From: Chitinophagaceae bacterium
Lineage (GTDB): Bacteria > Bacteroidota > Bacteroidia > Chitinophagales > Chitinophagaceae
Length of the DNA: 58,464 nt
Reading direction: 5' to 3'
Assembly (NCBI GenBank): GCA_003168265.1
Contig: PMSV01000022.1
Coordinates: 1 to 58,464 of the forward strand
In this document: positions 1 to 58,464 of the stretch, one piece after another
Position numbering within the stretch: position 1 is the first letter of the stretch
Layout of the letters: every line of letters begins with the position of its first letter
Translations under genes and position numbers: made by a program
Notes under the pieces: model-generated
Seen by the model: only the letters and a program-made list of their open reading frames with translations
Told to the model about the DNA's origin: nothing
The model's database searches: none

Positions 1-206
1 CGATCATCGTGAGCAGCATACAACCAACCCGAAATAGAAAAGAACAAGGGAATAAAAAAACGGAACAACCCATTCGAGAACAGGTACTCAACAAAACTGG
101 TTAAAGTCAGCTTCTCTCCAACAATCGTAAAAGGCTGGAGATACCGAAGGTTTAGGTTATACGAATGGACAAAAAGCAACATCACCATCGAAAAAAAAAC
201 CAACAT
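1..206 (-). CDS. Acyltransferase family 3 membrane protein, N-terminal part (runs off the window)
   Basis: The reverse strand is open from about position 206 to the window edge, about 68 codons. It encodes a first membrane segment followed by a VHSYNLNLRYLQP stretch and then IPLFFSISGWLY. The pattern of membrane helix, HS near its end, and a second helix reading FxISGxL is typical of the N-terminus of acyltransferase-3 proteins, which O-acylate cell-surface sugars from within the inner membrane. The rest of the gene lies outside the window. The start is uncertain: ATG at 206 falls inside the first hydrophobic helix, and the frame stays open upstream to a possible TTG near 265, so the true N-terminus may be about 20 residues longer. 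The family call rests on pattern memory only. Confidence 0.6.
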   Translation of the reverse strand, partial: MLVFFSMVMLLFVHSYNLNLRYLQPFTIVGEKLTLTSFVEYLFSNGLFRFFIPLFFSISGWLYAAHDD

Positions 207-318
207 TTGAATTTTTGGCTGACAACAGATTCTATTGGGGCTGGCATTACCTTTTTTTTGCAGACTCAATATAGTTATTAATTGACTTGAGCTATATTTT
301 GGTCGGTCCCTCTATCTG

Positions 319-1971
319 TCACGCCGGCCCTGCATTTTCTTTCACGATGTCAGTCAGCAATTTTCTCAGACTGCCTGCCTGCTGCAGGCCCGATATATAT
401 GCTTCTTCATCACCCTCAGCTTTCAACTCAAAAAGTTTCTTAAGCATTTTTTTTAATCCGGTATTACTACGAAAATCCTGTTCTTTGGCAATGATCATAA
501 CGCACCAGTTCTTCAGGATGAAGTTTATTTTTTCTTCCTCACGATTTTTTATCTGTAACAGGTCCGCAAGCTTTTCAAAAGATTTTTTTTCAGCCAGTTT
601 GCGGTCATTGTTATACATATTCTTCAGGATGCTGGCATACGCAATACTCAGGTCACCAGCATCGAATCGGACTGCTTTTTTTTGCATCACAAGGTCAAGC
701 TTTGAACCAGCCAAAATTTTTAGAACAGGCCCCGGGCTTCTATATCCATTGATGGATTTTATTTTCTGCTGTTCCTCTTCGGCCATCTTTTTCTGTGCTT
801 CCATCACAGGCCTGAAACCTGTATGATAATAGGTCCAGAAAGCTCCCGACTTTATGCCTTCGTCATTCTGTTTCCCTATCTGGTAGGGATCGACACTGAA
901 GCGGTTTAAATGATAAACTTTCCGGTGCAGTTCCATCACCAGTTCAAAAACATACCTTGATTCACCGCCGCGAAAGGCTGGGAAAATATTCAGCCCGATC
1001 CTCGCACTGTCGAAAAGGATCCAGGAGCCCGCGTAAGAAATTGGCAGGCCATTCCTGAATACAACATACCCCATATAGGAATCAATGGGGTGCCGCCGCT
1101 CAGACACCATCCCCATAAGCGCGACCGAAAGCCCCCGCGGTAGCCGGTAATAGGAGACGAACCGCAGGGCAGTGAATGTGACCGGCTCGATTTCACGGAG
1201 ATGGCGGACAAGTATCATCCGACCGCATTCGATGATTTTTTCGGCTTCGCTTTCGCTCAGAGTTACCCTTACTGGCTTTAATTCCTGCAGCTTTTGTCTA
1301 AATTTATTTTTGAGGACTGAACGATGGTAGTAAAGATCGACCAACGAACCTCCCAGGCAGGTGTGCGATGAAAAACTAATCTCCACATTCATCCTGAGCG
1401 CGTTCCAAAGCTCGTCCCTCGCTTCGGGGCGAATATCAGCGCTGTCGAAAACAGCAATCAGCCTGTCGAGTAGGTTTTCTCCTTTTTTCAATGACCTCGT
1501 GAGCCATTCTTTCCATCCTGCGTTCGCGTCCTGCAATATCTCTGATTCTACTTTTGGTAATACTGCCGACACGATATACTTGATATGCCCGTCATCTGAA
1601 TCAAAAGAATTCAGCCTGATATTTTCTGGCTGTTTTTTCCTGATCCATTTCACGATTTCAAAACTGAAGGCCGCGCAAAGCTGCGTTCCTGTAATACCGG
1701 AATTGTATAAACTGTCCCGGATCTTTTCATGCGATTCGATGTAAGCATGCAGCTCCTGCAATGCGCGTAATGCACTAACGTAAACCTGCTTATTATCCGG
1801 GTGGGCGATTAGAAAAAGCAGGCAGTTATGGTAAGATTCTATCGCCTTTTTGCCCTTCACTGGCATTGAGGTCAGCTCGTTCAGCAACGACAATTTTTGA
1901 GAGGGATATTCATTCCCATATTGATTGCGGATAGAAAAAAGCTTTAATATTTTTTGGACTGGCTTATCCAT
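319..1971 (-). CDS. Hypothetical protein, 550 residues, with a possible acyltransferase-like central region
   Basis: This is a long uninterrupted reading frame starting at ATG 1971. I do not recognise the family. There is no signal peptide or convincing membrane segment, so a cytoplasmic protein is likely. The N-terminal 250 residues look all-helical. Residues of roughly 275-390 are richer in strands, with a GYVVFRNGLPISYAGSW stretch followed by an FPAFRGGESRYVFELVMELH stretch, loosely reminiscent of GNAT-type acetyltransferases; this is inference. The C-terminal 150 residues are lysine-rich and helical. The gene is divergent from the HEPN/MNT pair across a 219-base gap and lies on the same strand as the acyltransferase fragment. 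It could also be a helical-repeat protein of unknown role. Confidence 0.7.
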   Translation of the reverse strand: MDKPVQKILKLFSIRNQYGNEYPSQKLSLLNELTSMPVKGKKAIESYHNCLLFLIAHPDNKQVYVSALRALQELHAYIESHEKIRDSLYNSGITGTQLCAAFSFEIVKWIRKKQPENIRLNSFDSDDGHIKYIVSAVLPKVESEILQDANAGWKEWLTRSLKKGENLLDRLIAVFDSADIRPEARDELWNALRMNVEISFSSHTCLGGSLVDLYYHRSVLKNKFRQKLQELKPVRVTLSESEAEKIIECGRMILVRHLREIEPVTFTALRFVSYYRLPRGLSVALMGMVSERRHPIDSYMGYVVFRNGLPISYAGSWILFDSARIGLNIFPAFRGGESRYVFELVMELHRKVYHLNRFSVDPYQIGKQNDEGIKSGAFWTYYHTGFRPVMEAQKKMAEEEQQKIKSINGYRSPGPVLKILAGSKLDLVMQKKAVRFDAGDLSIAYASILKNMYNNDRKLAEKKSFEKLADLLQIKNREEEKINFILKNWCVMIIAKEQDFRSNTGLKKMLKKLFELKAEGDEEAYISGLQQAGSLRKLLTDIVKENAGPA

Positions 1972-2190
1972 ATAGCCGCACGAAAATAATGTTATTTGAT
2001 GGAAGGTTCAGGACTCCACAGAAGGTAAAAGATTTTTTCCAGCTCCACTCAGATGTTTTCATGCACCACACCGCATAAAAACTCGAAAACTCTCTATCAA
2101 ATCCATCGAAGAATAACCCCTCCAATATTGCAGATGTCTGTAAATTTGGTATTTTTTTGGGTAGAACAATTCGGAAAAAAACAATCTGCA

Positions 2191-2637
2191 ATGGATCAAA
2201 AGGACATAAGATGGAAACAGAGATTTCGGAACTTTGAAAAAGCCTTCTCCAGGCTCAAGGAAGGCGTTGACGTAGAAGAGCCGAATGAATTGGAAAGAAA
2301 CGGGATCGTTCAACGATTTGAGTTTACATTGGATTTGAGTTGGAAAGTAATGAAAGATTACCTGGCAGAAAAAGGGCTTAGTTTCAAACCCTCCACCAAA
2401 GACACGCTAAGACATGCGCAGGAAGCCGGGTTAATAGACTATGCCCAGGACCTGATTGACGGCCTGGACATACACAAAGAGCTATCTCATGATTATGATG
2501 GCGATAAATTCGAAAATTCAGAGGAAAATTTGAGGATGGTCATTTTTCCGGCACTAAAAAAATTATACCTGTTATATATAAGCGAAGGCGCAACGAACCA
2601 GTTAAATCTTTTCGATGCAAAATCATCTGGAAAATAA
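2191..2637 (+). CDS. HEPN-type nucleotidyltransferase substrate-binding protein (HI0074-like)
   Basis: This 148-residue all-helical protein starts at ATG 2191. An in-frame ATG further upstream would extend it into non-coding-looking sequence, so the shorter start is preferred. The order of conserved pieces (RWKQRFRNFEKAF near the N-terminus, ERNGIVQRFEFTLDLSWKVM in the middle, a terminal H...SHDYD) matches the HI0074 family, which pairs with a small MNT nucleotidyltransferase. Related HEPN proteins are RNA-cleaving toxins with an R-x4-H motif that the MNT partner inactivates by AMPylation. Here the matching positions read H95-K-E-L-S-H100, so the arginine appears replaced by histidine. The stop lies inside the next gene (23-base overlap), which implies coupled translation. 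Toxin activity is not established. Confidence 0.82.
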   Translation: MDQKDIRWKQRFRNFEKAFSRLKEGVDVEEPNELERNGIVQRFEFTLDLSWKVMKDYLAEKGLSFKPSTKDTLRHAQEAGLIDYAQDLIDGLDIHKELSHDYDGDKFENSEENLRMVIFPALKKLYLLYISEGATNQLNLFDAKSSGK

Positions 2638-2962
2638 ATTCGGTTTGACCGAAAGAGATATAAGCACTATCCGGAATATTTTGATAAAATATCCTGAAGT
2701 TCAAAAGGTCCTCATTTTCGGGAGCCGTGCAAAAGGAAATTACAAACCAGGCAGCGATATCGACCTTGCAGTGTTTAATGCAGGAGTCAGCGAAACATTG
2801 ATCCGCAGGTTGCATGCTGATTTTGAAGAAAGCAGCCTGCCTTACAGGATTGAACTCTACAATTTTCCATCTCTTAAAAGCGCTGAATTTATCTCACATA
2901 TTGAAAGAGTCGGCATAGTCATCTATGACAGGGCAGAAGTCTTGCCCAATTCAACAATATAA
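2615..2962 (+). CDS. MNT-domain nucleotidyltransferase (HI0073-like), partner of the HEPN protein
   Basis: This 115-residue protein carries the minimal nucleotidyltransferase signature: GSRAKG at residues 36-41 followed by SDIDLAV, with D48 and D50 as the expected metal ligands. That is the GS-x10-DxD pattern of pol-beta-superfamily MNT proteins. In characterised HEPN/MNT pairs this subunit adds AMP groups to the HEPN partner and so acts as the antitoxin. It overlaps the HEPN gene by 23 bases in another frame, the tight arrangement expected of a two-gene module. It is followed by non-coding sequence and a degraded gene remnant. The family call is solid; the antitoxin role is inferred from relatives. 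Confidence 0.85.
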   Translation: MQNHLENKFGLTERDISTIRNILIKYPEVQKVLIFGSRAKGNYKPGSDIDLAVFNAGVSETLIRRLHADFEESSLPYRIELYNFPSLKSAEFISHIERVGIVIYDRAEVLPNSTI

Positions 2963-3021
2963 TGATTAAAACGTGGATGTGCAGATTAGAAACAGACCCG
3001 GACCTTATCTTATAAGACCCT

Positions 3022-3243
3022 TCATTCCTCAATCCCTAATAATCCCTCCATCAATCTCCCAACCGGAGCATGAAATTCAAGCCCTAATAATTTGGTAAGC
3101 AGCGGCGCGATATCCACCACGCCTAATTCCTGAATCATTTTCCCCCTATTGATCCCTGCTCCCACTGCAATAAAACCCATGTCCATTTCAGGCTGATCGG
3201 GATCATAGCCATGTCGACTGCCAATATGATAAAAAGATTCTGG
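3022..3243 (-). pseudogene. C-terminal remnant of an alkaline-phosphatase/nucleotide-pyrophosphatase-like protein
   Basis: The reverse strand carries about 73 open codons ending at a TGA, preceded immediately by an in-frame TAG (3244-3246) and with no start codon at a sensible place. The translation includes SRHGYDPDQPEMDMGFIAVG, then a VVDIAPLLTKLLGL segment. This is the usual C-terminal end of type I phosphodiesterase/alkaline-phosphatase-superfamily proteins (HGYDP, metal-binding His; xDIAPTxxxLLGI). The rest of the gene, normally 400-500 residues, is missing; upstream bases are AT-rich and not recognisable. It is best read as a deletion remnant beside the HEPN/MNT pair. The remaining 240 bases up to the next gene hold nothing I can identify. 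Confidence 0.75.
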
Positions 3244-3490
3244 CTAAATTTGGGTCCGAACTATTGTAAAAGCGAGATGAAAATTAAAGATTTATCTAAG
3301 GAACACCGAGTATAGAATGATGCAGAAAATATATTAGTATAGTCCACAAAATTAGTTCGGCTACATCTCAAAATATTAGTTGGAAGAATATCCTTACCTT
3401 TCAAAAAATCAGAAATTTCATTGTTCATAACTCCACTACATTTATAAATGACAAATTAAAATTATTCAATACAACAGATTTACAATCGAT

Positions 3491-4987
3491 ATGAATTATA
3501 AAATTGCAAAAAGTGTCCCTGTATTTTTGATTGTTTTGCTTTTTTTATCTGCACCTATTCATGCCCAATCATCTCTCCAATATGATATTGTTTTGATCGG
3601 CGGTAGGGTGATCGATCCTGAAACCAAATTAGATACAATCAAAAATGTCGGTATCATTAATAACCGCATTGCCCAAATTTCATCTGAACCGTTAAAGGGC
3701 AAAGAGATAATTAATGTTTCCGGCTTAGTTGTAGTTCCGGGTTTTATTGATTTGCATGTGCACGGAAGAGGGAACAAGGAGCAGGAATTTAAATTGCATG
3801 ATGGCGTTACCACAATGCTTGAACTGGAATGGGGAATTGAATTCTTAGACAAATGGTATGAATCCCGCAAATCAAAATCAATTATTAATTATGGAGCTAG
3901 TGTTTGTTGGCCATTTGAAAGATTCAAAGCATTAGATAAATATAAAACTGAATTAAAAGAATTATACCAGGAAGCTGTAAGTGGGGAATCTTCCTTTGAT
4001 TCGCTGTTTAGTAAAATTAGGATTTCTTATTCTGACACCTTGTCTCCTGAGCAAATGAGTAAAACCTTAGAAAATATCAGGAATTCGTTAGACGAAGGCG
4101 CAATTGGTATTGGTGTCCCAATTGGTTATTTACCGATAGTAAAGGAGGAGGAAGTTTTTCGTGTTTATCAGTTAGCCGGTGAACTAAAAGCGCCCATTTT
4201 TACGCATGTCCGTCCGGCTGGGATCACGTCTATCCAGCAGGCCATCGCAGATGCTATTCTTACGGGTGCACCTTTACACATCGTTCATATTAATAGTGCC
4301 AGTCTTGGCAAAATATATTTTGCTACTGAATTGGTGCAGACTGCAAAAAATCGTGGATTCGATGTCACCACAGAACTATATCCTTATACAGCAGCTTCCA
4401 CACTTCTCCAAAGTGCAGTGTTCGATGAAGGATGGCAGGAAAGACTGGGTATTAGTTATAATGACCTGCAGTGGGTGGCGACTGGAGAGCGATTAACAAA
4501 AGAAACATTTCAAAGCCATAGGAAGGCTGGAGGGATGGTTATTATACATTCTATGAAACCCGAATGGATCCGATACGGAATTGCTTTTCCAAATACCATC
4601 ATAGCCTCCGATGCTATGCCTTATAGCCCATTGGCGCATCCACGCACCGCCGGAACTTTTTGCAGGGTGCTAGGAAAATATGTGAGAGAAGAAAAAATCC
4701 TGGATCTTGCTACAGCCATTGAAAAAATGACACTTCTGCCCGCCAGGAGATTGGAAGGCATTGCACCGATGATGCGTTATAAAGGAAGAATACAGATTGG
4801 CGCCGATGCAGATATAACCATTTTTGATCCCGCCACAGTAATTGACAAAGCCACATTTGAAAAAGGCCTTGCTTATTCGGAAGGAATTGAATATGTGATA
4901 GTAAATGGCGTAATTGTATTAAAAAATGGCAAAACGGTTGAAAACGTTTTTCCAGGTCAACCGATTTATGGAAAATATAAGAATTGA
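3491..4987 (+). CDS. Secreted amidohydrolase, N-acyl-D-amino-acid (D-glutamate-like) deacylase
   Basis: The protein has 498 residues and a clear signal peptide ending in IHAQ, so it works in the periplasm or outside. It belongs to the metal-dependent amidohydrolase superfamily: a small beta domain, then the FIDLHVHG metal motif (H89, H91), H239 in FTHVRPAG, H266 in IVHINS, and D374 with H383 in the ASDAMPYSPLAHPRTAG stretch, followed by a C-terminal GADADITIFD strand. This layout matches D-aminoacylases and N-acyl-D-glutamate deacylases, which release D-amino acids from N-acylated forms. The position of the usual bridging cysteine is taken by an ELEWG motif (GVTTMLELEWG), as I recall for the D-glutamate type. 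It lies 143 bases upstream of a lactonase-like gene on the same strand. Dipeptidase or dihydroorotase-like activity cannot be excluded. Confidence 0.85.
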   Translation: MNYKIAKSVPVFLIVLLFLSAPIHAQSSLQYDIVLIGGRVIDPETKLDTIKNVGIINNRIAQISSEPLKGKEIINVSGLVVVPGFIDLHVHGRGNKEQEFKLHDGVTTMLELEWGIEFLDKWYESRKSKSIINYGASVCWPFERFKALDKYKTELKELYQEAVSGESSFDSLFSKIRISYSDTLSPEQMSKTLENIRNSLDEGAIGIGVPIGYLPIVKEEEVFRVYQLAGELKAPIFTHVRPAGITSIQQAIADAILTGAPLHIVHINSASLGKIYFATELVQTAKNRGFDVTTELYPYTAASTLLQSAVFDEGWQERLGISYNDLQWVATGERLTKETFQSHRKAGGMVIIHSMKPEWIRYGIAFPNTIIASDAMPYSPLAHPRTAGTFCRVLGKYVREEKILDLATAIEKMTLLPARRLEGIAPMMRYKGRIQIGADADITIFDPATVIDKATFEKGLAYSEGIEYVIVNGVIVLKNGKTVENVFPGQPIYGKYKN

Positions 4988-5130
4988 CCAATGAAATTTA
5001 GTCATAAAAAACTTGCAAGGGAGAATATTCGGGAAGAACGAGGAGAAAGAGAAATGTGGCAGCCTCCGGCCTCGTAAACTTGATTTTGAAAAATTATTTT
5101 CATTAACTTGTAGACGTAAATCGTTGAACC

Positions 5131-5982
5131 ATGTTCAAATTGGTTTTCCTCCTGGCTATTATGCTTTGCGGATCTCTTCAATCAAATGCCCAATCGCCCC
5201 CGACATATGAAATTTATGCTTTGAAATATTTCGGCATTCATTCGGTTCCATTATCCGAACTTGCCCTGGGCGCACCGAAGAAGGATACGATGAATATGTA
5301 CTTCATGTATTGGCTTGTAAAGGGGAATAATGGGAAGAATATCCTGGTGGATGCAGGCTTCCTGAATGATCTGGATATTTTTAAAGAATTAAATACCACA
5401 TTCTACATCAGGCCGGACTCCGTATTGTTGGAGCTGAATATCAAATCCGACGAGATTTCCGATATCATATTGACCCATCCGCATTGGGATCATGTGGATG
5501 GAATCAGTCTTTTTCCCAAAGCGCATATCTGGATTCAGAAAGAGGATTATAATTATTTTGTGGGAGAAGCCTGGCAAAAAGATGGTCGGCATGGTGGGTT
5601 TTATAAGAGGGATGTCGACACGATGGTGAGTTTTAATCTGGCAGGGAAACTAACACTGGTTGATGGTGACGATAAAGAAATCCTCCCTGGTATCAAAGTA
5701 TATACCGGTTCGAGACATACATACAATTCACAATTCGTGCAGGTTCAAACGGGAGGAGATAAAGTAATCCTCGCGTCCGACAATATCTGGATTTATTATA
5801 ACCTTGAACAACTGAAGTCTTCGCCCTACCCCAATGGGACTTTTGATACGACCGCTTACGTGAAGTCCATGCAAAGGATGAAGACACTCGCCTCCAATAT
5901 GAAGTATATTATTCCCGGGCATGATCCGGCCATCTTCTCCAGGTTCCCCATGGTTAAGCCGGATATCGTTAGGATAAAATAA
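5131..5982 (+). CDS. Secreted metallo-beta-lactamase-fold hydrolase, AHL-lactonase-like
   Basis: The protein has 283 residues and an N-terminal signal peptide cleaved around residue 20 (QSNAQ). All metal ligands of the two-zinc MBL fold are present: HPHWDH at 116-121, H196, D217 and H264 in PGHDP. The overall form (ILVDAGF near residue 71, strand-rich first half, terminal IIPGHDP) fits the N-acyl-homoserine lactonase/quercetinase-like branch, which opens lactones; such proteins are often cytoplasmic, so export here is notable. It follows the N-acyl-D-amino-acid deacylase on the same strand, and the two may act on related N-acyl compounds. The substrate is inferred; generic lactonase or esterase activity is equally possible. 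Confidence 0.8.
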   Translation: MFKLVFLLAIMLCGSLQSNAQSPPTYEIYALKYFGIHSVPLSELALGAPKKDTMNMYFMYWLVKGNNGKNILVDAGFLNDLDIFKELNTTFYIRPDSVLLELNIKSDEISDIILTHPHWDHVDGISLFPKAHIWIQKEDYNYFVGEAWQKDGRHGGFYKRDVDTMVSFNLAGKLTLVDGDDKEILPGIKVYTGSRHTYNSQFVQVQTGGDKVILASDNIWIYYNLEQLKSSPYPNGTFDTTAYVKSMQRMKTLASNMKYIIPGHDPAIFSRFPMVKPDIVRIK

Positions 5983-6533
5983 GGAACTTAAATATCCGAT
6001 TCATTTCGAATATGAAAATCTACTAACTATCTTCATAAAACTATCCACTATAATGGGTCCACTACATTAGTTGTGGTGATGGGACTGAGAAAAATAAATG
6101 CATACTCAAGCTGACTGAATATATAACCGATCAATAATCTGAGGAGTTACGATTAAATGAAGTACGGCAAAATTCGAACTCTTAACTAAATCCACTTTCC
6201 TCAGTGTATATGTATTAGCCGCCTTGGCGTTCCTGCATTGTCCTCTTCCCGAGCGGAAAAGACAGTTTCATTCCCAAAATCGGTCGTGTACACCAAAGAA
6301 ATAATGTCCTTTTGCCACATCACAACCACATCAGATAAAAAATATTATTTCAAAGTTAAATCTTACTACATCATTACTACTTCATGTTTTTATTCCTCTT
6401 GAAAAAAAGAAGAAATATTTTCTTTAACCTGTAACTTTCCTACTAGATTTAAGTGAAACAGAATTCTGCAAACTAACTGATGGCATACATTTCTGTTTCA
6501 TAATTAGAATCAACAAACTCCAAAACGATTGTT
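5983..6533 (+). other. 551-base intergenic region, no recognisable gene
   Basis: Both strands were read. The forward strand has only short frames, all interrupted. On the reverse strand about 47 codons are open between a TAA near 6350 and a TGA near 6210; they encode a MWQKDIISLVYTTDFGNE stretch that could be debris of a lost gene, but I do not recognise it. The last 150 bases are AT-rich and probably contain the promoter of the transporter/DhaK/DhaL operon; no promoter element was clear enough to place. Confidence 0.4.
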
Positions 6534-7535
6534 ATGCTGATTATTGAATCTTATTCCACTGCTGTCATCATGTGCATTGTCACCATGATTTGCTGGGGCT
6601 CTTGGGCAAACACCATGAAAATGACGAGCAAAAGTTGGGTCTTTCAGTTATATTATTGGGACTATTCCATTGGCGTTGTGGTTTTTTCCCTTCTCCTTGC
6701 ATTTACTTTCGGCAGCAGGGGCGCAGAAGGCCGTTCTTTTGTAAATGATATTACACAAGCAAATTCCGGTAACCTCGGTGCTGCGCTTTTAGCCGGCGTG
6801 ATTTTTAATTTATCGAATGTGCTCCTGGTCACTGTGATTGAGATTGCCGGGATGGCCATTGCCTTCCCGATCGGAGTTGGGCTAGCATTGGTGATTGGGG
6901 TCATTTCAGGCTATATCACCAATCCAGTTGGCAATGCCTTCATACTCTTCTGTGGTTTAGCGAGTGTGATCGTTGCCATTGTGATGGATGGGGTCGCATA
7001 CAGCAAGATCCCGGGCGATAAAAAAAAATCATTGGTCAAAGGAATCGCTATCTCTATTTTTACGGGAATCTTCATGGGGTTTTTTTATCCCATCCTGGTC
7101 TCTTCGATTTCAACCAACCTTGCAACCCCCGAAACGGGGAAACTCACACCATATACAGCCATCGTCATGTTCTCACTTGGCCTTTTCTTTTCGTCATTCA
7201 TCTGGGATTTTTACTTAATGAAAAAGCCTGTAACCAGTCGCATAGTTAGCTTCAGTGATTATTTCAAAACGGGAACTGTTCGGGATCATCTGCTCGGTAT
7301 CGGGGGTGGCCTTGTTTGGTGTACCGGCTTTTCATTGATGACCTTAGCTGGCCATCAGGCGGGGACTGCCATTTCCTATGGACTTGGCCAGTGCGCTACT
7401 ATGATCGCTGCGTTTTGGGGAGTTTTTATATGGAAGGAATTCGAGGCCGCACCCAAAAGCGTGAACAAATTTTTACTGGCCATGTTCCTTTTTTATTTCT
7501 CAGGCCTTTCACTTTTGATTCTTGCGAAAAATTAA
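6534..7535 (+). CDS. GRP-family (drug/metabolite superfamily) sugar transporter
   Basis: This 333-residue integral membrane protein has about ten hydrophobic helices. The beginning (MCIVTMICWGSWANTMK), the IEIAGMAIAFPIGVGLALVIG helix and the overall length match the glucose/rhamnose-porter branch of the drug/metabolite transporter superfamily, which brings sugars into the cell by proton symport. It lies 23 bases upstream of dhaK and is clearly co-transcribed with dhaK and dhaL, which argues that it imports the substrate those kinases phosphorylate, a small ketose or polyol-derived sugar. Automated annotation often labels such proteins as multidrug permeases. The exact solute is unknown. Confidence 0.8.
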   Translation: MLIIESYSTAVIMCIVTMICWGSWANTMKMTSKSWVFQLYYWDYSIGVVVFSLLLAFTFGSRGAEGRSFVNDITQANSGNLGAALLAGVIFNLSNVLLVTVIEIAGMAIAFPIGVGLALVIGVISGYITNPVGNAFILFCGLASVIVAIVMDGVAYSKIPGDKKKSLVKGIAISIFTGIFMGFFYPILVSSISTNLATPETGKLTPYTAIVMFSLGLFFSSFIWDFYLMKKPVTSRIVSFSDYFKTGTVRDHLLGIGGGLVWCTGFSLMTLAGHQAGTAISYGLGQCATMIAAFWGVFIWKEFEAAPKSVNKFLLAMFLFYFSGLSLLILAKN

Positions 7536-7558
7536 TCGAGCAAATAAAATAAATAACA

Positions 7559-8566
7559 ATGAAAAAATTCATAAATGAACCAATTCATTTTGTAGATGAA
7601 ATGATCGAAGGCATTATAGGAGCGCATCCGGGAAAACTTGGCTATGCAGCCAACGATCTCCGGTGCATTATTAAAGAATGTAACAAAATAAAAGGTAAGG
7701 TTGGCATTGCAACGGGTGGTGGCTCAGGTCATTTGCCATTGTTCCTTGGTTATGTGGGCGATGGATTGCTTGATGGCTGTGCGGTAGGTGGCGTCTTTCA
7801 GTCGCCCAGTGCAGAACAAATGCTGCATGTTACAAAAGCGATTGATAGTGGCGCAGGTGTATTGTACATCTATGGAAACTATGGAGGGGACATCATGAAC
7901 TTTGACATGGCTGCCGAAATGGCCGAGATGGAAAATATCAAAGTTGAACAGGTAATAGCAGGAGAAGATGTGGCATCGGCGCCAAAAGGAGAAGAAAGAA
8001 AAAGAAGAGGGGTTGCCGGAATATTTTTTATATACAAGATTGCGGGTGCAATGGCAAATGAACTGGCAACTATTGATGAAGTAAAACGGGTAGCAGAAAA
8101 AACATGTGCAAATGTCCGTACAATGGGCGTTGCGTTAACTCCCTGTATTGTCCCGGAAGCTGGAAGGCCTTCCTTCATATTGGGAGAAAATGAAATGGAA
8201 ATCGGTATGGGCATTCATGGCGAGCCGGGTATTCACAGAGGGCCATTGAAAAAAGCAGATGAAATAATCAATGAGATATTGCCACAGATACTGAGCGATC
8301 TCCCGTATAAAAAAGGAGATGAGGTTTCAGTGCTTGTAAATGGTTTGGGGGCTACCCCAAAAGAAGAATTGTATATTTTGTACCGCAGGGTGCACCATTT
8401 GCTGAAGCAGGAAGACATCTCGGTTTACAAAACTTATATCGGCGAATTTGCGACCAGCATGGAAATGGCGGGTGCTTCTGTATCTATCCTAAAGCTGGAT
8501 GGCGAACTTAAAAGATTATTGTCAAAACCGGCTTCATCGCCTTTTTTTGAACAAACACAACTTTAG
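7559..8566 (+). CDS. dhaK: Dihydroxyacetone-kinase-type subunit DhaK (substrate-binding, covalent His)
   Basis: The protein has 335 residues. The DAK1 domain fills it: GGGSGH at 53-58, a GNYGGDIMNFDMA loop (D111) and GIHGEPG with H220, the histidine that forms the hemiaminal with the ketone in this family. After GSGH most DhaK proteins carry EP (GGGSGHEP); here it is LPLFLGYVG, a variation I associate with kinases acting on erythrulose-like tetruloses, so the substrate may not be dihydroxyacetone. dhaL follows 6 bases downstream and the transporter is just upstream. No DhaM phosphotransferase gene lies in the window, so the phosphoryl donor is open; ATP is the simple guess. The family is certain; the substrate is inference. 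Confidence 0.88.
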   Translation: MKKFINEPIHFVDEMIEGIIGAHPGKLGYAANDLRCIIKECNKIKGKVGIATGGGSGHLPLFLGYVGDGLLDGCAVGGVFQSPSAEQMLHVTKAIDSGAGVLYIYGNYGGDIMNFDMAAEMAEMENIKVEQVIAGEDVASAPKGEERKRRGVAGIFFIYKIAGAMANELATIDEVKRVAEKTCANVRTMGVALTPCIVPEAGRPSFILGENEMEIGMGIHGEPGIHRGPLKKADEIINEILPQILSDLPYKKGDEVSVLVNGLGATPKEELYILYRRVHHLLKQEDISVYKTYIGEFATSMEMAGASVSILKLDGELKRLLSKPASSPFFEQTQL

Positions 8567-8572
8567 ACCAAT

Positions 8573-9217
8573 ATGACGGAGGGACTAAATGCAGAAGATA
8601 TCAAATCCATTATTTCTCATATCAAAAATATCATGGATGGGCAAAGGGATTATCTGATTGACCTGGATAATGCAATGGGCGATGGGGATTTAGGGATTAC
8701 CATGACGAAAGCTTTTACCGCAGCAAACGAATATGCGCAAAATACTGCAGAAATCAGTCCTTCAAAATTACTGATGGCAACGGGCATGGCTATTGCAAAA
8801 GCAGCCCCGTCCACCATGGGCACATTGATCGCAACGGGTTTCATGAAAGGCGGCAAGGCTATTCAGGCTGCCGAGCAGATCGGGTTGAAAGATCTTGCTG
8901 TTTTTTTTGAAGCTTTTACACAGGGGATCATGGACCGTGGCAAATCAAAACCAGGTGATAAAACAATTATTGATGTGCTGCAGCCCATCACTCTTTCCCT
9001 GCATCATTCTGCTAAAAATGACAAATCGTTATCAGAAGGGATTACTGATGCGTTTTATATTTCACAACAAGCTGTGCTGGATACCATACAATTAAAAGCT
9101 CAACATGGAAGAGCTGCTTATTATCAGGAAGCATCCATCGGGAAACAAGATGCAGGATCAACTGTGGGTATGCTAATTATGAAAGGATTATATCAATTTT
9201 CAAAAAGCAATTTTTGA
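8573..9217 (+). CDS. dhaL: Dihydroxyacetone-kinase-type subunit DhaL (nucleotide-binding)
   Basis: The protein has 214 residues, the normal size for a free DAK2 domain. It has the nucleotide/magnesium motif LDNAMGDGDLGITM (D32, D37, D39) and the ASPSTMGTL-like segment reading AAPSTMGTL, then the KPGDKTIIDVL motif and a C-terminal DAGSTVGMLIM. In phosphotransferase-type kinases DhaL keeps ADP bound and is recharged by DhaM; in ATP-type enzymes DhaK and DhaL are usually fused. Here the subunits are split yet no DhaM is nearby, an unusual combination. Canonical DhaL has GDGDHG, whereas this reads GDGDLG. It is the last gene of the transporter operon. Confidence 0.88.
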   Translation: MTEGLNAEDIKSIISHIKNIMDGQRDYLIDLDNAMGDGDLGITMTKAFTAANEYAQNTAEISPSKLLMATGMAIAKAAPSTMGTLIATGFMKGGKAIQAAEQIGLKDLAVFFEAFTQGIMDRGKSKPGDKTIIDVLQPITLSLHHSAKNDKSLSEGITDAFYISQQAVLDTIQLKAQHGRAAYYQEASIGKQDAGSTVGMLIMKGLYQFSKSNF

Positions 9218-9241
9218 TAGCGCCGGGTCAGGATTACCTTC

Positions 9242-9259
9242 GCGGTGCTTACGCACCGC
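9242..9259. repeat. Short perfect hairpin downstream of dhaL
   Basis: GCGGTGC and GCACCGC form a 7-base-pair stem with a 4-base loop, 25 bases after the dhaL stop. No T-run follows on the plus strand, so this is not a classic intrinsic terminator; it may stabilise the 3' end of the operon transcript. Confidence 0.5.
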
Positions 9260-9369
9260 TCGGTGAACGCCGGAGGGCGGCTCAAGACCTGAAACAATAT
9301 GCCGCACTTCGTGCTTTATTTTTCATTCCCGTCCGCTTGGGCTAATAAATTCGCCAGCTCCCGGAAATG

Positions 9370-9399
9370 AAAAATGCCTCCGCTTTTCAAGCGAAGGCA
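9370..9399 (-). terminator. Intrinsic terminator of the tRNA-Ser transcript
   Basis: Positions 9375-9399 form an 11-base stem with one wobble position (TGCCTCCGCTT / AAGCGAAGGCA, 3-base loop). In the direction of the tRNA it is followed by TTTTT. It begins 18 bases beyond the 3' end of the tRNA, as expected for a single-gene tRNA transcript. Confidence 0.85.
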
Positions 9400-9416
9400 C
9401 ATTGTTTCAGTACTTG

Positions 9417-9503
9417 CGGAGGGGAAGGGATTCGAACCCTTGATAGGATTTCTCCTATACACACTTTCCAGGCGTGCCAGTTCAACCACTCCTGCACCCC
9501 TCC
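9417..9503 (-). tRNA. tRNA-Ser (anticodon GGA)
   Basis: On the reverse strand an acceptor stem GGAGGGG (9503-9497) pairs with CCCCTCC (9424-9418). Between them lie a D-arm (AGTGGTTGAA), an anticodon stem-loop CACGC-CTGGAAA-GTGTG with anticodon GGA, a long variable arm (TATAGGAGAAATCCTATC, typical of class II tRNAs) and a T-arm with GGTTCGAATCC. The discriminator base is G. CCA is not encoded and must be added by the CCA enzyme. It should read UCC and UCU codons. The gene is free-standing with its own promoter-like sequence and terminator. The accessory-looking tract 1-9217 ends at its 3' side. Confidence 0.95.
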
Positions 9504-9515
9504 TCAAAGGGCAGC

Positions 9516-9543
9516 CAAATTACAAATTCCTGGCTTAGAACAA
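9516..9543 (-). promoter_or_regulatory. Possible Bacteroidota-type promoter of tRNA-Ser
   Basis: Reading the minus strand, TTG (9543-9541) is followed after 18 bases by TAATTTG (9522-9516), close to the Bacteroidota sigma pattern TTG ... TAnnTTTG but one base short in the -7 element. It would start transcription a few bases before the tRNA. Confidence 0.4.
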
Positions 9544-9706
9544 GAAGATTTTTTCCCAAACGCTAAGCCCCTTCTTTCCTCCAAGCTCAGACTCATATTT
9601 CCTCCTAGCCCCGTCCCCCATTTCCCCCTAGCTCTGTCCCGCTTTTCCCAATCGCTCAGCCCCGAACTCAGTCGGCCGCGACCAGCACCTAAATCCCGCC
9701 CACCTC

Positions 9707-10477
9707 TCATCTCCCCCTAAACACCCTTTCCGCATTCTCGGTTGTCACCCTGGCCACCTCCTCGGTACTGACTCCCTTTATTTCGGCAATCTTCTCCAAA
9801 ATATATAACAGATAACTGCTCTCATTCCTCCTCCCCCTGAAAGGCAGCGGGCTCAGGTAAGGCGCATCGGTTTCCAGCACCATGCAATCCAGCCCCATGG
9901 TCCGCACGACATCCTGCAATATCGCCTTCTTATAAGTAACGACACCGCCGATTCCCAGATAGAATCCCATATCCACAACCTCGCGGGCCTGTTCAATACT
10001 CCCGGAAAAACAGTGAAATATGCCGCTCAGCCCATCGCCTGAGTTTTTTTTGACGACGGCAATGCTTTCGGTCATGGATTCCCGTGAATGGATTATGACA
10101 GGTAATCCTAGCGCCCTGGCCCAGCCGATCTGGGTCTCAAAAGCATCATATTGCTCTAAGGTAAAACTCTTATCCCAGTAAAAATCCAGGCCGATTTCCC
10201 CAATTGCGGCAAAGCTGCGCCTACCCAATAACTCCTCAACAACCTTCAACTCTTCACGCCAGCTTTCCTTCACCGAGCAGGGATGCAAACCCGCCATGGA
10301 CCTGCATTGCCCTGGATATTGCTCTTCGAGCCGGAACTGGCCCCCGGTATGCCCGCTATCGATCGCCGGAAGATAAAACCGTTCCACGCCCGCTGCTAGT
10401 GCCCGTTGAATTACGGCTTCCCGATCGGCGTCGAATTCGGATGCGTAAAGATGGCAATGCGTATCGATTAGTATCAT
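9707..10477 (-). CDS. TatD-family metal-dependent hydrolase/DNase
   Basis: The protein has 256 residues, the normal length. Family motifs are all present: DTHCHL at residues 5-10, GEIGLDFYW, the VIIHSRE metal-ligand segment, GIFHCFSGS and ETDAPYLSP near the end. TatD proteins are TIM-barrel metal enzymes with 3'-5' DNase activity involved in DNA fragment turnover and repair; the exact paralogue (TatD, YcfH/YjjV-like) cannot be told apart here. It stands alone between the tRNA and a terminator-bounded operon, about 200 bases upstream of tRNA-Ser on the same strand. Confidence 0.9.
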   Translation of the reverse strand: MILIDTHCHLYASEFDADREAVIQRALAAGVERFYLPAIDSGHTGGQFRLEEQYPGQCRSMAGLHPCSVKESWREELKVVEELLGRRSFAAIGEIGLDFYWDKSFTLEQYDAFETQIGWARALGLPVIIHSRESMTESIAVVKKNSGDGLSGIFHCFSGSIEQAREVVDMGFYLGIGGVVTYKKAILQDVVRTMGLDCMVLETDAPYLSPLPFRGRRNESSYLLYILEKIAEIKGVSTEEVARVTTENAERVFRGR

Positions 10478-10660
10478 AAATGATAAAGAAAGGGTTTAAT
10501 CAACTAACGTGTTATTGCGTAGAATTAACCGTAAAAACAACATGTTCCACACCCAACTTGTTAACCGTTCGTTGATAAAATATGACAAGAAAATGAAATT
10601 ACTTTTTATATTAATTAAAAAATGTTCTACCTTTAAACCAGTTTTCATAGGGTACGGATT

Positions 10661-10690
10661 AAAAACGGGCCAGGGTGTCTACCCAGGCCC
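10661..10690 (-). terminator. Intrinsic terminator of the DUF6569/polysaccharide deacetylase operon
   Basis: GGGCC-A-GGGT / ACCC-A-GGCCC (10667-10690) forms a strong hairpin with one A-A mismatch. On the minus strand it is followed by G then TTTTT. It lies about 57 bases after the deacetylase stop. The rest of the 10478-10746 gap is AT-rich and shows no gene. Confidence 0.75.
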
Positions 10691-10746
10691 AATTCATTTA
10701 AGGCCAATTCATTACTCCTTTTGCCGCAAATTTTTATAGAACGGTC

Positions 10747-11364
10747 TTATCCGATCATGTCAAATTGATATTTATTTTCAGAAAAGAAATCCAGAACATC
10801 CGGAACTGCAATCTTTAAACGGTCCCATGCTTTTTGGCTATCATGAAATACCACGATCGATCCTTTACGCGCAAGCTTTTTTACATTGTGAGCGCAGTTT
10901 TCTCCGGTCTTGCTAGTATCAAAATCGGCACTAAGCACGTCCCACATCACGATCTTAAATCCTGCCTTTTTCAAGCAATCCGTTTGAAATGAGCTGATTC
11001 GGCCATAGGGAGGCCGAAAGAGATTCGAATCGATCCATTTTTTTGCCTCTTCTATATCTTTAAAATATTCACTATCCTTCACTCTACGTCCATTCATGTG
11101 GTTTTGCGTATGATTCCCTACCCTATGTCCTTCTAGAAGAATTCTTTTATATATTTCTGGAAATCGCAATACATTTTTTCCGAGGCAAAAAAAAGTTGCT
11201 TTGGCCTGGTATTTTGCGAGCTGATCAAGAACAAAGGGAGTGGCTATTTCATGAGGCCCGTCGTCGAAACTGAGGTAGATTTTTTTTTCAGTCGTGGGTA
11301 AATCCCATATGCAGGAGGGGTAGATTTTTTTTACCAGCCAGGGCATCTTAACGAGATAGATCAT
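10747..11364 (-). CDS. Polysaccharide deacetylase (NodB homology, CE4-like)
   Basis: About 205 residues. It has the CE4 motifs in order: YLSFDDGPHE (first Asp pair), a GHRVGNHTQNHMNG stretch with the two metal-binding histidines, RPPYGR, and a WDVLSADFD motif. These enzymes remove acetyl groups from N-acetylated surface sugars such as peptidoglycan or chitin-like chains. A basic, hydrophobic N-terminus (MIYLVKMPWLVKKIYP) is too short for a clear signal peptide. ATG 11364 is chosen; a TTG at 11373 would add three residues and overlap the upstream stop. It is translated right after the DUF6569 gene and is probably coupled to it. Confidence 0.88.
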   Translation of the reverse strand: MIYLVKMPWLVKKIYPSCIWDLPTTEKKIYLSFDDGPHEIATPFVLDQLAKYQAKATFFCLGKNVLRFPEIYKRILLEGHRVGNHTQNHMNGRRVKDSEYFKDIEEAKKWIDSNLFRPPYGRISSFQTDCLKKAGFKIVMWDVLSADFDTSKTGENCAHNVKKLARKGSIVVFHDSQKAWDRLKIAVPDVLDFFSENKYQFDMIG

Positions 11365-11369
11365 ATACC

Positions 11370-12332
11370 TCAAAATGTATTTATATGCACAACCTTATTC
11401 TCCTCTTTGAATACCTTTCCATGCTTGCCCACGAATTCAGCCTGTGTCTTTTCATTATCCAAAACCTGGTCCATATATTTTCTTACATCATCATCTGAAA
11501 TAGTTATAGGTCCTCCGAATAATACGGCGTCATCGATATAACCTCGGGCAAGAGGATCCATCTGCCCGTAAAACAAATTGACGCCGGCATAGATATCGCA
11601 ACCTATGACCCGGTCTCCTGAAACGCAGACGATTCCGACAATTGAAGTGTCACTATGCTTCAACTTGTCCATGAAATAATTATAATAGTCCTCACCAATC
11701 AGGAACTCATCATCGGACTTCTTTCTTTTTTTCTTATCATTGTGTTCGGGATCACGCTCGGACAAATAGGCCATGGTCTTGCTGTTGACATGGGCACGGT
11801 CAAGTTCCAGGTTGATCTCCCTCCATATCAGGACCTGGTTTTTGCCGCTGTCCAGGGCTTTGCGCAAATGCGGATTCGCAAAACCGCTATACACAAAATT
11901 CTTTTCCTTATCGCTCCATCGCTCCTCTTCCACACACATCACTGGAAAATACTGGTCCTTTTTGGAGGGAGGGAGGATCGTGTCATGCATGGCCATCCGG
12001 TCCTGGCGTCCGCCTGCTATCAATTCCCCCGAACTGATATAGATCGAACTATCTGTATGGTTATTGATGCGCAGGTAATGCACGTTCTCGGTGGAAGCTG
12101 TTCCACGCTCAGTGATCGTGGCATAGCCGTTTTTCAGGGCCGTGCTTAAGGACATCACTTTGGGGTTCCCGTAGAATCCACCATGATTTTGATTTTTCGG
12201 GCGAATAGGGATGATTTTCAGGTTCTTGTAAGTGATAGCAGAATCATAATCTACAATGAGATTGTCATAAGTAAGCTGTGAAAAGGCAGCTTTCGTCAGC
12301 AGCAAAAGCAATATTGAAAAAGTCAGCTTCAT
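11370..12332 (-). CDS. Secreted DUF6569 (ARPP-1-type) domain protein
   Basis: About 320 residues. ATG 12332 is chosen because it opens directly into a signal peptide (LTFSILLLLLTKAAFSQ); the frame is open further upstream only antisense to gltX. The middle carries ITERGT, then SSGELIAGGRQDR and VMCVEEERW, an arrangement I associate with DUF6569, a domain of unknown biochemical function described in predicted polymer-processing or effector contexts. The C-terminal 100 residues contain a lysine-rich linker (KKKRKKSDDE) and a second, strand-rich part. It forms a two-gene operon with the polysaccharide deacetylase and is divergent from gltX, sharing an 81-base promoter region. The family name is recalled, not searched. 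Confidence 0.65.
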   Translation of the reverse strand: MKLTFSILLLLLTKAAFSQLTYDNLIVDYDSAITYKNLKIIPIRPKNQNHGGFYGNPKVMSLSTALKNGYATITERGTASTENVHYLRINNHTDSSIYISSGELIAGGRQDRMAMHDTILPPSKKDQYFPVMCVEEERWSDKEKNFVYSGFANPHLRKALDSGKNQVLIWREINLELDRAHVNSKTMAYLSERDPEHNDKKKRKKSDDEFLIGEDYYNYFMDKLKHSDTSIVGIVCVSGDRVIGCDIYAGVNLFYGQMDPLARGYIDDAVLFGGPITISDDDVRKYMDQVLDNEKTQAEFVGKHGKVFKEENKVVHINTF

Positions 12333-12413
12333 CAGGTCGACTCTTCCAAATGTAATGAATTTCATCCGGGTATGCCACTCCCCGCGGCTTTCAAATGTTT
12401 TATATTTGCGGCC

Positions 12414-13928
12414 ATGGATAAAAAACCAAGGCTGCGCTTTGCCCCTAGTCCCACCGGGGGCCTGCATATCGGCGGGGTGCGCACCGTACTTTATAATTAT
12501 CTTTTTGCAAAGCAGCATGGTGGTGATTTTGTACTCAGGATTGAAGATACCGACCAGGGCCGTTTCGTTGCGGGGGCTGAAGAATATATATATGAGACCC
12601 TGCACTGGTGCGGCCTGGAGCCGGATGAGAGCCCATTGAAGCCAGGTCTTTTTGGCCCCTATCGCCAGAGTGAGCGCAAACCACTCTACCGCAATTATGC
12701 TGACCAACTTATAGATCGGGGACTGGCCTATTATGCTTTTGATACGCCCGAAGAACTCGAGCATCGACGTAAAACCACTCCTAATTTCCAGTATAATGTC
12801 GCAACCCGAGCCGGGTTGCGTAATTCTCTGACATTAACAGACCAAGAGGTTAAAATATTGATCGAAAAAGGCATTCCCTATACCATACGAATCCGTATGC
12901 CCGAAAACGAAGAGATCCGCTTCACGGATATGATCCGTGGAGAACTGGTATTTCAAACCTCCCTCGTGGACGATAAGGTCCTGCTCAAAGCGGATGGAAT
13001 GCCCACCTATCACTTGGCGGTAGTAGTCGATGATTTCCTTATGGAGATCACTCATGTTTTCCGTGGAGAAGAATGGCTATCCAGCGCGCCCGTGCATATC
13101 CTGCTTTGGAAACATCTGTATGGAGAAGATAAAATGCCCCGCTGGGCCCATCTTCCCCTGATCCTTAAACCCGATGGAAATGGAAAGCTAAGCAAGCGAG
13201 ATGGGGACCGCCTCGGTTTTCCCGTATTTGCGATGGATTGGACGGATCCCCGAAATGGGGAGAAAACGACTGGTTTCAAGGAGCGCGGTTTTCTTCCTGA
13301 AGCCTTTATCAACTTTCTGGCCTTGCAGGGATGGAATGACGGAACAGAGCAGGAAGTCTTTTCACTGGAAGAACTGATCCTGAAATTTTCCATTGACCGT
13401 GTGCACAAGGGCGGAGCCAAATTCAATTATGAGAAGGCCAAATGGTTCAACTCCGAATGGATAAAGAAGCTCCCGGTAACTCATTATCTGCCGCAGGTAA
13501 AAGCCAGTCTCGAACAGCAGGGCATCTCAGTAAAAAAAGATGATCAACTGAAGACCGTGATGGAACTCGTCCGGGATCGTTGTTCCCTCCTATCCGATTT
13601 TGCAGGCCAGTCGGCATTTTTTTTTCGTTATCCGGCGACCATCGACCTGGCCTCTGTTCAACCTAAATGGAATGAGCAAAAGAATTTGTTTTTTGCAGAA
13701 TTGATTCGAACTTACGAGCTCATTCCCCGTTGGGAACATGAAGAATTGGAAAGAACCTTCAAGGAAATTGCAGCGGTCAATGAAATCAAAACCGGGGAAT
13801 TGATGCTGCCGCTTCGGATCATGCTCGTGGGCCAGAAATCCGGACCTGGTGTTTTTCATATCGCTGAAGTGCTGGGTCGTAAAGAGACGTTTGATCGCAT
13901 TCGTAAGGGGCTGCAATTGCTTTCTTAA
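12414..13928 (+). CDS. gltX: Glutamyl-tRNA synthetase
   Basis: The protein has 504 residues, normal for the bacterial enzyme. It attaches glutamate to tRNA-Glu in the cytoplasm. The class I signatures are clear: RFAPSPTGGLHIGGVRT with the HIGH-type motif at about residue 18, RIEDTDQGR, a VFRGEEWLSSAP motif, and KLSKRDGD near residue 260. ATG 12414 is chosen because it gives the canonical MDKKPRLRFAPSPTG N-terminus; a frame-open ATG 42 bases earlier adds residues unlike the family. The next gene starts 12 bases downstream. Confidence 0.97.
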   Translation: MDKKPRLRFAPSPTGGLHIGGVRTVLYNYLFAKQHGGDFVLRIEDTDQGRFVAGAEEYIYETLHWCGLEPDESPLKPGLFGPYRQSERKPLYRNYADQLIDRGLAYYAFDTPEELEHRRKTTPNFQYNVATRAGLRNSLTLTDQEVKILIEKGIPYTIRIRMPENEEIRFTDMIRGELVFQTSLVDDKVLLKADGMPTYHLAVVVDDFLMEITHVFRGEEWLSSAPVHILLWKHLYGEDKMPRWAHLPLILKPDGNGKLSKRDGDRLGFPVFAMDWTDPRNGEKTTGFKERGFLPEAFINFLALQGWNDGTEQEVFSLEELILKFSIDRVHKGGAKFNYEKAKWFNSEWIKKLPVTHYLPQVKASLEQQGISVKKDDQLKTVMELVRDRCSLLSDFAGQSAFFFRYPATIDLASVQPKWNEQKNLFFAELIRTYELIPRWEHEELERTFKEIAAVNEIKTGELMLPLRIMLVGQKSGPGVFHIAEVLGRKETFDRIRKGLQLLS

Positions 13929-13939
13929 ATAGAACCAAT

Positions 13940-15478
13940 ATGCAAAACCGCCTCCGCCTGCTTTATTTGCTGGCGCTTTTAAAATTCTCATTCGCCTACC
14001 TGATCCAGCATCCGGTCTACGAGCTCCACCGCGATGAAATGCTCTACCTGGCAGAAGGTAAACATATGGCCTGGGGTTTTATGGAAGTGCCTCCCTTACT
14101 TTCTGTATTTGCCTGGCTTACACATTTATTGGGCGATGGGGTTTTCTGGGTAAAGTTCTGGCCCTCCTTGTTCGGAGCCCTGACCTTTTTACTCGTTGGA
14201 AAGATCATCATCTCCCTCGAAGGAAAAGGCTTTGCCCTTTTGTTGGGTTGGCTGCCCTTCATGACAGGCGCCTATCTCCGGGTCCATTACCTCTTTCAGC
14301 CCAATTTCCTGGAGATTTTTTTCTGGACAGCCATGGCCTATTGCCTTGTCCGTTATCAACAGGACAACAGTAACAAATGGCTTTACTGGTTCGGTATCTG
14401 CGCAGGGCTCGGCATGCTGAGCAAATACTCAGTCCTATTCTTCATCCTCAGCCTCACACTGGGTCTTCTCTTGACTAAAGAGCGAAAACTCCTTCGAAAC
14501 AAACATTTCTATTATGCCGCAGCGCTAGCTTTCCTGATCTTTCTGCCCAATTTCATCTGGCAATACAACCTGCATTTTCCGGTCATATACCATATGAATA
14601 GATTGAGGGAAACACAATTGCAATACATCAGTCCCTCCAGTTTTTTAATAGATCAGTTCATCATGAACTTGCCGGTATTTTATGTATGGCTTGCTGGCCT
14701 CATTGCGCTGGCATTCTCCCCAAACCTAAAAAATTATCGATTCTTGTTATGGGCCTATCTTATCGTAATTTCCTTACTGCTAATCGGTCATGGTAAAAAC
14801 TACTATGCCTTGGGGGCCTATCCGGTACTTTTTGCTTTCGGCGCCTACCGATTGGAAAAAATAACAAGTCTTAGGTTGAAGCCGCTTCGCTATCTAATTA
14901 TATCATTAATCCTGGTACTCGCCTACTTCTCGGTTCCGATCCTCATTCCCATTTTCAAACCGACAGAACTTGCGGCTTTTTACAAAGAAAGACACCTCGA
15001 AAAAACAGGGGCGCTCAGATGGGAGGATCTTCATAACCATCCACTGCCCCAGGATTTTTCGGATATGCTGGGTTGGAAGGAGATGGCGGACAAGATGGCA
15101 GCGGCCTACAATACCCTCGACAGTGCCGGGAAAAAAACAGCAGTCTTATTCTGTGATGATTACGGCCAGGCCGGAGCGGTCAATTATTACGGACGATTCT
15201 ATCATCTGCCCGAAGCCTATAGCGACAATGCCAGTTTTTTTTACTGGATCCCGGATTCCCTGAAAATGGACAATCTGATTCTACTGACCGATGACCAGGA
15301 GGAAATGTCCCATCCCTTCATTCATGATTTTAAATCAGCCGTTCTCTTTGACAGCATCACCAGTCCATATGCAAGAGAACGAGGAGACCTCATCCTCATA
15401 CTCAAAGGAGCCGATAGCAATTTTCATAAACTGATCGTAGAGAAATTCAAACAGGACCGCGAAAAACTCGGCTTATAG
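13940..15478 (+). CDS. Glycosyltransferase family 39-type (ArnT/PMT-like) membrane protein
   Basis: This 512-residue polytopic membrane protein has about 11-12 hydrophobic helices in the first 330 residues and a soluble C-terminal domain of about 170 residues. The first large loop holds [17 protein letters not shown], where the Asp-Glu pair matches the catalytic acidic residues of PMT/ArnT-type enzymes. These transfer sugars from polyprenyl-phosphate donors to proteins or lipid A on the periplasmic side. It lies 11 bases after gltX and 25 bases before the B12-binding gene on the same strand, a spacing that suggests co-transcription without an obvious functional link. The sugar and acceptor are unknown. 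Confidence 0.85.
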
Positions 15479-15503
15479 GTTTATTTTTGAGCCAAAGCAA
15501 GGC

Positions 15504-15923
15504 ATGGAAAAAGAGCTAAAAAGACCGATCCGCGTATTAGTTGCCAAGGTCGGCCTTGACGGCCATGACCGGGGGGCAAAGATCATCGCCACTTCATTGC
15601 GTGATGCCGGCATGGAAGTGATCTATACTGGCCTCAGGCAAACTCCTGAGATGGTAGTCGCCGCAGCCTTGCAGGAAGACGTGGACGCCATCGGCATCAG
15701 CATTCTTAGCGGAGCGCATATGACCGTCTTTCCTAAGATCATCCAACTTATGAAGGAAAAACAAATGGATGATACATTATTGACTGGAGGTGGCATCATA
15801 CCCGAAGAAGACATGAAGGAATTGCAGGCCATGGGCGTTGGAAAACTTTTCGCACCTGGAGCCACCACATCAGAAATTGCAAACTATATAAAGGATTGGG
15901 TTGGCACATACCGCAACTATTGA
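15504..15923 (+). CDS. Stand-alone cobalamin (B12)-binding domain protein, acyl-CoA mutase small-subunit type
   Basis: This 139-residue protein consists only of a Rossmann-like B12 domain. The key motif [10 protein letters not shown] carries the histidine that coordinates cobalt base-off, followed by GISILSGAH (the S-x-L loop for the dimethylbenzimidazole tail) and TGGG. Free domains of this size serve as small subunits of split mutases such as isobutyryl-CoA or hydroxyisobutyryl-CoA mutase, and resemble the C-terminus of methylmalonyl-CoA mutase. No large mutase subunit lies in the window. A crotonase gene (16603-17385) sits close by, consistent with acyl-CoA metabolism but not proof. It ends 10 bases from the convergent UPF0126 gene. 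Confidence 0.88.
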
Positions 15924-15932
15924 TCTATTAAC

Positions 15933-16535
15933 TTATATCTCCGGCAGGCTCAGCCTTTTTAATTTGGAAACGATCCGGATCGCCACGATAAGCAGCACAC
16001 AAATGATCAAATCTATCTCCTTGGAGACCGAAGCTTTTACCATTAGCACATACACGATTCCTCCGATCAAACAGACCGTCGCATAGAGCTCTCCTTTCTT
16101 AAGCAGGTCGGGAACCTCACTACTCAGGATATCTGCCAGTAATCCGCCGAAAGTCGCCGAGATCACTCCCATTAATACCGAATAGAAACTATTCACTCCA
16201 TGTTCGAGGCTTATTTCGATGCCGCCCGCGGTGAACATGCCGATCCCGATTGCATCGGTAATGAATATCGTTTTTCGGAACCGCAGTGGGCCTTGTTTTG
16301 CCAGGGAGACAATGATCACAGCGGAAGCCACCAGGCTAAGGGCAATATTGTTATTGATCCAATTCACCGGTTGTATGCCGAGTATGACATCGCGGATCGT
16401 GCCTCCCCCATAGGCCGTCACAAATGCCAGGGTAGCAGCCCCGAAAATATCCATATGATGAGATCTTGCCTTAAGCGCACCGGTCACTGCAAAAACAAAG
16501 GTTCCCGTGTAGAGGATGATATCCACGATCTTCAT
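15933..16535 (-). CDS. UPF0126/TRIC-like membrane protein
   Basis: About 200 residues with seven membrane helices. The repeat signatures GTFVFAVTGALKA and GGGTIRDVILG, then DAIGIGMFTAGG and ATFGGLLADIL, are those of the duplicated UPF0126 domain; characterised relatives are trimeric cation channels of the TRIC type, and YicG of E. coli is an untested homologue. ATG 16535 is chosen because it starts directly before the first helix (MKIVDIILYTG); longer versions run antisense into the divergent enoyl-CoA hydratase gene. Start codons of the two divergent genes are 67 bases apart. The ion specificity is unknown. Confidence 0.85.
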   Translation of the reverse strand: MKIVDIILYTGTFVFAVTGALKARSHHMDIFGAATLAFVTAYGGGTIRDVILGIQPVNWINNNIALSLVASAVIIVSLAKQGPLRFRKTIFITDAIGIGMFTAGGIEISLEHGVNSFYSVLMGVISATFGGLLADILSSEVPDLLKKGELYATVCLIGGIVYVLMVKASVSKEIDLIICVLLIVAIRIVSKLKRLSLPEI

Positions 16536-16602
16536 TACCCGAAAGATACTCAAAAAAACCCGGGCAGGAATTCTACCTATCTTCGTGATTTCAAATATTG
16601 CC

Positions 16603-17385
16603 ATGTCATACCAGACATTAATTACCGAATTATCAGAGCATATTTTCACGATTACGATCAACCGTCCGGAAAAGCTCAATGCACTCAACCGCCAGGTCAT
16701 TGACGAATTATCTGCAGCCATCGAAGAAATCTATAACAATCCCGAAATCGGTGCCGCCATCATCACCGGCAGCGGTCCCAAATCCTTTGTGGCTGGGGCC
16801 GATATCAATGAGTTCATCCATCTTGATTCAGTAGGAGGAAAGACCCTCTCAAAAAAAGGGCAGGACCTCGTCTTCAGCCGGATAGAGAATTCCCCCAAGC
16901 CCATCATTGCGGCCGTCAATGGTTTTGCCCTCGGCGGAGGATGCGAACTCGCCATGGCCTGTCATTTCCGGCTAGCCAGTGAAAATGCCAAATTCGGGCA
17001 GCCCGAAGTGAACCTGGGACTGGTTCCCGGTTATGGCGGGACTCAACGTCTTACCCAGCTCGTCGGAAAAGGAAAATCGATGGAACTTAATTTGACCGGC
17101 AACCTCATCGATGGGGCCGAAGCATTAAGACTAGGCCTCGTCAACCATGTCACCTCCCTGGAGCAACTTCTCCCTGAAACAAAAAAGATCCTTCAAGCCA
17201 TACTCTCCAAAGCCCCTCTCGCAGTAGCCGAAGCGATTGCCCTGGTCAATCACGCAGCTTATGGGAAGCCCGGAGGCCTGGAATTGGAAATCGAATCCTT
17301 CGGCCGGCTCTCAGGCACTGCCGATGCCAAGGAGGGAGCGAGCGCCTTTCTCGAAAAACGAAAGGCGAATTTCAAGGGGAATTAA
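16603..17385 (+). CDS. Enoyl-CoA hydratase/isomerase (crotonase) family protein
   Basis: The protein has 260 residues, the standard crotonase length, with ATG 16603 giving the N-terminus MSYQTLITELSEHI. Signatures: the oxyanion-hole segments FVAGADINEF and NGFALGGGCELAMAC, the catalytic glutamates expected in GGGCELA and in PEVNLGLVPGYGGTQRL, and the ALRLGLVN helix. These enzymes hydrate trans-2-enoyl-CoA in fatty-acid or amino-acid degradation. It overlaps by four bases with the convergent cytochrome gene. It could be a short-chain enoyl-CoA hydratase or a related isomerase; the specificity cannot be read from sequence. Confidence 0.92.
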   Translation: MSYQTLITELSEHIFTITINRPEKLNALNRQVIDELSAAIEEIYNNPEIGAAIITGSGPKSFVAGADINEFIHLDSVGGKTLSKKGQDLVFSRIENSPKPIIAAVNGFALGGGCELAMACHFRLASENAKFGQPEVNLGLVPGYGGTQRLTQLVGKGKSMELNLTGNLIDGAEALRLGLVNHVTSLEQLLPETKKILQAILSKAPLAVAEAIALVNHAAYGKPGGLELEIESFGRLSGTADAKEGASAFLEKRKANFKGN

Positions 17386-18779
17386 TTTTTCTGGACAGGT
17401 GCTTTTACAATCGTAGTATCCTGCTGCAGAAGCGGGACCACATAACCTCCCGTGTCCACCGAACAATTCGGAAATAATTTTTTGATTTCTGAAAAATGAA
17501 CTCCGGTATGAAAAATATAGAGTGTCTTCAGCCTTTTCAGGTCTTTCAGTGACTCCAATCCCTTATCTGTGATCTTGGTATCAAAAAGGTTAAGCCATCT
17601 GAGTCCGTTAAGCCCTTTCAAATGAGCAAGCTGCTGATCATCGACTGGGCAATGACTGATATCGAGCCCCTTGAGCGAATCCAGTTGACCTAAAACCTTC
17701 ATATCTCCATCGTCCAAAGGAAACTGGGAAAGCTTAAGCCAAACGATTTGTTTCTTGACGCGCAGGAGCAGGGCAATCGTCTCGTCATTTTTCCTGGCAG
17801 TTATATAGTTCGCGGAAAGCCAATGACTGCCTTGAGCAACCGGCAATACCACCACAGCAGAATCCTTCAATTGTGTAAGCGCTCTCTCATCTGCCGCATC
17901 CACATCGCCCATCGGCAGGTCCAGTTCTTGCTTTTTTTCTGCTGAAGGCCCCTGTAAAGCGAGAAGATCTTCCTTCACGGCATCCGGTTGGTTAATCGAT
18001 TTGACCTGTTTGGAAAAGGGCGCGCCCTGCCCGATCCACCATTTCAAAAGCCCAATTTCTGCTTCGCTAAGTTGAACCTTTTCTTCTGGGGCCATATGGT
18101 GCGAATCCTCCTTAGGAAGGAGGATTCGCTTGATTAGCAGACTCTGTTCAGGCCTGCCGGGAATAATAAGTTCTGCATCCTTTCCTCCCCTCACGATTCC
18201 CACAGAATCATCCAGCCGCAATTTTCCTTTTTGTTTTGAAGGACCATGACAAGAGACGCATTTCTCTTGGAAGATGGGCCGTATCACATCGTCAAAAACC
18301 TCAGCCGCTTGAATATCTGCGATAGGTTTTCGATGAAAATTATTACTCGAATCTCCGGTAAATATTTGTTTTAGCGGTCCGCTGAGGTAATCCGAACCAT
18401 GGGTCAGTGACCCACCCAGATGCCCCGTGACAAAAAGCTGGAATACCAGCAACCACGCAAGCGACAATTGCCATCTCCGAAATCTTTTGGTCTTATGCAA
18501 ATAATAAAGCAGCATGGAAATTAAAGCCACGCCGATTCCCATACATTGGTGGAAATTTACAGGCCCCTCGTCATAATCACCCGATTGCGCAAGCACATAT
18601 CCCGTAATGCAGGATACCAGGGCGCTGATCATCCCTAAGAGAAGCATCAAATTGATCGCCGGACCAAGATGAGCATACCTGATCTTCCTGGACTGCCATA
18701 TGAAAATGCAGGCCAGCAAAAGAATGCCAATCGGCAGGTGAACAAGGACGGGATGAAGTCGGCCAATCAGTTGCAGCAT
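17382..18779 (-). CDS. Membrane c-type cytochrome with DUF2231-like membrane part and leucine-rich repeats
   Basis: The protein has 465 residues. The first 145 contain four hydrophobic helices with conserved histidines (GRLHPVLVHLPIG), resembling DUF2231. A planctomycete-type cytochrome c module follows, with CVSCHG as the heme-attachment motif, then GKLRLDD, IIPGRPEQSLL and GLLKWWIGQGAPF. The C-terminal 150 residues contain leucine-rich repeats (LKGLNGLRWLNLFDTKITDK and a related copy). The protein would be anchored in the inner membrane with the heme and repeats in the periplasm. It follows the six-gene operon on the same strand after a 190-base gap, so it may be read through or separately started. 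The redox partner is unknown. Confidence 0.85.
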   Translation of the reverse strand: MLQLIGRLHPVLVHLPIGILLLACIFIWQSRKIRYAHLGPAINLMLLLGMISALVSCITGYVLAQSGDYDEGPVNFHQCMGIGVALISMLLYYLHKTKRFRRWQLSLAWLLVFQLFVTGHLGGSLTHGSDYLSGPLKQIFTGDSSNNFHRKPIADIQAAEVFDDVIRPIFQEKCVSCHGPSKQKGKLRLDDSVGIVRGGKDAELIIPGRPEQSLLIKRILLPKEDSHHMAPEEKVQLSEAEIGLLKWWIGQGAPFSKQVKSINQPDAVKEDLLALQGPSAEKKQELDLPMGDVDAADERALTQLKDSAVVVLPVAQGSHWLSANYITARKNDETIALLLRVKKQIVWLKLSQFPLDDGDMKVLGQLDSLKGLDISHCPVDDQQLAHLKGLNGLRWLNLFDTKITDKGLESLKDLKRLKTLYIFHTGVHFSEIKKLFPNCSVDTGGYVVPLLQQDTTIVKAPVQKN

Positions 18780-18862
18780 GAATCGAAAACTGGATCAGGT
18801 ATTAAGTTAATTAAAAAGCATTGGAAAGTCTGTTAAAGAAAAAATTAGGAAACCTTTCGAAA

Positions 18863-18904
18863 TACTCATCATATTGAGTAAAAATGGTCAACACATTGAG
18901 TAAA
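18863..18904. promoter_or_regulatory. Operator-like repeats upstream of the DUF2231/cytochrome gene
   Basis: TACTCA (18863-18868), six bases, then TGAGTA (18875-18880) form a perfect inverted repeat. ATTGAGTAAA occurs at 18873-18882 and again exactly 22 bases on, at 18895-18904, that is two helical turns. The sites lie about 85-125 bases upstream of the gene starting at 18779. This looks like a regulator binding region; no regulator is encoded next to it. Confidence 0.45.
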
Positions 18905-18969
18905 TTATTTCTGATGCTGTAACTATTTCATATATAATAATTTGCAAAATTTTCTATTTGATCAAGTCC

Positions 18970-19896
18970 TCATCCATACCTCTTCCGCAGCAGGTTCATC
19001 ATATGCACATTGATCGCCCATTGGTCGGACACTGGTTGAACCGTATAAGGCAGGGCCGGCATATAGTGCGGCGGCCCGAACTCCGTAAGCACCGTCAACA
19101 CCTCGCCCTTCGCCCGCTTCAATTCAACCACCCGGTCCCACCAGGCAAAATGCACTTTCACCGCTTCCTCCCATTCGGGAGCCCTTGGATCATTCACCTG
19201 CGGTCCTTCCTGGTGACCGATCCTTGCATGAACATGATCGGTGCGCTCCAGGGCCAGGTCCACCGTCTCCTGCTGATCCTGAAGCAAACTCTCAGATACA
19301 TTACACCAATGAGAAATATCCAGTGTGATCCGAAGGCCCTCAATTTTTTCAAAATACTGTCTTGCAACAGGCGCCGAATAAAGAATTCTCGAACGATGGG
19401 TCTCATGGCAGATCTTTATTCCGGTTTCCTTCGCAAGCTGCATCGTATAATCCATGAAACGCTGGTTATCTTCAAAAGCAAAAAAATCCTTACCGGAATG
19501 GCAATTAATATAAAGAGGTCGCTGACGTGAATTGGTAGCCGCAGCATGCACCATCTTGGTGAAGCTCGCAAAATTATCCTGGAACCGGGGCTCATGACCA
19601 GCACATAAAAAGCCCACTTGCAGCCCGTATTTTTTCAAAGCCGAAAAGACCTGGTCGGTGACCGAATCATCAAAATTCCACCAGATCTCGATCCCGTCAT
19701 AGCCATCCCTTTTTACCCTGCTGCAATACTCATCGATGGTTCCGCCAAATCCCCAATTGGTCGCCAGAATTTTTAAGGCAAATGATCCGTCCATATTTTT
19801 AGAAAATTTTTTGTTAAGTGAAAGATGTTCCAGTGTGCCCAAGGCCAGGGCCGTTGTAGCTCCAGCCGATGCCTGAATAAATTTTCTTCTTTCCAA
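18970..19896 (-). CDS. Exported sugar phosphate isomerase/epimerase-like TIM-barrel protein
   Basis: The protein has 308 residues. The N-terminus ERRKFIQASAGATTALALG is a twin-arginine-like export signal, so the enzyme probably works folded outside the cytoplasm. The rest is an AP-endonuclease-2-type xylose-isomerase-like TIM barrel: GYDGIEIWW, KICHETHRSR with a metal-ligand pair, ITLDISHWCNVSES, HVHARIGH and LTEFGPP. Such proteins isomerise or epimerise keto sugars using a divalent metal. It is the last gene of the tight six-gene operon, 12 bases after the glycosidase gene, which fits a role in processing the released sugars. The exact substrate is not known. Confidence 0.85.
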   Translation of the reverse strand: MERRKFIQASAGATTALALGTLEHLSLNKKFSKNMDGSFALKILATNWGFGGTIDEYCSRVKRDGYDGIEIWWNFDDSVTDQVFSALKKYGLQVGFLCAGHEPRFQDNFASFTKMVHAAATNSRQRPLYINCHSGKDFFAFEDNQRFMDYTMQLAKETGIKICHETHRSRILYSAPVARQYFEKIEGLRITLDISHWCNVSESLLQDQQETVDLALERTDHVHARIGHQEGPQVNDPRAPEWEEAVKVHFAWWDRVVELKRAKGEVLTVLTEFGPPHYMPALPYTVQPVSDQWAINVHMMNLLRKRYG

Positions 19897-19908
19897 ATCC
19901 GGTTAATT

Positions 19909-21543
19909 TTACCCCCAATTAAATTTCATTTCCTTTCCATCCAGCTTCCAGTCCGCTGGAAGCGCATTACTCAGCCAGTCCAGCGGTTCTCCAACCGGCT
20001 GCACCCTGGAAGCCAGCGCAAAACCTCGTCTTATTGCTTTTTTCTGATCCTCCTCAACAAAAGAAGGATCGGCGGAAATAAAAAGCGGCGCGCCGCTATA
20101 GGCTACTAGCTCTAACCATTGCAAATTTTTATCCCAGGGCACTCTAGGAGTAATTCCCACGCAGTCTCCATCCGCATCATAAAACTTACCCTGTTGAACC
20201 AAACGGAACCCAAGCGTATTGACACCCATCTTCCTTGTGCGTTCCCATTCCAGACCGCTGGTATCATCCCCGATGCGGTTGATCTCAAAGAAGCCCGCTG
20301 CAAGGTGACTCATCGTATTACAGCCAAGCAGGACGGCATCGCCGGATCCTTCACGGATCAACCCATATAGATCCATGATGATCTCCGCATTGGTTTTTGA
20401 CTGATCGGCAAAATGCCAGTTCGGTTCGGTCAGGTCATCCATCATCTGAAAACCCCAGCGGCCCAGCAGATCAAAGGTTGAATAATCATGCTTGATCAGT
20501 TGATAGCCCCATTGACGATAAGAGATCAGCAGGTTTCTGATCCGCACCTGATTCTCATAAATGGTTGGATCCATGAAAGCCTTTTTAGGATCATTGCGAT
20601 TTGCGATGGCTGGTAACAAAAGGCTCTTGTCTGTCCCTTCATCCGCGCAAAGCAGGCGGGTCCATAATCCGGGACGCATGCCGAGTTCCTTGATCTGAGA
20701 GGCGAGTTTGGACATATCTCCGAATTTCGTATTAGAAAGGGCGCAGACCTCTCCGTCAGCCCAACCCGCATCTATAACCGAAAACGGTTTATTTGAAGTA
20801 TTGGTGACCAGGGGTGCCACCAGTTCCGTATGTTGCAGGATCAGTTCGGCAGAATTATCACCATAGGCAAAATACCAGTCATTGATCCCATAGACAGGCT
20901 GAGGAGCCTTCCGGGGATTGTCGCACATCATACCGCAGAATCGACGAACCGTTGCAAACGCATTTTCATGGGAAGAATTTTTCGCAAGCACAATGGTAGC
21001 AGCATGAAGTAAACGGTCTCCAAGAGAAACCGCATCCCCACCCGATCTTGTGTCAAGGACCAGGCTGATCGATTCCCCATCTGCCTCCCAATGACAAATA
21101 GTGGCCGCCCCTGTCTTCACACCGAAACAGAATGTATTATCCCCCTCACTTTCGATCATATACCATGGCATCTTCACCCTTTCCGAAACAGGCCTCCAGT
21201 GCACATCTCCATAAGTGCGCTCATAATGATCCCCAAGAACAAGTGCAGTAGAAGGGATGGGATATTTCCACATGCAACGGATTTTCTTCAAAGGAATTTT
21301 CGGCGATTGAATATAAATGTACGAATGCACCTTCTTCATTTTCAGTTCCAGATTAGTGTCTTCGTATCTCCAATTCTGTTTATCAGAACTCTTCATTTCG
21401 AACCATCCATCCATAGTTTCGATCGAAACCTGGTCGGGCGCAACCAGGATATGCCGGCTCTGCCCTTCAGAAAAGACATCGTTATGGATTAAAAAACTGC
21501 CAATTGAAAAACCTGTCAAACGTAAAAAATGACTTCTCTGCAA
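19909..21543 (-). CDS. Glycoside hydrolase of clan GH-D (alpha-galactosidase-like)
   Basis: The protein has 544 residues. The N-terminus (MQRSHFLRLTGFSIGSFL) resembles a Tat-type leader but lacks the second arginine. A beta-sandwich-like first 200 residues precede a TIM barrel with SVIDAGWADG, GMRPGLWTRL, LIKHDYSTFD (D353 as likely nucleophile) and INRIGDDTSG (D426 or D427 as likely acid/base). This layout is that of GH36/GH27-type alpha-galactosidases or alpha-N-acetylgalactosaminidases, which retain configuration. It sits between the DUF1501 gene (15 bases upstream) and the epimerase gene (12 bases downstream). The precise sugar is inferred; a neighbouring GH31-like assignment seems less likely. 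Confidence 0.8.
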   Translation of the reverse strand: MQRSHFLRLTGFSIGSFLIHNDVFSEGQSRHILVAPDQVSIETMDGWFEMKSSDKQNWRYEDTNLELKMKKVHSYIYIQSPKIPLKKIRCMWKYPIPSTALVLGDHYERTYGDVHWRPVSERVKMPWYMIESEGDNTFCFGVKTGAATICHWEADGESISLVLDTRSGGDAVSLGDRLLHAATIVLAKNSSHENAFATVRRFCGMMCDNPRKAPQPVYGINDWYFAYGDNSAELILQHTELVAPLVTNTSNKPFSVIDAGWADGEVCALSNTKFGDMSKLASQIKELGMRPGLWTRLLCADEGTDKSLLLPAIANRNDPKKAFMDPTIYENQVRIRNLLISYRQWGYQLIKHDYSTFDLLGRWGFQMMDDLTEPNWHFADQSKTNAEIIMDLYGLIREGSGDAVLLGCNTMSHLAAGFFEINRIGDDTSGLEWERTRKMGVNTLGFRLVQQGKFYDADGDCVGITPRVPWDKNLQWLELVAYSGAPLFISADPSFVEEDQKKAIRRGFALASRVQPVGEPLDWLSNALPADWKLDGKEMKFNWG

Positions 21544-21558
21544 AAAACTTTATTTTAA

Positions 21559-23067
21559 TTATGAAATAATTTCATTGATCACGGAACCACTAAGATCGGT
21601 GAGTCGGTATGCCCTGCCTTGAAAATTATAGGTCAGTCGTTTATGATCGAGCCCGAGTTGGTTGAGAATGGTCGCCTGGATATCAAAGGGATTCACCTTA
21701 CCGCTGATGGCGCTATAGCCGATATCATCTGTCAGTCCATGACTAAACCCTTTCTTGATCCCACCACCAGCCATCCAGATCGTAAAAGCCTCCGTATGAT
21801 GATCCCTTCCCTTAAAGGGATTCTGTTTCCCTTCCCGGTTTTCCATCATCGGGGTGCGGCCAAACTCGCCGCCCCAGATCACGAGTGTTTCATCCAACAG
21901 TCCTCTTTGTTTGAGATCCAGTATCAGTGCCGTCACCGGCTTATCCACCTGCCTGCATTTATTGATAAGCCCAATATCAATGGCAAGGCTGGCCTCAGTT
22001 CCATGGCTGTCCCAGCCCCAGTCAAAAATCTGCACAAAGCGCACACCTTTTTCGACCAGTTTGCGCGCGAGCAATATATTATTGGCAAGGCTGGCCTTTC
22101 CGGGCTCGGTCCCATACATCTCGTGAATGTATTTAGGCTCGTCATTTATATTCATCACTTCCGGAACGGAGATCTGCATCCGGTAAGCCATCTCGTATTG
22201 GGAGATCCTCGATAATATTTCGGGGTCTTGAAATTCCTTGTATTCCTCCTGGTTCACTGCATTGATCGCATCGATAGAAGCTTTACGTAAGGAACGATCC
22301 ATGCCCTGCGGGTCTTTAAGAAACAGAACCGGGTCTCCTTCACTTCGACACTGCACGCCCTGGTACACACTCGGCAGGAATCCACTGCCCCAAACACTCT
22401 TTCCGGCATCCGGAAATTTTCCCCCGCTCGTCAGCACCACGAATCCAGGCAGGTTCTGGTTCTCCGAACCGAGGCCATAAGTCACCCAGGCCCCCATGCT
22501 CGGCCTGCCCAATCGGGGGCTGCCGGTCTGAACCAGCAATTGCGCAGGTGCATGATTGAACTGGTCTGTTGTGCAGGCCTTCAAAAAACTGATCTCATCC
22601 ACGATCCCCGAAAGATGGGGCATATTCTCAGAAACCCAGGCTCCGGATTCACCGTGCCGGCTGAATTTTGCCTGTGGTCCAAGCATCGTAGGCACACCCC
22701 GAATAAACGCAAATCTTTTTCCCTCAAGCAAGGAAGGCGGGCATAGCTGGCCGTCAAGCTTCATCAGTTCGGGCTTATAATCAAAAAGCTCCAGTTGAGA
22801 AGGAGCTCCTGCCATATGGAGATAGATCACGGACTTGGCCCGGCCGGGGAACATGGGCATCCTTGGAGCAAGTGGGTGAGCGGGATCCAGAGCAATGCTT
22901 CCTCCCGTCGCATTCTGCTTTCCAAAGCAGCCTCCTAAGAGCGAGCCCAGTGCCAGGGCCCCGAAACCCATCGCGCTCTCCTTCAGAAAATGCCTTCTCG
23001 TGAGAAAATGCATGGATCGTTCCTGCGCTTCTCTGAAAAGTCGTGCATTATTTAAGTCTTTCTTCAT
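21559..23067 (-). CDS. DUF1501 (sulfatase-like fold) exported protein
   Basis: The protein has 502 residues. An N-terminal extension leads into TRRHFLKESAMGFGALALG, a twin-arginine signal, followed by SLLGGC, which could also be a lipoprotein site. The body has SVIYLHMAGAPSQLELFDYK, HGESGAWVSENMPHL, VIWGGEFGRTPM and KGRDHHTEAFTIWMAGGGIK, the classic DUF1501 order; the fold is related to alkaline phosphatase/sulfatase, but no activity is established. In many Planctomycetes and some Bacteroidota this gene always sits next to a DUF1549/DUF1553 cytochrome, as here: the partner stops 4 bases before this start. The function is unknown. Confidence 0.92.
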   Translation of the reverse strand: MKKDLNNARLFREAQERSMHFLTRRHFLKESAMGFGALALGSLLGGCFGKQNATGGSIALDPAHPLAPRMPMFPGRAKSVIYLHMAGAPSQLELFDYKPELMKLDGQLCPPSLLEGKRFAFIRGVPTMLGPQAKFSRHGESGAWVSENMPHLSGIVDEISFLKACTTDQFNHAPAQLLVQTGSPRLGRPSMGAWVTYGLGSENQNLPGFVVLTSGGKFPDAGKSVWGSGFLPSVYQGVQCRSEGDPVLFLKDPQGMDRSLRKASIDAINAVNQEEYKEFQDPEILSRISQYEMAYRMQISVPEVMNINDEPKYIHEMYGTEPGKASLANNILLARKLVEKGVRFVQIFDWGWDSHGTEASLAIDIGLINKCRQVDKPVTALILDLKQRGLLDETLVIWGGEFGRTPMMENREGKQNPFKGRDHHTEAFTIWMAGGGIKKGFSHGLTDDIGYSAISGKVNPFDIQATILNQLGLDHKRLTYNFQGRAYRLTDLSGSVINEIIS

Positions 23068-23071
23068 TCAC

Positions 23072-25843
23072 CTAATTCTTTGTTATTAATTCATCCAGGT
23101 TGAACAAAGCATTCGCCACGAGAACCAGGGCTGCTGTTGCAGGCCGGCCATCTCCATCCTTCTCCCCGATCATTTCAAAGCTTCTCACCCTATCATTGTT
23201 CATCTTCTCATAAGCCAATTCATAAAGACTGGTCAATGCATTCAATTTCTCTTTGCTGATCGGTTTATATAGAGCGATCTCATAACCCCTGGCAATTTCT
23301 TTTTTCACATCAGTTCCTCCCTCCTTCTGCATCCTGAACGCAAAATGTCTCGCCAGATCCAGATAGGCCGAATCATTTAGTGTCACCAGTGCTTGCAGGG
23401 GTGTATTTGTTCTGATCCGCCTGGCCGTACAAACCTCTCTCGAAGCTGCATCGAAGGTAAGCATCGAAGGATATCCGGAACTCCTTTTCCAGTAAGTGTA
23501 GATGGCCCTTCTATATGCACTGTCCCCACTGCTGGCGACCCATTGCGCATTATTCCAGGGAGAAAGCCAGATCCCCTTCGGCTGGTAGGGAAATATGCTC
23601 GGTCCCCCGACCTTTCCGTTTAAAAGGCCGCTGATGCAAAGAGCCTGATCCCGGACCTGTTCGGCAGAAAGACGAACCCTGGGCCCCCTCTCCAGCCATT
23701 TATTCTGAGGATCCCTTTGCATCATTTCCGCACTCAGTCTCGAATCCTGCCGGTAGCTTGCCGATAACATGATCCCCTTTAGTAATTTTTTCAGGCTCCA
23801 GTGATCTTCCGTCATGAAGCGGTAAGAAAGCCAGTCCAATAATTCAGGATGAGAAGGAGGAATGCCCTGGGTCCCCAGGTCTTCAAGTGTCTCAGCCAGG
23901 CCGGTTCCGAATAACTGTTCCCATATCCTGTTGACGATAGTCCGTGAAGTCAAAGGATTCTTAGGATCGACCATCCAGAGTGCAAGTCCCATCCTGTTAT
24001 GGGGAGTATTCGCAACTAGTGGGTTGAGTGAATGCGGCACATCGGCCTCCACCAATTTCCCCTTCACGAGCCAATTCCCTCTTTCAAATACATGGCTCGC
24101 CCGATGCATATAGGCCGGATTGTCCATCATCACCGGAGTCGTCGGCACATTCGCAGTCAGCAATTTCCAGTAGAGCTGCTTCATTTTCTCATATCCTGCC
24201 AATCCCTTGCCGGGAAAAGATTCCGCGAAATAAAGCCAGTCGATCATGGCCCCGGTTTCGGTTGGCTTTTTCAGATTGGAATTCACATAACTGAAATAAA
24301 GAGAATGCGAACCTTCCATCGGTTGAATAGGAGTCCACGCAATCTCCCAGCCCTCCTTCCTGCTCGTATCTATTCTGATTCGCGCAAGCAGCGCTCCATC
24401 CGGCTTATCCGCATGAATCTCCCATATTCCTCCCATCTTATATCCGCTAAATCGGTAGATCAATTCCTTCCTTCCTGTCAGCTCAACATTTTTCAAACGG
24501 CAAATCGCATGGTTTCTGAAAGCAGCCCACTTGGTATCTGAGAGTTCGCTATTGGTAAAGTTGTCGCAATTCAGTGAATTATAAGCAGGCTGCCAGGTCT
24601 TTAGAAATAGCCGCATGGCCCCTGCCCTCCGGGCACCGGCGTTCTGGTTCACCCAATCACAAAGCCGTTTCAATTGGGTTTCCAAAGTATCCGGGTAGGA
24701 CCTCAGCAGCGGATAATCCGCATAAGAATCCTCATCGCGGGTATCGTTGAAAAATGCCAGGAACTTATAATACTCATCATGGGTAAAAGGATCATATGGA
24801 TGGCTATGACATTGCACACAGCCAAAAGTCGTACCCATCAGGGCCTCCCAGGTAGTATTCACCCTGTCCATCACTGCAGCCGTCCGGAACTCTTCGTTAT
24901 CCGTGCCGCCCTCATCATTGGTCATGGTATTGCGGTGAAAAGCCGTCGCGATATAATTCGCATCGCTGGGATTAGGCAATAGATCTCCTGCAAGCTGTTC
25001 AATGATAAAACTATCATAGGCCTCATCCTTGTTAAAGGCACCGATCAACCAGTCCCTGTAGCGCCAGATGCTCCGGCTATCATCACGCTCATATCCCTTT
25101 GTATCTGCATAACGGGCAAGGTCTAGCCACATCGAGGCCCAGCGTTCCCCATAGTGAGGAGAAGCCATCAGCGAATCCAGCAAATCGCTATAAGCCTTAT
25201 CTGAAGAATCATTTAAAAATCTTTCCGCCAACCCATCAGGAGCCGGCATTCCGATCAGGTCCAGGCTCGCCCTTCTCAACAGTTCCGCCTTCCCGGCCTC
25301 AGATGAATGAACCAGCCTCTGTTCCCGCAATTTCTGATCGATAAAATAATCGATATCGTTTCTCACCCAATCTAGTTTCTTTCCCGGAATCAATCCAAAA
25401 AAATGAGCTTGTGGAACCGGGACATCGACCGGCTCTAAGGTTTTATAAGCCCAATGCTCTCCCCAGACTGCCCCCTCCCTGATCCATCTCTTTAAGTTAT
25501 TGATCTCATCCTTACTTAAAGGCTCATGCCGATAAGGCATCCTGTCCTCGGGATCTCTCAGTGTCAGCCTCCGGATCATCTCACTATGATCAGGATCTCC
25601 CGGAATGATTGGAAACTTTCCCGATTCCCCTTTCACGATCGCCTCATCGCGGAACAAAAGGCTGAATCCCCCCTTCTTGCGGACTCCTCCATGGCAGAAG
25701 ATACATTTTTTATTTAAGATAGGTTTGACCTGCGCGTCAAAATCAATCGACCTCTCGTGATGAACAAACAGAAAGGATAAAATAGATGCAGCCACCAGTA
25801 ATCCGGTAATGATAAAATAATTTCTATAGCGAAGGAACTGCAT
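23072..25843 (-). CDS. PSD1-type protein: planctomycete cytochrome c, DUF1549 and DUF1553
   Basis: The protein has 923 residues. A single N-terminal membrane anchor (YFIITGLLVAASILSFLF) is followed by a cytochrome c module with CIFCHGG (residues about 47-53) and a RMPYRHEPLSKDE segment. DUF1549 comes next, from about residue 160, with RRASLDLIGMPAP, then MASPHYGERWASMWLDLARY and a second heme-like motif, CVQCHSHPYDPF. DUF1553 fills the last 300 residues (HNRMGLALWMVDPKNPLTSR, EDLGTQGIPPSHPELLDWL, TNTPLQALVTLNDSAYLDLA). The protein is membrane-anchored with both CxxCH sites outside. It forms a pair with DUF1501. The biochemical role is not established; links to polysaccharide degradation are inferred from context. 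Confidence 0.92.
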   Translation of the reverse strand: MQFLRYRNYFIITGLLVAASILSFLFVHHERSIDFDAQVKPILNKKCIFCHGGVRKKGGFSLLFRDEAIVKGESGKFPIIPGDPDHSEMIRRLTLRDPEDRMPYRHEPLSKDEINNLKRWIREGAVWGEHWAYKTLEPVDVPVPQAHFFGLIPGKKLDWVRNDIDYFIDQKLREQRLVHSSEAGKAELLRRASLDLIGMPAPDGLAERFLNDSSDKAYSDLLDSLMASPHYGERWASMWLDLARYADTKGYERDDSRSIWRYRDWLIGAFNKDEAYDSFIIEQLAGDLLPNPSDANYIATAFHRNTMTNDEGGTDNEEFRTAAVMDRVNTTWEALMGTTFGCVQCHSHPYDPFTHDEYYKFLAFFNDTRDEDSYADYPLLRSYPDTLETQLKRLCDWVNQNAGARRAGAMRLFLKTWQPAYNSLNCDNFTNSELSDTKWAAFRNHAICRLKNVELTGRKELIYRFSGYKMGGIWEIHADKPDGALLARIRIDTSRKEGWEIAWTPIQPMEGSHSLYFSYVNSNLKKPTETGAMIDWLYFAESFPGKGLAGYEKMKQLYWKLLTANVPTTPVMMDNPAYMHRASHVFERGNWLVKGKLVEADVPHSLNPLVANTPHNRMGLALWMVDPKNPLTSRTIVNRIWEQLFGTGLAETLEDLGTQGIPPSHPELLDWLSYRFMTEDHWSLKKLLKGIMLSASYRQDSRLSAEMMQRDPQNKWLERGPRVRLSAEQVRDQALCISGLLNGKVGGPSIFPYQPKGIWLSPWNNAQWVASSGDSAYRRAIYTYWKRSSGYPSMLTFDAASREVCTARRIRTNTPLQALVTLNDSAYLDLARHFAFRMQKEGGTDVKKEIARGYEIALYKPISKEKLNALTSLYELAYEKMNNDRVRSFEMIGEKDGDGRPATAALVLVANALFNLDELITKN

Positions 25844-25885
25844 GGCAACCGTATTTCAGCAAATCAAAATTACCGATAATTTTGA

Positions 25886-27232
25886 TCAATCTTTCTCGAC
25901 CAGTCCTTCCGCTATATGGTAAGCATTTATCTCGCTTATCAAAGTCAGCGCTTTCTGTTCCTCGATGGAAAGAACGATAAAGCGCACTCCCCGTACTGCG
26001 TCAAAACTCAATATTCTTTCACGTCCGATCGTTGTCCCCAGGATTTCATTTATCGTCTCTTGCTTTTCATTTTGGAGCCTGATACTAAAACGCTTGCAAT
26101 GCTGGCCCTTGTCCAAAATCTCTTTAATCATGATACAATTTACTGTCTGATCGCTCGTCAATTCAAGTCTGAACGACTGTGTAATTATTAACCCCTTCGC
26201 CTCAAGGGCCTTACCCAGATTCTCCTCTCTGAGTCTCTTAAATCCCATCAGCGCCGCAGAATCCTCCCCATGTATCAATCCTCGCTGGTCCGGGGGCACA
26301 TTCAAAAGTAGCGCGGAGCCCCTGCCCACCGATCTCAAATAAAGCTGAAACAACTCTGCCGGGCTCTTCACCTTTCCATCCTCCTGCTCATGGTAGAACC
26401 AGCCGGGCCTGATACTCACATCACATTCTGCGGGGATCCAGTTGTGCCCGTTCTCGTTTCCACGGTTAAGGGTATCCGTAGGCGGAGCCCCGGCGCCTCT
26501 AAAAAATCCCGCCGTATCCAGTAAATTCCAATTCGTCTTCCCGGCAATACCCCTTTCATTGCCCACCCAGCGGATATCCGGTCCGATATCGCTGAAGACG
26601 ACCGTACCCGGCCCGATGCGCCTCATGGTCTTTTCAAAGAGACTAAAATCATAGACCTGCTTTTTGCCATTCGGCCCTTCCCCGTTGGCCCCGTCCCACC
26701 AGAACTCAAAAAATGGCCCATACCGGGCTACGATCTCCTCCATCATTTCAACATAGACCTGGTTGTATGCTTCTGTCCCATATGCCTGATGATTCCGGTC
26801 CCAGGGAGAAAGATAGACGCCCATCCTCAATCCATATTCCCGGCAGGCATCCCTCAGTTCTGCAAGCACATCGCCCTTCCCACCCTTCCACTTACTCTGG
26901 GCAACCGTATGGGTGGAATATTTACTAGGCCATAAACAAAATCCATCGTGATGTTTGGCAGTAATGATAATGCCGCTCGCTCCTGCCGCTTTCGCGATCC
27001 GGCACCATTGCCGGCAATCCAATTCCGTCGGATTAAAAACTTCTTCCTGCTCCGTACCTTTTCCCCATTCCAGATCGGTAAAAGTATTGGGCCCAAAATG
27101 CATAAAAAGATAAAACTCCATCTTGCTCCACTCCTTTTGCCGCTCACTTGGGGTAGGTTCGATAGTCTGATGTCCATAGGCAGTAAATGCAAATAGGAAA
27201 ATCAACCAGCTCGCCGGTACTAGTAATCTCAT
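25886..27232 (-). CDS. Exported alpha-L-fucosidase (GH29)
   Basis: The protein has 448 residues and a signal peptide ending near TAYGHQ. Catalytic-domain motifs: FYLFMHFGPNTF, AKHHDGFCLWPSKYS (H94, H95), MGVYLSPWDRN and FEFWWDGANG, whose D180 aligns with the GH29 nucleophile. The protein is short for the family, with a small C-terminal beta part that keeps SFRLELTSDQTVNCI-like strands; the general look is of GH29 subfamily B, which prefers alpha-1,3/1,4-linked fucose, but that is inferred. It lies 22 bases after the phospholipase C gene and 42 bases before the PSD1 gene in the operon. Confidence 0.92.
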   Translation of the reverse strand: MRLLVPASWLIFLFAFTAYGHQTIEPTPSERQKEWSKMEFYLFMHFGPNTFTDLEWGKGTEQEEVFNPTELDCRQWCRIAKAAGASGIIITAKHHDGFCLWPSKYSTHTVAQSKWKGGKGDVLAELRDACREYGLRMGVYLSPWDRNHQAYGTEAYNQVYVEMMEEIVARYGPFFEFWWDGANGEGPNGKKQVYDFSLFEKTMRRIGPGTVVFSDIGPDIRWVGNERGIAGKTNWNLLDTAGFFRGAGAPPTDTLNRGNENGHNWIPAECDVSIRPGWFYHEQEDGKVKSPAELFQLYLRSVGRGSALLLNVPPDQRGLIHGEDSAALMGFKRLREENLGKALEAKGLIITQSFRLELTSDQTVNCIMIKEILDKGQHCKRFSIRLQNEKQETINEILGTTIGRERILSFDAVRGVRFIVLSIEEQKALTLISEINAYHIAEGLVEKD

Positions 27233-27254
27233 GTGACCTAAGAATTAATTGAAC

Positions 27255-29720
27255 TTATACCTCGCCTCCCATAAATGGGTCACTGATCGAAGGCTTACCT
27301 GATTCTACATGCCCGGCATATCTCCACTCAAATCTATCATTTCCCTTCATAAAAAAGCTGAAATCATACCATCCTTTACTCGACTGAATGTCCAGGTTCA
27401 CTTTAGTAACCCCCGGGTCAATATCTTTATTTATGGGTCCAAAACTCTTGTAAGCATTGTCAACGATCCTGGCAGCAATCGGAGTTTTTTGATTATGGCT
27501 GAATTCCAAAACGATTCCAGACTCCGGATAACTCAAACGAATCCCAATCCCCGCATCGGCAGCCGACCCTCTGAAAGCTCGCATAAAACCATTGGGTCCG
27601 TGAATCTCAATATCATAATCTCCATGCTCAAATTCCTTCAAATCAATCCGGTCATTGATCCGGTCTCCGGCCTTCACCGCATAACTCTTAAGTTTCATTT
27701 CCCTTCCATAACTATATACAGAAAACGGAGATCCGGCAGACCGGCCTTTGAATAGCTGGTTCCCCGCATGCAGACTAAATTGAAAAAATGCCCGGTCCGG
27801 ACTCAGCGTCCCATCAACATAGAGTTCATAGGGAATGGCGCAGGCAAGCCTGGTGCCCTTTTCCTGGGAAGGCAACAGGGTGCTGGAACCAGGATCGCCG
27901 TTGATCTGCCCTATCTCCTCACGACTGAGGTTCCTATAATTGATCGGCGGACTCTTGAATTTTGCCTTATAGATCCCTTCGATAAATTCATTTTTCACAA
28001 CAAAAGGCAGATCCTCCTTCTTGTCAAGCGGTTCCGCTTGAAAAACCGAAGTCAGGTCACCGCAAACAGCGCGGCGAAACTGACTCACCAAAGGAGCTTT
28101 GATTTCCCGGCCCGTTTTCTTGCTCAGGAAGACCTCCAAAAACTGCAATGTGGAAGTATGGTCAAAGACCTGGGAGTTCACCCAACCGCCGCGGGTCCAG
28201 GGAGAAGCAACGATCAGGGGCACCCGGTAACCCAGTCCGATGGAACCCGGAGAATCCTGGGCAAGTTTGACATGCTCAACACCCGTATCGATGCCGGCAG
28301 AAACCGCACCCGTCTCCGGCCTGCCGGCTTCAGGAGCAACGAAAGGCGGCTGATGATCAAAATAGCCATCGTTCTCGTCATAGGCCAGGATAAAAATCGT
28401 CTTCTTCCAGATCTCAGGGTTCTTTGTAAGAATATCCATTGCTTCAGAAAGATACCAGGAGCCAAACCATGGAGCGCTCGGATGATCCGAAAAATATTCA
28501 GGAGCTACCAGCCAGGAAACTGTAGGGAGATTTCCGTCCTGCACATCCTGCCGGAATTGATGAAAAAGATCGCCCTTGGGTATATTGATTTCCTTTTCAT
28601 GATTGTCGTCCTGGTAAGTGACACTCTCCAGTTCATGCTGATGGGGGTCCCCGGTATTGGTTACAAAGGCTTTGCCGTGGACATTCTTCTGATGCTGCGT
28701 AAGATGTTCATAGTGTTCCTGGGTAAATGTTTTTTGTTCTTCGTAAGTATGTTCAAGTTCTTCCTTAGCATATTTCAATTTATTCTGCGCATCTTCTAAA
28801 TCCTTGCTGCCGGCAGGCAGAGTCTTCGTCTTTGCCTCCCATACCGCGATCTCTTTCTTTAGCTTTTCCACTTTAACCGGCAGGTAATCGATATAGGCCC
28901 TGGTCAGTTTGACATTATACTGCCTGAAATATTCCAGGGGATTATCCCCGAAATTTCCCAGCCATACATCCTGCTCGTCCGTGAATCCATGGTCCTGGCC
29001 GATCTCGTTTTGATAGACCTTCCAGCTCACTCCATTCTTTTCCAGGATCTCTGGGAAGGTCTCCCATTCCACTCCCCTTTCCACATCATCATTCTGGACA
29101 TAGGGCTTTGAATTGGAATGTTGCTCCTGCCTCACCGTCCCGCTCCAGAAATAAAGCCGGTTTGGGTCCGTCCCCGTCAGTGAAGAACAAAAATTCTGGT
29201 CGCAAACCGTAAACGCATCCGCCAAGGCATAATAAAATGGAATATCCTCCCTCGTATAAAAACCCATGGTCAAAGGCATCCGGCCATATTCATAATTATC
29301 GTCAGATTTTTTCGCCTCCAGCCAGTTATCGTATTTGCCATTATTGCGAGCTTCCATCTGGCTCCTCCTTCCATGCGGAAGCGAACCCATCCAGGTGATC
29401 TTCGTATTCTTAATATCCAGGCGGAAAGGACAATAAGTCTCCCCATCATGATTTGTCTGAAGCCAGACCTTATTCCGATTCGGCTGCCTGATCACCCTTG
29501 GATCACGGAAGCCCCTCACTCCCCTCAACGTCCCGAAAGTATGATCAAAGGAACGGTTCTCCTGCATCAGCAGTACGATATGTTCCGCATGCATAAAATC
29601 AGTACCCGGTTCCGGTGCGATCGTCAAAGCCCTTTGAATCGACTCAGGCAAAAACTGGCTGACTCCGAGAGCCCCCGAAAGCAAGACCGATTTCTTAATA
29701 AAACTCCTTCGTGTTTCCAT
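27255..29720 (-). CDS. Exported phosphocholine-specific phospholipase C
   Basis: The protein has 821 residues. It begins METRRSFIKKSVLLSGALG, a textbook twin-arginine leader. The catalytic phosphoesterase domain has EHIVLLMQENRSFDHTFGTL, SLTGTDPNRLYFWSG, WLVAPEYFSDHPS and AYDENDGYFDH. The last 200 residues hold the two DUF756 C-terminal domains found in this family (PYELYVDGTL and the later WYDFSFFMKGN copy). Family members release phosphocholine from phosphatidylcholine or sphingomyelin outside the cell. A run of about 60 residues near 290-350 is lysine/glutamate-rich and may be an extended helical insert. It is the first gene of the six-gene operon; the promoter was not identified. Confidence 0.92.
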   Translation of the reverse strand: METRRSFIKKSVLLSGALGVSQFLPESIQRALTIAPEPGTDFMHAEHIVLLMQENRSFDHTFGTLRGVRGFRDPRVIRQPNRNKVWLQTNHDGETYCPFRLDIKNTKITWMGSLPHGRRSQMEARNNGKYDNWLEAKKSDDNYEYGRMPLTMGFYTREDIPFYYALADAFTVCDQNFCSSLTGTDPNRLYFWSGTVRQEQHSNSKPYVQNDDVERGVEWETFPEILEKNGVSWKVYQNEIGQDHGFTDEQDVWLGNFGDNPLEYFRQYNVKLTRAYIDYLPVKVEKLKKEIAVWEAKTKTLPAGSKDLEDAQNKLKYAKEELEHTYEEQKTFTQEHYEHLTQHQKNVHGKAFVTNTGDPHQHELESVTYQDDNHEKEINIPKGDLFHQFRQDVQDGNLPTVSWLVAPEYFSDHPSAPWFGSWYLSEAMDILTKNPEIWKKTIFILAYDENDGYFDHQPPFVAPEAGRPETGAVSAGIDTGVEHVKLAQDSPGSIGLGYRVPLIVASPWTRGGWVNSQVFDHTSTLQFLEVFLSKKTGREIKAPLVSQFRRAVCGDLTSVFQAEPLDKKEDLPFVVKNEFIEGIYKAKFKSPPINYRNLSREEIGQINGDPGSSTLLPSQEKGTRLACAIPYELYVDGTLSPDRAFFQFSLHAGNQLFKGRSAGSPFSVYSYGREMKLKSYAVKAGDRINDRIDLKEFEHGDYDIEIHGPNGFMRAFRGSAADAGIGIRLSYPESGIVLEFSHNQKTPIAARIVDNAYKSFGPINKDIDPGVTKVNLDIQSSKGWYDFSFFMKGNDRFEWRYAGHVESGKPSISDPFMGGEV

Positions 29721-29849
29721 GATTCCACAATTTAGTAGGATTGCAACTAATATATATTAAATTTTCATTACCTAATTCAGTTCTCTTTCAAAGTCCTTAA
29801 ATGATCGCTCTTTAGCTTCCAAATTTTAACTTTTTGAACATTCTGATTA

Positions 29850-29878
29850 TTTGCTATCCTTTGACGTTAATAACTTTA
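29850..29878 (+). promoter_or_regulatory. Candidate promoter of higBA
   Basis: TTTG (29850-29853) and TAACTTTA (29871-29878) are 17 bases apart and resemble the Bacteroidota TTTG / TAnnTTTG promoter with one mismatch. Transcription would begin near 29885, just before the higB remnant. Confidence 0.4.
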
Positions 29879-29891
29879 GACAGAAGTAAGG

Positions 29892-30170
29892 ATAGTATCA
29901 TTTGGAAATTCAGAAACAGAAAAAGTATGGAATGGAACAAGAGTCAAAAAATTACCTGATGAAATTCAAAATATCGGATGAAGGAAATTAAGAATGCTAA
30001 ATAACTCTATTGACTTGGCTGATTTAAGAATTCCTCCTTCCAATAGACTTGAAAAGTTATTTGGAAATCTTAAAAATTTTTATAGTGTGCGAATAAATGA
30101 TCAATGGAGAATTATTTTCAAATGGAATTCAGGTAACGCTTTCGAAGTTAAAATAATTGACTATCATTAA
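29892..30170 (+). pseudogene. higB: Broken HigB-type (RelE/ParE) toxin gene
   Basis: The frame 29892-30170 reads, in order, VSFGNSETEKVWNG, a TGA stop (29979-29981), RKLRMLNNSIDL, a PPSNRLEKLFGNL stretch, YSVRINDQWRIIFKW and VKIIDYH. Its 93 codons match the usual HigB length. Two defects are visible: the expected start position is ATA rather than ATG, with no other in-frame start after the upstream TAG at 29877, and the TGA sits where relatives usually have arginine (CGA), so one C-to-T change explains it. The C-terminal piece from ATG 29994 could still be translated but lacks the N-terminal half. The antitoxin gene is intact. The start defect is less certain than the stop. Confidence 0.85.
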
Positions 30171-30180
30171 TTTTATTAAT

Positions 30181-30480
30181 ATGACAAGACTCAAAAATAT
30201 TCACCCTGGCGAAGTCCTCGTTGAGGAATTTCTTAATCCTTTGAATATAATAGCATACAAACTTGCAAAAGCTATCGAAATTCCACAGACCAGGGTTTCC
30301 GAAATAGTTAAAGGCAATAGAAGAATTACAGCCGATACTGCCGTCAGGCTAAGTAAGTACTTTGGCAATAGCGCCAAATTCTGGCTTGGACTGCAGGACG
30401 ATTTTGACATAGAAGAAGAAATGATTATCAAAAGTGCAATTCTTAAGACTATAAAACCTATCAGTACAAAAGTTGCATAA
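30181..30480 (+). CDS. higA: HigA-type antitoxin, XRE-family helix-turn-helix
   Basis: The protein has 99 residues. ATG 30181 is chosen because it gives the family N-terminus MTRLKNIHPGEVLVEEF; a TTG eight codons upstream is unlikely. The helix-turn-helix reads AYKLAKAIEIPQTRVSEIVKG, followed by RRITADTAVRLSKYFGNSAKFWLGLQ, the diagnostic HigA tail. It binds the toxin and represses its own promoter in studied systems. It starts 11 bases after the broken toxin gene and looks complete, so it may persist as a regulator or as a protective antitoxin against related toxins. Confidence 0.9.
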   Translation: MTRLKNIHPGEVLVEEFLNPLNIIAYKLAKAIEIPQTRVSEIVKGNRRITADTAVRLSKYFGNSAKFWLGLQDDFDIEEEMIIKSAILKTIKPISTKVA

Positions 30481-30640
30481 TGACTTACACTTATCAAAGG
30501 TCTTCTTCTAGGAATATCAAAGCAGTCGGTAATTAGCGATTGAGTTTTGCCCCCTTTAATTTCTTTAGCAAGAATCGCATATTCGCCCAGCTCCCGTTTT
30601 TATAGGTTTGTCTAAAATTACGCACGTGACAAACTCCAGG

Positions 30641-31015
30641 ATGCAAACCGTTTCCCCAAACATTTACGTAAGCGATATCAAAAAAACGATAGAATTTTAC
30701 GAAACCATTGGATTCATTAAGGTAACCATGGTAGGAGATGAAGAAGACCCGGTCTTTGCCCTCATGAAATGTGGCGATCTAAGCTTTATGTTTCAAACCT
30801 TCAAAAGCATCCAAGACGAGTTGCCGGCTATCAGCCGGACAAATGGTGGCTCCTTGCTACTCTACATAAACATGAAAGGCATCCGGGATTTTCATGAAAG
30901 GATAAAAGACAGCGTAACCATATTAAATGGTCTAAGCAAAACCTTCTATGGTGCCACTGAATTTTCAATCCTTGATTGCAATAACTTCATGCTAACTTTT
31001 GCTGAAGATGAATGA
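30641..31015 (+). CDS. VOC (glyoxalase/bleomycin-resistance) fold protein
   Basis: About 124 residues; ATG 30641 gives the N-terminus MQTVSPNIYVSDIKKTIEFYE, where YVSDIxKTIEFYE is the classic first strand-helix of a VOC module. A second beta-alpha-beta unit ends in FSILDCNNFMLTFAE. VOC proteins bind metals or small molecules and include dioxygenases, antibiotic-binding proteins and isomerases. The usual metal-binding residues are not obvious, so a binding role is as likely as catalysis. The stop overlaps the start of the next gene by eight bases, so the two are translated together. Confidence 0.8.
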   Translation: MQTVSPNIYVSDIKKTIEFYETIGFIKVTMVGDEEDPVFALMKCGDLSFMFQTFKSIQDELPAISRTNGGSLLLYINMKGIRDFHERIKDSVTILNGLSKTFYGATEFSILDCNNFMLTFAEDE

Positions 31016-31841
31016 CCCACTAAATAAACTCTCTCCAACCCAGGCAGAAAAAAGAATCCTGCGTTCCAAAAGAATCAGGTTCAGAGAACTCTATCTGTAT
31101 ACTATAGCAGAAATACGGTCCTTGCAAAATACCTCCAGAATCCGCGCCATGGAGTTATATGCATTATCAGAATTTCAAAGCCTTCCATCGATAGGAATAA
31201 AATTTGCCCATGATCTTATTTCTCTTGGCTTCTATTCACTCGACGAACTAAAAAAGAAGAAACCTGAAAAGCTAATCCATCAACTCGAAAAACAGATCGG
31301 TGCCTGGGCCGACCCCTGTCTCGAAGACCAATTTCGTCTGGTGATCCATTACGCCAATCACAGAAAAAGCAAAAAAAATTGGTGGGATTTCACGGGTGAG
31401 CGAAAAGCATACAGGCTAAAGCACGGCTACCCCTCCGATCGTCCCTCAAAGCCCTGGTATGAACTGGAGCAATACAAAATGCCAAATCAAATCAATGCAA
31501 AGTCGAATCTCACCAAAGAAGATATTTCAAAAAAACTGCGTGCCGCAATGAGCCATATCAAAAAAAATTATTCGGAGCCGCTAACTCTGCGATCATTATC
31601 CAGGATCGCCTGCCTTTCCCCCTTTCATTTACAACGCTCTTTCAAAGCAGCCTATGAAAAAAGCCCGCTTCAATATATCACACAACTTAGGTTGAAAAAA
31701 GCTTGCAGGCTTCTCAAACAAACTAAGCAACCGGTAAATGAAATCGTGATAAAGTGCGGATTTGAAAACTCAAGTTCCTTTATCCGTTTATTCAAAAACC
31801 AATACGACCAGACACCGCTTGAATATCGAATTACTTCGTGA
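31008..31841 (+). CDS. Fusion of a Cdd1-like helix-hairpin-helix domain with an AraC-type DNA-binding domain
   Basis: About 277 residues. Residues of about 50-150 contain FQSLPSIGIKFAHDLISLGFYSLDELKKK, then QIGAWADPCLEDQFRLVIHYANH and KKNWWDFTGERKAYR, the pattern of the small Cdd1 ('pathogenicity locus') helix-hairpin-helix proteins of Bacteroidota and Firmicutes. The last 100 residues are an AraC/XylS helix-turn-helix pair (LTLRSLSRIACLSPFHLQRSF and VNEIVIKCGFENSSSFIRLF). I have not met this combination and could not search for it. Its start lies inside the VOC gene end. A regulator that senses something through the Cdd1 part is inferred. It overlaps the convergent hydrolase gene by 11 bases. 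Confidence 0.8.
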   Translation: MNDPLNKLSPTQAEKRILRSKRIRFRELYLYTIAEIRSLQNTSRIRAMELYALSEFQSLPSIGIKFAHDLISLGFYSLDELKKKKPEKLIHQLEKQIGAWADPCLEDQFRLVIHYANHRKSKKNWWDFTGERKAYRLKHGYPSDRPSKPWYELEQYKMPNQINAKSNLTKEDISKKLRAAMSHIKKNYSEPLTLRSLSRIACLSPFHLQRSFKAAYEKSPLQYITQLRLKKACRLLKQTKQPVNEIVIKCGFENSSSFIRLFKNQYDQTPLEYRITS

Positions 31842-32955
31842 CGTCTTTCATTGTCGCTGGAATATAGCCTTGCGCCAAATTATCAAAACCAACTCCAGAT
31901 CGCATCTTTTCATCTAAAAAGGCCAAAGTCAGCTTCAGCACAGCCACGTATTTCCCATTATCCGGACAATTCCCCGCAGCCCAGGTATATGGCCCTATAC
32001 AGCAGAAATCCTCATGCTTGCCCTCATTCAATTGTAAGATTCTTTTATCCGGAATCCCCCCCGCAAAATTAAAAACCGAATCAAATGAGTCACTATGAGA
32101 AGACGTCGAAGGCCCGCTCTCGAAACGCAGATAGGGAACCGACATACTCCTGTCAATGAACTCCCTGGTATGCACAAGCCTGTTGAAATTGCTGTCCTCC
32201 TTTTTTGAATCAGGCTCCTTTTGTCCATAGTGATGAAATTCGGAACCCTCCATGGAGACGATGCAACGAACATTCGGGACCTGAGCGGCGAGAAGATTTC
32301 CCGCAAGTCCGCCCCAGCTATACCCAACAATCGCCAGTTTCCCCAAATCTATATCCGGATCCGAATGCAAATAATGAATCCCAAATTCCGCGTCTTTCAC
32401 CTGTTCAAAAAGATCTTCAGGCTCAGTAGTCATATCTCCCGGAAAACGTCCGATCGAACTAAGGGACAGGACCACATAACCCTGCATTGCAAGACCCTCA
32501 AAAAGTGCTACATTCTCAAAACCCGTACTTCCATAACTCGCCAGGTAAACCACTAACGGCCATTTTCCCTTCAATCCGGGCCTCCTGCCATAAGATTTCA
32601 ACCTGTAATTCAACAATTTGACCGAATCACCGCATCCGAAGCCATCACAAAAAGCCTTGGCCATTTGCCTGGAGAGCCCTTCAGGAGTGGCCGTCCCGGG
32701 ATAAAATCCGGCGCGTTCCTCGAACAATCTTAGCATATCGCCATAAACAAGGGCTGTATCTCCCCCTTGAATGCTTGCAGGATACCAGAGATCCAGATCG
32801 ACTGGTCGGAAATGCAGCGGATCCCTGACGTCAGTTCCACTACGATAAACCCTCGAACTATCATAGACACGGATGGTCTTAAACCCAACGACTTGAGCAT
32901 GGACCCCATATAAAATAAAAAAACTAAGGAAGAATGCGAGTATAATTTTTTGCAT
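31831..32955 (-). CDS. Exported alpha/beta hydrolase
   Basis: The protein has 374 residues and a signal peptide (FLSFFILYGVHAQ). The nucleophile elbow is GYSWGG in AIVGYSWGGLAGN, preceded by WPLVVYLASYGS (oxyanion strand). A late NEGKHEDFC probably supplies the catalytic histidine, and the acidic partner is not obvious. The general form is that of dienelactone-hydrolase/PAF-acetylhydrolase-like esterases. It is separated by 58 bases from the HIT gene on the same strand. The substrate is unknown; esterase or lipase is the safe reading. Confidence 0.82.
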   Translation of the reverse strand: MQKIILAFFLSFFILYGVHAQVVGFKTIRVYDSSRVYRSGTDVRDPLHFRPVDLDLWYPASIQGGDTALVYGDMLRLFEERAGFYPGTATPEGLSRQMAKAFCDGFGCGDSVKLLNYRLKSYGRRPGLKGKWPLVVYLASYGSTGFENVALFEGLAMQGYVVLSLSSIGRFPGDMTTEPEDLFEQVKDAEFGIHYLHSDPDIDLGKLAIVGYSWGGLAGNLLAAQVPNVRCIVSMEGSEFHHYGQKEPDSKKEDSNFNRLVHTREFIDRSMSVPYLRFESGPSTSSHSDSFDSVFNFAGGIPDKRILQLNEGKHEDFCCIGPYTWAAGNCPDNGKYVAVLKLTLAFLDEKMRSGVGFDNLAQGYIPATMKDVTK

Positions 32956-33013
32956 ATGGATGGTATGAGATCAAAAGGTAGCCATCCATTTCTAAAGAAA
33001 ATGGTAAAACAAT

Positions 33014-33406
33014 CTACGCGAGCTGCCCAAGTATCTTCTCCTGAGCCAGCTTTAATTTCTCAGGAGTGACCTGCACCTTATGGCCTGTAAAATTCAGGTC
33101 GTTCGCGCTGTTGATGGGAATCAGGTGCAGGTGAGCATGGGGCACTTCAAGTCCGACCACCGAGATTCCGCAACGGTTGCAGGGAAAGGATTTCTCGATT
33201 GCCCGCGCGATCGGCTGCGCAAAAACCAGCATGCGACTCAGAAAGTCTGTGTCCAGATCAAAGAATTTGTCCACCTCGGTCTTAGGCACAACGAGTACAT
33301 GCCCTTCACGAAGAGGAAAAATGTCCAGGAAGGCGAAAAAAAAATCGTCTTCCGCGATCTTATAGGAAGGAATATCGCCCTTGATGATTTTGGAAAAGAT
33401 GGTCAT
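33014..33406 (-). CDS. HIT-family nucleotide hydrolase
   Basis: The protein has 130 residues. The histidine triad HAHLHLIPI lies at about residues 96-104, with the N-terminal MTIFSKIIKGDIPSYKIAED and HVLVVPKTEVDKFFDL segments of the Hint branch. Hint proteins hydrolyse purine nucleoside phosphoramidates in the cytoplasm. The start shares one base with the greA stop (TAATG), so the two genes are surely co-translated. A conserved greA-HIT pairing is known in Bacteroidota as I recall, without a clear functional reason. Confidence 0.93.
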   Translation of the reverse strand: MTIFSKIIKGDIPSYKIAEDDFFFAFLDIFPLREGHVLVVPKTEVDKFFDLDTDFLSRMLVFAQPIARAIEKSFPCNRCGISVVGLEVPHAHLHLIPINSANDLNFTGHKVQVTPEKLKLAQEKILGQLA

Positions 33407-33879
33407 TATATGCTGATATTCTCGATCACGAACTTCAGAGTACCGGCAGGCACCTGCACCTCCGCAGTCTGGCCTACCACTTTGCCCAGCAATCCCTTTC
33501 CGATCGGGGAAGTGACGGAAATCTTGCTCAGTTTGAGATTGGCTTCCTTCTCCGAAACGAGGTGATAAGTCGCCTGCTTTTTGGTATTGAGATTGGTCAC
33601 CGTCACCTTCGTCAGAATGGAGACCTTACTCGTATCGATATTGGTTTCATCGATCACCCTTGCATTTGCCAGATCTGATTCCAGCTTCTGGATCTTGGCC
33701 TCTAAATGTCCCTGGGCATCTTTTGCCGCATCATATTCGGCATTCTCCCGCAGATCGCCTTTTTCCCTGGCTTCAGCTATGGCCCGGCTGGCAGCAGGTC
33801 TTTCCACTGACTTCATTTTCTGCAATTCTGACTTTAATTGCTCCATGGCCTCCTTTGTTAAATACATAATTCCGCTCAT
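33406..33879 (-). CDS. greA: Transcription elongation factor GreA
   Basis: The protein has 157 residues. A coiled-coil N-terminal half carries GDLRENAEYDAAKDAQG at its tip, with the acidic pair that helps RNA polymerase cleave backtracked RNA, and a C-terminal FKBP-like domain holds TVTNLNTKK and SPIGKGLLGKVVGQ. It rescues stalled RNA polymerase. The start at 33879 adds MSGI before a second possible start (MYLTKEAMEQL at 33867); both fit. An intrinsic terminator and a palindrome separate it from the upstream dehydrogenase gene, so it has its own promoter. Confidence 0.96.
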   Translation of the reverse strand: MSGIMYLTKEAMEQLKSELQKMKSVERPAASRAIAEAREKGDLRENAEYDAAKDAQGHLEAKIQKLESDLANARVIDETNIDTSKVSILTKVTVTNLNTKKQATYHLVSEKEANLKLSKISVTSPIGKGLLGKVVGQTAEVQVPAGTLKFVIENISI

Positions 33880-33917
33880 AATCTATCCTTTTTCTTCATT
33901 ATTCGTTACTGGTTGAG

Positions 33918-33951
33918 AAAAAAAATACAACGCCTCATCTCTGAAGCGTTG
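33918..33951 (-). terminator. Intrinsic terminator between the dehydrogenase/rsmA operon and greA
   Basis: On the minus strand CAACGCTTCA pairs with TGAGGCGTTG (one G-T pair, GAGA-type loop). TA and eight T bases (complement of 33918-33925) follow. This should stop transcripts coming from rsmA and the dehydrogenase, about 40 bases before greA. Confidence 0.85.
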
Positions 33952-33979
33952 CACATTTTGTACAAAAATATAAGTTATC

Positions 33980-34001
33980 GGCTTAATTTTAAAATTAAGC
34001 C
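33980..34001. repeat. Perfect 22-base palindrome
   Basis: GGCTTAATTTT is followed directly by its exact reverse complement AAAATTAAGCC. It lies 58 bases after the dehydrogenase stop and about 30 bases upstream of the terminator. It has no loop, so it is better suited to protein binding than to an RNA hairpin, though it could aid termination. Confidence 0.6.
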
Positions 34002-34059
34002 AATCGGTGCAGAAAAACAAAAGAAATCGGCTTCTTGCAAACAGGCTGGGACCGCCATT

Positions 34060-34986
34060 TCATAGCCCCAACTTTTCCAGGATAACCTTCGCCATCTTAT
34101 AAAAAGCCTCATGGCTATAGCTCGCAATATGTGGTGTAATTACCACATTCGGCCGTTCTATTAGCCAGTCCAGTTGGGCCCTTTCTACTTCCGTATAGCT
34201 CTCCAGCTTCTCATTCTCAAGCACATCCAGCCCCGCACCGGCAATCTTACCCCCTTCCAGGGCGCGGATCAGGGCTGCTGTGTCATGAACTTTCCCCCGG
34301 GAGCCATTGAGGAAAAAAGGCTTTCTTTCTAGGGAATGAAAGAACGGCTCCCCGGCCATATGGTAGGTTTCCTCCGTCAGGGGCACATGAAAGCAAATTA
34401 CATCTGCATAGCGGGCGATCTGCTCTAAATTCGCTTCGCGGACATTGCCCTTTGCAAAATCAAACTTGTATTTATCATAGGCCAGGATGGTCACCTCAAA
34501 AGGGGTCAACAGCCTGGCAAAAGCCCCACCCGTATTTCCGAAACCGATAATGCCTAGGGTCTTACCCGTCAGTTCCGTTCCTCTATTTGGTTCCCGTATC
34601 CATTTGCCCTCCCTCACTTCCCGGAAACTGCTATCGATCTTTTTCAAAAGGCTAAGCAATATCCCGAGCATATGCTCGGCCACAGCATTGCGGTTTCCTT
34701 CCGGGCTGCTCACACAGAGGATCTTCCTGGTCTCTGCATAGGCCATGTCGATCAGTTCCATTCCGCTGCCCAGTCTCCCGATCCATTCCAGTTTGGGGGC
34801 CCTCTCGATGATATTGCGGTCGACCTTCAAACGCGTCGTCACTATCAGTCCATGCGCATCCACGATTTCCTCCTGCAACTCTTCATAGCTGATCTGCGGC
34901 AGATAGCTCACGGCATAACCCTGGGTCTTCAGACGATCGATCAGGTATTCATGCACTTTGGCCGTAATTAAGGCTTTCTTCATCAT
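34060..34986 (-). CDS. D-isomer-specific 2-hydroxyacid dehydrogenase (SerA/GhrB-like)
   Basis: The protein has 308 residues. NAD(P)-binding [17 protein letters not shown] (G-x-G-x-x-G) lies near residue 145. The catalytic set is present: Arg in [10 protein letters not shown], Glu in [10 protein letters not shown], and His in [14 protein letters not shown]. These enzymes reduce 2-keto acids to D-2-hydroxy acids; phosphoglycerate dehydrogenase is one member, but no regulatory ACT domain follows, so serine biosynthesis is not certain. It lies 6 bases downstream of rsmA in the same direction, so the two are probably co-transcribed. Confidence 0.9.
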
Positions 34987-34992
34987 TATTAA

Positions 34993-35745
34993 TTATCTCA
35001 TATCGAAGGTAAGGGCTGCGAACTCTTCAACGGACAATTCCTCAGCCCTGCGTAAAAATTGGTCCTCCCTCAAAAAAGTATCGCTAAACAGACCGCGGAC
35101 CGCATTTCTCAGCGTCTTGCGTCTTTGATTGAAAGCCGATTTTACCAGGCTGAAAAAATCCTTCTCCGACCTGAACAACACAACTTCCTTTCTGGGGCTA
35201 AGTCTTATAACCGCACTTTTCACCTTGGGAGGAGGGTTAAAGCTCTGCTCGCTCACCTCAAAACAATATTCCACATCAAAATACGCTTGCAATAATACGC
35301 TCGTAACGCCATAGATCTTTGAACCCTTGCCAGCGGCAATGCGCTGGGCCACTTCCTTTTGGAACATGCCGATTACCGTTTCGATATCCTCCTTCCAGTC
35401 CAGCATCCTGAAAAGAATCTCCGTTGAGATATTGTAAGGAAAGTTCCCGACCACTGTAAACCTGCCTTCAAAAGGCTTACCAATTTCCAATATGCTCTGG
35501 TGAAATATCCGGTCCTGAAGGCCCGGATATTTCTTGGTTAGATATTCAATTTTTTCGAGGTCCAATTCAACTGCCCTGAAATCCAATCCTTCCCATTCCA
35601 CAAAATATTTGGTCAGCGCCCCGCCCCCCGGCCCCACTTCCAATAATTGACGGACCGGTCTCTCCCGCACCAGCTCCACTATCTTTCGGCAAATATTCTC
35701 ATCTTTAAGAAAATGCTGGCCCAGCGATTTTTTCAGCCTGTACAT
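34993..35745 (-). CDS. rsmA: 16S rRNA (adenine1518/1519-N6)-dimethyltransferase
   Basis: The protein has 250 residues. Starting MYRLKKSLGQHFLKDENI, it has LEVGPGGGALT (SAM-binding motif I), then the VVGNFPYNISTEIL motif with the NFPY catalytic motif, and FNPPPKVKSAVIRL. It dimethylates two adjacent adenines in the 3' end of 16S rRNA during small-subunit assembly; loss gives kasugamycin resistance. The next gene follows after 6 bases. Confidence 0.96.
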   Translation of the reverse strand: MYRLKKSLGQHFLKDENICRKIVELVRERPVRQLLEVGPGGGALTKYFVEWEGLDFRAVELDLEKIEYLTKKYPGLQDRIFHQSILEIGKPFEGRFTVVGNFPYNISTEILFRMLDWKEDIETVIGMFQKEVAQRIAAGKGSKIYGVTSVLLQAYFDVEYCFEVSEQSFNPPPKVKSAVIRLSPRKEVVLFRSEKDFFSLVKSAFNQRRKTLRNAVRGLFSDTFLREDQFLRRAEELSVEEFAALTFDMR

Positions 35746-35805
35746 GGCACAAAAATACTTAGTGATCAGCCAAAATGGGTGAAAAGAGGCCTAAAAACAG
35801 CCTTT

Positions 35806-38301
35806 TCAATAATCAGTACCATTTATTTCTGTATCAGAGACCTTATGGCTCCCTATTGGAAAAATAACCTTGAGACCCAAATTTCTGCCCATATTGTAAA
35901 TCCCCTGGTCTCTTTGTGTAACTGTTACCGGATTGGCATTGAATGCCCAAAAATACTGGGCGTGTGACAAATGGTCCACGTAGGCAAGGTTGAAAAGGTT
36001 TGTACAGTTGAGGAACAGTGAACATACCGTCCGGTTTGTTTTAGGATTAATAAACCTGGTACCAATCCCGGCATTGTAAAGCGTATAACCAAGGGAAGGC
36101 AGTTCCGTATATAATGCGCTATAAACCCTGTTCTGCTCCCAATCATGCTCTGCTCCCAATTGAAGCCAGCTGTCCCTTAAGACAGAACCGTTCCTATCCG
36201 AAAGTTTGAGCCTGATCTTTGAAGTCAGGCGGGGGGCGGGCGTGAGGGGCACATATTGGGTAGAGTCGGTCTGATGTGGCAGGAAGGAATAGATATAAGT
36301 AAACCCATTATCAATTTCCAGCCATTTTTCGCTAGCAGGATGTATGTTAAAATATGCCGTTGCCCCCGTAATTATGGCACTATTAGCCTGGTATTGAAAA
36401 ACAGGGTAAAATACTCCGGCTACATTGACAAGAGAATCTCCTCCGTTAAGACTGGCCAGCCTATCCTGAAAAATGAAGTGGTTTATATGGTTGTAGAAAC
36501 CATCCAGTTCAAAATTCACATCCTTTCCGTTATATCCATAAGCAATATCGGCCTCATATCCCTGTTCCGCTTTCAGGTTGGTATATCCCAATATGTATGC
36601 ATTGGCGCCACTGTTCAGCGAATTGGAGTTTAGTTCATCAATTGAAGGAGCACGAAAACTTTTTGCAAAATTGATTTTCACATAATTGTTGCCCGGCAAT
36701 TGATAAGATGCACCAATACTCCCGGAAAGTCCGGAGTACTTGTTGGTGAACCCTGCATATTGCTGGTAGGCTCCCGGTGTTCCTCCCGGCACTACTTGTT
36801 GCTCCGGCGTGTTATAATTGCTCAGGTACATCGATTGCCCGGTCATTGTCCTGAAATCATATCGCAATCCACCGCTCATGGTAAGGTTTTTAAAACTCTT
36901 TTCGACTATACCGAAGCCGCCAATATCAAAACTGTTGTAATTGGGTATCTCTGAAGCGCCGATATAGGGGGCTGGTGGTTCGGGGTAATTGTTCTCAAAC
37001 TCATACATCCCGTTAAGCCCCGTGGTAAGCTTCAACCCGGAGGGTTCATTAAACAGGTATTTGAACGAATAAGGTATATCATGCACGATCAGGTTTTCCA
37101 CTCCAATACTGCCGGAATCTATTTCGTGGCGGATGCTTTGGGTATATCCTATATCGGCTCCAATATTTCCATTGCCCACTTTAAAACTGTTCTGCCACCA
37201 TAATTCATCATGGTCCAGAATCTGATCAGGGGCTATGACGGGTTTGTATGATAAAAAATCAGACCTGTCCGGATAGATCTGACCATTTTGTGGAAAGTCA
37301 AATTCAAATTGTCCTGTTAAACTATCACGGTTGCCATCCGGCACCTCCACGCGACGATGAAGGACGCTTATGGACAAACGACTGTATCCCCAATTTCTGT
37401 TAAGACCAATAACCGCCCTCAGATTGCTCTGCTCGTAAGCCGTTCCCCAAACAAATCCATCCTTTGGGTCCTTATAACAATGGTCTGTCTCATAGCTACC
37501 CCTTATATTCCATACAAGCCCCTTGTGGTTACCGCCGATATCCACTGAATTGGCAATCAGCCCATCATTGGTTTGGTATTCCGATGACACGCTTCCCCGC
37601 AAGCTCCCGTCATCTGCAAATGGTTCCGGCTTAAAGCTGACAACACCGGCAACGGCATTGGCGCCGTATTGCAGGGAAGCCGGTCCCCTGATGATCTCGG
37701 CGTCATAGACTGCGTTGGGATCGATCAGTATCCCATGTTCATCCCCCCATTGGAAATCCTCCTGCCTCTCACCATCGAAAAGCGTCAATACCCTGTTATA
37801 ACCCAGTCCGTTGATCTCTGGTTTGGAAATGCCCGGCCCCTCGGTAATCTCATTGAGGCCCGGCTCCTTGGCAATAGCATCGATCACATTATTAGAAGAT
37901 TGTTCAACAAGCATGTCATTTGAAATAACGTTCACAGGAACCGGCGCGCGACGCAGGGTCGTCGCATATCCAAGAGAGGTAATAAGCACTTCCTTTAGGG
38001 TTTTAAAAGAAGCCGCCATCTCAAAATTAAGATGCGTATCACCTGTAACAGAGATCTGTTTGGTTATGGTTGCATAACCGGTTATCCGGACGATGACCTC
38101 ATAATTGCCAGAAGGAAGATATGAAAATTTATAGTCCCCTTTTATATCGCTGGTCGCTCCCAATTTTAACTGTGGGATATGAATAGTCGCCCCTTGTATT
38201 GGCTGATGGTTTGCCGAATCAATAACAGAGCCCTTCAATGACTGTGCCTCAAGATTTAATGCTGAGAGGGATAATAAGAATAAAATGAATATACTTTGCA
38301 T
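35806..38301 (-). CDS. TonB-dependent outer-membrane receptor
   Basis: About 831 residues. ATG 38301 gives a clean signal peptide (MQSIFILFLLSLSALNLEAQ). A carboxypeptidase-regulatory-like beta-sandwich domain follows (SLKGSVIDSANHQPIQGATI), then the TonB plug (PVPVNVISNDMLVEQSSNNV, LTLFDGERQEDFQWGDEHG, IRGPASLQYGANAVAGVV) and a barrel ending in NMGRNLGLKVIF with a 14-residue tail. These proteins take up metal chelates, vitamins or sugars using TonB energy. No SusD gene is next to it, so a siderophore, heme or cobalamin-type substrate seems more likely than a glycan, but nothing in the sequence fixes it. It is divergent from the small barrel gene. Confidence 0.93.
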   Translation of the reverse strand: MQSIFILFLLSLSALNLEAQSLKGSVIDSANHQPIQGATIHIPQLKLGATSDIKGDYKFSYLPSGNYEVIVRITGYATITKQISVTGDTHLNFEMAASFKTLKEVLITSLGYATTLRRAPVPVNVISNDMLVEQSSNNVIDAIAKEPGLNEITEGPGISKPEINGLGYNRVLTLFDGERQEDFQWGDEHGILIDPNAVYDAEIIRGPASLQYGANAVAGVVSFKPEPFADDGSLRGSVSSEYQTNDGLIANSVDIGGNHKGLVWNIRGSYETDHCYKDPKDGFVWGTAYEQSNLRAVIGLNRNWGYSRLSISVLHRRVEVPDGNRDSLTGQFEFDFPQNGQIYPDRSDFLSYKPVIAPDQILDHDELWWQNSFKVGNGNIGADIGYTQSIRHEIDSGSIGVENLIVHDIPYSFKYLFNEPSGLKLTTGLNGMYEFENNYPEPPAPYIGASEIPNYNSFDIGGFGIVEKSFKNLTMSGGLRYDFRTMTGQSMYLSNYNTPEQQVVPGGTPGAYQQYAGFTNKYSGLSGSIGASYQLPGNNYVKINFAKSFRAPSIDELNSNSLNSGANAYILGYTNLKAEQGYEADIAYGYNGKDVNFELDGFYNHINHFIFQDRLASLNGGDSLVNVAGVFYPVFQYQANSAIITGATAYFNIHPASEKWLEIDNGFTYIYSFLPHQTDSTQYVPLTPAPRLTSKIRLKLSDRNGSVLRDSWLQLGAEHDWEQNRVYSALYTELPSLGYTLYNAGIGTRFINPKTNRTVCSLFLNCTNLFNLAYVDHLSHAQYFWAFNANPVTVTQRDQGIYNMGRNLGLKVIFPIGSHKVSDTEINGTDY

Positions 38302-38626
38302 CTTTGTCAATTTAATAATCAGGCAAAGGAAGATCAATTGCCAAATCTCCATTTATAATATGCGGAAAAACAATTCCGGGATAAGGAAAACGAGAAGCTT
38401 AAAAGACGGCTACAATTCCAGGAATTTAATATTGCGTACGAATTGACGGCATGATTCCACATGCACCTGAACATCAGAGCCTTTGCAAACCAATATAAAA
38501 ATCTTTAAGGCACCCCCCTTTCCAAATTCCCATCTTTTTCGTAAATTTCTGCCCCACTGCAAATCTGCCATACATTGAGAATGCCAATCCTGTGAACCCA
38601 GGTTCATTCATTCTAAACTTCATAAA
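38302..38626. other. 325-base divergent intergenic region
   Basis: This region lies between the TonB receptor (minus) and the 181-residue outer-membrane protein (plus). It is AT-rich with no gene I can support. It should contain both promoters. I looked for a cobalamin-riboswitch-like element ahead of the receptor and did not see one. Confidence 0.45.
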
Positions 38627-39172
38627 ATGAAACCGAGACTCTATTACCTGCTCATCCCGATCCTGCTCGGCATTAGCAATTCGGCAAATGCCCAGAAATA
38701 CAATACAAAATTCTTCAGCGGGGGATTAGGCATTGAGGCCGGCCTCCCCTCCGGAAGTGCCGAAACCATGATGACAGGCGCATTTGGACTCGATGCTCAT
38801 TTTGGATTCCGTGCCGGCCCTGGATTTATCACACTGATAGGAGGCATTGTCGGCTATTCTGGTCCTGGCTATGACAAAGGAGTCGACCCAAGCAAGGACT
38901 TCAATGGAGCCATTATTCCGGTACGAGTCGGATATAAATATTTCATCGTAAGGCATCTTTATGTAATGGCCGATATCGGCCTGCAGCGGCACTTCCTTAC
39001 GCACAATGATGCCAACGGTACCAGGGTCAATGATATGGGCACCGGCCTGACCTATTGTCCCAGCATCGGGGTCCAGTTCGGGGTATTTGAAATCGCCTTC
39101 AAATACGAAGTGAACCAGGTTGCAGGAGGAAATATCAATGATGCCGCAATCCGCCTCGGCTTCGATTTTTAA
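38627..39172 (+). CDS. Small outer-membrane beta-barrel protein
   Basis: The protein has 181 residues and a signal peptide (ILLGISNSANAQ). The mature part consists of alternating glycine-rich amphipathic strands (FFSGGLGIEAGLPSGSA, FGLDAHFGFRAG, RVGYKYFIVRHLYVMADIGLQ), consistent with an OmpX/OmpW-like eight-stranded barrel, ending in IRLGFDF with the C-terminal aromatic typical of barrels. It is 61 bases upstream of pdxA on the same strand. No specific transport role is visible. Confidence 0.8.
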   Translation: MKPRLYYLLIPILLGISNSANAQKYNTKFFSGGLGIEAGLPSGSAETMMTGAFGLDAHFGFRAGPGFITLIGGIVGYSGPGYDKGVDPSKDFNGAIIPVRVGYKYFIVRHLYVMADIGLQRHFLTHNDANGTRVNDMGTGLTYCPSIGVQFGVFEIAFKYEVNQVAGGNINDAAIRLGFDF

Positions 39173-39233
39173 AACTACTGCAACCAGGCTCCCTGATTTT
39201 GCGTATTTTTGCCGGCTATAAATTAAAAAATCA

Positions 39234-40328
39234 ATGAGCCATCCCCAGTCCAGGCCTCTCATCGGGATCACGACCGGTGATTTGAACGGAATCGGCATCG
39301 AACTAATAATCAAAACATTCAGCGACCACCGGATTCTCGAATTTTGCACGCCGGTTGTGTTTGCCTCAAATAAAGTCATCAACTTTTACCGGAAGTCCAT
39401 CCCTGAAACCAATCTGAATTATCAGAGCAGCCGCGACTTCAACCGTGTGAGTCCAAAACAAGTCAATCTCTTCAATTGCTGGGAAGAGGATGTCGCAATA
39501 ACGCCCGGACAATTAACCGAGATCGGAGGCAGTTATGCCATCAAATCCCTCACTGCTGCCGTCGAAGCCCTCAAAGACAGGAAGATTCATGGGCTCGTAA
39601 CGGCTCCCATTCACAAAAAGAATACTCAGTCTGCCACCTTCCCTTATACCGGTCATACTCCCTACCTAAAGCAATTCTTCGGGGTGAGTGATGTGCTCAT
39701 GCTCATGGTATCCGAAAATCTTAGAGTAGGCTTGGTCACTGAACACCTCCCCATCAAAGAAGTTGCCGCCCAGATTACCAGGGAAGCCATTATCTCCAAA
39801 CTAAATATCCTAAATAGTAGCCTGATCCGTGATTTTGGCATCGACAAACCACGGATCGCCGTTCTTGGGCTAAATCCCCATGCCGGTGACGAGGGCCTGA
39901 TCGGAAAAGAAGATGAAGAAATCATCAAACCCGCCGTCAAGGATGCCAAACACCAGATGATGGTCTTTGGGCCATATAGCCCCGATGCTTTCTTTGCCCG
40001 TAGCCAATACGGCCGTTTTGATGCCGTGCTGGCTATGTACCATGACCAGGGCCTCATCCCCTTCAAGTCGCTCGCGATCGGGGAAGGTGTCAACTATACG
40101 GCCGGCCTCCCCGCCGTCCGCACTTCTCCTGATCATGGCACCGCATTTGACATAGCCGGAAAAGACAAGGCAGATCCGTCTTCCTTCATTGCCTCCATAT
40201 ATAGATGTATCGACATCGTCTCCCAACAACAGGAATTCAGGGAAAACCGGAAAAATCCGCTTAAAAAAGTCACTTCCGCCTTCCTGGCCAATGCGATAGA
40301 TGAGGAAATTGAAGAAACCGAAGGCTGA
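39234..40328 (+). CDS. pdxA: 4-hydroxythreonine-4-phosphate dehydrogenase
   Basis: The protein has 364 residues, slightly longer than the E. coli enzyme (about 330). Signatures: GITTGDLNGIGIELIIKTF, a VTAPIHKKNTQ motif, TGHTPYLKQFFG (metal-ligand His), LNPHAGDEGLIGKED, AMYHDQGLIPFK and TSPDHGTAFDIAGKDKADP. It oxidises 4-phosphohydroxy-L-threonine in the DXP-dependent vitamin B6 pathway. The dxs gene in this window (50357-52288) makes a precursor for the same pathway, though the two are not adjacent. Confidence 0.96.
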   Translation: MSHPQSRPLIGITTGDLNGIGIELIIKTFSDHRILEFCTPVVFASNKVINFYRKSIPETNLNYQSSRDFNRVSPKQVNLFNCWEEDVAITPGQLTEIGGSYAIKSLTAAVEALKDRKIHGLVTAPIHKKNTQSATFPYTGHTPYLKQFFGVSDVLMLMVSENLRVGLVTEHLPIKEVAAQITREAIISKLNILNSSLIRDFGIDKPRIAVLGLNPHAGDEGLIGKEDEEIIKPAVKDAKHQMMVFGPYSPDAFFARSQYGRFDAVLAMYHDQGLIPFKSLAIGEGVNYTAGLPAVRTSPDHGTAFDIAGKDKADPSSFIASIYRCIDIVSQQQEFRENRKNPLKKVTSAFLANAIDEEIEETEG

Positions 40329-40734
40329 TTATTTAAATATCGAATCCGGCAGGCCAATCCCCTCTTTGACCAAGAATCCCTTATAAAAGCTTAAAAATGA
40401 ACATTCAAAGAAATTAAAGAAAACTATTGCAAAAACTGAATGGAATGATTATTTTTGATCCATCATCCTCTGATAATTCCAAAGCGAAAGGAAACTAACC
40501 CTCTTCCCGCAACCAGCATCCAAGAAAGCTAAACTAAAAAGAAAGTAGAAAGAAAAAAGTCTTGATAGACAAATCTTGATAGACAAATCTTGATAGACAA
40601 ATCTTTATACAGTAGTCTTGACTCAGCATTGCTCAGTCATCCTATACCCATCCAATTTTCTTCGAACGGCCTCAATAGTTGACTCATATCCTAATTCGTG
40701 CTACCTATTTTTTAACTTTTTTGAAACTTTCAAA
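40329..40734. other. 406-base intergenic region with tandem repeats, no gene seen
   Basis: This region lies between pdxA and the type IX-like secreted protein gene. It contains only short interrupted frames. It carries three perfect 14-base tandem copies (separate entry) and, beyond them, the probable promoter of the downstream gene, which I could not place with confidence. Confidence 0.45.
40561..40602. repeat. Three perfect tandem copies of a 14-base unit
   Basis: The unit CTTGATAGACAAAT occurs at 40561-40574, 40575-40588 and 40589-40602. A degraded fourth copy of the same length may follow (CTTTATACAGTAGT), and the next bases again read CTTG. The array lies 130 bases upstream of the start of the secreted protein gene at 40735. 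Confidence 0.9.
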
Positions 40735-41415
40735 ATGAGACAACATTTTAAAGCCATGGTATTGGCATTGGGGCTCGCATCCTTAACGTTTGGTAGCTGG
40801 GCCATGCCAGGCATTTACAAAACGGCGGGCATTGGAGAAGAAAATTCCTGGCTGGTCGAACACTTGGTCAGTTTTAAAGCAGAATTTTCAAGCCGCTCGG
40901 TCGATCTTCGCTGGAACCTTTCAGCTTCCGGAGCCAGCGGACATTTTAATGTGGAAAGAAGCCTCGATGGCGAACACTTTGAAAAAGTAGGCGAAGTCAA
41001 TACCCGCAACTCAGCAGAAGCCAGGTATGATTTCACTGACAATATCAAACCCGCTGTTGCAAGAAAGAACGACCTCTATTACCGGCTTGAGCAGGTGGAT
41101 GGTGAAAACACTTCCTATTCAAAAGTGCTTATCGTCCGCATGTACGAAACACATAGCGTCGCTTCTATCAGCGTAACGCCCGATCCCACGCTAAATGATA
41201 TCCAGGTGAGCGTGCAGCTAAAAGAATCATCCTATGTTGTCATCAAAGTGACCGACAACAGCGGAGAAGAGTTCATGCGTAAAAATGATAAAGCCGGCGA
41301 AGGGACCAACAGTTATTCGCTGGAAGGAACTAACAAGCTCAAACCCGGAACTTATAAGCTTGAAATCATTGTCAACAGCAATGAAAGAATGACCATGCAG
41401 TTGATAAAGAGTTAG
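40735..41415 (+). CDS. Secreted protein with a type IX-like C-terminal sorting domain
   Basis: About 226 residues. ATG 40735 opens into a signal peptide (MRQHFKAMVLALGLASLTFGSWA). The middle (FKAEFSSRSVDLRWNLSAS, FNVERSLDGEHFEKVGEV, DLYYRLEQVDGENTSYS) is the fibronectin-like module found before C-terminal sorting domains in Chitinophagaceae. The end, KLKPGTYKLEIIVNSNERMTMQLIKS, resembles a type A sorting signal of the type IX secretion system. No catalytic part precedes it, so the protein is probably structural or carries an adapter role. A clear intrinsic terminator follows. Confidence 0.8.
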   Translation: MRQHFKAMVLALGLASLTFGSWAMPGIYKTAGIGEENSWLVEHLVSFKAEFSSRSVDLRWNLSASGASGHFNVERSLDGEHFEKVGEVNTRNSAEARYDFTDNIKPAVARKNDLYYRLEQVDGENTSYSKVLIVRMYETHSVASISVTPDPTLNDIQVSVQLKESSYVVIKVTDNSGEEFMRKNDKAGEGTNSYSLEGTNKLKPGTYKLEIIVNSNERMTMQLIKS

Positions 41416-41446
41416 TAACGATCATATCTTATTAGAGTCTATATGG

Positions 41447-41470
41447 CCCTCCCTTCGGGAGGGTTTTTTT
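41447..41470 (+). terminator. Strong intrinsic terminator of the type IX-like protein gene
   Basis: CCCTCCC, a three-base loop and GGGAGGG (41447-41463) are followed by seven T bases. It lies 31 bases after the stop at 41415. Confidence 0.93.
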
Positions 41471-41639
41471 CTGCCATACCCTCGAGGTGAATTATTAAAT
41501 AAAAACAGTAACTTCAAACCATTATCCTACCCAAAATACGCAAGATGAAAATACAATATCGAAAACTGCTTTGATTCCATAACCCCTCTGCTGGCAAAGG
41601 CAACCTTAAATTCAGATCTTGAAACGAAAAACTTCAATA

Positions 41640-44600
41640 ATGAAAAAGCTCTTATTTGTTCTATGTCTCCTTCCTTTATTTCATTCAATGCGCCTCTTTT
41701 CCCAGGAAGCCAGGCTGCTGCGTTTTCCAACCATCTATGACAATCAGGTCATATTCAGTTATGCAGGCGATCTTTTTACGATTGACAAAAATGGAGGCAT
41801 TGCGCGCAAGCTCACTTCTGATATAGGCTATGAAATGTTCTCACACATTTCGCCTGACGGCAGGCATGTTGCTTTTACAGCGCAATACGATGGAAATACG
41901 GAAGTCTATGTCATGGGTGTACAGGGAGGCCAGCCGAAACGTCTCACCTATACAGCTACGGTTGAACGTGATGATATTGCCGATCGCATGGGGCCTAATA
42001 ATATCGTAATGGCCTGGAGCGATAATGAACACATCATTTATCGCAGCAGAAAAAAATCCTTTGATGCTTTTGTCGGCTCTTTATTTGTTGCTGATATAAA
42101 TGGGGGCCTAAGTGAAGAATTGCCATTGCCTGCCGGGGGCTTCTGTTCTTTTTCTCCGGATAAAAAGAAGCTTGCCTATAACAGAGTATTCCGCGAATTC
42201 CGCACCTGGAAATATTATCGCGGGGGTATGGCGGATGATATATGGATCTACGATTTTGCAACAAAGAAAGTTGAAAATATAACCCATAACCCGGCCCAGG
42301 ATATAGAACCAATGTGGTTCAATGACAAAATTTATTTTTTATCGGATAGGGAAAGAATTATGAACCTTTTCTGCTATGACCTGAATACCAAACAAGTTAA
42401 GCAGGTTACTAGTTACACAGACTATGATATCAAATTTCCTTCCCTGGGCAATAATGCCATTGTTTTTGAAAAAGGAGGATTCCTGTATGTCATGGACCTG
42501 CCTTCGGAACAAATCCATCAAATAAACATCAGCATTTACTCGGATAATATTTATGGCCGGCAGGAATGGGTAGACGCCTCAAAATACATGGAGGGCGTAT
42601 CAATTGCTCCCGATGGAAAAAGGCTGATCGCAGTTGCGCGAGGGGATGTATTCACTTTGCCTGCCGAAAGCGGCGTATTGAGAAATATTTCACAAACAAG
42701 CGGCATTCACGAACGAAATGCGGTATGGTCCCCCGATGGAAAGAATATTGCTTTTATAAGCGATGCAACTGGCGAGGATGAAATATATACCCAGATTCCT
42801 GATGGGTTCAGCAAGCCAGTGCAAATAACAAACAACGGCGATGTTTATAAGTTTGAACTATTATGGAGTCCGGATAGCAAAAAAATCTTATGGGGAGATA
42901 AAAAGTTGCGACTGCAGTATGTGGACCTGGATACAAAAAAAATTACGCTTGTCGATCAGGCAACAGGATGGGAAATCCGGGACTACAAGTGGAGTCCCGA
43001 TAGCAAATGGATTACCTATTCGGTTAATGAAAGACAAAAGAAAACAAGGATCTTTTTTTACAATCTGGCATCTTCCGCAAATACCCAAATTACCGATGAA
43101 TGGTATGATGCCTATAGTCCCATTTTCAGCAATGATGGCAAATACCTGTACTTCGTATCTGACAGGGAATTCTCCCCTACATTCAGCAATGCCGAATTTG
43201 AGATCGCCTATTTTAATATGTCAAAAATATACCTGATCACGCTGGCAAGGGAATCCCCAAATCCCTTTGCGCCGGTCGATGACGAAGTGCAGGTGATCAA
43301 AAAGGATACGGTTGCGTCCTCAGATGCAAAAAAGAAAATTGAAAAAGCCGTTGTTGATAATGCCACAAAAAATATAAAAGTCGATCTCGAAGGTATCCGC
43401 CAGAGGGTTATTGCTTTAAATATCGATGCTGCCAATTACAATAGCCTTTCACCCGCAGATGATAAACTTTACTATATAAAAAGCAAAGAAGGCGAACCGC
43501 AGGCACAATTATGTGTTTTCAATCTAAAAGAAAAGAAGGAAACCCTGTTGGGTGCTGCGGACGATTTTAAACTGAGTTTTGACAGTAAAAAAATGATGGT
43601 GCGTAGTGGGAAAAACTACTTTGTGATAGATGCGCCTTCGGCCAAAATTGAATTGACCAAACCTGTCGACCTGGGCAACATGAAAATGTGGGTTGACAGG
43701 AACGCTGAATGGCGCGAGATATTTAATGAAAGCTGGCGCCAAATGCGTGATTTCTTTTATGCCCCCAATATGCATGGTGTGGACTGGAAAGCCATTCATG
43801 ATAAATATTCACTTTTACTGCCTTATGTCAATCATCGCGCAGACCTGACCTATATCATTGGCGAAATGATTGGCGAATTGAGCTCGGGTCATTCTTATGT
43901 GGGCGGAGGGGATCAGCCCAAACCTGAAAGGATAAAGCTTGGGCTGCTCGGCGCCGAGCTTTCAAAAAATGCAAGTGGTTATTACCGGATAGACAGGATT
44001 TTAGAAGGCGCCAATTACAACAGTGCATTAAGGTCTCCGTTAACTGAAGTCGGTGTTAATGTAAATAAAGGTGATTATATCATCAGTGTGAACGGCAAGC
44101 CTGTCAATGCGATGACTGACATCTATGCTTCGTTGGTCAATATGGCCGATAAACAGGTGGAGCTTTTGGTGAACAACAAACCTTCTCCCGATGCTGCTCG
44201 AAAAGTTATTGTCGTTCCCATCGCGGATGAAAGCAATCTTTATTACTACAATTGGGTGCAACACAATATCCGATATGTGGATTCGGTAAGTGGCGGTAAA
44301 ATAGGGTATCTGCATATCCCGGATATGGGCGTGGAAGGATTGAATGAGTTTATGAAATATTTCTATCCGCAGGTTTCCAAAAAAGCCCTAATCATTGATG
44401 ACCGCGGCAATGGGGGAGGTTTCGTATCGCCATTGGTGGCCGAAAGACTGAACAAGGAGTTGGTCTATTATGAAGTGATCAGGAATACCACAGGAGCTCC
44501 GGATCCTCAGGGGCATTATGGGCCAAAAGCTTTGCTTATGAACGAATACTCGGCCAGCGACGGCGATATATTTCCTTATCGTTTTAAGAAGTATAAGCTT

Positions 44601-44900
44601 GGAATCACCATTGGCAAGAGAACCTGGGGCGGAGTTGTAGGAATACGCAATAGCCTGCCAATTGTTGATGGCGGCTTCCTGATGCGTCCTGAATTTGCAC
44701 CATATCTTGCAGATGGATTCGTGATAGAAGGCCATGGTGTGGATCCCGATATTGTCGTAGATAATGATCCTGCCAAAGAATATGCCGGCATAGATGAGCA
44801 GTTGAACCGGGCCATTGAAGAGCTGATGAACCAACTGAAGACAAAACAACAGGATGTGCCGCCTGTGCCTCCGTTCCCGGATAAAAGCAAACAACATTGA
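41640..44900 (+). CDS. Tricorn-protease homologue (S41 family)
   Basis: About 1086 residues; ATG 41640 gives a signal peptide (KKLLFVLCLLPLFHSMRLFSQ), so the enzyme is periplasmic or exported, unlike the cytoplasmic archaeal tricorn. The first half is a beta-propeller with WD40/TolB-like repeats (HISPDGRHVAFTAQYDGN, SFSPDKKKLAYNRVF, VWSPDGKNIAFISDATGED). A C1-like helical domain, a PDZ-like segment (GDYIISVNGKPVNAMTD) and the S41 core follow. H751 in SSGHSYV and S973 in EYSASDGD match the catalytic His and Ser of tricorn. It should trim peptides. No peptidase or transporter partners are adjacent. Confidence 0.93.
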   Translation: MKKLLFVLCLLPLFHSMRLFSQEARLLRFPTIYDNQVIFSYAGDLFTIDKNGGIARKLTSDIGYEMFSHISPDGRHVAFTAQYDGNTEVYVMGVQGGQPKRLTYTATVERDDIADRMGPNNIVMAWSDNEHIIYRSRKKSFDAFVGSLFVADINGGLSEELPLPAGGFCSFSPDKKKLAYNRVFREFRTWKYYRGGMADDIWIYDFATKKVENITHNPAQDIEPMWFNDKIYFLSDRERIMNLFCYDLNTKQVKQVTSYTDYDIKFPSLGNNAIVFEKGGFLYVMDLPSEQIHQINISIYSDNIYGRQEWVDASKYMEGVSIAPDGKRLIAVARGDVFTLPAESGVLRNISQTSGIHERNAVWSPDGKNIAFISDATGEDEIYTQIPDGFSKPVQITNNGDVYKFELLWSPDSKKILWGDKKLRLQYVDLDTKKITLVDQATGWEIRDYKWSPDSKWITYSVNERQKKTRIFFYNLASSANTQITDEWYDAYSPIFSNDGKYLYFVSDREFSPTFSNAEFEIAYFNMSKIYLITLARESPNPFAPVDDEVQVIKKDTVASSDAKKKIEKAVVDNATKNIKVDLEGIRQRVIALNIDAANYNSLSPADDKLYYIKSKEGEPQAQLCVFNLKEKKETLLGAADDFKLSFDSKKMMVRSGKNYFVIDAPSAKIELTKPVDLGNMKMWVDRNAEWREIFNESWRQMRDFFYAPNMHGVDWKAIHDKYSLLLPYVNHRADLTYIIGEMIGELSSGHSYVGGGDQPKPERIKLGLLGAELSKNASGYYRIDRILEGANYNSALRSPLTEVGVNVNKGDYIISVNGKPVNAMTDIYASLVNMADKQVELLVNNKPSPDAARKVIVVPIADESNLYYYNWVQHNIRYVDSVSGGKIGYLHIPDMGVEGLNEFMKYFYPQVSKKALIIDDRGNGGGFVSPLVAERLNKELVYYEVIRNTTGAPDPQGHYGPKALLMNEYSASDGDIFPYRFKKYKLGITIGKRTWGGVVGIRNSLPIVDGGFLMRPEFAPYLADGFVIEGHGVDPDIVVDNDPAKEYAGIDEQLNRAIEELMNQLKTKQQDVPPVPPFPDKSKQH

Positions 44901-45153
44901 TCAAATCATAAATAGCAATTTTAGCGGCTAATCCGTTCTTTGACTAAGGCTTCATTTTGTAAAACAGCATCCGGTTACCCTTGGTTTGAATAATTTACTA
45001 ATTTTCGGTTTGCCATCGGAGATTGGGTTGCTGAATCCGCTTTTGGTCTTTTATTAAATTGGGTACTATTAACCATATTAATTTGGATTCAAAGGATTGG
45101 GTTTGACCTAAATGTCTCGCGATTATGCCTTTTATTTCTTTTCAATAGGTTGA

Positions 45154-45441
45154 TCATTTTACACCAAGATAGGCCTGCAGGTCCTGAACATATTTTTCAA
45201 ATGCCTTCACTCCTGCCTGGGTAATCCTGCAGATCGTCTGAGGATAATTGTCCTTGAATTTCTTCTGCACCTCAATATAACCCGCGTCTTTCAGCTTATT
45301 GATCTGAACGCTCAGGTTACCTGCAGTCGCATTGGTTTTATCCTTCAGGAAAGTAAACTCTGCTTCCTTCACGCTGATCAAAAGCGAAATTACGGCAAGG
45401 CGTAGCTGAGAATGCAATATGGGGTCCAGGTCCTTAAACAT
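45154..45441 (-). CDS. Winged-helix transcriptional regulator
   Basis: This 95-residue, mostly helical protein has a single winged helix: LHSQLRLAVISLLISVKEAEFTFLKDK, then TAGNLSVQINKLKDAGYIEVQKKF and a CRITQAGVKAFEKYV wing end. This is the small HTH type common in Bacteroidota that pairs with a downstream or upstream membrane protein. The start overlaps the stop region of the membrane-protein gene by eight bases, implying coupled expression. It probably regulates its own operon. Confidence 0.88.
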   Translation of the reverse strand: MFKDLDPILHSQLRLAVISLLISVKEAEFTFLKDKTNATAGNLSVQINKLKDAGYIEVQKKFKDNYPQTICRITQAGVKAFEKYVQDLQAYLGVK

Positions 45442-46036
45442 TCCCGCGAATTTGTTTTTGATGATTCATTCTAAGAAGGTGCCCTGGTATGATATAACTG
45501 ATCAGGATGGCTACGCCCAGCATAATAATGCGCATATCGTAGCTGACATAAACCGTTGCCACCGCGATAGGAAAACAAAGCAATCCGCCAATAAACAGAG
45601 GTTTGAACTGGATCAGTTTTCCGGAAACATAAGTACCTATTCCATAGAATAGGATATAAAATGAAAAGCAATAATCCCAACCGATCTGCCCAAAAATTAA
45701 AAAGGAAATGAAATAACCCAGGCCCACGGCCGTCCATAGATAGATGTTCGCATCCTCAACAAAGGTCCTTGCACTGCGCTTTTTCATCCTTTTAAATCCT
45801 ATCAGGATCTGAGCAACAAAGACGACCACCAATACAAGCCAGGCCATGGGATGGTAGGGGCTATTCATTCCGACTTTTAAAGAATACTGAATCACGCAGG
45901 CCAGCAGAACACCCCATCCCCAGATCAAAAAATAAATGCTGCTGTCCTGGAGCGATTGCCTGGTAGACTGGATCATGGAGGTGATCAGTTGAAGGCTCTG
46001 TTCGGCGGACAAATCCTTATCGGCTATATTTTCCAT
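45434..46036 (-). CDS. Hypothetical integral membrane protein
   Basis: The protein has 200 residues. A soluble N-terminus of about 30 residues (LSAEQSLQLITSMIQSTRQSL) precedes five to six hydrophobic segments (SIYFLIWGWGVLLACVIQYS, AWLVLVVVFVAQILIGF, LWTAVGLGYFISFLIFG, YCFSFYILFYGIGTYVSGKL, FIGGLLCFPIAVATVYVSY, IIMLGVAILISYIIPGHLL). I do not recognise a named family. The recurring pairing with a winged-helix regulator suggests membrane-linked signalling, but that is inference. It starts 15 bases after the TPR-like gene. Confidence 0.75.
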   Translation of the reverse strand: MENIADKDLSAEQSLQLITSMIQSTRQSLQDSSIYFLIWGWGVLLACVIQYSLKVGMNSPYHPMAWLVLVVVFVAQILIGFKRMKKRSARTFVEDANIYLWTAVGLGYFISFLIFGQIGWDYCFSFYILFYGIGTYVSGKLIQFKPLFIGGLLCFPIAVATVYVSYDMRIIMLGVAILISYIIPGHLLRMNHQKQIRGNV

Positions 46037-46051
46037 AATTATATATAAATA

Positions 46052-46696
46052 TTATTGACACTGAGCCAGCATATCTTCAGACAGTTTCTCCCCCCAATTC
46101 GGATAAAGCGGTTTCACCTGGAATGTCTTATACAAAGCCAAAGCTTTTTCAAAAAGTGGTTTGGCATTCTTCTTACCGCCGCCATATGCTTCGGGGGTTC
46201 CGAATATGCTCATTCCCTGCAGATAGTAGAGCCTGGGATTATTCGGATCCAGTTTCAATCCATCCTGCAAATAACTGCTGGCCTGCTGTCCGAAGCTCAT
46301 CCATCGGCCTTGCGGATCTACCAGCATTTGCTGAGTTGCCGCCATATTGCGCACGGAACAGATTTCTGCATTCTTCTCGATGGTTTCCGCCTTGTCGCAG
46401 AGCGCCTGGGCCCTTGTTGAATTCGCGTCCTTGTCCAGGTTCTTGTCACTCCAACCAGCCCTGGTCAAAGCAAGGCCCGCATAATAATAAGGCAGCCACT
46501 GCGTCTTTTCGGCATCACCGATACGCTCAAAACTATTCGACACGCTTTGAAAATCCTGCGTAGTTTTAGCCGAGTCCAGAAGGGCAATATTTTTTTGCAT
46601 GGCCTCCGCATATTTGTCGCTCTGGGCGAAAATATTTTGCCCGTTCAGCAAAGTGAACGCGACCAGAAAAGAAAAGATGGATGATTTCATTTGCAT
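46052..46696 (-). CDS. Exported TPR-like hypothetical protein
   Basis: The protein has 214 residues and a signal peptide (SIFSFLVAFTLLNGQNIFAQ). The mature part is helical with TPR-like pairs (YAGLALTRAGWSDKNLDK, DGLKLDPNNPRLYYLQGMSI, AKPLFEKALALYKTFQVKPL), ending with one cysteine. No enzyme motif is visible. It is in the minus-strand group between the TonB receptor and the membrane protein, so it may assist the receptor or sense envelope status; this is context only. Confidence 0.75.
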   Translation of the reverse strand: MQMKSSIFSFLVAFTLLNGQNIFAQSDKYAEAMQKNIALLDSAKTTQDFQSVSNSFERIGDAEKTQWLPYYYAGLALTRAGWSDKNLDKDANSTRAQALCDKAETIEKNAEICSVRNMAATQQMLVDPQGRWMSFGQQASSYLQDGLKLDPNNPRLYYLQGMSIFGTPEAYGGGKKNAKPLFEKALALYKTFQVKPLYPNWGEKLSEDMLAQCQ

Positions 46697-46790
46697 ATAT
46701 TTTGTTTTTAATTTGTCAAATGTAACCTCGCATATTTCATTGGCTTTAAGGCTAAATGAGCATGCCCGGTTTCATATTTGATTTGATTTG

Positions 46791-49052
46791 TCATAAATTA
46801 TTATTGATCGCATCCTGGCTCCTGTCCACTCCCCAGCTTAAAAAACAGCCGATAAAATAGAATCTTCTGGCTGGCAGGGTGATAGGCTGTTTCAAATCCG
46901 GATCGCCGCTATAGGTATAATTATAGCCGAAGACCGGGTTATAACCAAGTGCATTGGTCATACTCGCGAATAGCACTACAAAGGTCCTCGCATTCTTTTT
47001 ACCAATGCTCGGCACATATTCCGCGCTCAGGTTCAGACTTTGATAATCCTTTGTGATTCCCTGGTCGGCCAGATAATATTGATTGGCGCTATCGAGGCGA
47101 AAATTATAATAGGGTCGTCCAGTTGCAAAACTATAAGTAGCATTCACGCCCACTTTCAGGTCCGTGAAAAACCTCTTCACTACGATCGAAGCCGTATGAT
47201 GGGTCGCATAACTGGGCATAAGCTGCTCGGTATAATTCAAATAATTCCTCTTCGTATCCAAATAGGAATAACTGATCCAGTAATCGAAATTCTTAAAGGT
47301 CTTCTTGTCCCTCCAGAAAAATTCCAACCCATCCGCATAACCGCTTCCGGAATTATTATAAGTGGAATAGAAATAATTGATAGGAACTGTTTTAACAAGG
47401 TCCTGGTATTGCTTGTAATAGGCTTCCACCCGGAAAATCCTGTCCTTGCTCATCTTCTGGTAATTGATGATATAATGCGTGGCCTTGGTGAATTCGAGAT
47501 TGCTGGTATAGAAAAGCTGCGAATTCTCCGGTAATTGATAAAAAATTCCATAGGCAACAGAGATCTGCGCATCTGTTCCGGTCTTATAGGCCAATGAAAC
47601 GCGGGGAGCCAGATCGCTGCGGGCTATAACGGAAGAATACTCATAGCGAAGGCCGAGTTTGGCCGCCAGATCATTGGTGATGAAGATATCCGTTTCGGCA
47701 AATAAAGAACTGAAATTATTGGAGAATTTAAATACCGTATCCAGGTTGTTTTGCTGGAAGGGTTGGCGATTGTAAGCATACCAGTATTCTCCTCCGAATC
47801 TAAAAGAACTGATCCCTCCCAATTTCTTATCGAATACTGCTTTGAACTGCGTCAGGTCCTGGCGGCTTGTCAATCCGAAATTCTTAAAAACCATCCAGAA
47901 TGCCGAATCGCTGAAAACCTCGGGCTGGTTGGCCGCATTCTGCACCTGTTGCATAATGCTGTCCCGGTTCGTGCTATAGCTCACACCCAGGTTCATCTTC
48001 CATCCATTCCCCAGCAATTCCCTCCAGCTCAGGTTATTGTACCAGTTGGTATTTGTTAAAGCGAATGCGTCGTTGAGATAGAGGCTATCCACGTCTTGTC
48101 TTCTTAGGCCCAAAACGTTATGGTTAAAAGTCGTATAGTACTTGAGCATGCCCCCATTCTTTGTCTTAATCCTGAAATTCGCATCGGCCGTGTGATATTG
48201 GGGCATATGAAAATAATCCGGCACCTGCTTCACCGCTGCGAAATACAAAGCGACATTGGTATAATTATAATTGATGCCCCAGGAAAAATCCTTATCCTTA
48301 GAAAGTTGCTGGGTGCCCAGGCCCACAAGTAAGGGAGAAATGCTGGCATCCACCTCCGATTTCTCCGGAAGGTCGATCGATTCCAGAAGTACAACTGAAG
48401 AGAGAGCCTGACCATAAAGCGCAGAATAACCGCCTGTACTAAAGACGGTCCCCTTAAAAAGGAAGGGAGAAAAGCGGCCCCTCTGAGCTATATCAGGTAC
48501 ACTCGTATAATAGGGATTGTTCACCAGGGTCCCGTCAATATATTGTTTGGCCTCATAACCCGCACCGCCTCTGACAAAAAGACCCTCCTGCTCACCTACC
48601 TGCTGTGCTCCGGGTAGGGTCTTCAGTGCAGCGGTAATATCCGCATTCGATCCCGCAGTAGTAGCCACGTCCAGGGAGCTCAGAATGGCCCCTCTTTTTG
48701 AATCCCCCGCCGCAAAAGAACCGGCAGAAATGGTCACAGCTTTCAGTTCACTCAGTTGTTCATGAAGTGCGATAGGCAAATTCCTGGCTATTAATTCAAT
48801 CACGATCTTCAGTTCATAGGGATTATACCCAATACAGCTCACTGAAAGAACCTGCTCTCCTTTTTCCGTAGTCGTGAAATGAAAATGGCCGCTCGAATCC
48901 GAAGTTGCCCCATCATAGGTATTCTTTAATGAAATGCTAGCCCCTGGAACAGGATGGCCCTTGCTATCCCGAACAATCCCATTGACCGAAGTCTGGGCCT
49001 CCAGTGCCATCCTTACCCCAAACATGATTACAAATACCAGGAACCCTTTCAC
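46791..49052 (-). CDS. TonB-dependent outer-membrane receptor
   Basis: The protein has 753 residues and a signal peptide (LVFVIMFGVRMALEAQ). A carboxypeptidase-regulatory-like domain follows (TSVNGIVRDSKGHPVPGASI), then a plug domain with TAALKTLPGAQQVGEQEGLF, VRGGAGYEAKQYIDGTLV and ALYGQALSSVVLLES, and a barrel ending before a short polar tail. The family takes up chelated metals, vitamins or peptides. It lies 72 bases after the LytS-like kinase gene on the same strand, so kinase-linked regulation is plausible. No SusD is present. The substrate is unknown. Confidence 0.92.
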   Translation of the reverse strand: MKGFLVFVIMFGVRMALEAQTSVNGIVRDSKGHPVPGASISLKNTYDGATSDSSGHFHFTTTEKGEQVLSVSCIGYNPYELKIVIELIARNLPIALHEQLSELKAVTISAGSFAAGDSKRGAILSSLDVATTAGSNADITAALKTLPGAQQVGEQEGLFVRGGAGYEAKQYIDGTLVNNPYYTSVPDIAQRGRFSPFLFKGTVFSTGGYSALYGQALSSVVLLESIDLPEKSEVDASISPLLVGLGTQQLSKDKDFSWGINYNYTNVALYFAAVKQVPDYFHMPQYHTADANFRIKTKNGGMLKYYTTFNHNVLGLRRQDVDSLYLNDAFALTNTNWYNNLSWRELLGNGWKMNLGVSYSTNRDSIMQQVQNAANQPEVFSDSAFWMVFKNFGLTSRQDLTQFKAVFDKKLGGISSFRFGGEYWYAYNRQPFQQNNLDTVFKFSNNFSSLFAETDIFITNDLAAKLGLRYEYSSVIARSDLAPRVSLAYKTGTDAQISVAYGIFYQLPENSQLFYTSNLEFTKATHYIINYQKMSKDRIFRVEAYYKQYQDLVKTVPINYFYSTYNNSGSGYADGLEFFWRDKKTFKNFDYWISYSYLDTKRNYLNYTEQLMPSYATHHTASIVVKRFFTDLKVGVNATYSFATGRPYYNFRLDSANQYYLADQGITKDYQSLNLSAEYVPSIGKKNARTFVVLFASMTNALGYNPVFGYNYTYSGDPDLKQPITLPARRFYFIGCFLSWGVDRSQDAINNNL

Positions 49053-49124
49053 TAATTATAAATTTATCTCAAAACTAAAGTAGTTTACAATATAAACCAA
49101 ATTTATAAAAAATATATCCGATAT

Positions 49125-50180
49125 TCATTCCACCGGGATCATCAGCACCGCTTCTACGATCTCCCCATTGATCTCCCGGATATCGAAATTCGCCTGTGCT
49201 CCGAAAACCAGTTGCAGCCTGTTCCTTGTGCTGGCAATCCCAAACCCATCCCCATTCATGGTTCCATTCAGCCTCCCCGAATTGCGAACGATCAATTGAT
49301 GGAAATTGTCCTTAAAACCGGAAATGATCTTCACCTTTCCACCCTTAACCTGCTTGCTGATCCCATGTTTGATGGCATTTTCCGCCAGGGTTTGCAGCAT
49401 CATCGGAGGTATCGGCTGGTTCAGGGTTTGGTAATCGATATTGTATTCTATCTGTAGCCTGTCTTCAAAACGAATTTGCTCCAGGGCAAGATAATCCTTC
49501 ACAATATTCAACTCCTTCTCCAGGCTGACGGTTTCCAATTTTTCTGCCTGCATGCTGCTTCGGAGAATATTGCTCAGTTCCGTGATCGCCGTCCTCGCCC
49601 GGTTAGGGTTCTCATCGATCAGGGCCCGGATGCTATTCAATGCATTGAAAATAAAATGCGGGTTAATATGGCTCTTGATAGTCTTAAGCTCCAGTTCCTT
49701 TACAAGTGCCCCTAGTTTGAGGGTGTCGAGCTGCTGTTTACGGCTCTTCTCGATATAGTGATAGAAATAGTAGATTAGGGTCCAGGGAATGATAAAGAGA
49801 CCATTCGTCATGATACCCAGCAGTAACCGTTTGGGAAATCCCAGTTTGAGTCTGCTGGGATCCAGCTTGAACAGGTCTACAATGCCCATACGAAGCAGGC
49901 TGTCCAGAATACATACGATCAGAACGCCCATGGCCAATTTGGGAAGGGCCTTTTCAATAGGCAGCAGGAGCCAGTCTGATTTTCGGATGGCGGCACGGAA
50001 CAAATGAGTGATCAGGATCCCAAGCAAAACGATCAGGCCCAATTGCTGAAGGAGGATATTGTCTGCCTCCTTATTATGATCGTGATCTGCAAGCGTTGAC
50101 AAGAAAATCATAAGCAGCGCAATCGATCCCCAACCCCCAATCTGACACCACCAATAATATTTTGTACTATTCTTAGGCAC
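49125..50180 (-). CDS. LytS/YpdA-type sensor histidine kinase, no adjacent response regulator
   Basis: The protein has 351 residues. About four membrane helices occupy the first 140 residues. The His-kinase domain of this family follows, with SHINPHFIFNALNSIRALI, where the histidine in NPHF is the phosphorylation site. The ATPase domain has IPPMMLQTLAENAIKHGIS (N-box) and a GDGFGIASTRNRL G-box. In Bacteroidota such kinases nearly always sit beside a LytTR response regulator; here the next genes are a TonB receptor (minus) and dxs (plus), so the partner must be encoded elsewhere. No sensor domain beyond the helices is visible. Confidence 0.9.
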   Translation of the reverse strand: MPKNSTKYYWWCQIGGWGSIALLMIFLSTLADHDHNKEADNILLQQLGLIVLLGILITHLFRAAIRKSDWLLLPIEKALPKLAMGVLIVCILDSLLRMGIVDLFKLDPSRLKLGFPKRLLLGIMTNGLFIIPWTLIYYFYHYIEKSRKQQLDTLKLGALVKELELKTIKSHINPHFIFNALNSIRALIDENPNRARTAITELSNILRSSMQAEKLETVSLEKELNIVKDYLALEQIRFEDRLQIEYNIDYQTLNQPIPPMMLQTLAENAIKHGISKQVKGGKVKIISGFKDNFHQLIVRNSGRLNGTMNGDGFGIASTRNRLQLVFGAQANFDIREINGEIVEAVLMIPVE

Positions 50181-50356
50181 GGAGCAAATCTAATTTTTTC
50201 CGGCAGATGATCAACCTGGAATTTTATTAATGGCATAATTGATCCCCAGCCGGTTAGGCAAGGCAAAAAGAATTGATAATTATGGATACTGCTCCCTCTT
50301 TGAGAGCGTTCTATATAGCGAATAATCGTAATTTTGTCCGTCAACCAACGACCATC

Positions 50357-52288
50357 ATGGAAATCAACCCTGGGCCTTTACTAAAAACCATCGGGTCACC
50401 CGATGACCTCAAAAAACTGAGCAGGGAAGAACTGCAGCAGTTGTCGGATGAATTGCGCCAGTATATCATTGATATTGTCAGCGTTCACGGAGGTCATTTC
50501 GGAGCGAGCCTGGGCGTGGTTGAATTGACGGTTGCCCTGCATTATGTTTACCAAACCCCCTATGATCAATTGGTGTGGGATGTCGGCCACCAGGCCTACG
50601 GACATAAGATCCTTACCGGACGCCGCGAATCCTTCATCTCCAACCGCAAATACCAAGGGATCAGCGGATTTCCAAAAAGAGGGGAAAGTCCATATGATAG
50701 TTTCGGAGTCGGACATTCTTCCACTTCCATAAGTGCTGCCCTCGGCATGGCCCTGGCTGCCAAACACAAGGGAGAGAAGAACCGCAAGAGTGTAGCCATC
50801 ATCGGAGACGGAGCCATGACCGCCGGAATCGCTTTCGAAGGCATGAACCATGCTGGTGTGGCCGACACCGACCTGCTCATCATCCTCAATGACAACTGCA
50901 TGAGTATCGACCCCAATGTCGGCGCCATGAAAGAATACCTGACCGATATCACTACCTCTCAGACCTATAACAAATTAAAAGATGATATCTGGAAAGCGCT
51001 TGGCAAATTGCCTGTGGGAAAACAGTTCAGCCGGGAAATGGCCAGTAAGATCGAACACAGCATCAAGAGTTTTGTCAGCAAGAGCAGCAACCTTTTCGAA
51101 ACCCTCAAACTGCGTTATTTTGGGCCAATCGACGGACACAATCTCACCAAACTCGTTGATACCCTCAACGACCTTAAAAATATTCCGGGACCCAAACTGC
51201 TGCACATCATCACTACAAAGGGAAAAGGCTATGCTCTGGCCGAAAAGGACCAAACCAAATGGCATGCCCCCGGGCTCTTTGACAAGATCACCGGCGAGAT
51301 CTACAAAAAGCGCTTTGAGACCCCGCAGCCTCCCAAATACCAGGATGTTTTCGGACATACCATCATTGAACTCGCCGAAAAAAATGACCGGATCTTCGGC
51401 ATCACTCCAGCCATGCCTTCAGGCTCCTCCCTCAAATTCATGATGGACAGGATGCCTGACCGTGCAATTGATGTCGGCATCTGCGAACAGCATGCCGTCA
51501 CCTTGAGCGCAGGCATGGCAACTCAGGGACTGAAAGTATTTTGCAATATCTATTCCTCTTTCATGCAGCGGGCCTATGACCAGGTCGTACACGATGTGGC
51601 AATTCAGAACCTGCCCGTCATATTTTGCTTGGATCGGGCCGGCCTGGTCGGCGAAGACGGGCCCACCCACCATGGAGCTTATGACCTGGCTTATATGCGA
51701 TGCATCCCTAATATGATTGTCAGCGCTCCAATGAATGAAAGCGAATTGCGCAATCTCATGTACACCGCGCAGCTAGACACCACCACCAGCCCCTTTGTCA
51801 TACGCTATCCCCGCGGGGAAGGGGTCATGCCGGTATGGAAAACAGAAATGCAGGAAATAAAGATTGGGACCGGCCGCAGGCTCCGCGAAGGTGAAGAAAT
51901 CGCCATCCTCACGATCGGCCATCCGGGGAATTTTGCTGCTACAGCTATCCGCGAGTTGCGCACATATGGCCTCAATCCTGGTCACTACGATCTGCGTTTC
52001 GTGAAGCCCCTCGACGAAGCCCTTCTCCATGAAATCATGCAACGCTATCCCAGGATCCTCACAGTAGAAGACGGAACAGTTTTAGGGGGATTCGGAAGCG
52101 CTGTGCTTGAATTCATGGCCCGAAATAATTACCGAAACCAGATTCAGCTACTCGGCATCCCGGATGTAATAGTAGAACATGGAAGCCTAAAGGAATTGCA
52201 CCAGGAATGCCACTACGACAGCACAGCCATCGCTGCCTGCGTCCGTGAAATAATGAAGGACAGTATCCGCGTCAGCCTGCACCAGTAG
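50357..52288 (+). CDS. dxs: 1-deoxy-D-xylulose-5-phosphate synthase
   Basis: About 643 residues; ATG 50357 gives the canonical MEINPGPLLKTIGSPDDLK. Thiamine-diphosphate binding is seen in the GDGAMTAGIAFEGMNHAG stretch, with the catalytic Glu in DVGICEQHAVTLSAG, plus VWDVGHQAYGHKILTGR, GFPKRGESPYDSFGVGHS and FVIRYPRGEG. It makes DXP from pyruvate and glyceraldehyde-3-phosphate for the MEP isoprenoid pathway and for vitamin B6 and thiamine. The gene is divergent from the kinase and convergent with dps. Confidence 0.96.
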   Translation: MEINPGPLLKTIGSPDDLKKLSREELQQLSDELRQYIIDIVSVHGGHFGASLGVVELTVALHYVYQTPYDQLVWDVGHQAYGHKILTGRRESFISNRKYQGISGFPKRGESPYDSFGVGHSSTSISAALGMALAAKHKGEKNRKSVAIIGDGAMTAGIAFEGMNHAGVADTDLLIILNDNCMSIDPNVGAMKEYLTDITTSQTYNKLKDDIWKALGKLPVGKQFSREMASKIEHSIKSFVSKSSNLFETLKLRYFGPIDGHNLTKLVDTLNDLKNIPGPKLLHIITTKGKGYALAEKDQTKWHAPGLFDKITGEIYKKRFETPQPPKYQDVFGHTIIELAEKNDRIFGITPAMPSGSSLKFMMDRMPDRAIDVGICEQHAVTLSAGMATQGLKVFCNIYSSFMQRAYDQVVHDVAIQNLPVIFCLDRAGLVGEDGPTHHGAYDLAYMRCIPNMIVSAPMNESELRNLMYTAQLDTTTSPFVIRYPRGEGVMPVWKTEMQEIKIGTGRRLREGEEIAILTIGHPGNFAATAIRELRTYGLNPGHYDLRFVKPLDEALLHEIMQRYPRILTVEDGTVLGGFGSAVLEFMARNNYRNQIQLLGIPDVIVEHGSLKELHQECHYDSTAIAACVREIMKDSIRVSLHQ

Positions 52289-52300
52289 ATATGAAAATTG

Positions 52301-52329
52301 GATCGGCCCGGGCTGCGCCCGGACCGATC
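52301..52329. repeat. Strong GC-rich hairpin between dxs and dps
   Basis: GATCGG-C-CCGGGC, three loop bases, then GCCCGG-A-CCGATC: twelve pairs with one C-A mismatch. It starts 13 bases after the dxs stop. No T-run follows on either strand, so it may be a processed 3' end or weak bidirectional terminator for the convergent genes. Confidence 0.65.
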
Positions 52330-52439
52330 GCCGCTGCAAATTCAATCTCCCCTTGTATATAGAACCCCTATTTATCTATAGTTTTTACAGTTTGCCAGAT
52401 GGAACCTCGCTTATTCAACACCCTATATGAGCTCAAGCC

Positions 52440-52913
52440 CTATTTCAAATGTGCTCTCAGAAACCAGGCCATCTTCTCATGCTTCTCCATGAGCCCGGTC
52501 ACAAAATCGCTCGTGCCCTTATCCTCCTGCTCTTTATCGAAACTCTCGATCAGGCCGCGAAGACGGATGATGATCTGTTCATGGTCGGAAAGCAATTCCT
52601 TAACAAGGATCAGGCCGGTATTACCCTTCTCCCCTTCCTCTGAAAGAGCGGTTAATTTGAGAAATTCCCCCAGGGTAGCCGGAGCATAATGCCCGATCGT
52701 GCGAATCCTCTCAGCAACATCATCTATAACATCAGTAAGCGCTTTATACTGGCTCTCGAACAACAAATGTTTATCGTGAAAATCCGGACCCTCCACATTC
52801 CAGTGGGACTTCAGTGTCTTTGTGTAAATAATGAATTCATCTGCAAGAATTTTGGAAAGGTCTTCAGCAACCTGCTGTCTGTCTTTGGCCTTGATGCCGA
52901 TGTTAGGTGTCAT
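52440..52913 (-). CDS. dps: Dps-family DNA-binding ferritin
   Basis: The protein has 157 residues and a four-helix Dps fold. The ferroxidase ligands are visible: SHWNVEGPDFHDKHLLFESQ (first helix pair) and an IDDVAERIRTIG continuation. Dps proteins form 12-mers that store iron and shield DNA from peroxide. The short N-terminus (MTPNIGIKAKDRQQVAEDL) has few lysines, so strong DNA binding is not assured. The gene is convergent with dxs. Confidence 0.92.
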   Translation of the reverse strand: MTPNIGIKAKDRQQVAEDLSKILADEFIIYTKTLKSHWNVEGPDFHDKHLLFESQYKALTDVIDDVAERIRTIGHYAPATLGEFLKLTALSEEGEKGNTGLILVKELLSDHEQIIIRLRGLIESFDKEQEDKGTSDFVTGLMEKHEKMAWFLRAHLK

Positions 52914-53145
52914 AGTCGATCTTTTGGTTAAATAATAGATTCGGTTATTTTGAAATACAATGACTTAAGGCGAAGACCTACCATCAAAGCCCGTTCCGAA
53001 ATGCTCAGACTCAAGGCAGAAATAGGAAGGACAATAAAAAAATAATGGTTTACCTGCTGTAGGGTGTGATGCAGGCCACATCTGAGGGAGGAAAAATATT
53101 CCCAATGGCTAACGCGCTGTGGACCTTAGTTCCCAGCTTCGATGA

Positions 53146-53922
53146 TCAGAACTGTTCAGCGGGTTCTTCCTCTTCCCTGTCCTCATTGAATTCGACGATG
53201 AAATTATTTCGGCCCTCGCCGACCAGTATCCTCATATATTTCAGTTGGACAAGTTCCAGCATGGAAAGGAATAAAAAAATAGCATGGATCCGATTCGTGC
53301 AGTTTTCGAAGACCTTCTCAAAAGAACAGGTCTTTTCCATCTCTACTAAATGAAGCATCTGATCCCGGCTCTCCTCCATGGTATAATTGTATTGCTCCAC
53401 GGTATGCACGGGTTTATTCTGGCGCTCCTTCATCCGCGTCATCACACGCTCGAAAGCCTTCATCAATTTAAACAGGGTGATATTCTGTATCTCTGTTCCT
53501 TCACCTTCGTGCTCCCCGATCACAGCGAGGTCTTTTTGAAGATTGCCACGGCGAACCATCAGCATCCTGAGCGCCTCCATTTCGGCCATCTTGGCCGAAG
53601 CCTCTTTATAACGCTTATATTCGAGGATCTTGTCAATCAATTCCTGTCGCGGATCGATCTCATTGCCCTGAACATCGAGTTCTTTGCGGGGAAGAAGCAT
53701 TCGGGCTTTAATTCGCATGAGGGTAGAGACAAAGAGAATAAACTCACTGGACAGCTCAATATTCATGATCTCCTGGTGATGGATAAAATCCAGAAAGTCC
53801 CGGATGATTTTATTGATGGGCACATTATAGATATCCAGTTCATCCCGCTCGATAAAAAAAAGCAGCAGGTCAAAAGGGCCCTCGAATTGCGGAAGTTTGA
53901 TCTGATATGAAGTATTGCTCAA
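53146..53922 (-). CDS. scpA: Segregation and condensation protein A
   Basis: The protein has 258 residues. It opens with YQIKLPQFEGPFDLLLFFIERDELDIYNVPI, the SMC-head-binding N-terminal region, and continues with DFLDFIHHQEIMNIELSSEFILFVSTLMRIKARMLLP. The C-terminal winged helix has FLSMLELVQLKYMRILVG and an acidic tail. It is the kleisin subunit of the SMC-ScpA-ScpB complex that condenses and segregates chromosomes. No scpB lies adjacent. A terminator upstream separates it from the DUF3078 gene. Confidence 0.95.
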   Translation of the reverse strand: MSNTSYQIKLPQFEGPFDLLLFFIERDELDIYNVPINKIIRDFLDFIHHQEIMNIELSSEFILFVSTLMRIKARMLLPRKELDVQGNEIDPRQELIDKILEYKRYKEASAKMAEMEALRMLMVRRGNLQKDLAVIGEHEGEGTEIQNITLFKLMKAFERVMTRMKERQNKPVHTVEQYNYTMEESRDQMLHLVEMEKTCSFEKVFENCTNRIHAIFLFLSMLELVQLKYMRILVGEGRNNFIVEFNEDREEEEPAEQF

Positions 53923-53934
53923 TAGATAGCTTTT

Positions 53935-53972
53935 AAAAAAAATCCGTTGCCCCCATGATGGCAGGCAACGGA
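53935..53972 (-). terminator. Intrinsic terminator upstream of scpA (ends the DUF3078 transcript)
   Basis: TCCGTTGCC (53943-53951) pairs perfectly with GGCAACGGA (53964-53972) over nine bases, with a 12-base loop. On the minus strand eight T bases follow. It stops transcripts from the DUF3078 gene just before scpA. Confidence 0.88.
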
Positions 53973-54089
53973 CAAATGTAACGATTCAGTCAGGGATATT
54001 CTCCTATGGACGCCGCCATTTTCATCACAGCGCCTGTTGATAAATCAAGCCCGGAATTTTTGGAAATCCGCAGGATATCCTTTTGCGGA

Positions 54090-55028
54090 TCAGAATTTAT
54101 AGGCCAGGCCAAGCCCGAACAATTCCTGGATCTGAGGTTTGGGCCCCCCGACAGTTCCGTCCGCGTTGACCGATTTGATATCGTTATCATAGATCACATT
54201 TAGTGTCACACTCATGCTCAGCACCTTGGTAACCTTAACAGCCAGGATATTGGTCATGTATATGCTGATATCCTGGGGATTGTGCAGATAATCGGAAAAA
54301 AGGTCCAGCCTTCCCGTATATATGGCAGCGGTTCCTATCTTCTTGTTATAGCTGATACTGGCAAAGGCCCCGAACTGGAATTTCACATGTGTGCCGGAAT
54401 CCACTCCATAAGCGCCCTTATAAGCGAGAGAATCATTCTGTACAATGACCCATCGGGCGGTAGATGGAGAAAGGAAAACAGAAAACTGATCGTTGGGTTT
54501 ATAATTGACCCCGAGTCCTAAAATAGTATAGGCCGGAGACAACAGATCGGAAGTGAGCTGGGGCGGCAGATTGGAAGGATAATTATAGCCTGGTGCAAAC
54601 TGTGAACGGAAATTAAACAAAGCGCTGAGATACCAGTTCTTGCCGATATCATGCCCGTATTTCGATAATAAATCGATCCGGTCATCCGATTTGCGGTTGC
54701 CCAGGCTGGTTGTATTGATAAAGCCATAGGCCAGGTCGAGGGTATTGTCCCAGGCCTCCTTACCCTTCAGATAAAAAGCATGCAGGTTGACATTCGCATC
54801 AAGGGAGAGGGCCGAATTATCCCCGCCGGCTGACCAATTGCTCAAAGCAGCCTGGTTAAAGGTTAGATTGAAAAAACCGCCGGTCTTCCAGTCCTTTTTT
54901 ACTGTATCCTTCGGGTCTTTAGTAATGGTTTGGGACGCTTCGCTTTTTAATTGCTGAACGGATTTGTCCTGGGCGCAAATAGTTGCTACACAAAAAACAG
55001 TCAGGAGGCATACACAGAAACTTCTCAT
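54090..55028 (-). CDS. DUF3078 outer-membrane protein
   Basis: The protein has 312 residues and a signal peptide (FCVCLLTVFCVATICAQ). The diagnostic WKTGGFFNLTFNQAALSNWS is followed by SAGGDNSALSLDANVNLHAF, WDNTLDLAYGF, DRIDLLSKYGHDIGKNWYLSA and paired strands ending in FGLGLAYKF, a barrel with C-terminal aromatic. DUF3078 proteins are conserved in Bacteroidota with no known function. It is flanked by terminators on both sides, so it is a single-gene unit. Confidence 0.9.
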   Translation of the reverse strand: MRSFCVCLLTVFCVATICAQDKSVQQLKSEASQTITKDPKDTVKKDWKTGGFFNLTFNQAALSNWSAGGDNSALSLDANVNLHAFYLKGKEAWDNTLDLAYGFINTTSLGNRKSDDRIDLLSKYGHDIGKNWYLSALFNFRSQFAPGYNYPSNLPPQLTSDLLSPAYTILGLGVNYKPNDQFSVFLSPSTARWVIVQNDSLAYKGAYGVDSGTHVKFQFGAFASISYNKKIGTAAIYTGRLDLFSDYLHNPQDISIYMTNILAVKVTKVLSMSVTLNVIYDNDIKSVNADGTVGGPKPQIQELFGLGLAYKF

Positions 55029-55048
55029 AAAATATAATAATATTAATT

Positions 55049-55099
55049 AAAAAAATTGCCAATCGATCTCCGGTGCCGCATCGGGAAATCAATTGGCAA
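55049..55099 (-). terminator. Intrinsic terminator of mscL
   Basis: TTGCCAAT (55056-55063) pairs with ATTGGCAA (55092-55099), with a partly paired 28-base loop; on the minus strand seven T bases follow. It sits right after the mscL stop. Confidence 0.8.
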
Positions 55100-55111
55100 A
55101 TAAAAGAAAGC

Positions 55112-55480
55112 TTATTTTTTCAGGGAATCACGGATTTCAGCCAATAATTTTTCAGAAGTCGTCGGTTCGGCCGCAGCAGGAACCTTCTTATGCTCCATGC
55201 TCTTGAATGATTTCACGATCAGGAACAGAATGAATGCAATGATGACGAACTTGATCACAGCAGCCAGGAACTTGCCGTATTTAACGGCTCCCCAGGACAG
55301 CTTATCCAGGTCCTGAGCATTGGCCGCTTTCAAAGCCGGCGTCAGCAGCAAAGGAGTGATGACATCATCAACAAGAGAAGAAACGATGGCACCGAAGGCA
55401 GCGCCGATAATGACCGCAACGGCAAGATCAACGACATTGCCACGGAGGGTAAAATCTTTGAATTCTTTGAGCATTCCCAT
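55112..55480 (-). CDS. mscL: Large-conductance mechanosensitive channel
   Basis: The protein has 122 residues, slightly short for the family. The N-terminal amphipathic helix and first pore helix read MLKEFKDFTLRGNVVDLAVAVIIGAAFGAIVSSLVDDVITPLL, given here only in outline: LKEFKDFTLRGN, then VDLAVAVIIGAAFGAIV. A second helix is FVIIAFILFLIVKSF, followed by a charged C-terminal tail. It forms a pentameric inner-membrane pore that opens under extreme turgor and protects against osmotic shock. It is a single-gene unit with its own terminator. Confidence 0.96.
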   Translation of the reverse strand: MGMLKEFKDFTLRGNVVDLAVAVIIGAAFGAIVSSLVDDVITPLLLTPALKAANAQDLDKLSWGAVKYGKFLAAVIKFVIIAFILFLIVKSFKSMEHKKVPAAAEPTTSEKLLAEIRDSLKK

Positions 55481-55603
55481 AATAGTTTGTTTTAGTTATT
55501 TAAAATTAAGCCATGCCTCTCAGAAATGCGCAATATAGAAAATTTTCTCGGCGGATATGCATACTATCTGAAGTCGGGAAAATTTACCCATATACCGCTT
55601 TCG

Positions 55604-56350
55604 TCATTTTTTCAATCCGGGGAATTGCATGTGAAAACCCTTCAATAAATCCCGCAACCTCACAGCAATCAGATATTCCTTATACCAATTCTGGTCCGAA
55701 GGAACAATGATCCAGGGAATATCATTACAATTTGCGAAACACTCTTCATAGACATTCATATATGCATCCCAAAGCTTCGCTTCCTTGAAATCGTTCTCAT
55801 TGTATTTCCAATGCTTGGTTGGATCTTTTATCCTTTCTTCGAGGCGCTTGTGCTGCTCCTGCGTAGAAACATGAAGATAAAATTTAAGTATCGATGTATT
55901 ATTATGATCGGTCAGCAGCTTTTCAAAATCGTTGATCGCCTGCATCCGCTTATGAGCCGTTTTGTCGTCACACATTTTATGCACGCGAGTGATCAGGATA
56001 TCTTCATAATGCGAACGGTTGAAGATCTGGATCATGCCCTTTGCCGGAGTATGGCGGTGCACCCGCCATAAAAAATCATGAGCCAATTCCTCCTTTGTAG
56101 GCTCTTTAAAGGATTGAACAAGGACGCCCTGGGGATTGAGTTTTCCGAAAACATTACGGACCGTACCATCTTTTCCGCTCGCATCCATTCCCTGCACGAT
56201 GACCAGAACTGAATGTTTGGACTCGGCATAAAGAAGATTCTGCAGATCATCCAGTTCTAAAATGATCTGCTGTAATTTCTCCTTGGTATCGTTCTTGTCG
56301 AAATTTTCAGGAGCGCGGGGACTGATCTCTTTTAACTTGATAGAAGACAT
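55604..56350 (-). CDS. Polyphosphate kinase 2 family protein
   Basis: The protein has 248 residues. Walker A: VQGMDASGKDGTVRNVFGKL (residues about 52-71), then the PTKEELAHDFLWRVHRHTPA stretch and the Walker B-like NRSHYEDILITRVH, with lid-region arginines in HKRLEERIKDPTKHWKYNEND. Single-domain PPK2 enzymes transfer phosphate between polyphosphate and nucleoside mono- or diphosphates (AMP/ADP or GDP). Class I, II or III cannot be fixed by eye. It lies between mscL and frr on the same strand with ordinary gaps. Confidence 0.93.
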   Translation of the reverse strand: MSSIKLKEISPRAPENFDKNDTKEKLQQIILELDDLQNLLYAESKHSVLVIVQGMDASGKDGTVRNVFGKLNPQGVLVQSFKEPTKEELAHDFLWRVHRHTPAKGMIQIFNRSHYEDILITRVHKMCDDKTAHKRMQAINDFEKLLTDHNNTSILKFYLHVSTQEQHKRLEERIKDPTKHWKYNENDFKEAKLWDAYMNVYEECFANCNDIPWIIVPSDQNWYKEYLIAVRLRDLLKGFHMQFPGLKK

Positions 56351-56456
56351 ATCGAAGATTTACAGGAAGACTTTTCACTTGATTTACAGGTTAACCTCTA
56401 GTTTGATTTATATCGGATTCAGAAATTGCAAGTATTATTCCGGTTACGGCAGCTCC

Positions 56457-57020
56457 TCAAACGGACATGATCTCCTTTTCCTTAGAGCTAAGGTGCTTAT
56501 CTACAACAGAGATATATCTGTCTGTAACATCCTGCATATGCTTTTCGGCGTCTTTTGCCGCATCCTCGCTCAATCCGTTTTTCTGCAGCTTCTTGATTTC
56601 TTCAATCGCCTCCCTGCGAATATTGCGGATTGCAACCCTGGAATGTTCTCCCTCGTGGTTAGCCCGCTTTACAAATTCCTTCCTGCGCTCCTCCGTCAGG
56701 GGAGGCATGAACAAGCGGATGATATTCCCATCGTTTTGAGGTGTCACTCCTAAGTTGGCCGCGATAATGGCCCTTTCGATCGGCTGCAGCATATTCTTTT
56801 CCCAGGGCTGAATCGTCAGAGTGCGGGCATCCGTTGCCGATACATTACCAACCTGGTTGATCGCCGTAGGTGAGCCGTAATAATCCACTACCAGTCCGTC
56901 CAGCATTTGCGGATTCGCCTTTCCTGCACGAATCCTGATCAATTCCAATTCGAGGTGGTTAATGCCCTTTTTCATGGACTCTTCTGCGTCCATGAGTATC
57001 AAATCTAATTCGTCCTTCAT
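56457..57020 (-). CDS. frr: Ribosome recycling factor
   Basis: The protein has 187 residues, the standard length. Motifs: LELIRIRAGKANPQMLDGL, TLTIQPWEKNMLQPIERAII, NDGNIIRLFMPPLTEERRKEF and VAIRNIRREAIEEIKKL. It splits post-termination ribosomes together with EF-G. A short terminator hairpin at 57060-57082 separates it from the upstream MraY/WecA-like gene. Confidence 0.97.
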   Translation of the reverse strand: MKDELDLILMDAEESMKKGINHLELELIRIRAGKANPQMLDGLVVDYYGSPTAINQVGNVSATDARTLTIQPWEKNMLQPIERAIIAANLGVTPQNDGNIIRLFMPPLTEERRKEFVKRANHEGEHSRVAIRNIRREAIEEIKKLQKNGLSEDAAKDAEKHMQDVTDRYISVVDKHLSSKEKEIMSV

Positions 57021-57059
57021 AAAATTTAAATTGAAAGAATTGCAAACCTACATCAAAAC

Positions 57060-57082
57060 AAAAACCCGGCAAAGCAGGCCGG
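57060..57082 (-). terminator. Probable intrinsic terminator of the MraY/WecA-like gene
   Basis: CCGGC (57066-57070) and GCCGG (57078-57082) form a short GC-only stem; on the minus strand G and TTTTT follow. The stem is only five pairs, so the call is moderate. It lies 40 bases after the transferase stop. Confidence 0.6.
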
Positions 57083-57123
57083 CAATTTTTAAGGAAACCC
57101 TAAATCAGATGGGACAAAAATAA

Positions 57124-58272
57124 TCAGTTCTTTTGTTCAAATACATTCTCATTCACGAAAGAAACGATCTTAGAAGCCGGTTTCAGTTCAACATTCTCAG
57201 CCGAGCCATTAACGGACTTGGCCACACTGAGTTGGGGTCTGCGGGAATTGATGCTGTAGATCACCCCGATAAAACTGAAGAAAAGGGCCAGCACCGAAAA
57301 GATCAGGAGCGTACAGCCTAATGAACGGCAGGAATAAACCAGGGCGATAAGTGAAAAATTAAAAGCCACTAAAATGATCGTGATCGCCCGGTGGGATAAA
57401 CCCCGGTCGAGCAGCAAATGGTGGATATGATTTCGGTCCGGGCTGAAAGGAGAGCGCCGGTAGAAAATACGAATACTAAAGACCCTGAGCGTATCCAACA
57501 ATGGGATCAGCAGGATCGTAAACCCGATGGCAGGAGCCGCCGCAATCGGATTGGCAACGTCTGCCGTTCCGGCCACATTAATGAATTTAATAGCTAGTAT
57601 GGAGCAAACTGTCCCTATAAGCAGGGACCCCGTGTCCCCCATGAAGATTTTAGCAGGTTGGAAATTGAAGATCAAAAAAGCAAGCAAACTGCCTGCTAGC
57701 GAAAAAGCCAGGATGGAATAGGCCACCATATTCACTTTCAGAAAATAAAAACCAAATATGGAAAGAGCCATCAGGCCCAGGCTTCCAGCCAGTCCATCCA
57801 CACCGTCGATAAGGTTGAAGGAATTGATGATCACTATAACCGAAAAATAGGTCAATAGAAGGCTGAAGGTCTCTGGTAATTCATTGAGTCCCAGAAAACC
57901 ATGCATGCTGCGTATCTGAACCCCGCCGAAATAAATGATCATAAAGGCAGCAAGAACCTGCCCTATGAATTTTTTGATAGGCGAAAGAACGAGGATATCG
58001 TCTTTGAGGCCAAGAAAAAAGATGATCAGCGCCGCCGCTATAAAGTATTGAAATTCCGGGGCTTGGTCAAATTGGATTGCGAGGAGACTGCCAAAGATGA
58101 AACCAGCAAATATTCCGATCCCTCCAAGCGGGGTAATGGGTGTATAATGTATTTTTCTTTCACCGTCCGGCACATCGTAAAGCTTCTTCATTTCAGCCAC
58201 ATTAATGATAACGGGGATAGCAAGAAAGGTGACGGTAAAAGAGATAACTATAGATAAAAGGACTAAATACAT
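57124..58272 (-). CDS. MraY/WecA-family undecaprenyl-phosphate sugar-1-phosphate transferase
   Basis: This 382-residue protein has about 11 membrane helices. Catalytic loops: GLKDDILVLSPIKKFIGQ, NSFNLIDGVDGLAGSLG (the conserved Asp pair region), FMGDTGSLLIG and RNHIHHLLLDRGLSH (the HIHHLLL loop of the WecA/TagO branch rather than MraY). It transfers a sugar-1-phosphate, probably GlcNAc-1-phosphate, to undecaprenyl phosphate on the cytoplasmic face, starting surface-glycan or O-antigen synthesis. Three 10-base direct repeats lie about 90 bases upstream of its start. Confidence 0.92.
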   Translation of the reverse strand: MYLVLLSIVISFTVTFLAIPVIINVAEMKKLYDVPDGERKIHYTPITPLGGIGIFAGFIFGSLLAIQFDQAPEFQYFIAAALIIFFLGLKDDILVLSPIKKFIGQVLAAFMIIYFGGVQIRSMHGFLGLNELPETFSLLLTYFSVIVIINSFNLIDGVDGLAGSLGLMALSIFGFYFLKVNMVAYSILAFSLAGSLLAFLIFNFQPAKIFMGDTGSLLIGTVCSILAIKFINVAGTADVANPIAAAPAIGFTILLIPLLDTLRVFSIRIFYRRSPFSPDRNHIHHLLLDRGLSHRAITIILVAFNFSLIALVYSCRSLGCTLLIFSVLALFFSFIGVIYSINSRRPQLSVAKSVNGSAENVELKPASKIVSFVNENVFEQKN

Positions 58273-58360
58273 CAGCCTTCGCTTTGATTGGTACTAAAAT
58301 TAATTTTCAAAAGCCTTCTTTAAAACACCAGATTAAAAAACAAAAAGAACCCCAAACCAA

Positions 58361-58390
58361 TTCATTGCAATTCAATGCAATTCGTTGCAA
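58361..58390. repeat. Three 10-base direct repeats upstream of the WecA-like gene
   Basis: TTCATTGCAA, TTCAATGCAA and TTCGTTGCAA follow one another without spacing (58361-58390), differing only at the fourth and fifth bases. At 10 bases each they present the same face of the helix three times, about 90-120 bases upstream of the gene start at 58272. This could be a regulator site; no regulator is encoded beside it. Confidence 0.75.
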
Positions 58391-58464
58391 GGTAATTGTA
58401 TATTTTAAAGGGAACAAAACATTTAATGATCTGAAAAACTGCAGGCGGGAGAACGATTAAAACA

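Follow-up and report, generated by a model that had tools for sequence, protein, structure and literature searches.

Gene content of the cluster and its protein families

The window, meaning the whole stretch of DNA analysed here, comprises 58,464 nucleotides from a Chitinophagaceae bacterium (GCA_003168265.1, contig PMSV01000022.1, positions 1 to 58,464, forward strand). Six open reading frames fill positions 18970..29720 (Table 1), all on the minus strand and separated by gaps of 22, 42, 4, 15 and 12 bases, exactly as had been described in an earlier, sequence-only reading of this DNA. The product identities given in that reading, including phospholipase C, GH29, PSD1 cytochrome and DUF1501, agree with family matches. 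However, it overlooked a CBM6-like domain in the PSD1 protein and a seventh same-strand gene, located 190 bp downstream of the six-gene run, that encodes a DUF2231 cytochrome and belongs to the set. TTG start codons at 19896 and 21543 are consistent with the N-termini of aligned homologues. Promoter scans of the region yielded no more matches than shuffled sequence. Genes for Tat export and cytochrome c assembly are present in the genome.

Table 1. Positions of the genes, domains and motifs discussed in the text.
Feature	Position	Strand	Basis
Core gene 4: DUF2231 membrane domain, PSCyt1 haem c, leucine-rich repeats (LRR)	17382..18779	-	Pfam
CxxCH haem c motif of core gene 4	18246-18260	-	sequence
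Core gene 3: EPI, xylose-isomerase-like TIM barrel	18970..19896	-	PF01261 (AP_endonuc_2)
Add-on: clan GH-D (GH36/GH27-like) glycosidase, 544 aa	19909..21543	-	profile match to alpha-galactosidases
Core gene 2: DUF1501	21559..23067	-	PF07394, 485 bits
Core gene 1: dihaem cytochrome PSCyt1-PSCyt2-[CBM6-like]-PSD1	23072..25843	-	PF07635/PF07583/PF07587
CBM6-like beta-sandwich in PSD1 protein, ~residues 426-540	24224..24568	-	PDB profile search and Foldseek
Haem c motif CVQCH of PSCyt2	24806..24820	-	sequence
Haem c motif CIFCH of PSCyt1	25691..25705	-	sequence
Add-on: GH29 alpha-L-fucosidase	25886..27232	-	PF01120
Add-on, first gene of cluster: phosphocholine-type phospholipase C	27255..29720	-	TIGR03396

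In the PSD1 protein, a single polypeptide contains PSCyt1, PSCyt2 and PSD1 domains together with haem c motifs, and it is the only protein with a PSCyt2 match in a search of its own genome. Both CxxCH motifs are invariant in an alignment of 22 sequences (22 of 39 rows used), and an N-terminal membrane anchor is predicted. The CBM6-like domain matches the CBM6 structure 1w9s in a profile search against the PDB (E 3.5e-6), and Foldseek also returns CBM6 domains (E 4e-5 to 9e-4, with target TM-scores of up to 0.79 for 2v4v). The adjoining DUF1501 protein, encoded after a 4-bp gap, carries a TIGR01409 Tat signal and a lipobox-like Cys, and is probably a lipoprotein. For this family (20 of 32 rows aligned), a profile search gives weak alkaline-phosphatase-superfamily matches (E 0.19-0.8), and the Foldseek matches listed for a low-confidence model (pLDDT 45.6) all fall in the same superfamily, none with E <= 0.001; we suspect that DUF1501 may adopt this fold.

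The TIM barrel (EPI) has a twin-arginine start and is predicted to be exported. Its residues H164-E165-T166-H167 (19396-19407), D193, H221/H223 and E272 are invariant in 14 sequences (12 of 17 rows plus L150 and L151), and all except T166 are again invariant in a second alignment of 16 family members (seven core and 9 of 14 paralogue sequences). These are likely metal-binding or catalytic residues, and the motif also occurs in cytoplasmic-looking paralogues found in other settings. In the DUF2231 protein, residues H9, H14, H77, H120, H127, C174, C177 and H178, corresponding to five invariant histidines and a CxxCH motif, are conserved throughout an alignment of 13 sequences (12 of 17 rows plus L151).

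Among the other three gene products, the GH29 protein has a predicted signal peptide and is closest to F5/8-type and alpha-1,3/4 enzymes, with PDB matches to 4zrx (E 1e-111) and the alpha-1,3/4-fucosidase 3ues (E 1e-98). The putatively exported GH-D protein has no Pfam match, and a single-sequence search gives nothing meaningful. A profile of 23 homologues (23 of 30 hits, with the window's row replacing L068 and with one truncated and six remote hits omitted) matches GH36/GH27 alpha-galactosidases, the best being 6lcj (E 5e-5), along with AgaSK (E 3e-4), and the earlier assignment to clan GH-D holds through this profile. D353 and D426/D427 are invariant in the 23 sequences, and these are candidate catalytic acids that may be equivalent to those of solved clan enzymes. 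Phospholipase C scores 757 bits against TIGR03396 (cut-off 580) and has a twin-arginine start.

Recurrence of a four-gene core

The unit that recurs in other genomes is a four-gene exported core comprising the PSCyt1-PSCyt2-PSD1 cytochrome, DUF1501, the TIM barrel and the DUF2231+PSCyt1+LRR protein. The phospholipase C, GH29 and GH-D genes are additions to this unit. A core was counted as complete where DUF1501, EPI and DUF2231 genes lie on the strand of PSD1 within 7 kb, with gene order read separately. So defined, and among loci with 4 kb or more of downstream sequence, all four genes are present in 26 of 34 from relatives and in 15 of 31 named ones, five loci being common to the relatives' and named sets. 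In those 26 loci the other three genes lie downstream of PSD1. The core genes also occur together in 5 of 12 further Bacteroidota stretches. EPI is missing from 7 of the 34 relatives' loci, and PSD1-DUF1501 alone is kept in 13 of the 31 named loci.

In contrast, the six-gene set described in the sequence-only reading is rejected as a natural unit, because its exact composition recurs at no other locus read; phospholipase C, GH29 and GH-D are placed as in the window at none of the 40 relatives' loci. Locus G010 keeps the gene order of the window with three extra genes inserted. A GH-D gene likewise lies inside the core in G025 and G010, and at no other of the 40 relatives' loci. In several members of the window's genus, the core occupies one chromosomal site while the add-ons vary.

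Fucosidases, phospholipase C and other neighbours of the core

Of 30 relatives, eight, from seven genera, have a GH29 or GH95 alpha-L-fucosidase gene close to the core, compared with 1.13 expected. In the 15-20 kb stretches fetched, GH29 is found in seven relatives (0.75 expected) and GH95 in four (0.39 expected), and 22 of the 30 have no fucosidase. These enrichments cover 30 of the 40 relatives' loci and use rounded genome sizes. With the same queries, another 31 named core loci, none of them in the relatives' set, lack fucosidases, where 1.3 would be expected from the relatives' mean gene density. Pooling both sets yields 8 of 61 loci against 2.4 expected (P 0.003, with genomes treated as independent). 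The earlier claim that the cytochrome core acts with the fucosidase draws support from the relatives and from the CBM6-like domain, but not from the further named loci. One of the seven GH29 loci (G008) has a weaker match on the opposite strand.

The absence of fucosidases from those 31 loci would also fit a core that serves as a general exported electron-transfer or stress module, with glycosidases recruited because the locus is expressed in starvation or surface growth and with cytochromes that have no direct sugar chemistry. The constant site of the core among changing add-ons is consistent with this explanation, as is an excerpt of PMC2754498 in which a Rhodopirellula ECF factor, up under all three stresses, is suggested as regulator of a PSD1/PSCyt2 gene. 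Against it stand the CBM6-like domain in the cytochrome and a fucosidase linkage that spans seven genera, and carbohydrate genes adjoin the core in other groups as well. For example, a SASA carbohydrate-esterase-type gene precedes PSD1 in L049, with the same cluster present in eight named loci, and neighbours at further core loci include GH30 with glycoamylases, GH109 and a sulfatase. We consider a general module of this kind a somewhat doubtful explanation.

A second alternative is that the cluster is an ordinary hydrolytic locus for using fucosylated glycans, in which degradation depends on GH29 and GH-D and the cytochrome core plays no part, being expressed through read-through. The short gaps in the window favour this reading, as do the many cores that lack fucosidases in the relatives' and named sets. 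Yet the closest homologue of the window's GH29, which is near the core in 6 of 30 other genomes, is upstream of the core in the window's genus and downstream of it in five other genera, and fucosidases on both sides are hard to square with read-through. We regard this alternative as unlikely.

Within a small clade, the phospholipase C and GH29 genes form a pair that is not confined to the vicinity of the core. All five nearest phospholipase homologues (G010, G025, G026, G027 and G013) have a GH29 gene within ~2.3 kb, adjoining in four, and in G000 and G010 both genes lie upstream of the core and share its strand. In contrast, the sequence read around the pair in G026 and G027 contains no core gene, and at another 18 phospholipase loci GH29 is absent from the stretch. 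From G026 and G027, it may be that GH29 in the window's genus belongs with the phospholipase rather than with the core. Besides the window, the only loci read that have a phospholipase near the core are G010, G025 and G013. The earlier grouping of phospholipase with fucosidase and core survives for the fucosidase, and phospholipase as a part of the core is unsupported outside close kin. Given these distributions, and with no phosphocholine-handling gene recognised in the cluster by family scan, we consider it quite unlikely that phospholipase C is integral and that the cluster acts on a fucosylated glycan or glycolipid bearing phosphocholine.

A tentative sugar-oxidising mechanism and related systems

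We tentatively favour a periplasmic sugar-oxidising core module fed by glycosidases, and the mechanism as a whole is put forward as a possibility. In its favour are the recurrence of the core, the CBM6-like domain, the fucosidases near the core in the window's family and the carbohydrate-related neighbours of other core loci. The core would here have acquired a GH29 fucosidase, a clan GH-D glycosidase and a phospholipase C, all transcribed as one operon. Either in the periplasm or at the surface, the glycosidases would trim a glycan that carries fucose, and the CBM6-bearing dihaem cytochrome, together with DUF1501, might bind the trimmed sugar and take part in its oxidation. The c-haems of this cytochrome would hand electrons to the DUF2231 membrane cytochrome, which would deliver them to the quinone pool or respiratory chain, and the TIM barrel, acting through a bound metal (E-x-H, D, H, E), could isomerise the oxidised (keto) sugar or cleave it by beta-elimination. 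The core has no recognisable flavin, PQQ or NAD enzyme, so that the cofactor for sugar oxidation is missing, and the seven genes together include no recognisable flavin or NAD sugar oxidoreductase. The association with fucosidases in the window's family provides a concrete, testable substrate class for PSCyt/PSD1 function.

A more specific proposal, that the core carries out respiratory glycan oxidation by means of a carbohydrate-binding dihaem cytochrome, a DUF2231 b/c-type membrane cytochrome and TIM-barrel elimination of the glycosidic bond, seems to us quite improbable. If true, glycans would be broken down by redox chemistry that dispenses with the known flavin or NAD 3-keto enzymes, and the proposal would give a function to the long-unexplained PSCyt/DUF1501 families.

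As described in excerpts of PMC5615132 and PMC2754498, the PSCyt/PSD sets of Planctomycetota and Verrucomicrobiota resemble the window in several respects: a single protein combines PSCyt with PSD domains, PSCyt2 genes adjoin a conserved family of unknown function, some of the proteins have carbohydrate-binding modules, and sulfatases and glycoside hydrolases are encoded nearby. According to the authors of PMC5615132, the function of these domains is entirely unexplained, and a literature search for the DUF1501+DUF1553(+DUF1549) combination found no paper. The window differs from the sets so described in its Bacteroidota host, its single genomic copy (the corresponding excerpt of PMC2754498 gives 41 occurrences of each PSCyt/PSD1 domain in Rhodopirellula baltica), its four-gene core with a TIM barrel and DUF2231 membrane cytochrome, and its fucosidase linkage in one family. 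This single-copy, compact, recurrent version with a CBM6-like domain constitutes a small genetic system for the PSCyt/PSD1 question.

The 3-keto-glycoside beta-eliminases AtOGE/CGE, as described in excerpts of PMC10628242, are TIM barrels whose metal ligands sit on strands 5-8, with a His two residues past the strand-5 ligand. The E-x-H / D / H / E pattern of EPI matches the one given there, and EPI may have a comparable site. Oxidation before bond cleavage is a feature of that pathway and is shared by our proposal. Unlike the pathway in those excerpts, the window has an export signal on its TIM barrel, and its core contains neither a recognisable flavin oxidase nor a recognisable NAD oxidoreductase. 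An attempt to assign EPI to the known eliminases by sequence failed, with no significant match. Between PSD1 and DUF1501, locus G082 has genes for a GFO/IDH/MocA oxidoreductase and for a 3-keto-disaccharide hydrolase. A general 3-keto link through this hydrolase family (PF06439) was dropped, as its members are no commoner around the core than expected (1 versus 1.4), and the link stands only as this one locus.

SusCD polysaccharide utilisation loci of Bacteroidota likewise cluster exported glycosidases, whereas the window's cluster has no SusC/SusD pair and haem proteins are central to it. No SusD was found in 30 window proteins scanned, and TonB receptors are located at 35806-38352 and 46791-49052. 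The earlier observation that SusCD is absent is correct for the window's cluster, but it does not describe the system in general. SusC-SusD genes precede the core in G007 and G014, where SusCDE and GH76 lie beside it, and in Spirosoma validum (L063).

Composition of the cluster

The sequence-only reading described six closely spaced genes on one strand, and a check of coordinates bore this out: six open reading frames lie on the minus strand with gaps of 22, 42, 4, 15 and 12 bases. Pfam and NCBIfam searches likewise confirmed phospholipase C (PLC; NCBIfam TIGR03396), GH29 alpha-L-fucosidase, a PSCyt1+PSCyt2+PSD1 protein (hereafter PSD1), DUF1501 and an AP_endonuc_2 TIM barrel (EPI). The 544-amino-acid enzyme has no Pfam match and a single-sequence search with it gave nothing meaningful; a profile built from 23 homologues matched GH36/GH27 alpha-galactosidases (6lcj, E = 5e-5; AgaSK, 3e-4; 1zy9, 3e-3). 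The GH29 protein comes nearest to 4zrx and 5k9h; of the enzymes with a name, its closest is 3ues, an alpha-1,3/4-fucosidase. A seventh gene follows on the same strand. The 4.3-Mb genome of the window (G000) has a single PSCyt2 match, and carries TatC and cytochrome c assembly genes. The clan GH-D protein (GHD) begins MQRSHF, at a place where a twin-arginine RR is present in most of the aligned relatives, and its Tat export may be altered.

Coordinates of the cluster and adjacent genes in the window
Feature	Position	Strand	Remark
Six-gene cluster	18970-29720	minus	
Phospholipase C	27255-29720	minus	
GH29 alpha-L-fucosidase	25886-27232	minus	
Clan GH-D glycosidase	19909-21543	minus	
DUF2231 + PSCyt1 + LRR	17382-18779	minus	190 bp after the cluster
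HigBA-like toxin-antitoxin pair	about 30049-30480	plus	divergent from phospholipase gene; HigB-like part recognised by eye
Protein of HigBA-like pair	30181-30480	plus	matches HTH_3
Cdd1 ('pathogenicity locus', PF11731) fused to AraC-type DNA-binding domain	30999-31841	plus	

Recurrence of the core and variation of its add-ons

Searches with the PSD1 protein matched 66 of 148 relatives at E <= 0.001, many of these matches being paralogues, and 36 loci in named genome contigs. Neighbours were read in stretches from 40 relatives and at the 36 named loci, where the gene order PSD1-DUF1501-EPI-DUF2231 recurs. When at least 4 kb of room was required and partners were limited to 7 kb, all three partners accompanied PSD1 in 26 of 34 relatives' loci (EPI missing in 7, no partner in 1) and in 15 of 31 named loci (DUF1501 alone in 13, no partner in 3). 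Six relatives' and five named loci were too short for this count, one of them complete. Five of the named loci also belong to the relatives' set, as identical stretches of DNA. Among evenly drawn Bacteroidota genomes, 18 of 296 (the window's counted) match PSD1 at E <= 1e-180, and 12 stretches from 11 of these 18 hold the full core (5), the core without EPI (2), DUF1501 alone (4) or no partner (1). The EPI gene is separate from the other three in G028 (L171) and G014 (L172); in G028 it still adjoins enoyl-CoA hydratase and transporter genes, its usual site in the window's genus.

By the conservation check that the sequence-only reading proposed, the exact six-gene set was not conserved, since GH-D and phospholipase C accompany the core at few loci: no other locus read has the full arrangement, and a looser form persists in the window's nearest kin. 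The GH-D gene lies within the core in G000, G025 and G010, and is absent there in the remaining relatives' loci. Genome G010 has, on a single strand, PLC-GH29-DUF1800-DUF1501-like-CHU_C-PSD1-DUF1501-GHD-EPI-DUF2231-GH95 (DUF1800, DUF1501-like and CHU_C named by similarity to scanned G025 proteins), and G025 has GH29-PLC-GH31-DUF1800-DUF1501-like-CHU_C-(172 aa)-PSD1-DUF1501-GHD-EPI-DUF2231. In G013, a GH29 and a PLC gene are found upstream, with a reverse gene separating PLC from PSD1. The triplet of DUF1800, DUF1501-like with a T9SS tail and CHU_C (L098, L101, L100) is upstream of PSD1 in G025, as are its homologues in G010 and G027; two DUF1501-type systems are therefore adjacent.

Of 148 relatives, 50 have a match to phospholipase C, and among the loci read the gene is close to the core only in G000, G010, G025 and G013. 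Among 20 stretches with homologues off the core, GH29 was found only in G027 (L198) and G026 (L199), directly downstream of phospholipase C. All five nearest homologues (G010, G025, G013, G026 and G027) have GH29 within about 2.3 kb, and no GH29 gene was found in the other 18 stretches; the two genes are thus linked in a small clade, independently of the core. The window's arrangement may partly be such a pair set beside the core.

Fucosidases near the core

Fucosidase genes within the fetched 15-20 kb around the core were compared with numbers expected from whole-genome counts, using 30 of the 40 relatives' loci and P values that treat genomes as independent. GH29 occurs at 7 of 30 (11 genes) versus 0.75 loci expected (P = 6e-6; the G008 match is weaker and on the opposite strand), GH95 at 4 versus 0.39 (P = 6e-4), and either family at 8 versus 1.13 (P = 9e-6). 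Beyond the window's genus the count is 6 of 17 versus 0.6 (P = 1e-5). In contrast, the same queries found no fucosidase at the 31 named loci that are not also in the relatives' set, versus 1.3 expected from the relatives' mean gene density. Pooling both sets gives 8 of 61 versus 2.4 (P = 0.003), and adding the 12 phylum stretches gives 9 of 73 versus 2.9 (P = 0.003). Given enrichment in relatives but none in named loci, the fucosidase link holds for part of the family to which the window belongs.

Placement varies. Of 30 genomes searched, G010, G053, G059, G069, G082 and G086 have the closest GH29 homologue at the core; the other 24 have it elsewhere, except G066, which has no match. GH29 is upstream of the core in G000 and G010, and downstream in the other five. 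GH95 lies between PSD1 and DUF1501 in G267, and follows DUF2231 in G013 and G021 on contigs separate from their PSD1 gene.

Other sugar-related neighbours occur as well. G007 and G014 both have SusC-SusD-SusE-GH76-GH76 ahead of the core (each domain being scanned in one of the two genomes and linked to the other through sequence clusters), SusC-SusD-(FG-GAP/UnbV) precedes PSD1 in Spirosoma validum (L063), and a SASA esterase-type gene does so at L049. GH30 and PF10091 glycoamylases (G066), GH109 (G028) and a sulfatase (G423) adjoin the core elsewhere. In G082, PSD1 and DUF1501 are separated by genes for a GFO/IDH/MocA enzyme and a 3-keto-disaccharide hydrolase. PF06439 shows no enrichment around the core (1 versus 1.4 expected), and some core loci have non-sugar neighbours, such as a tRNA synthetase or amidohydrolase gene.

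Core proteins and their possible role

Both CxxCH motifs are invariant in 22 aligned PSD1 proteins. A PSD1 profile matches CBM6 (1w9s, E = 3.5e-6), and the predicted model (pLDDT 75) contains a beta-sandwich resembling CBM6 (target TM 0.79 against 2v4v); the remainder of the modelled chain has no convincing match to a solved fold. Five histidines in the N-terminal membrane part of the DUF2231 protein and one CxxCH are kept in 13 of 13 sequences, a pattern that would fit a membrane cytochrome carrying b-haem and a c-haem. The DUF1501 model is poor (pLDDT 45.6), and the 50 Foldseek matches listed for it all belong to the AlkP superfamily, though none reaches E <= 0.001.

In the TIM barrel, H164/E165/H167, D193, H221/H223 and E272 are conserved in sets of 14 and 16 sequences. 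The same residue pattern is described, in the available text, for AtOGE/CGEs, which have metal ligands on strands 5-8, the first being Glu in CGEs, and a catalytic His two residues beyond it (PMC10628242); no sequence match backs kinship. Most of the cytoplasmic-looking paralogues (L156-L170) have an HETHRGR motif, and they adjoin PhyH dioxygenases, GH78-like or GH127 enzymes, a transporter or glycosyltransferases.

These findings describe an exported redox core that recurs alongside a changing set of glycan-acting genes, with fucosidases above chance in one family. Our best inference, a tentative one, is that the core oxidises sugars that the glycan-acting enzymes would release or expose, with electrons passing to the membrane. 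Two things weaken it most: the oxidising cofactor is missing, and many core loci have no fucosidase. Literature searches turned up no paper on the four-gene core. The closest published description found concerns freshwater Verrucomicrobia and their PSCyt/PSD gene set, for which the available text states that the function is unknown and reports CBMs and sulfatase neighbours (PMC5615132).
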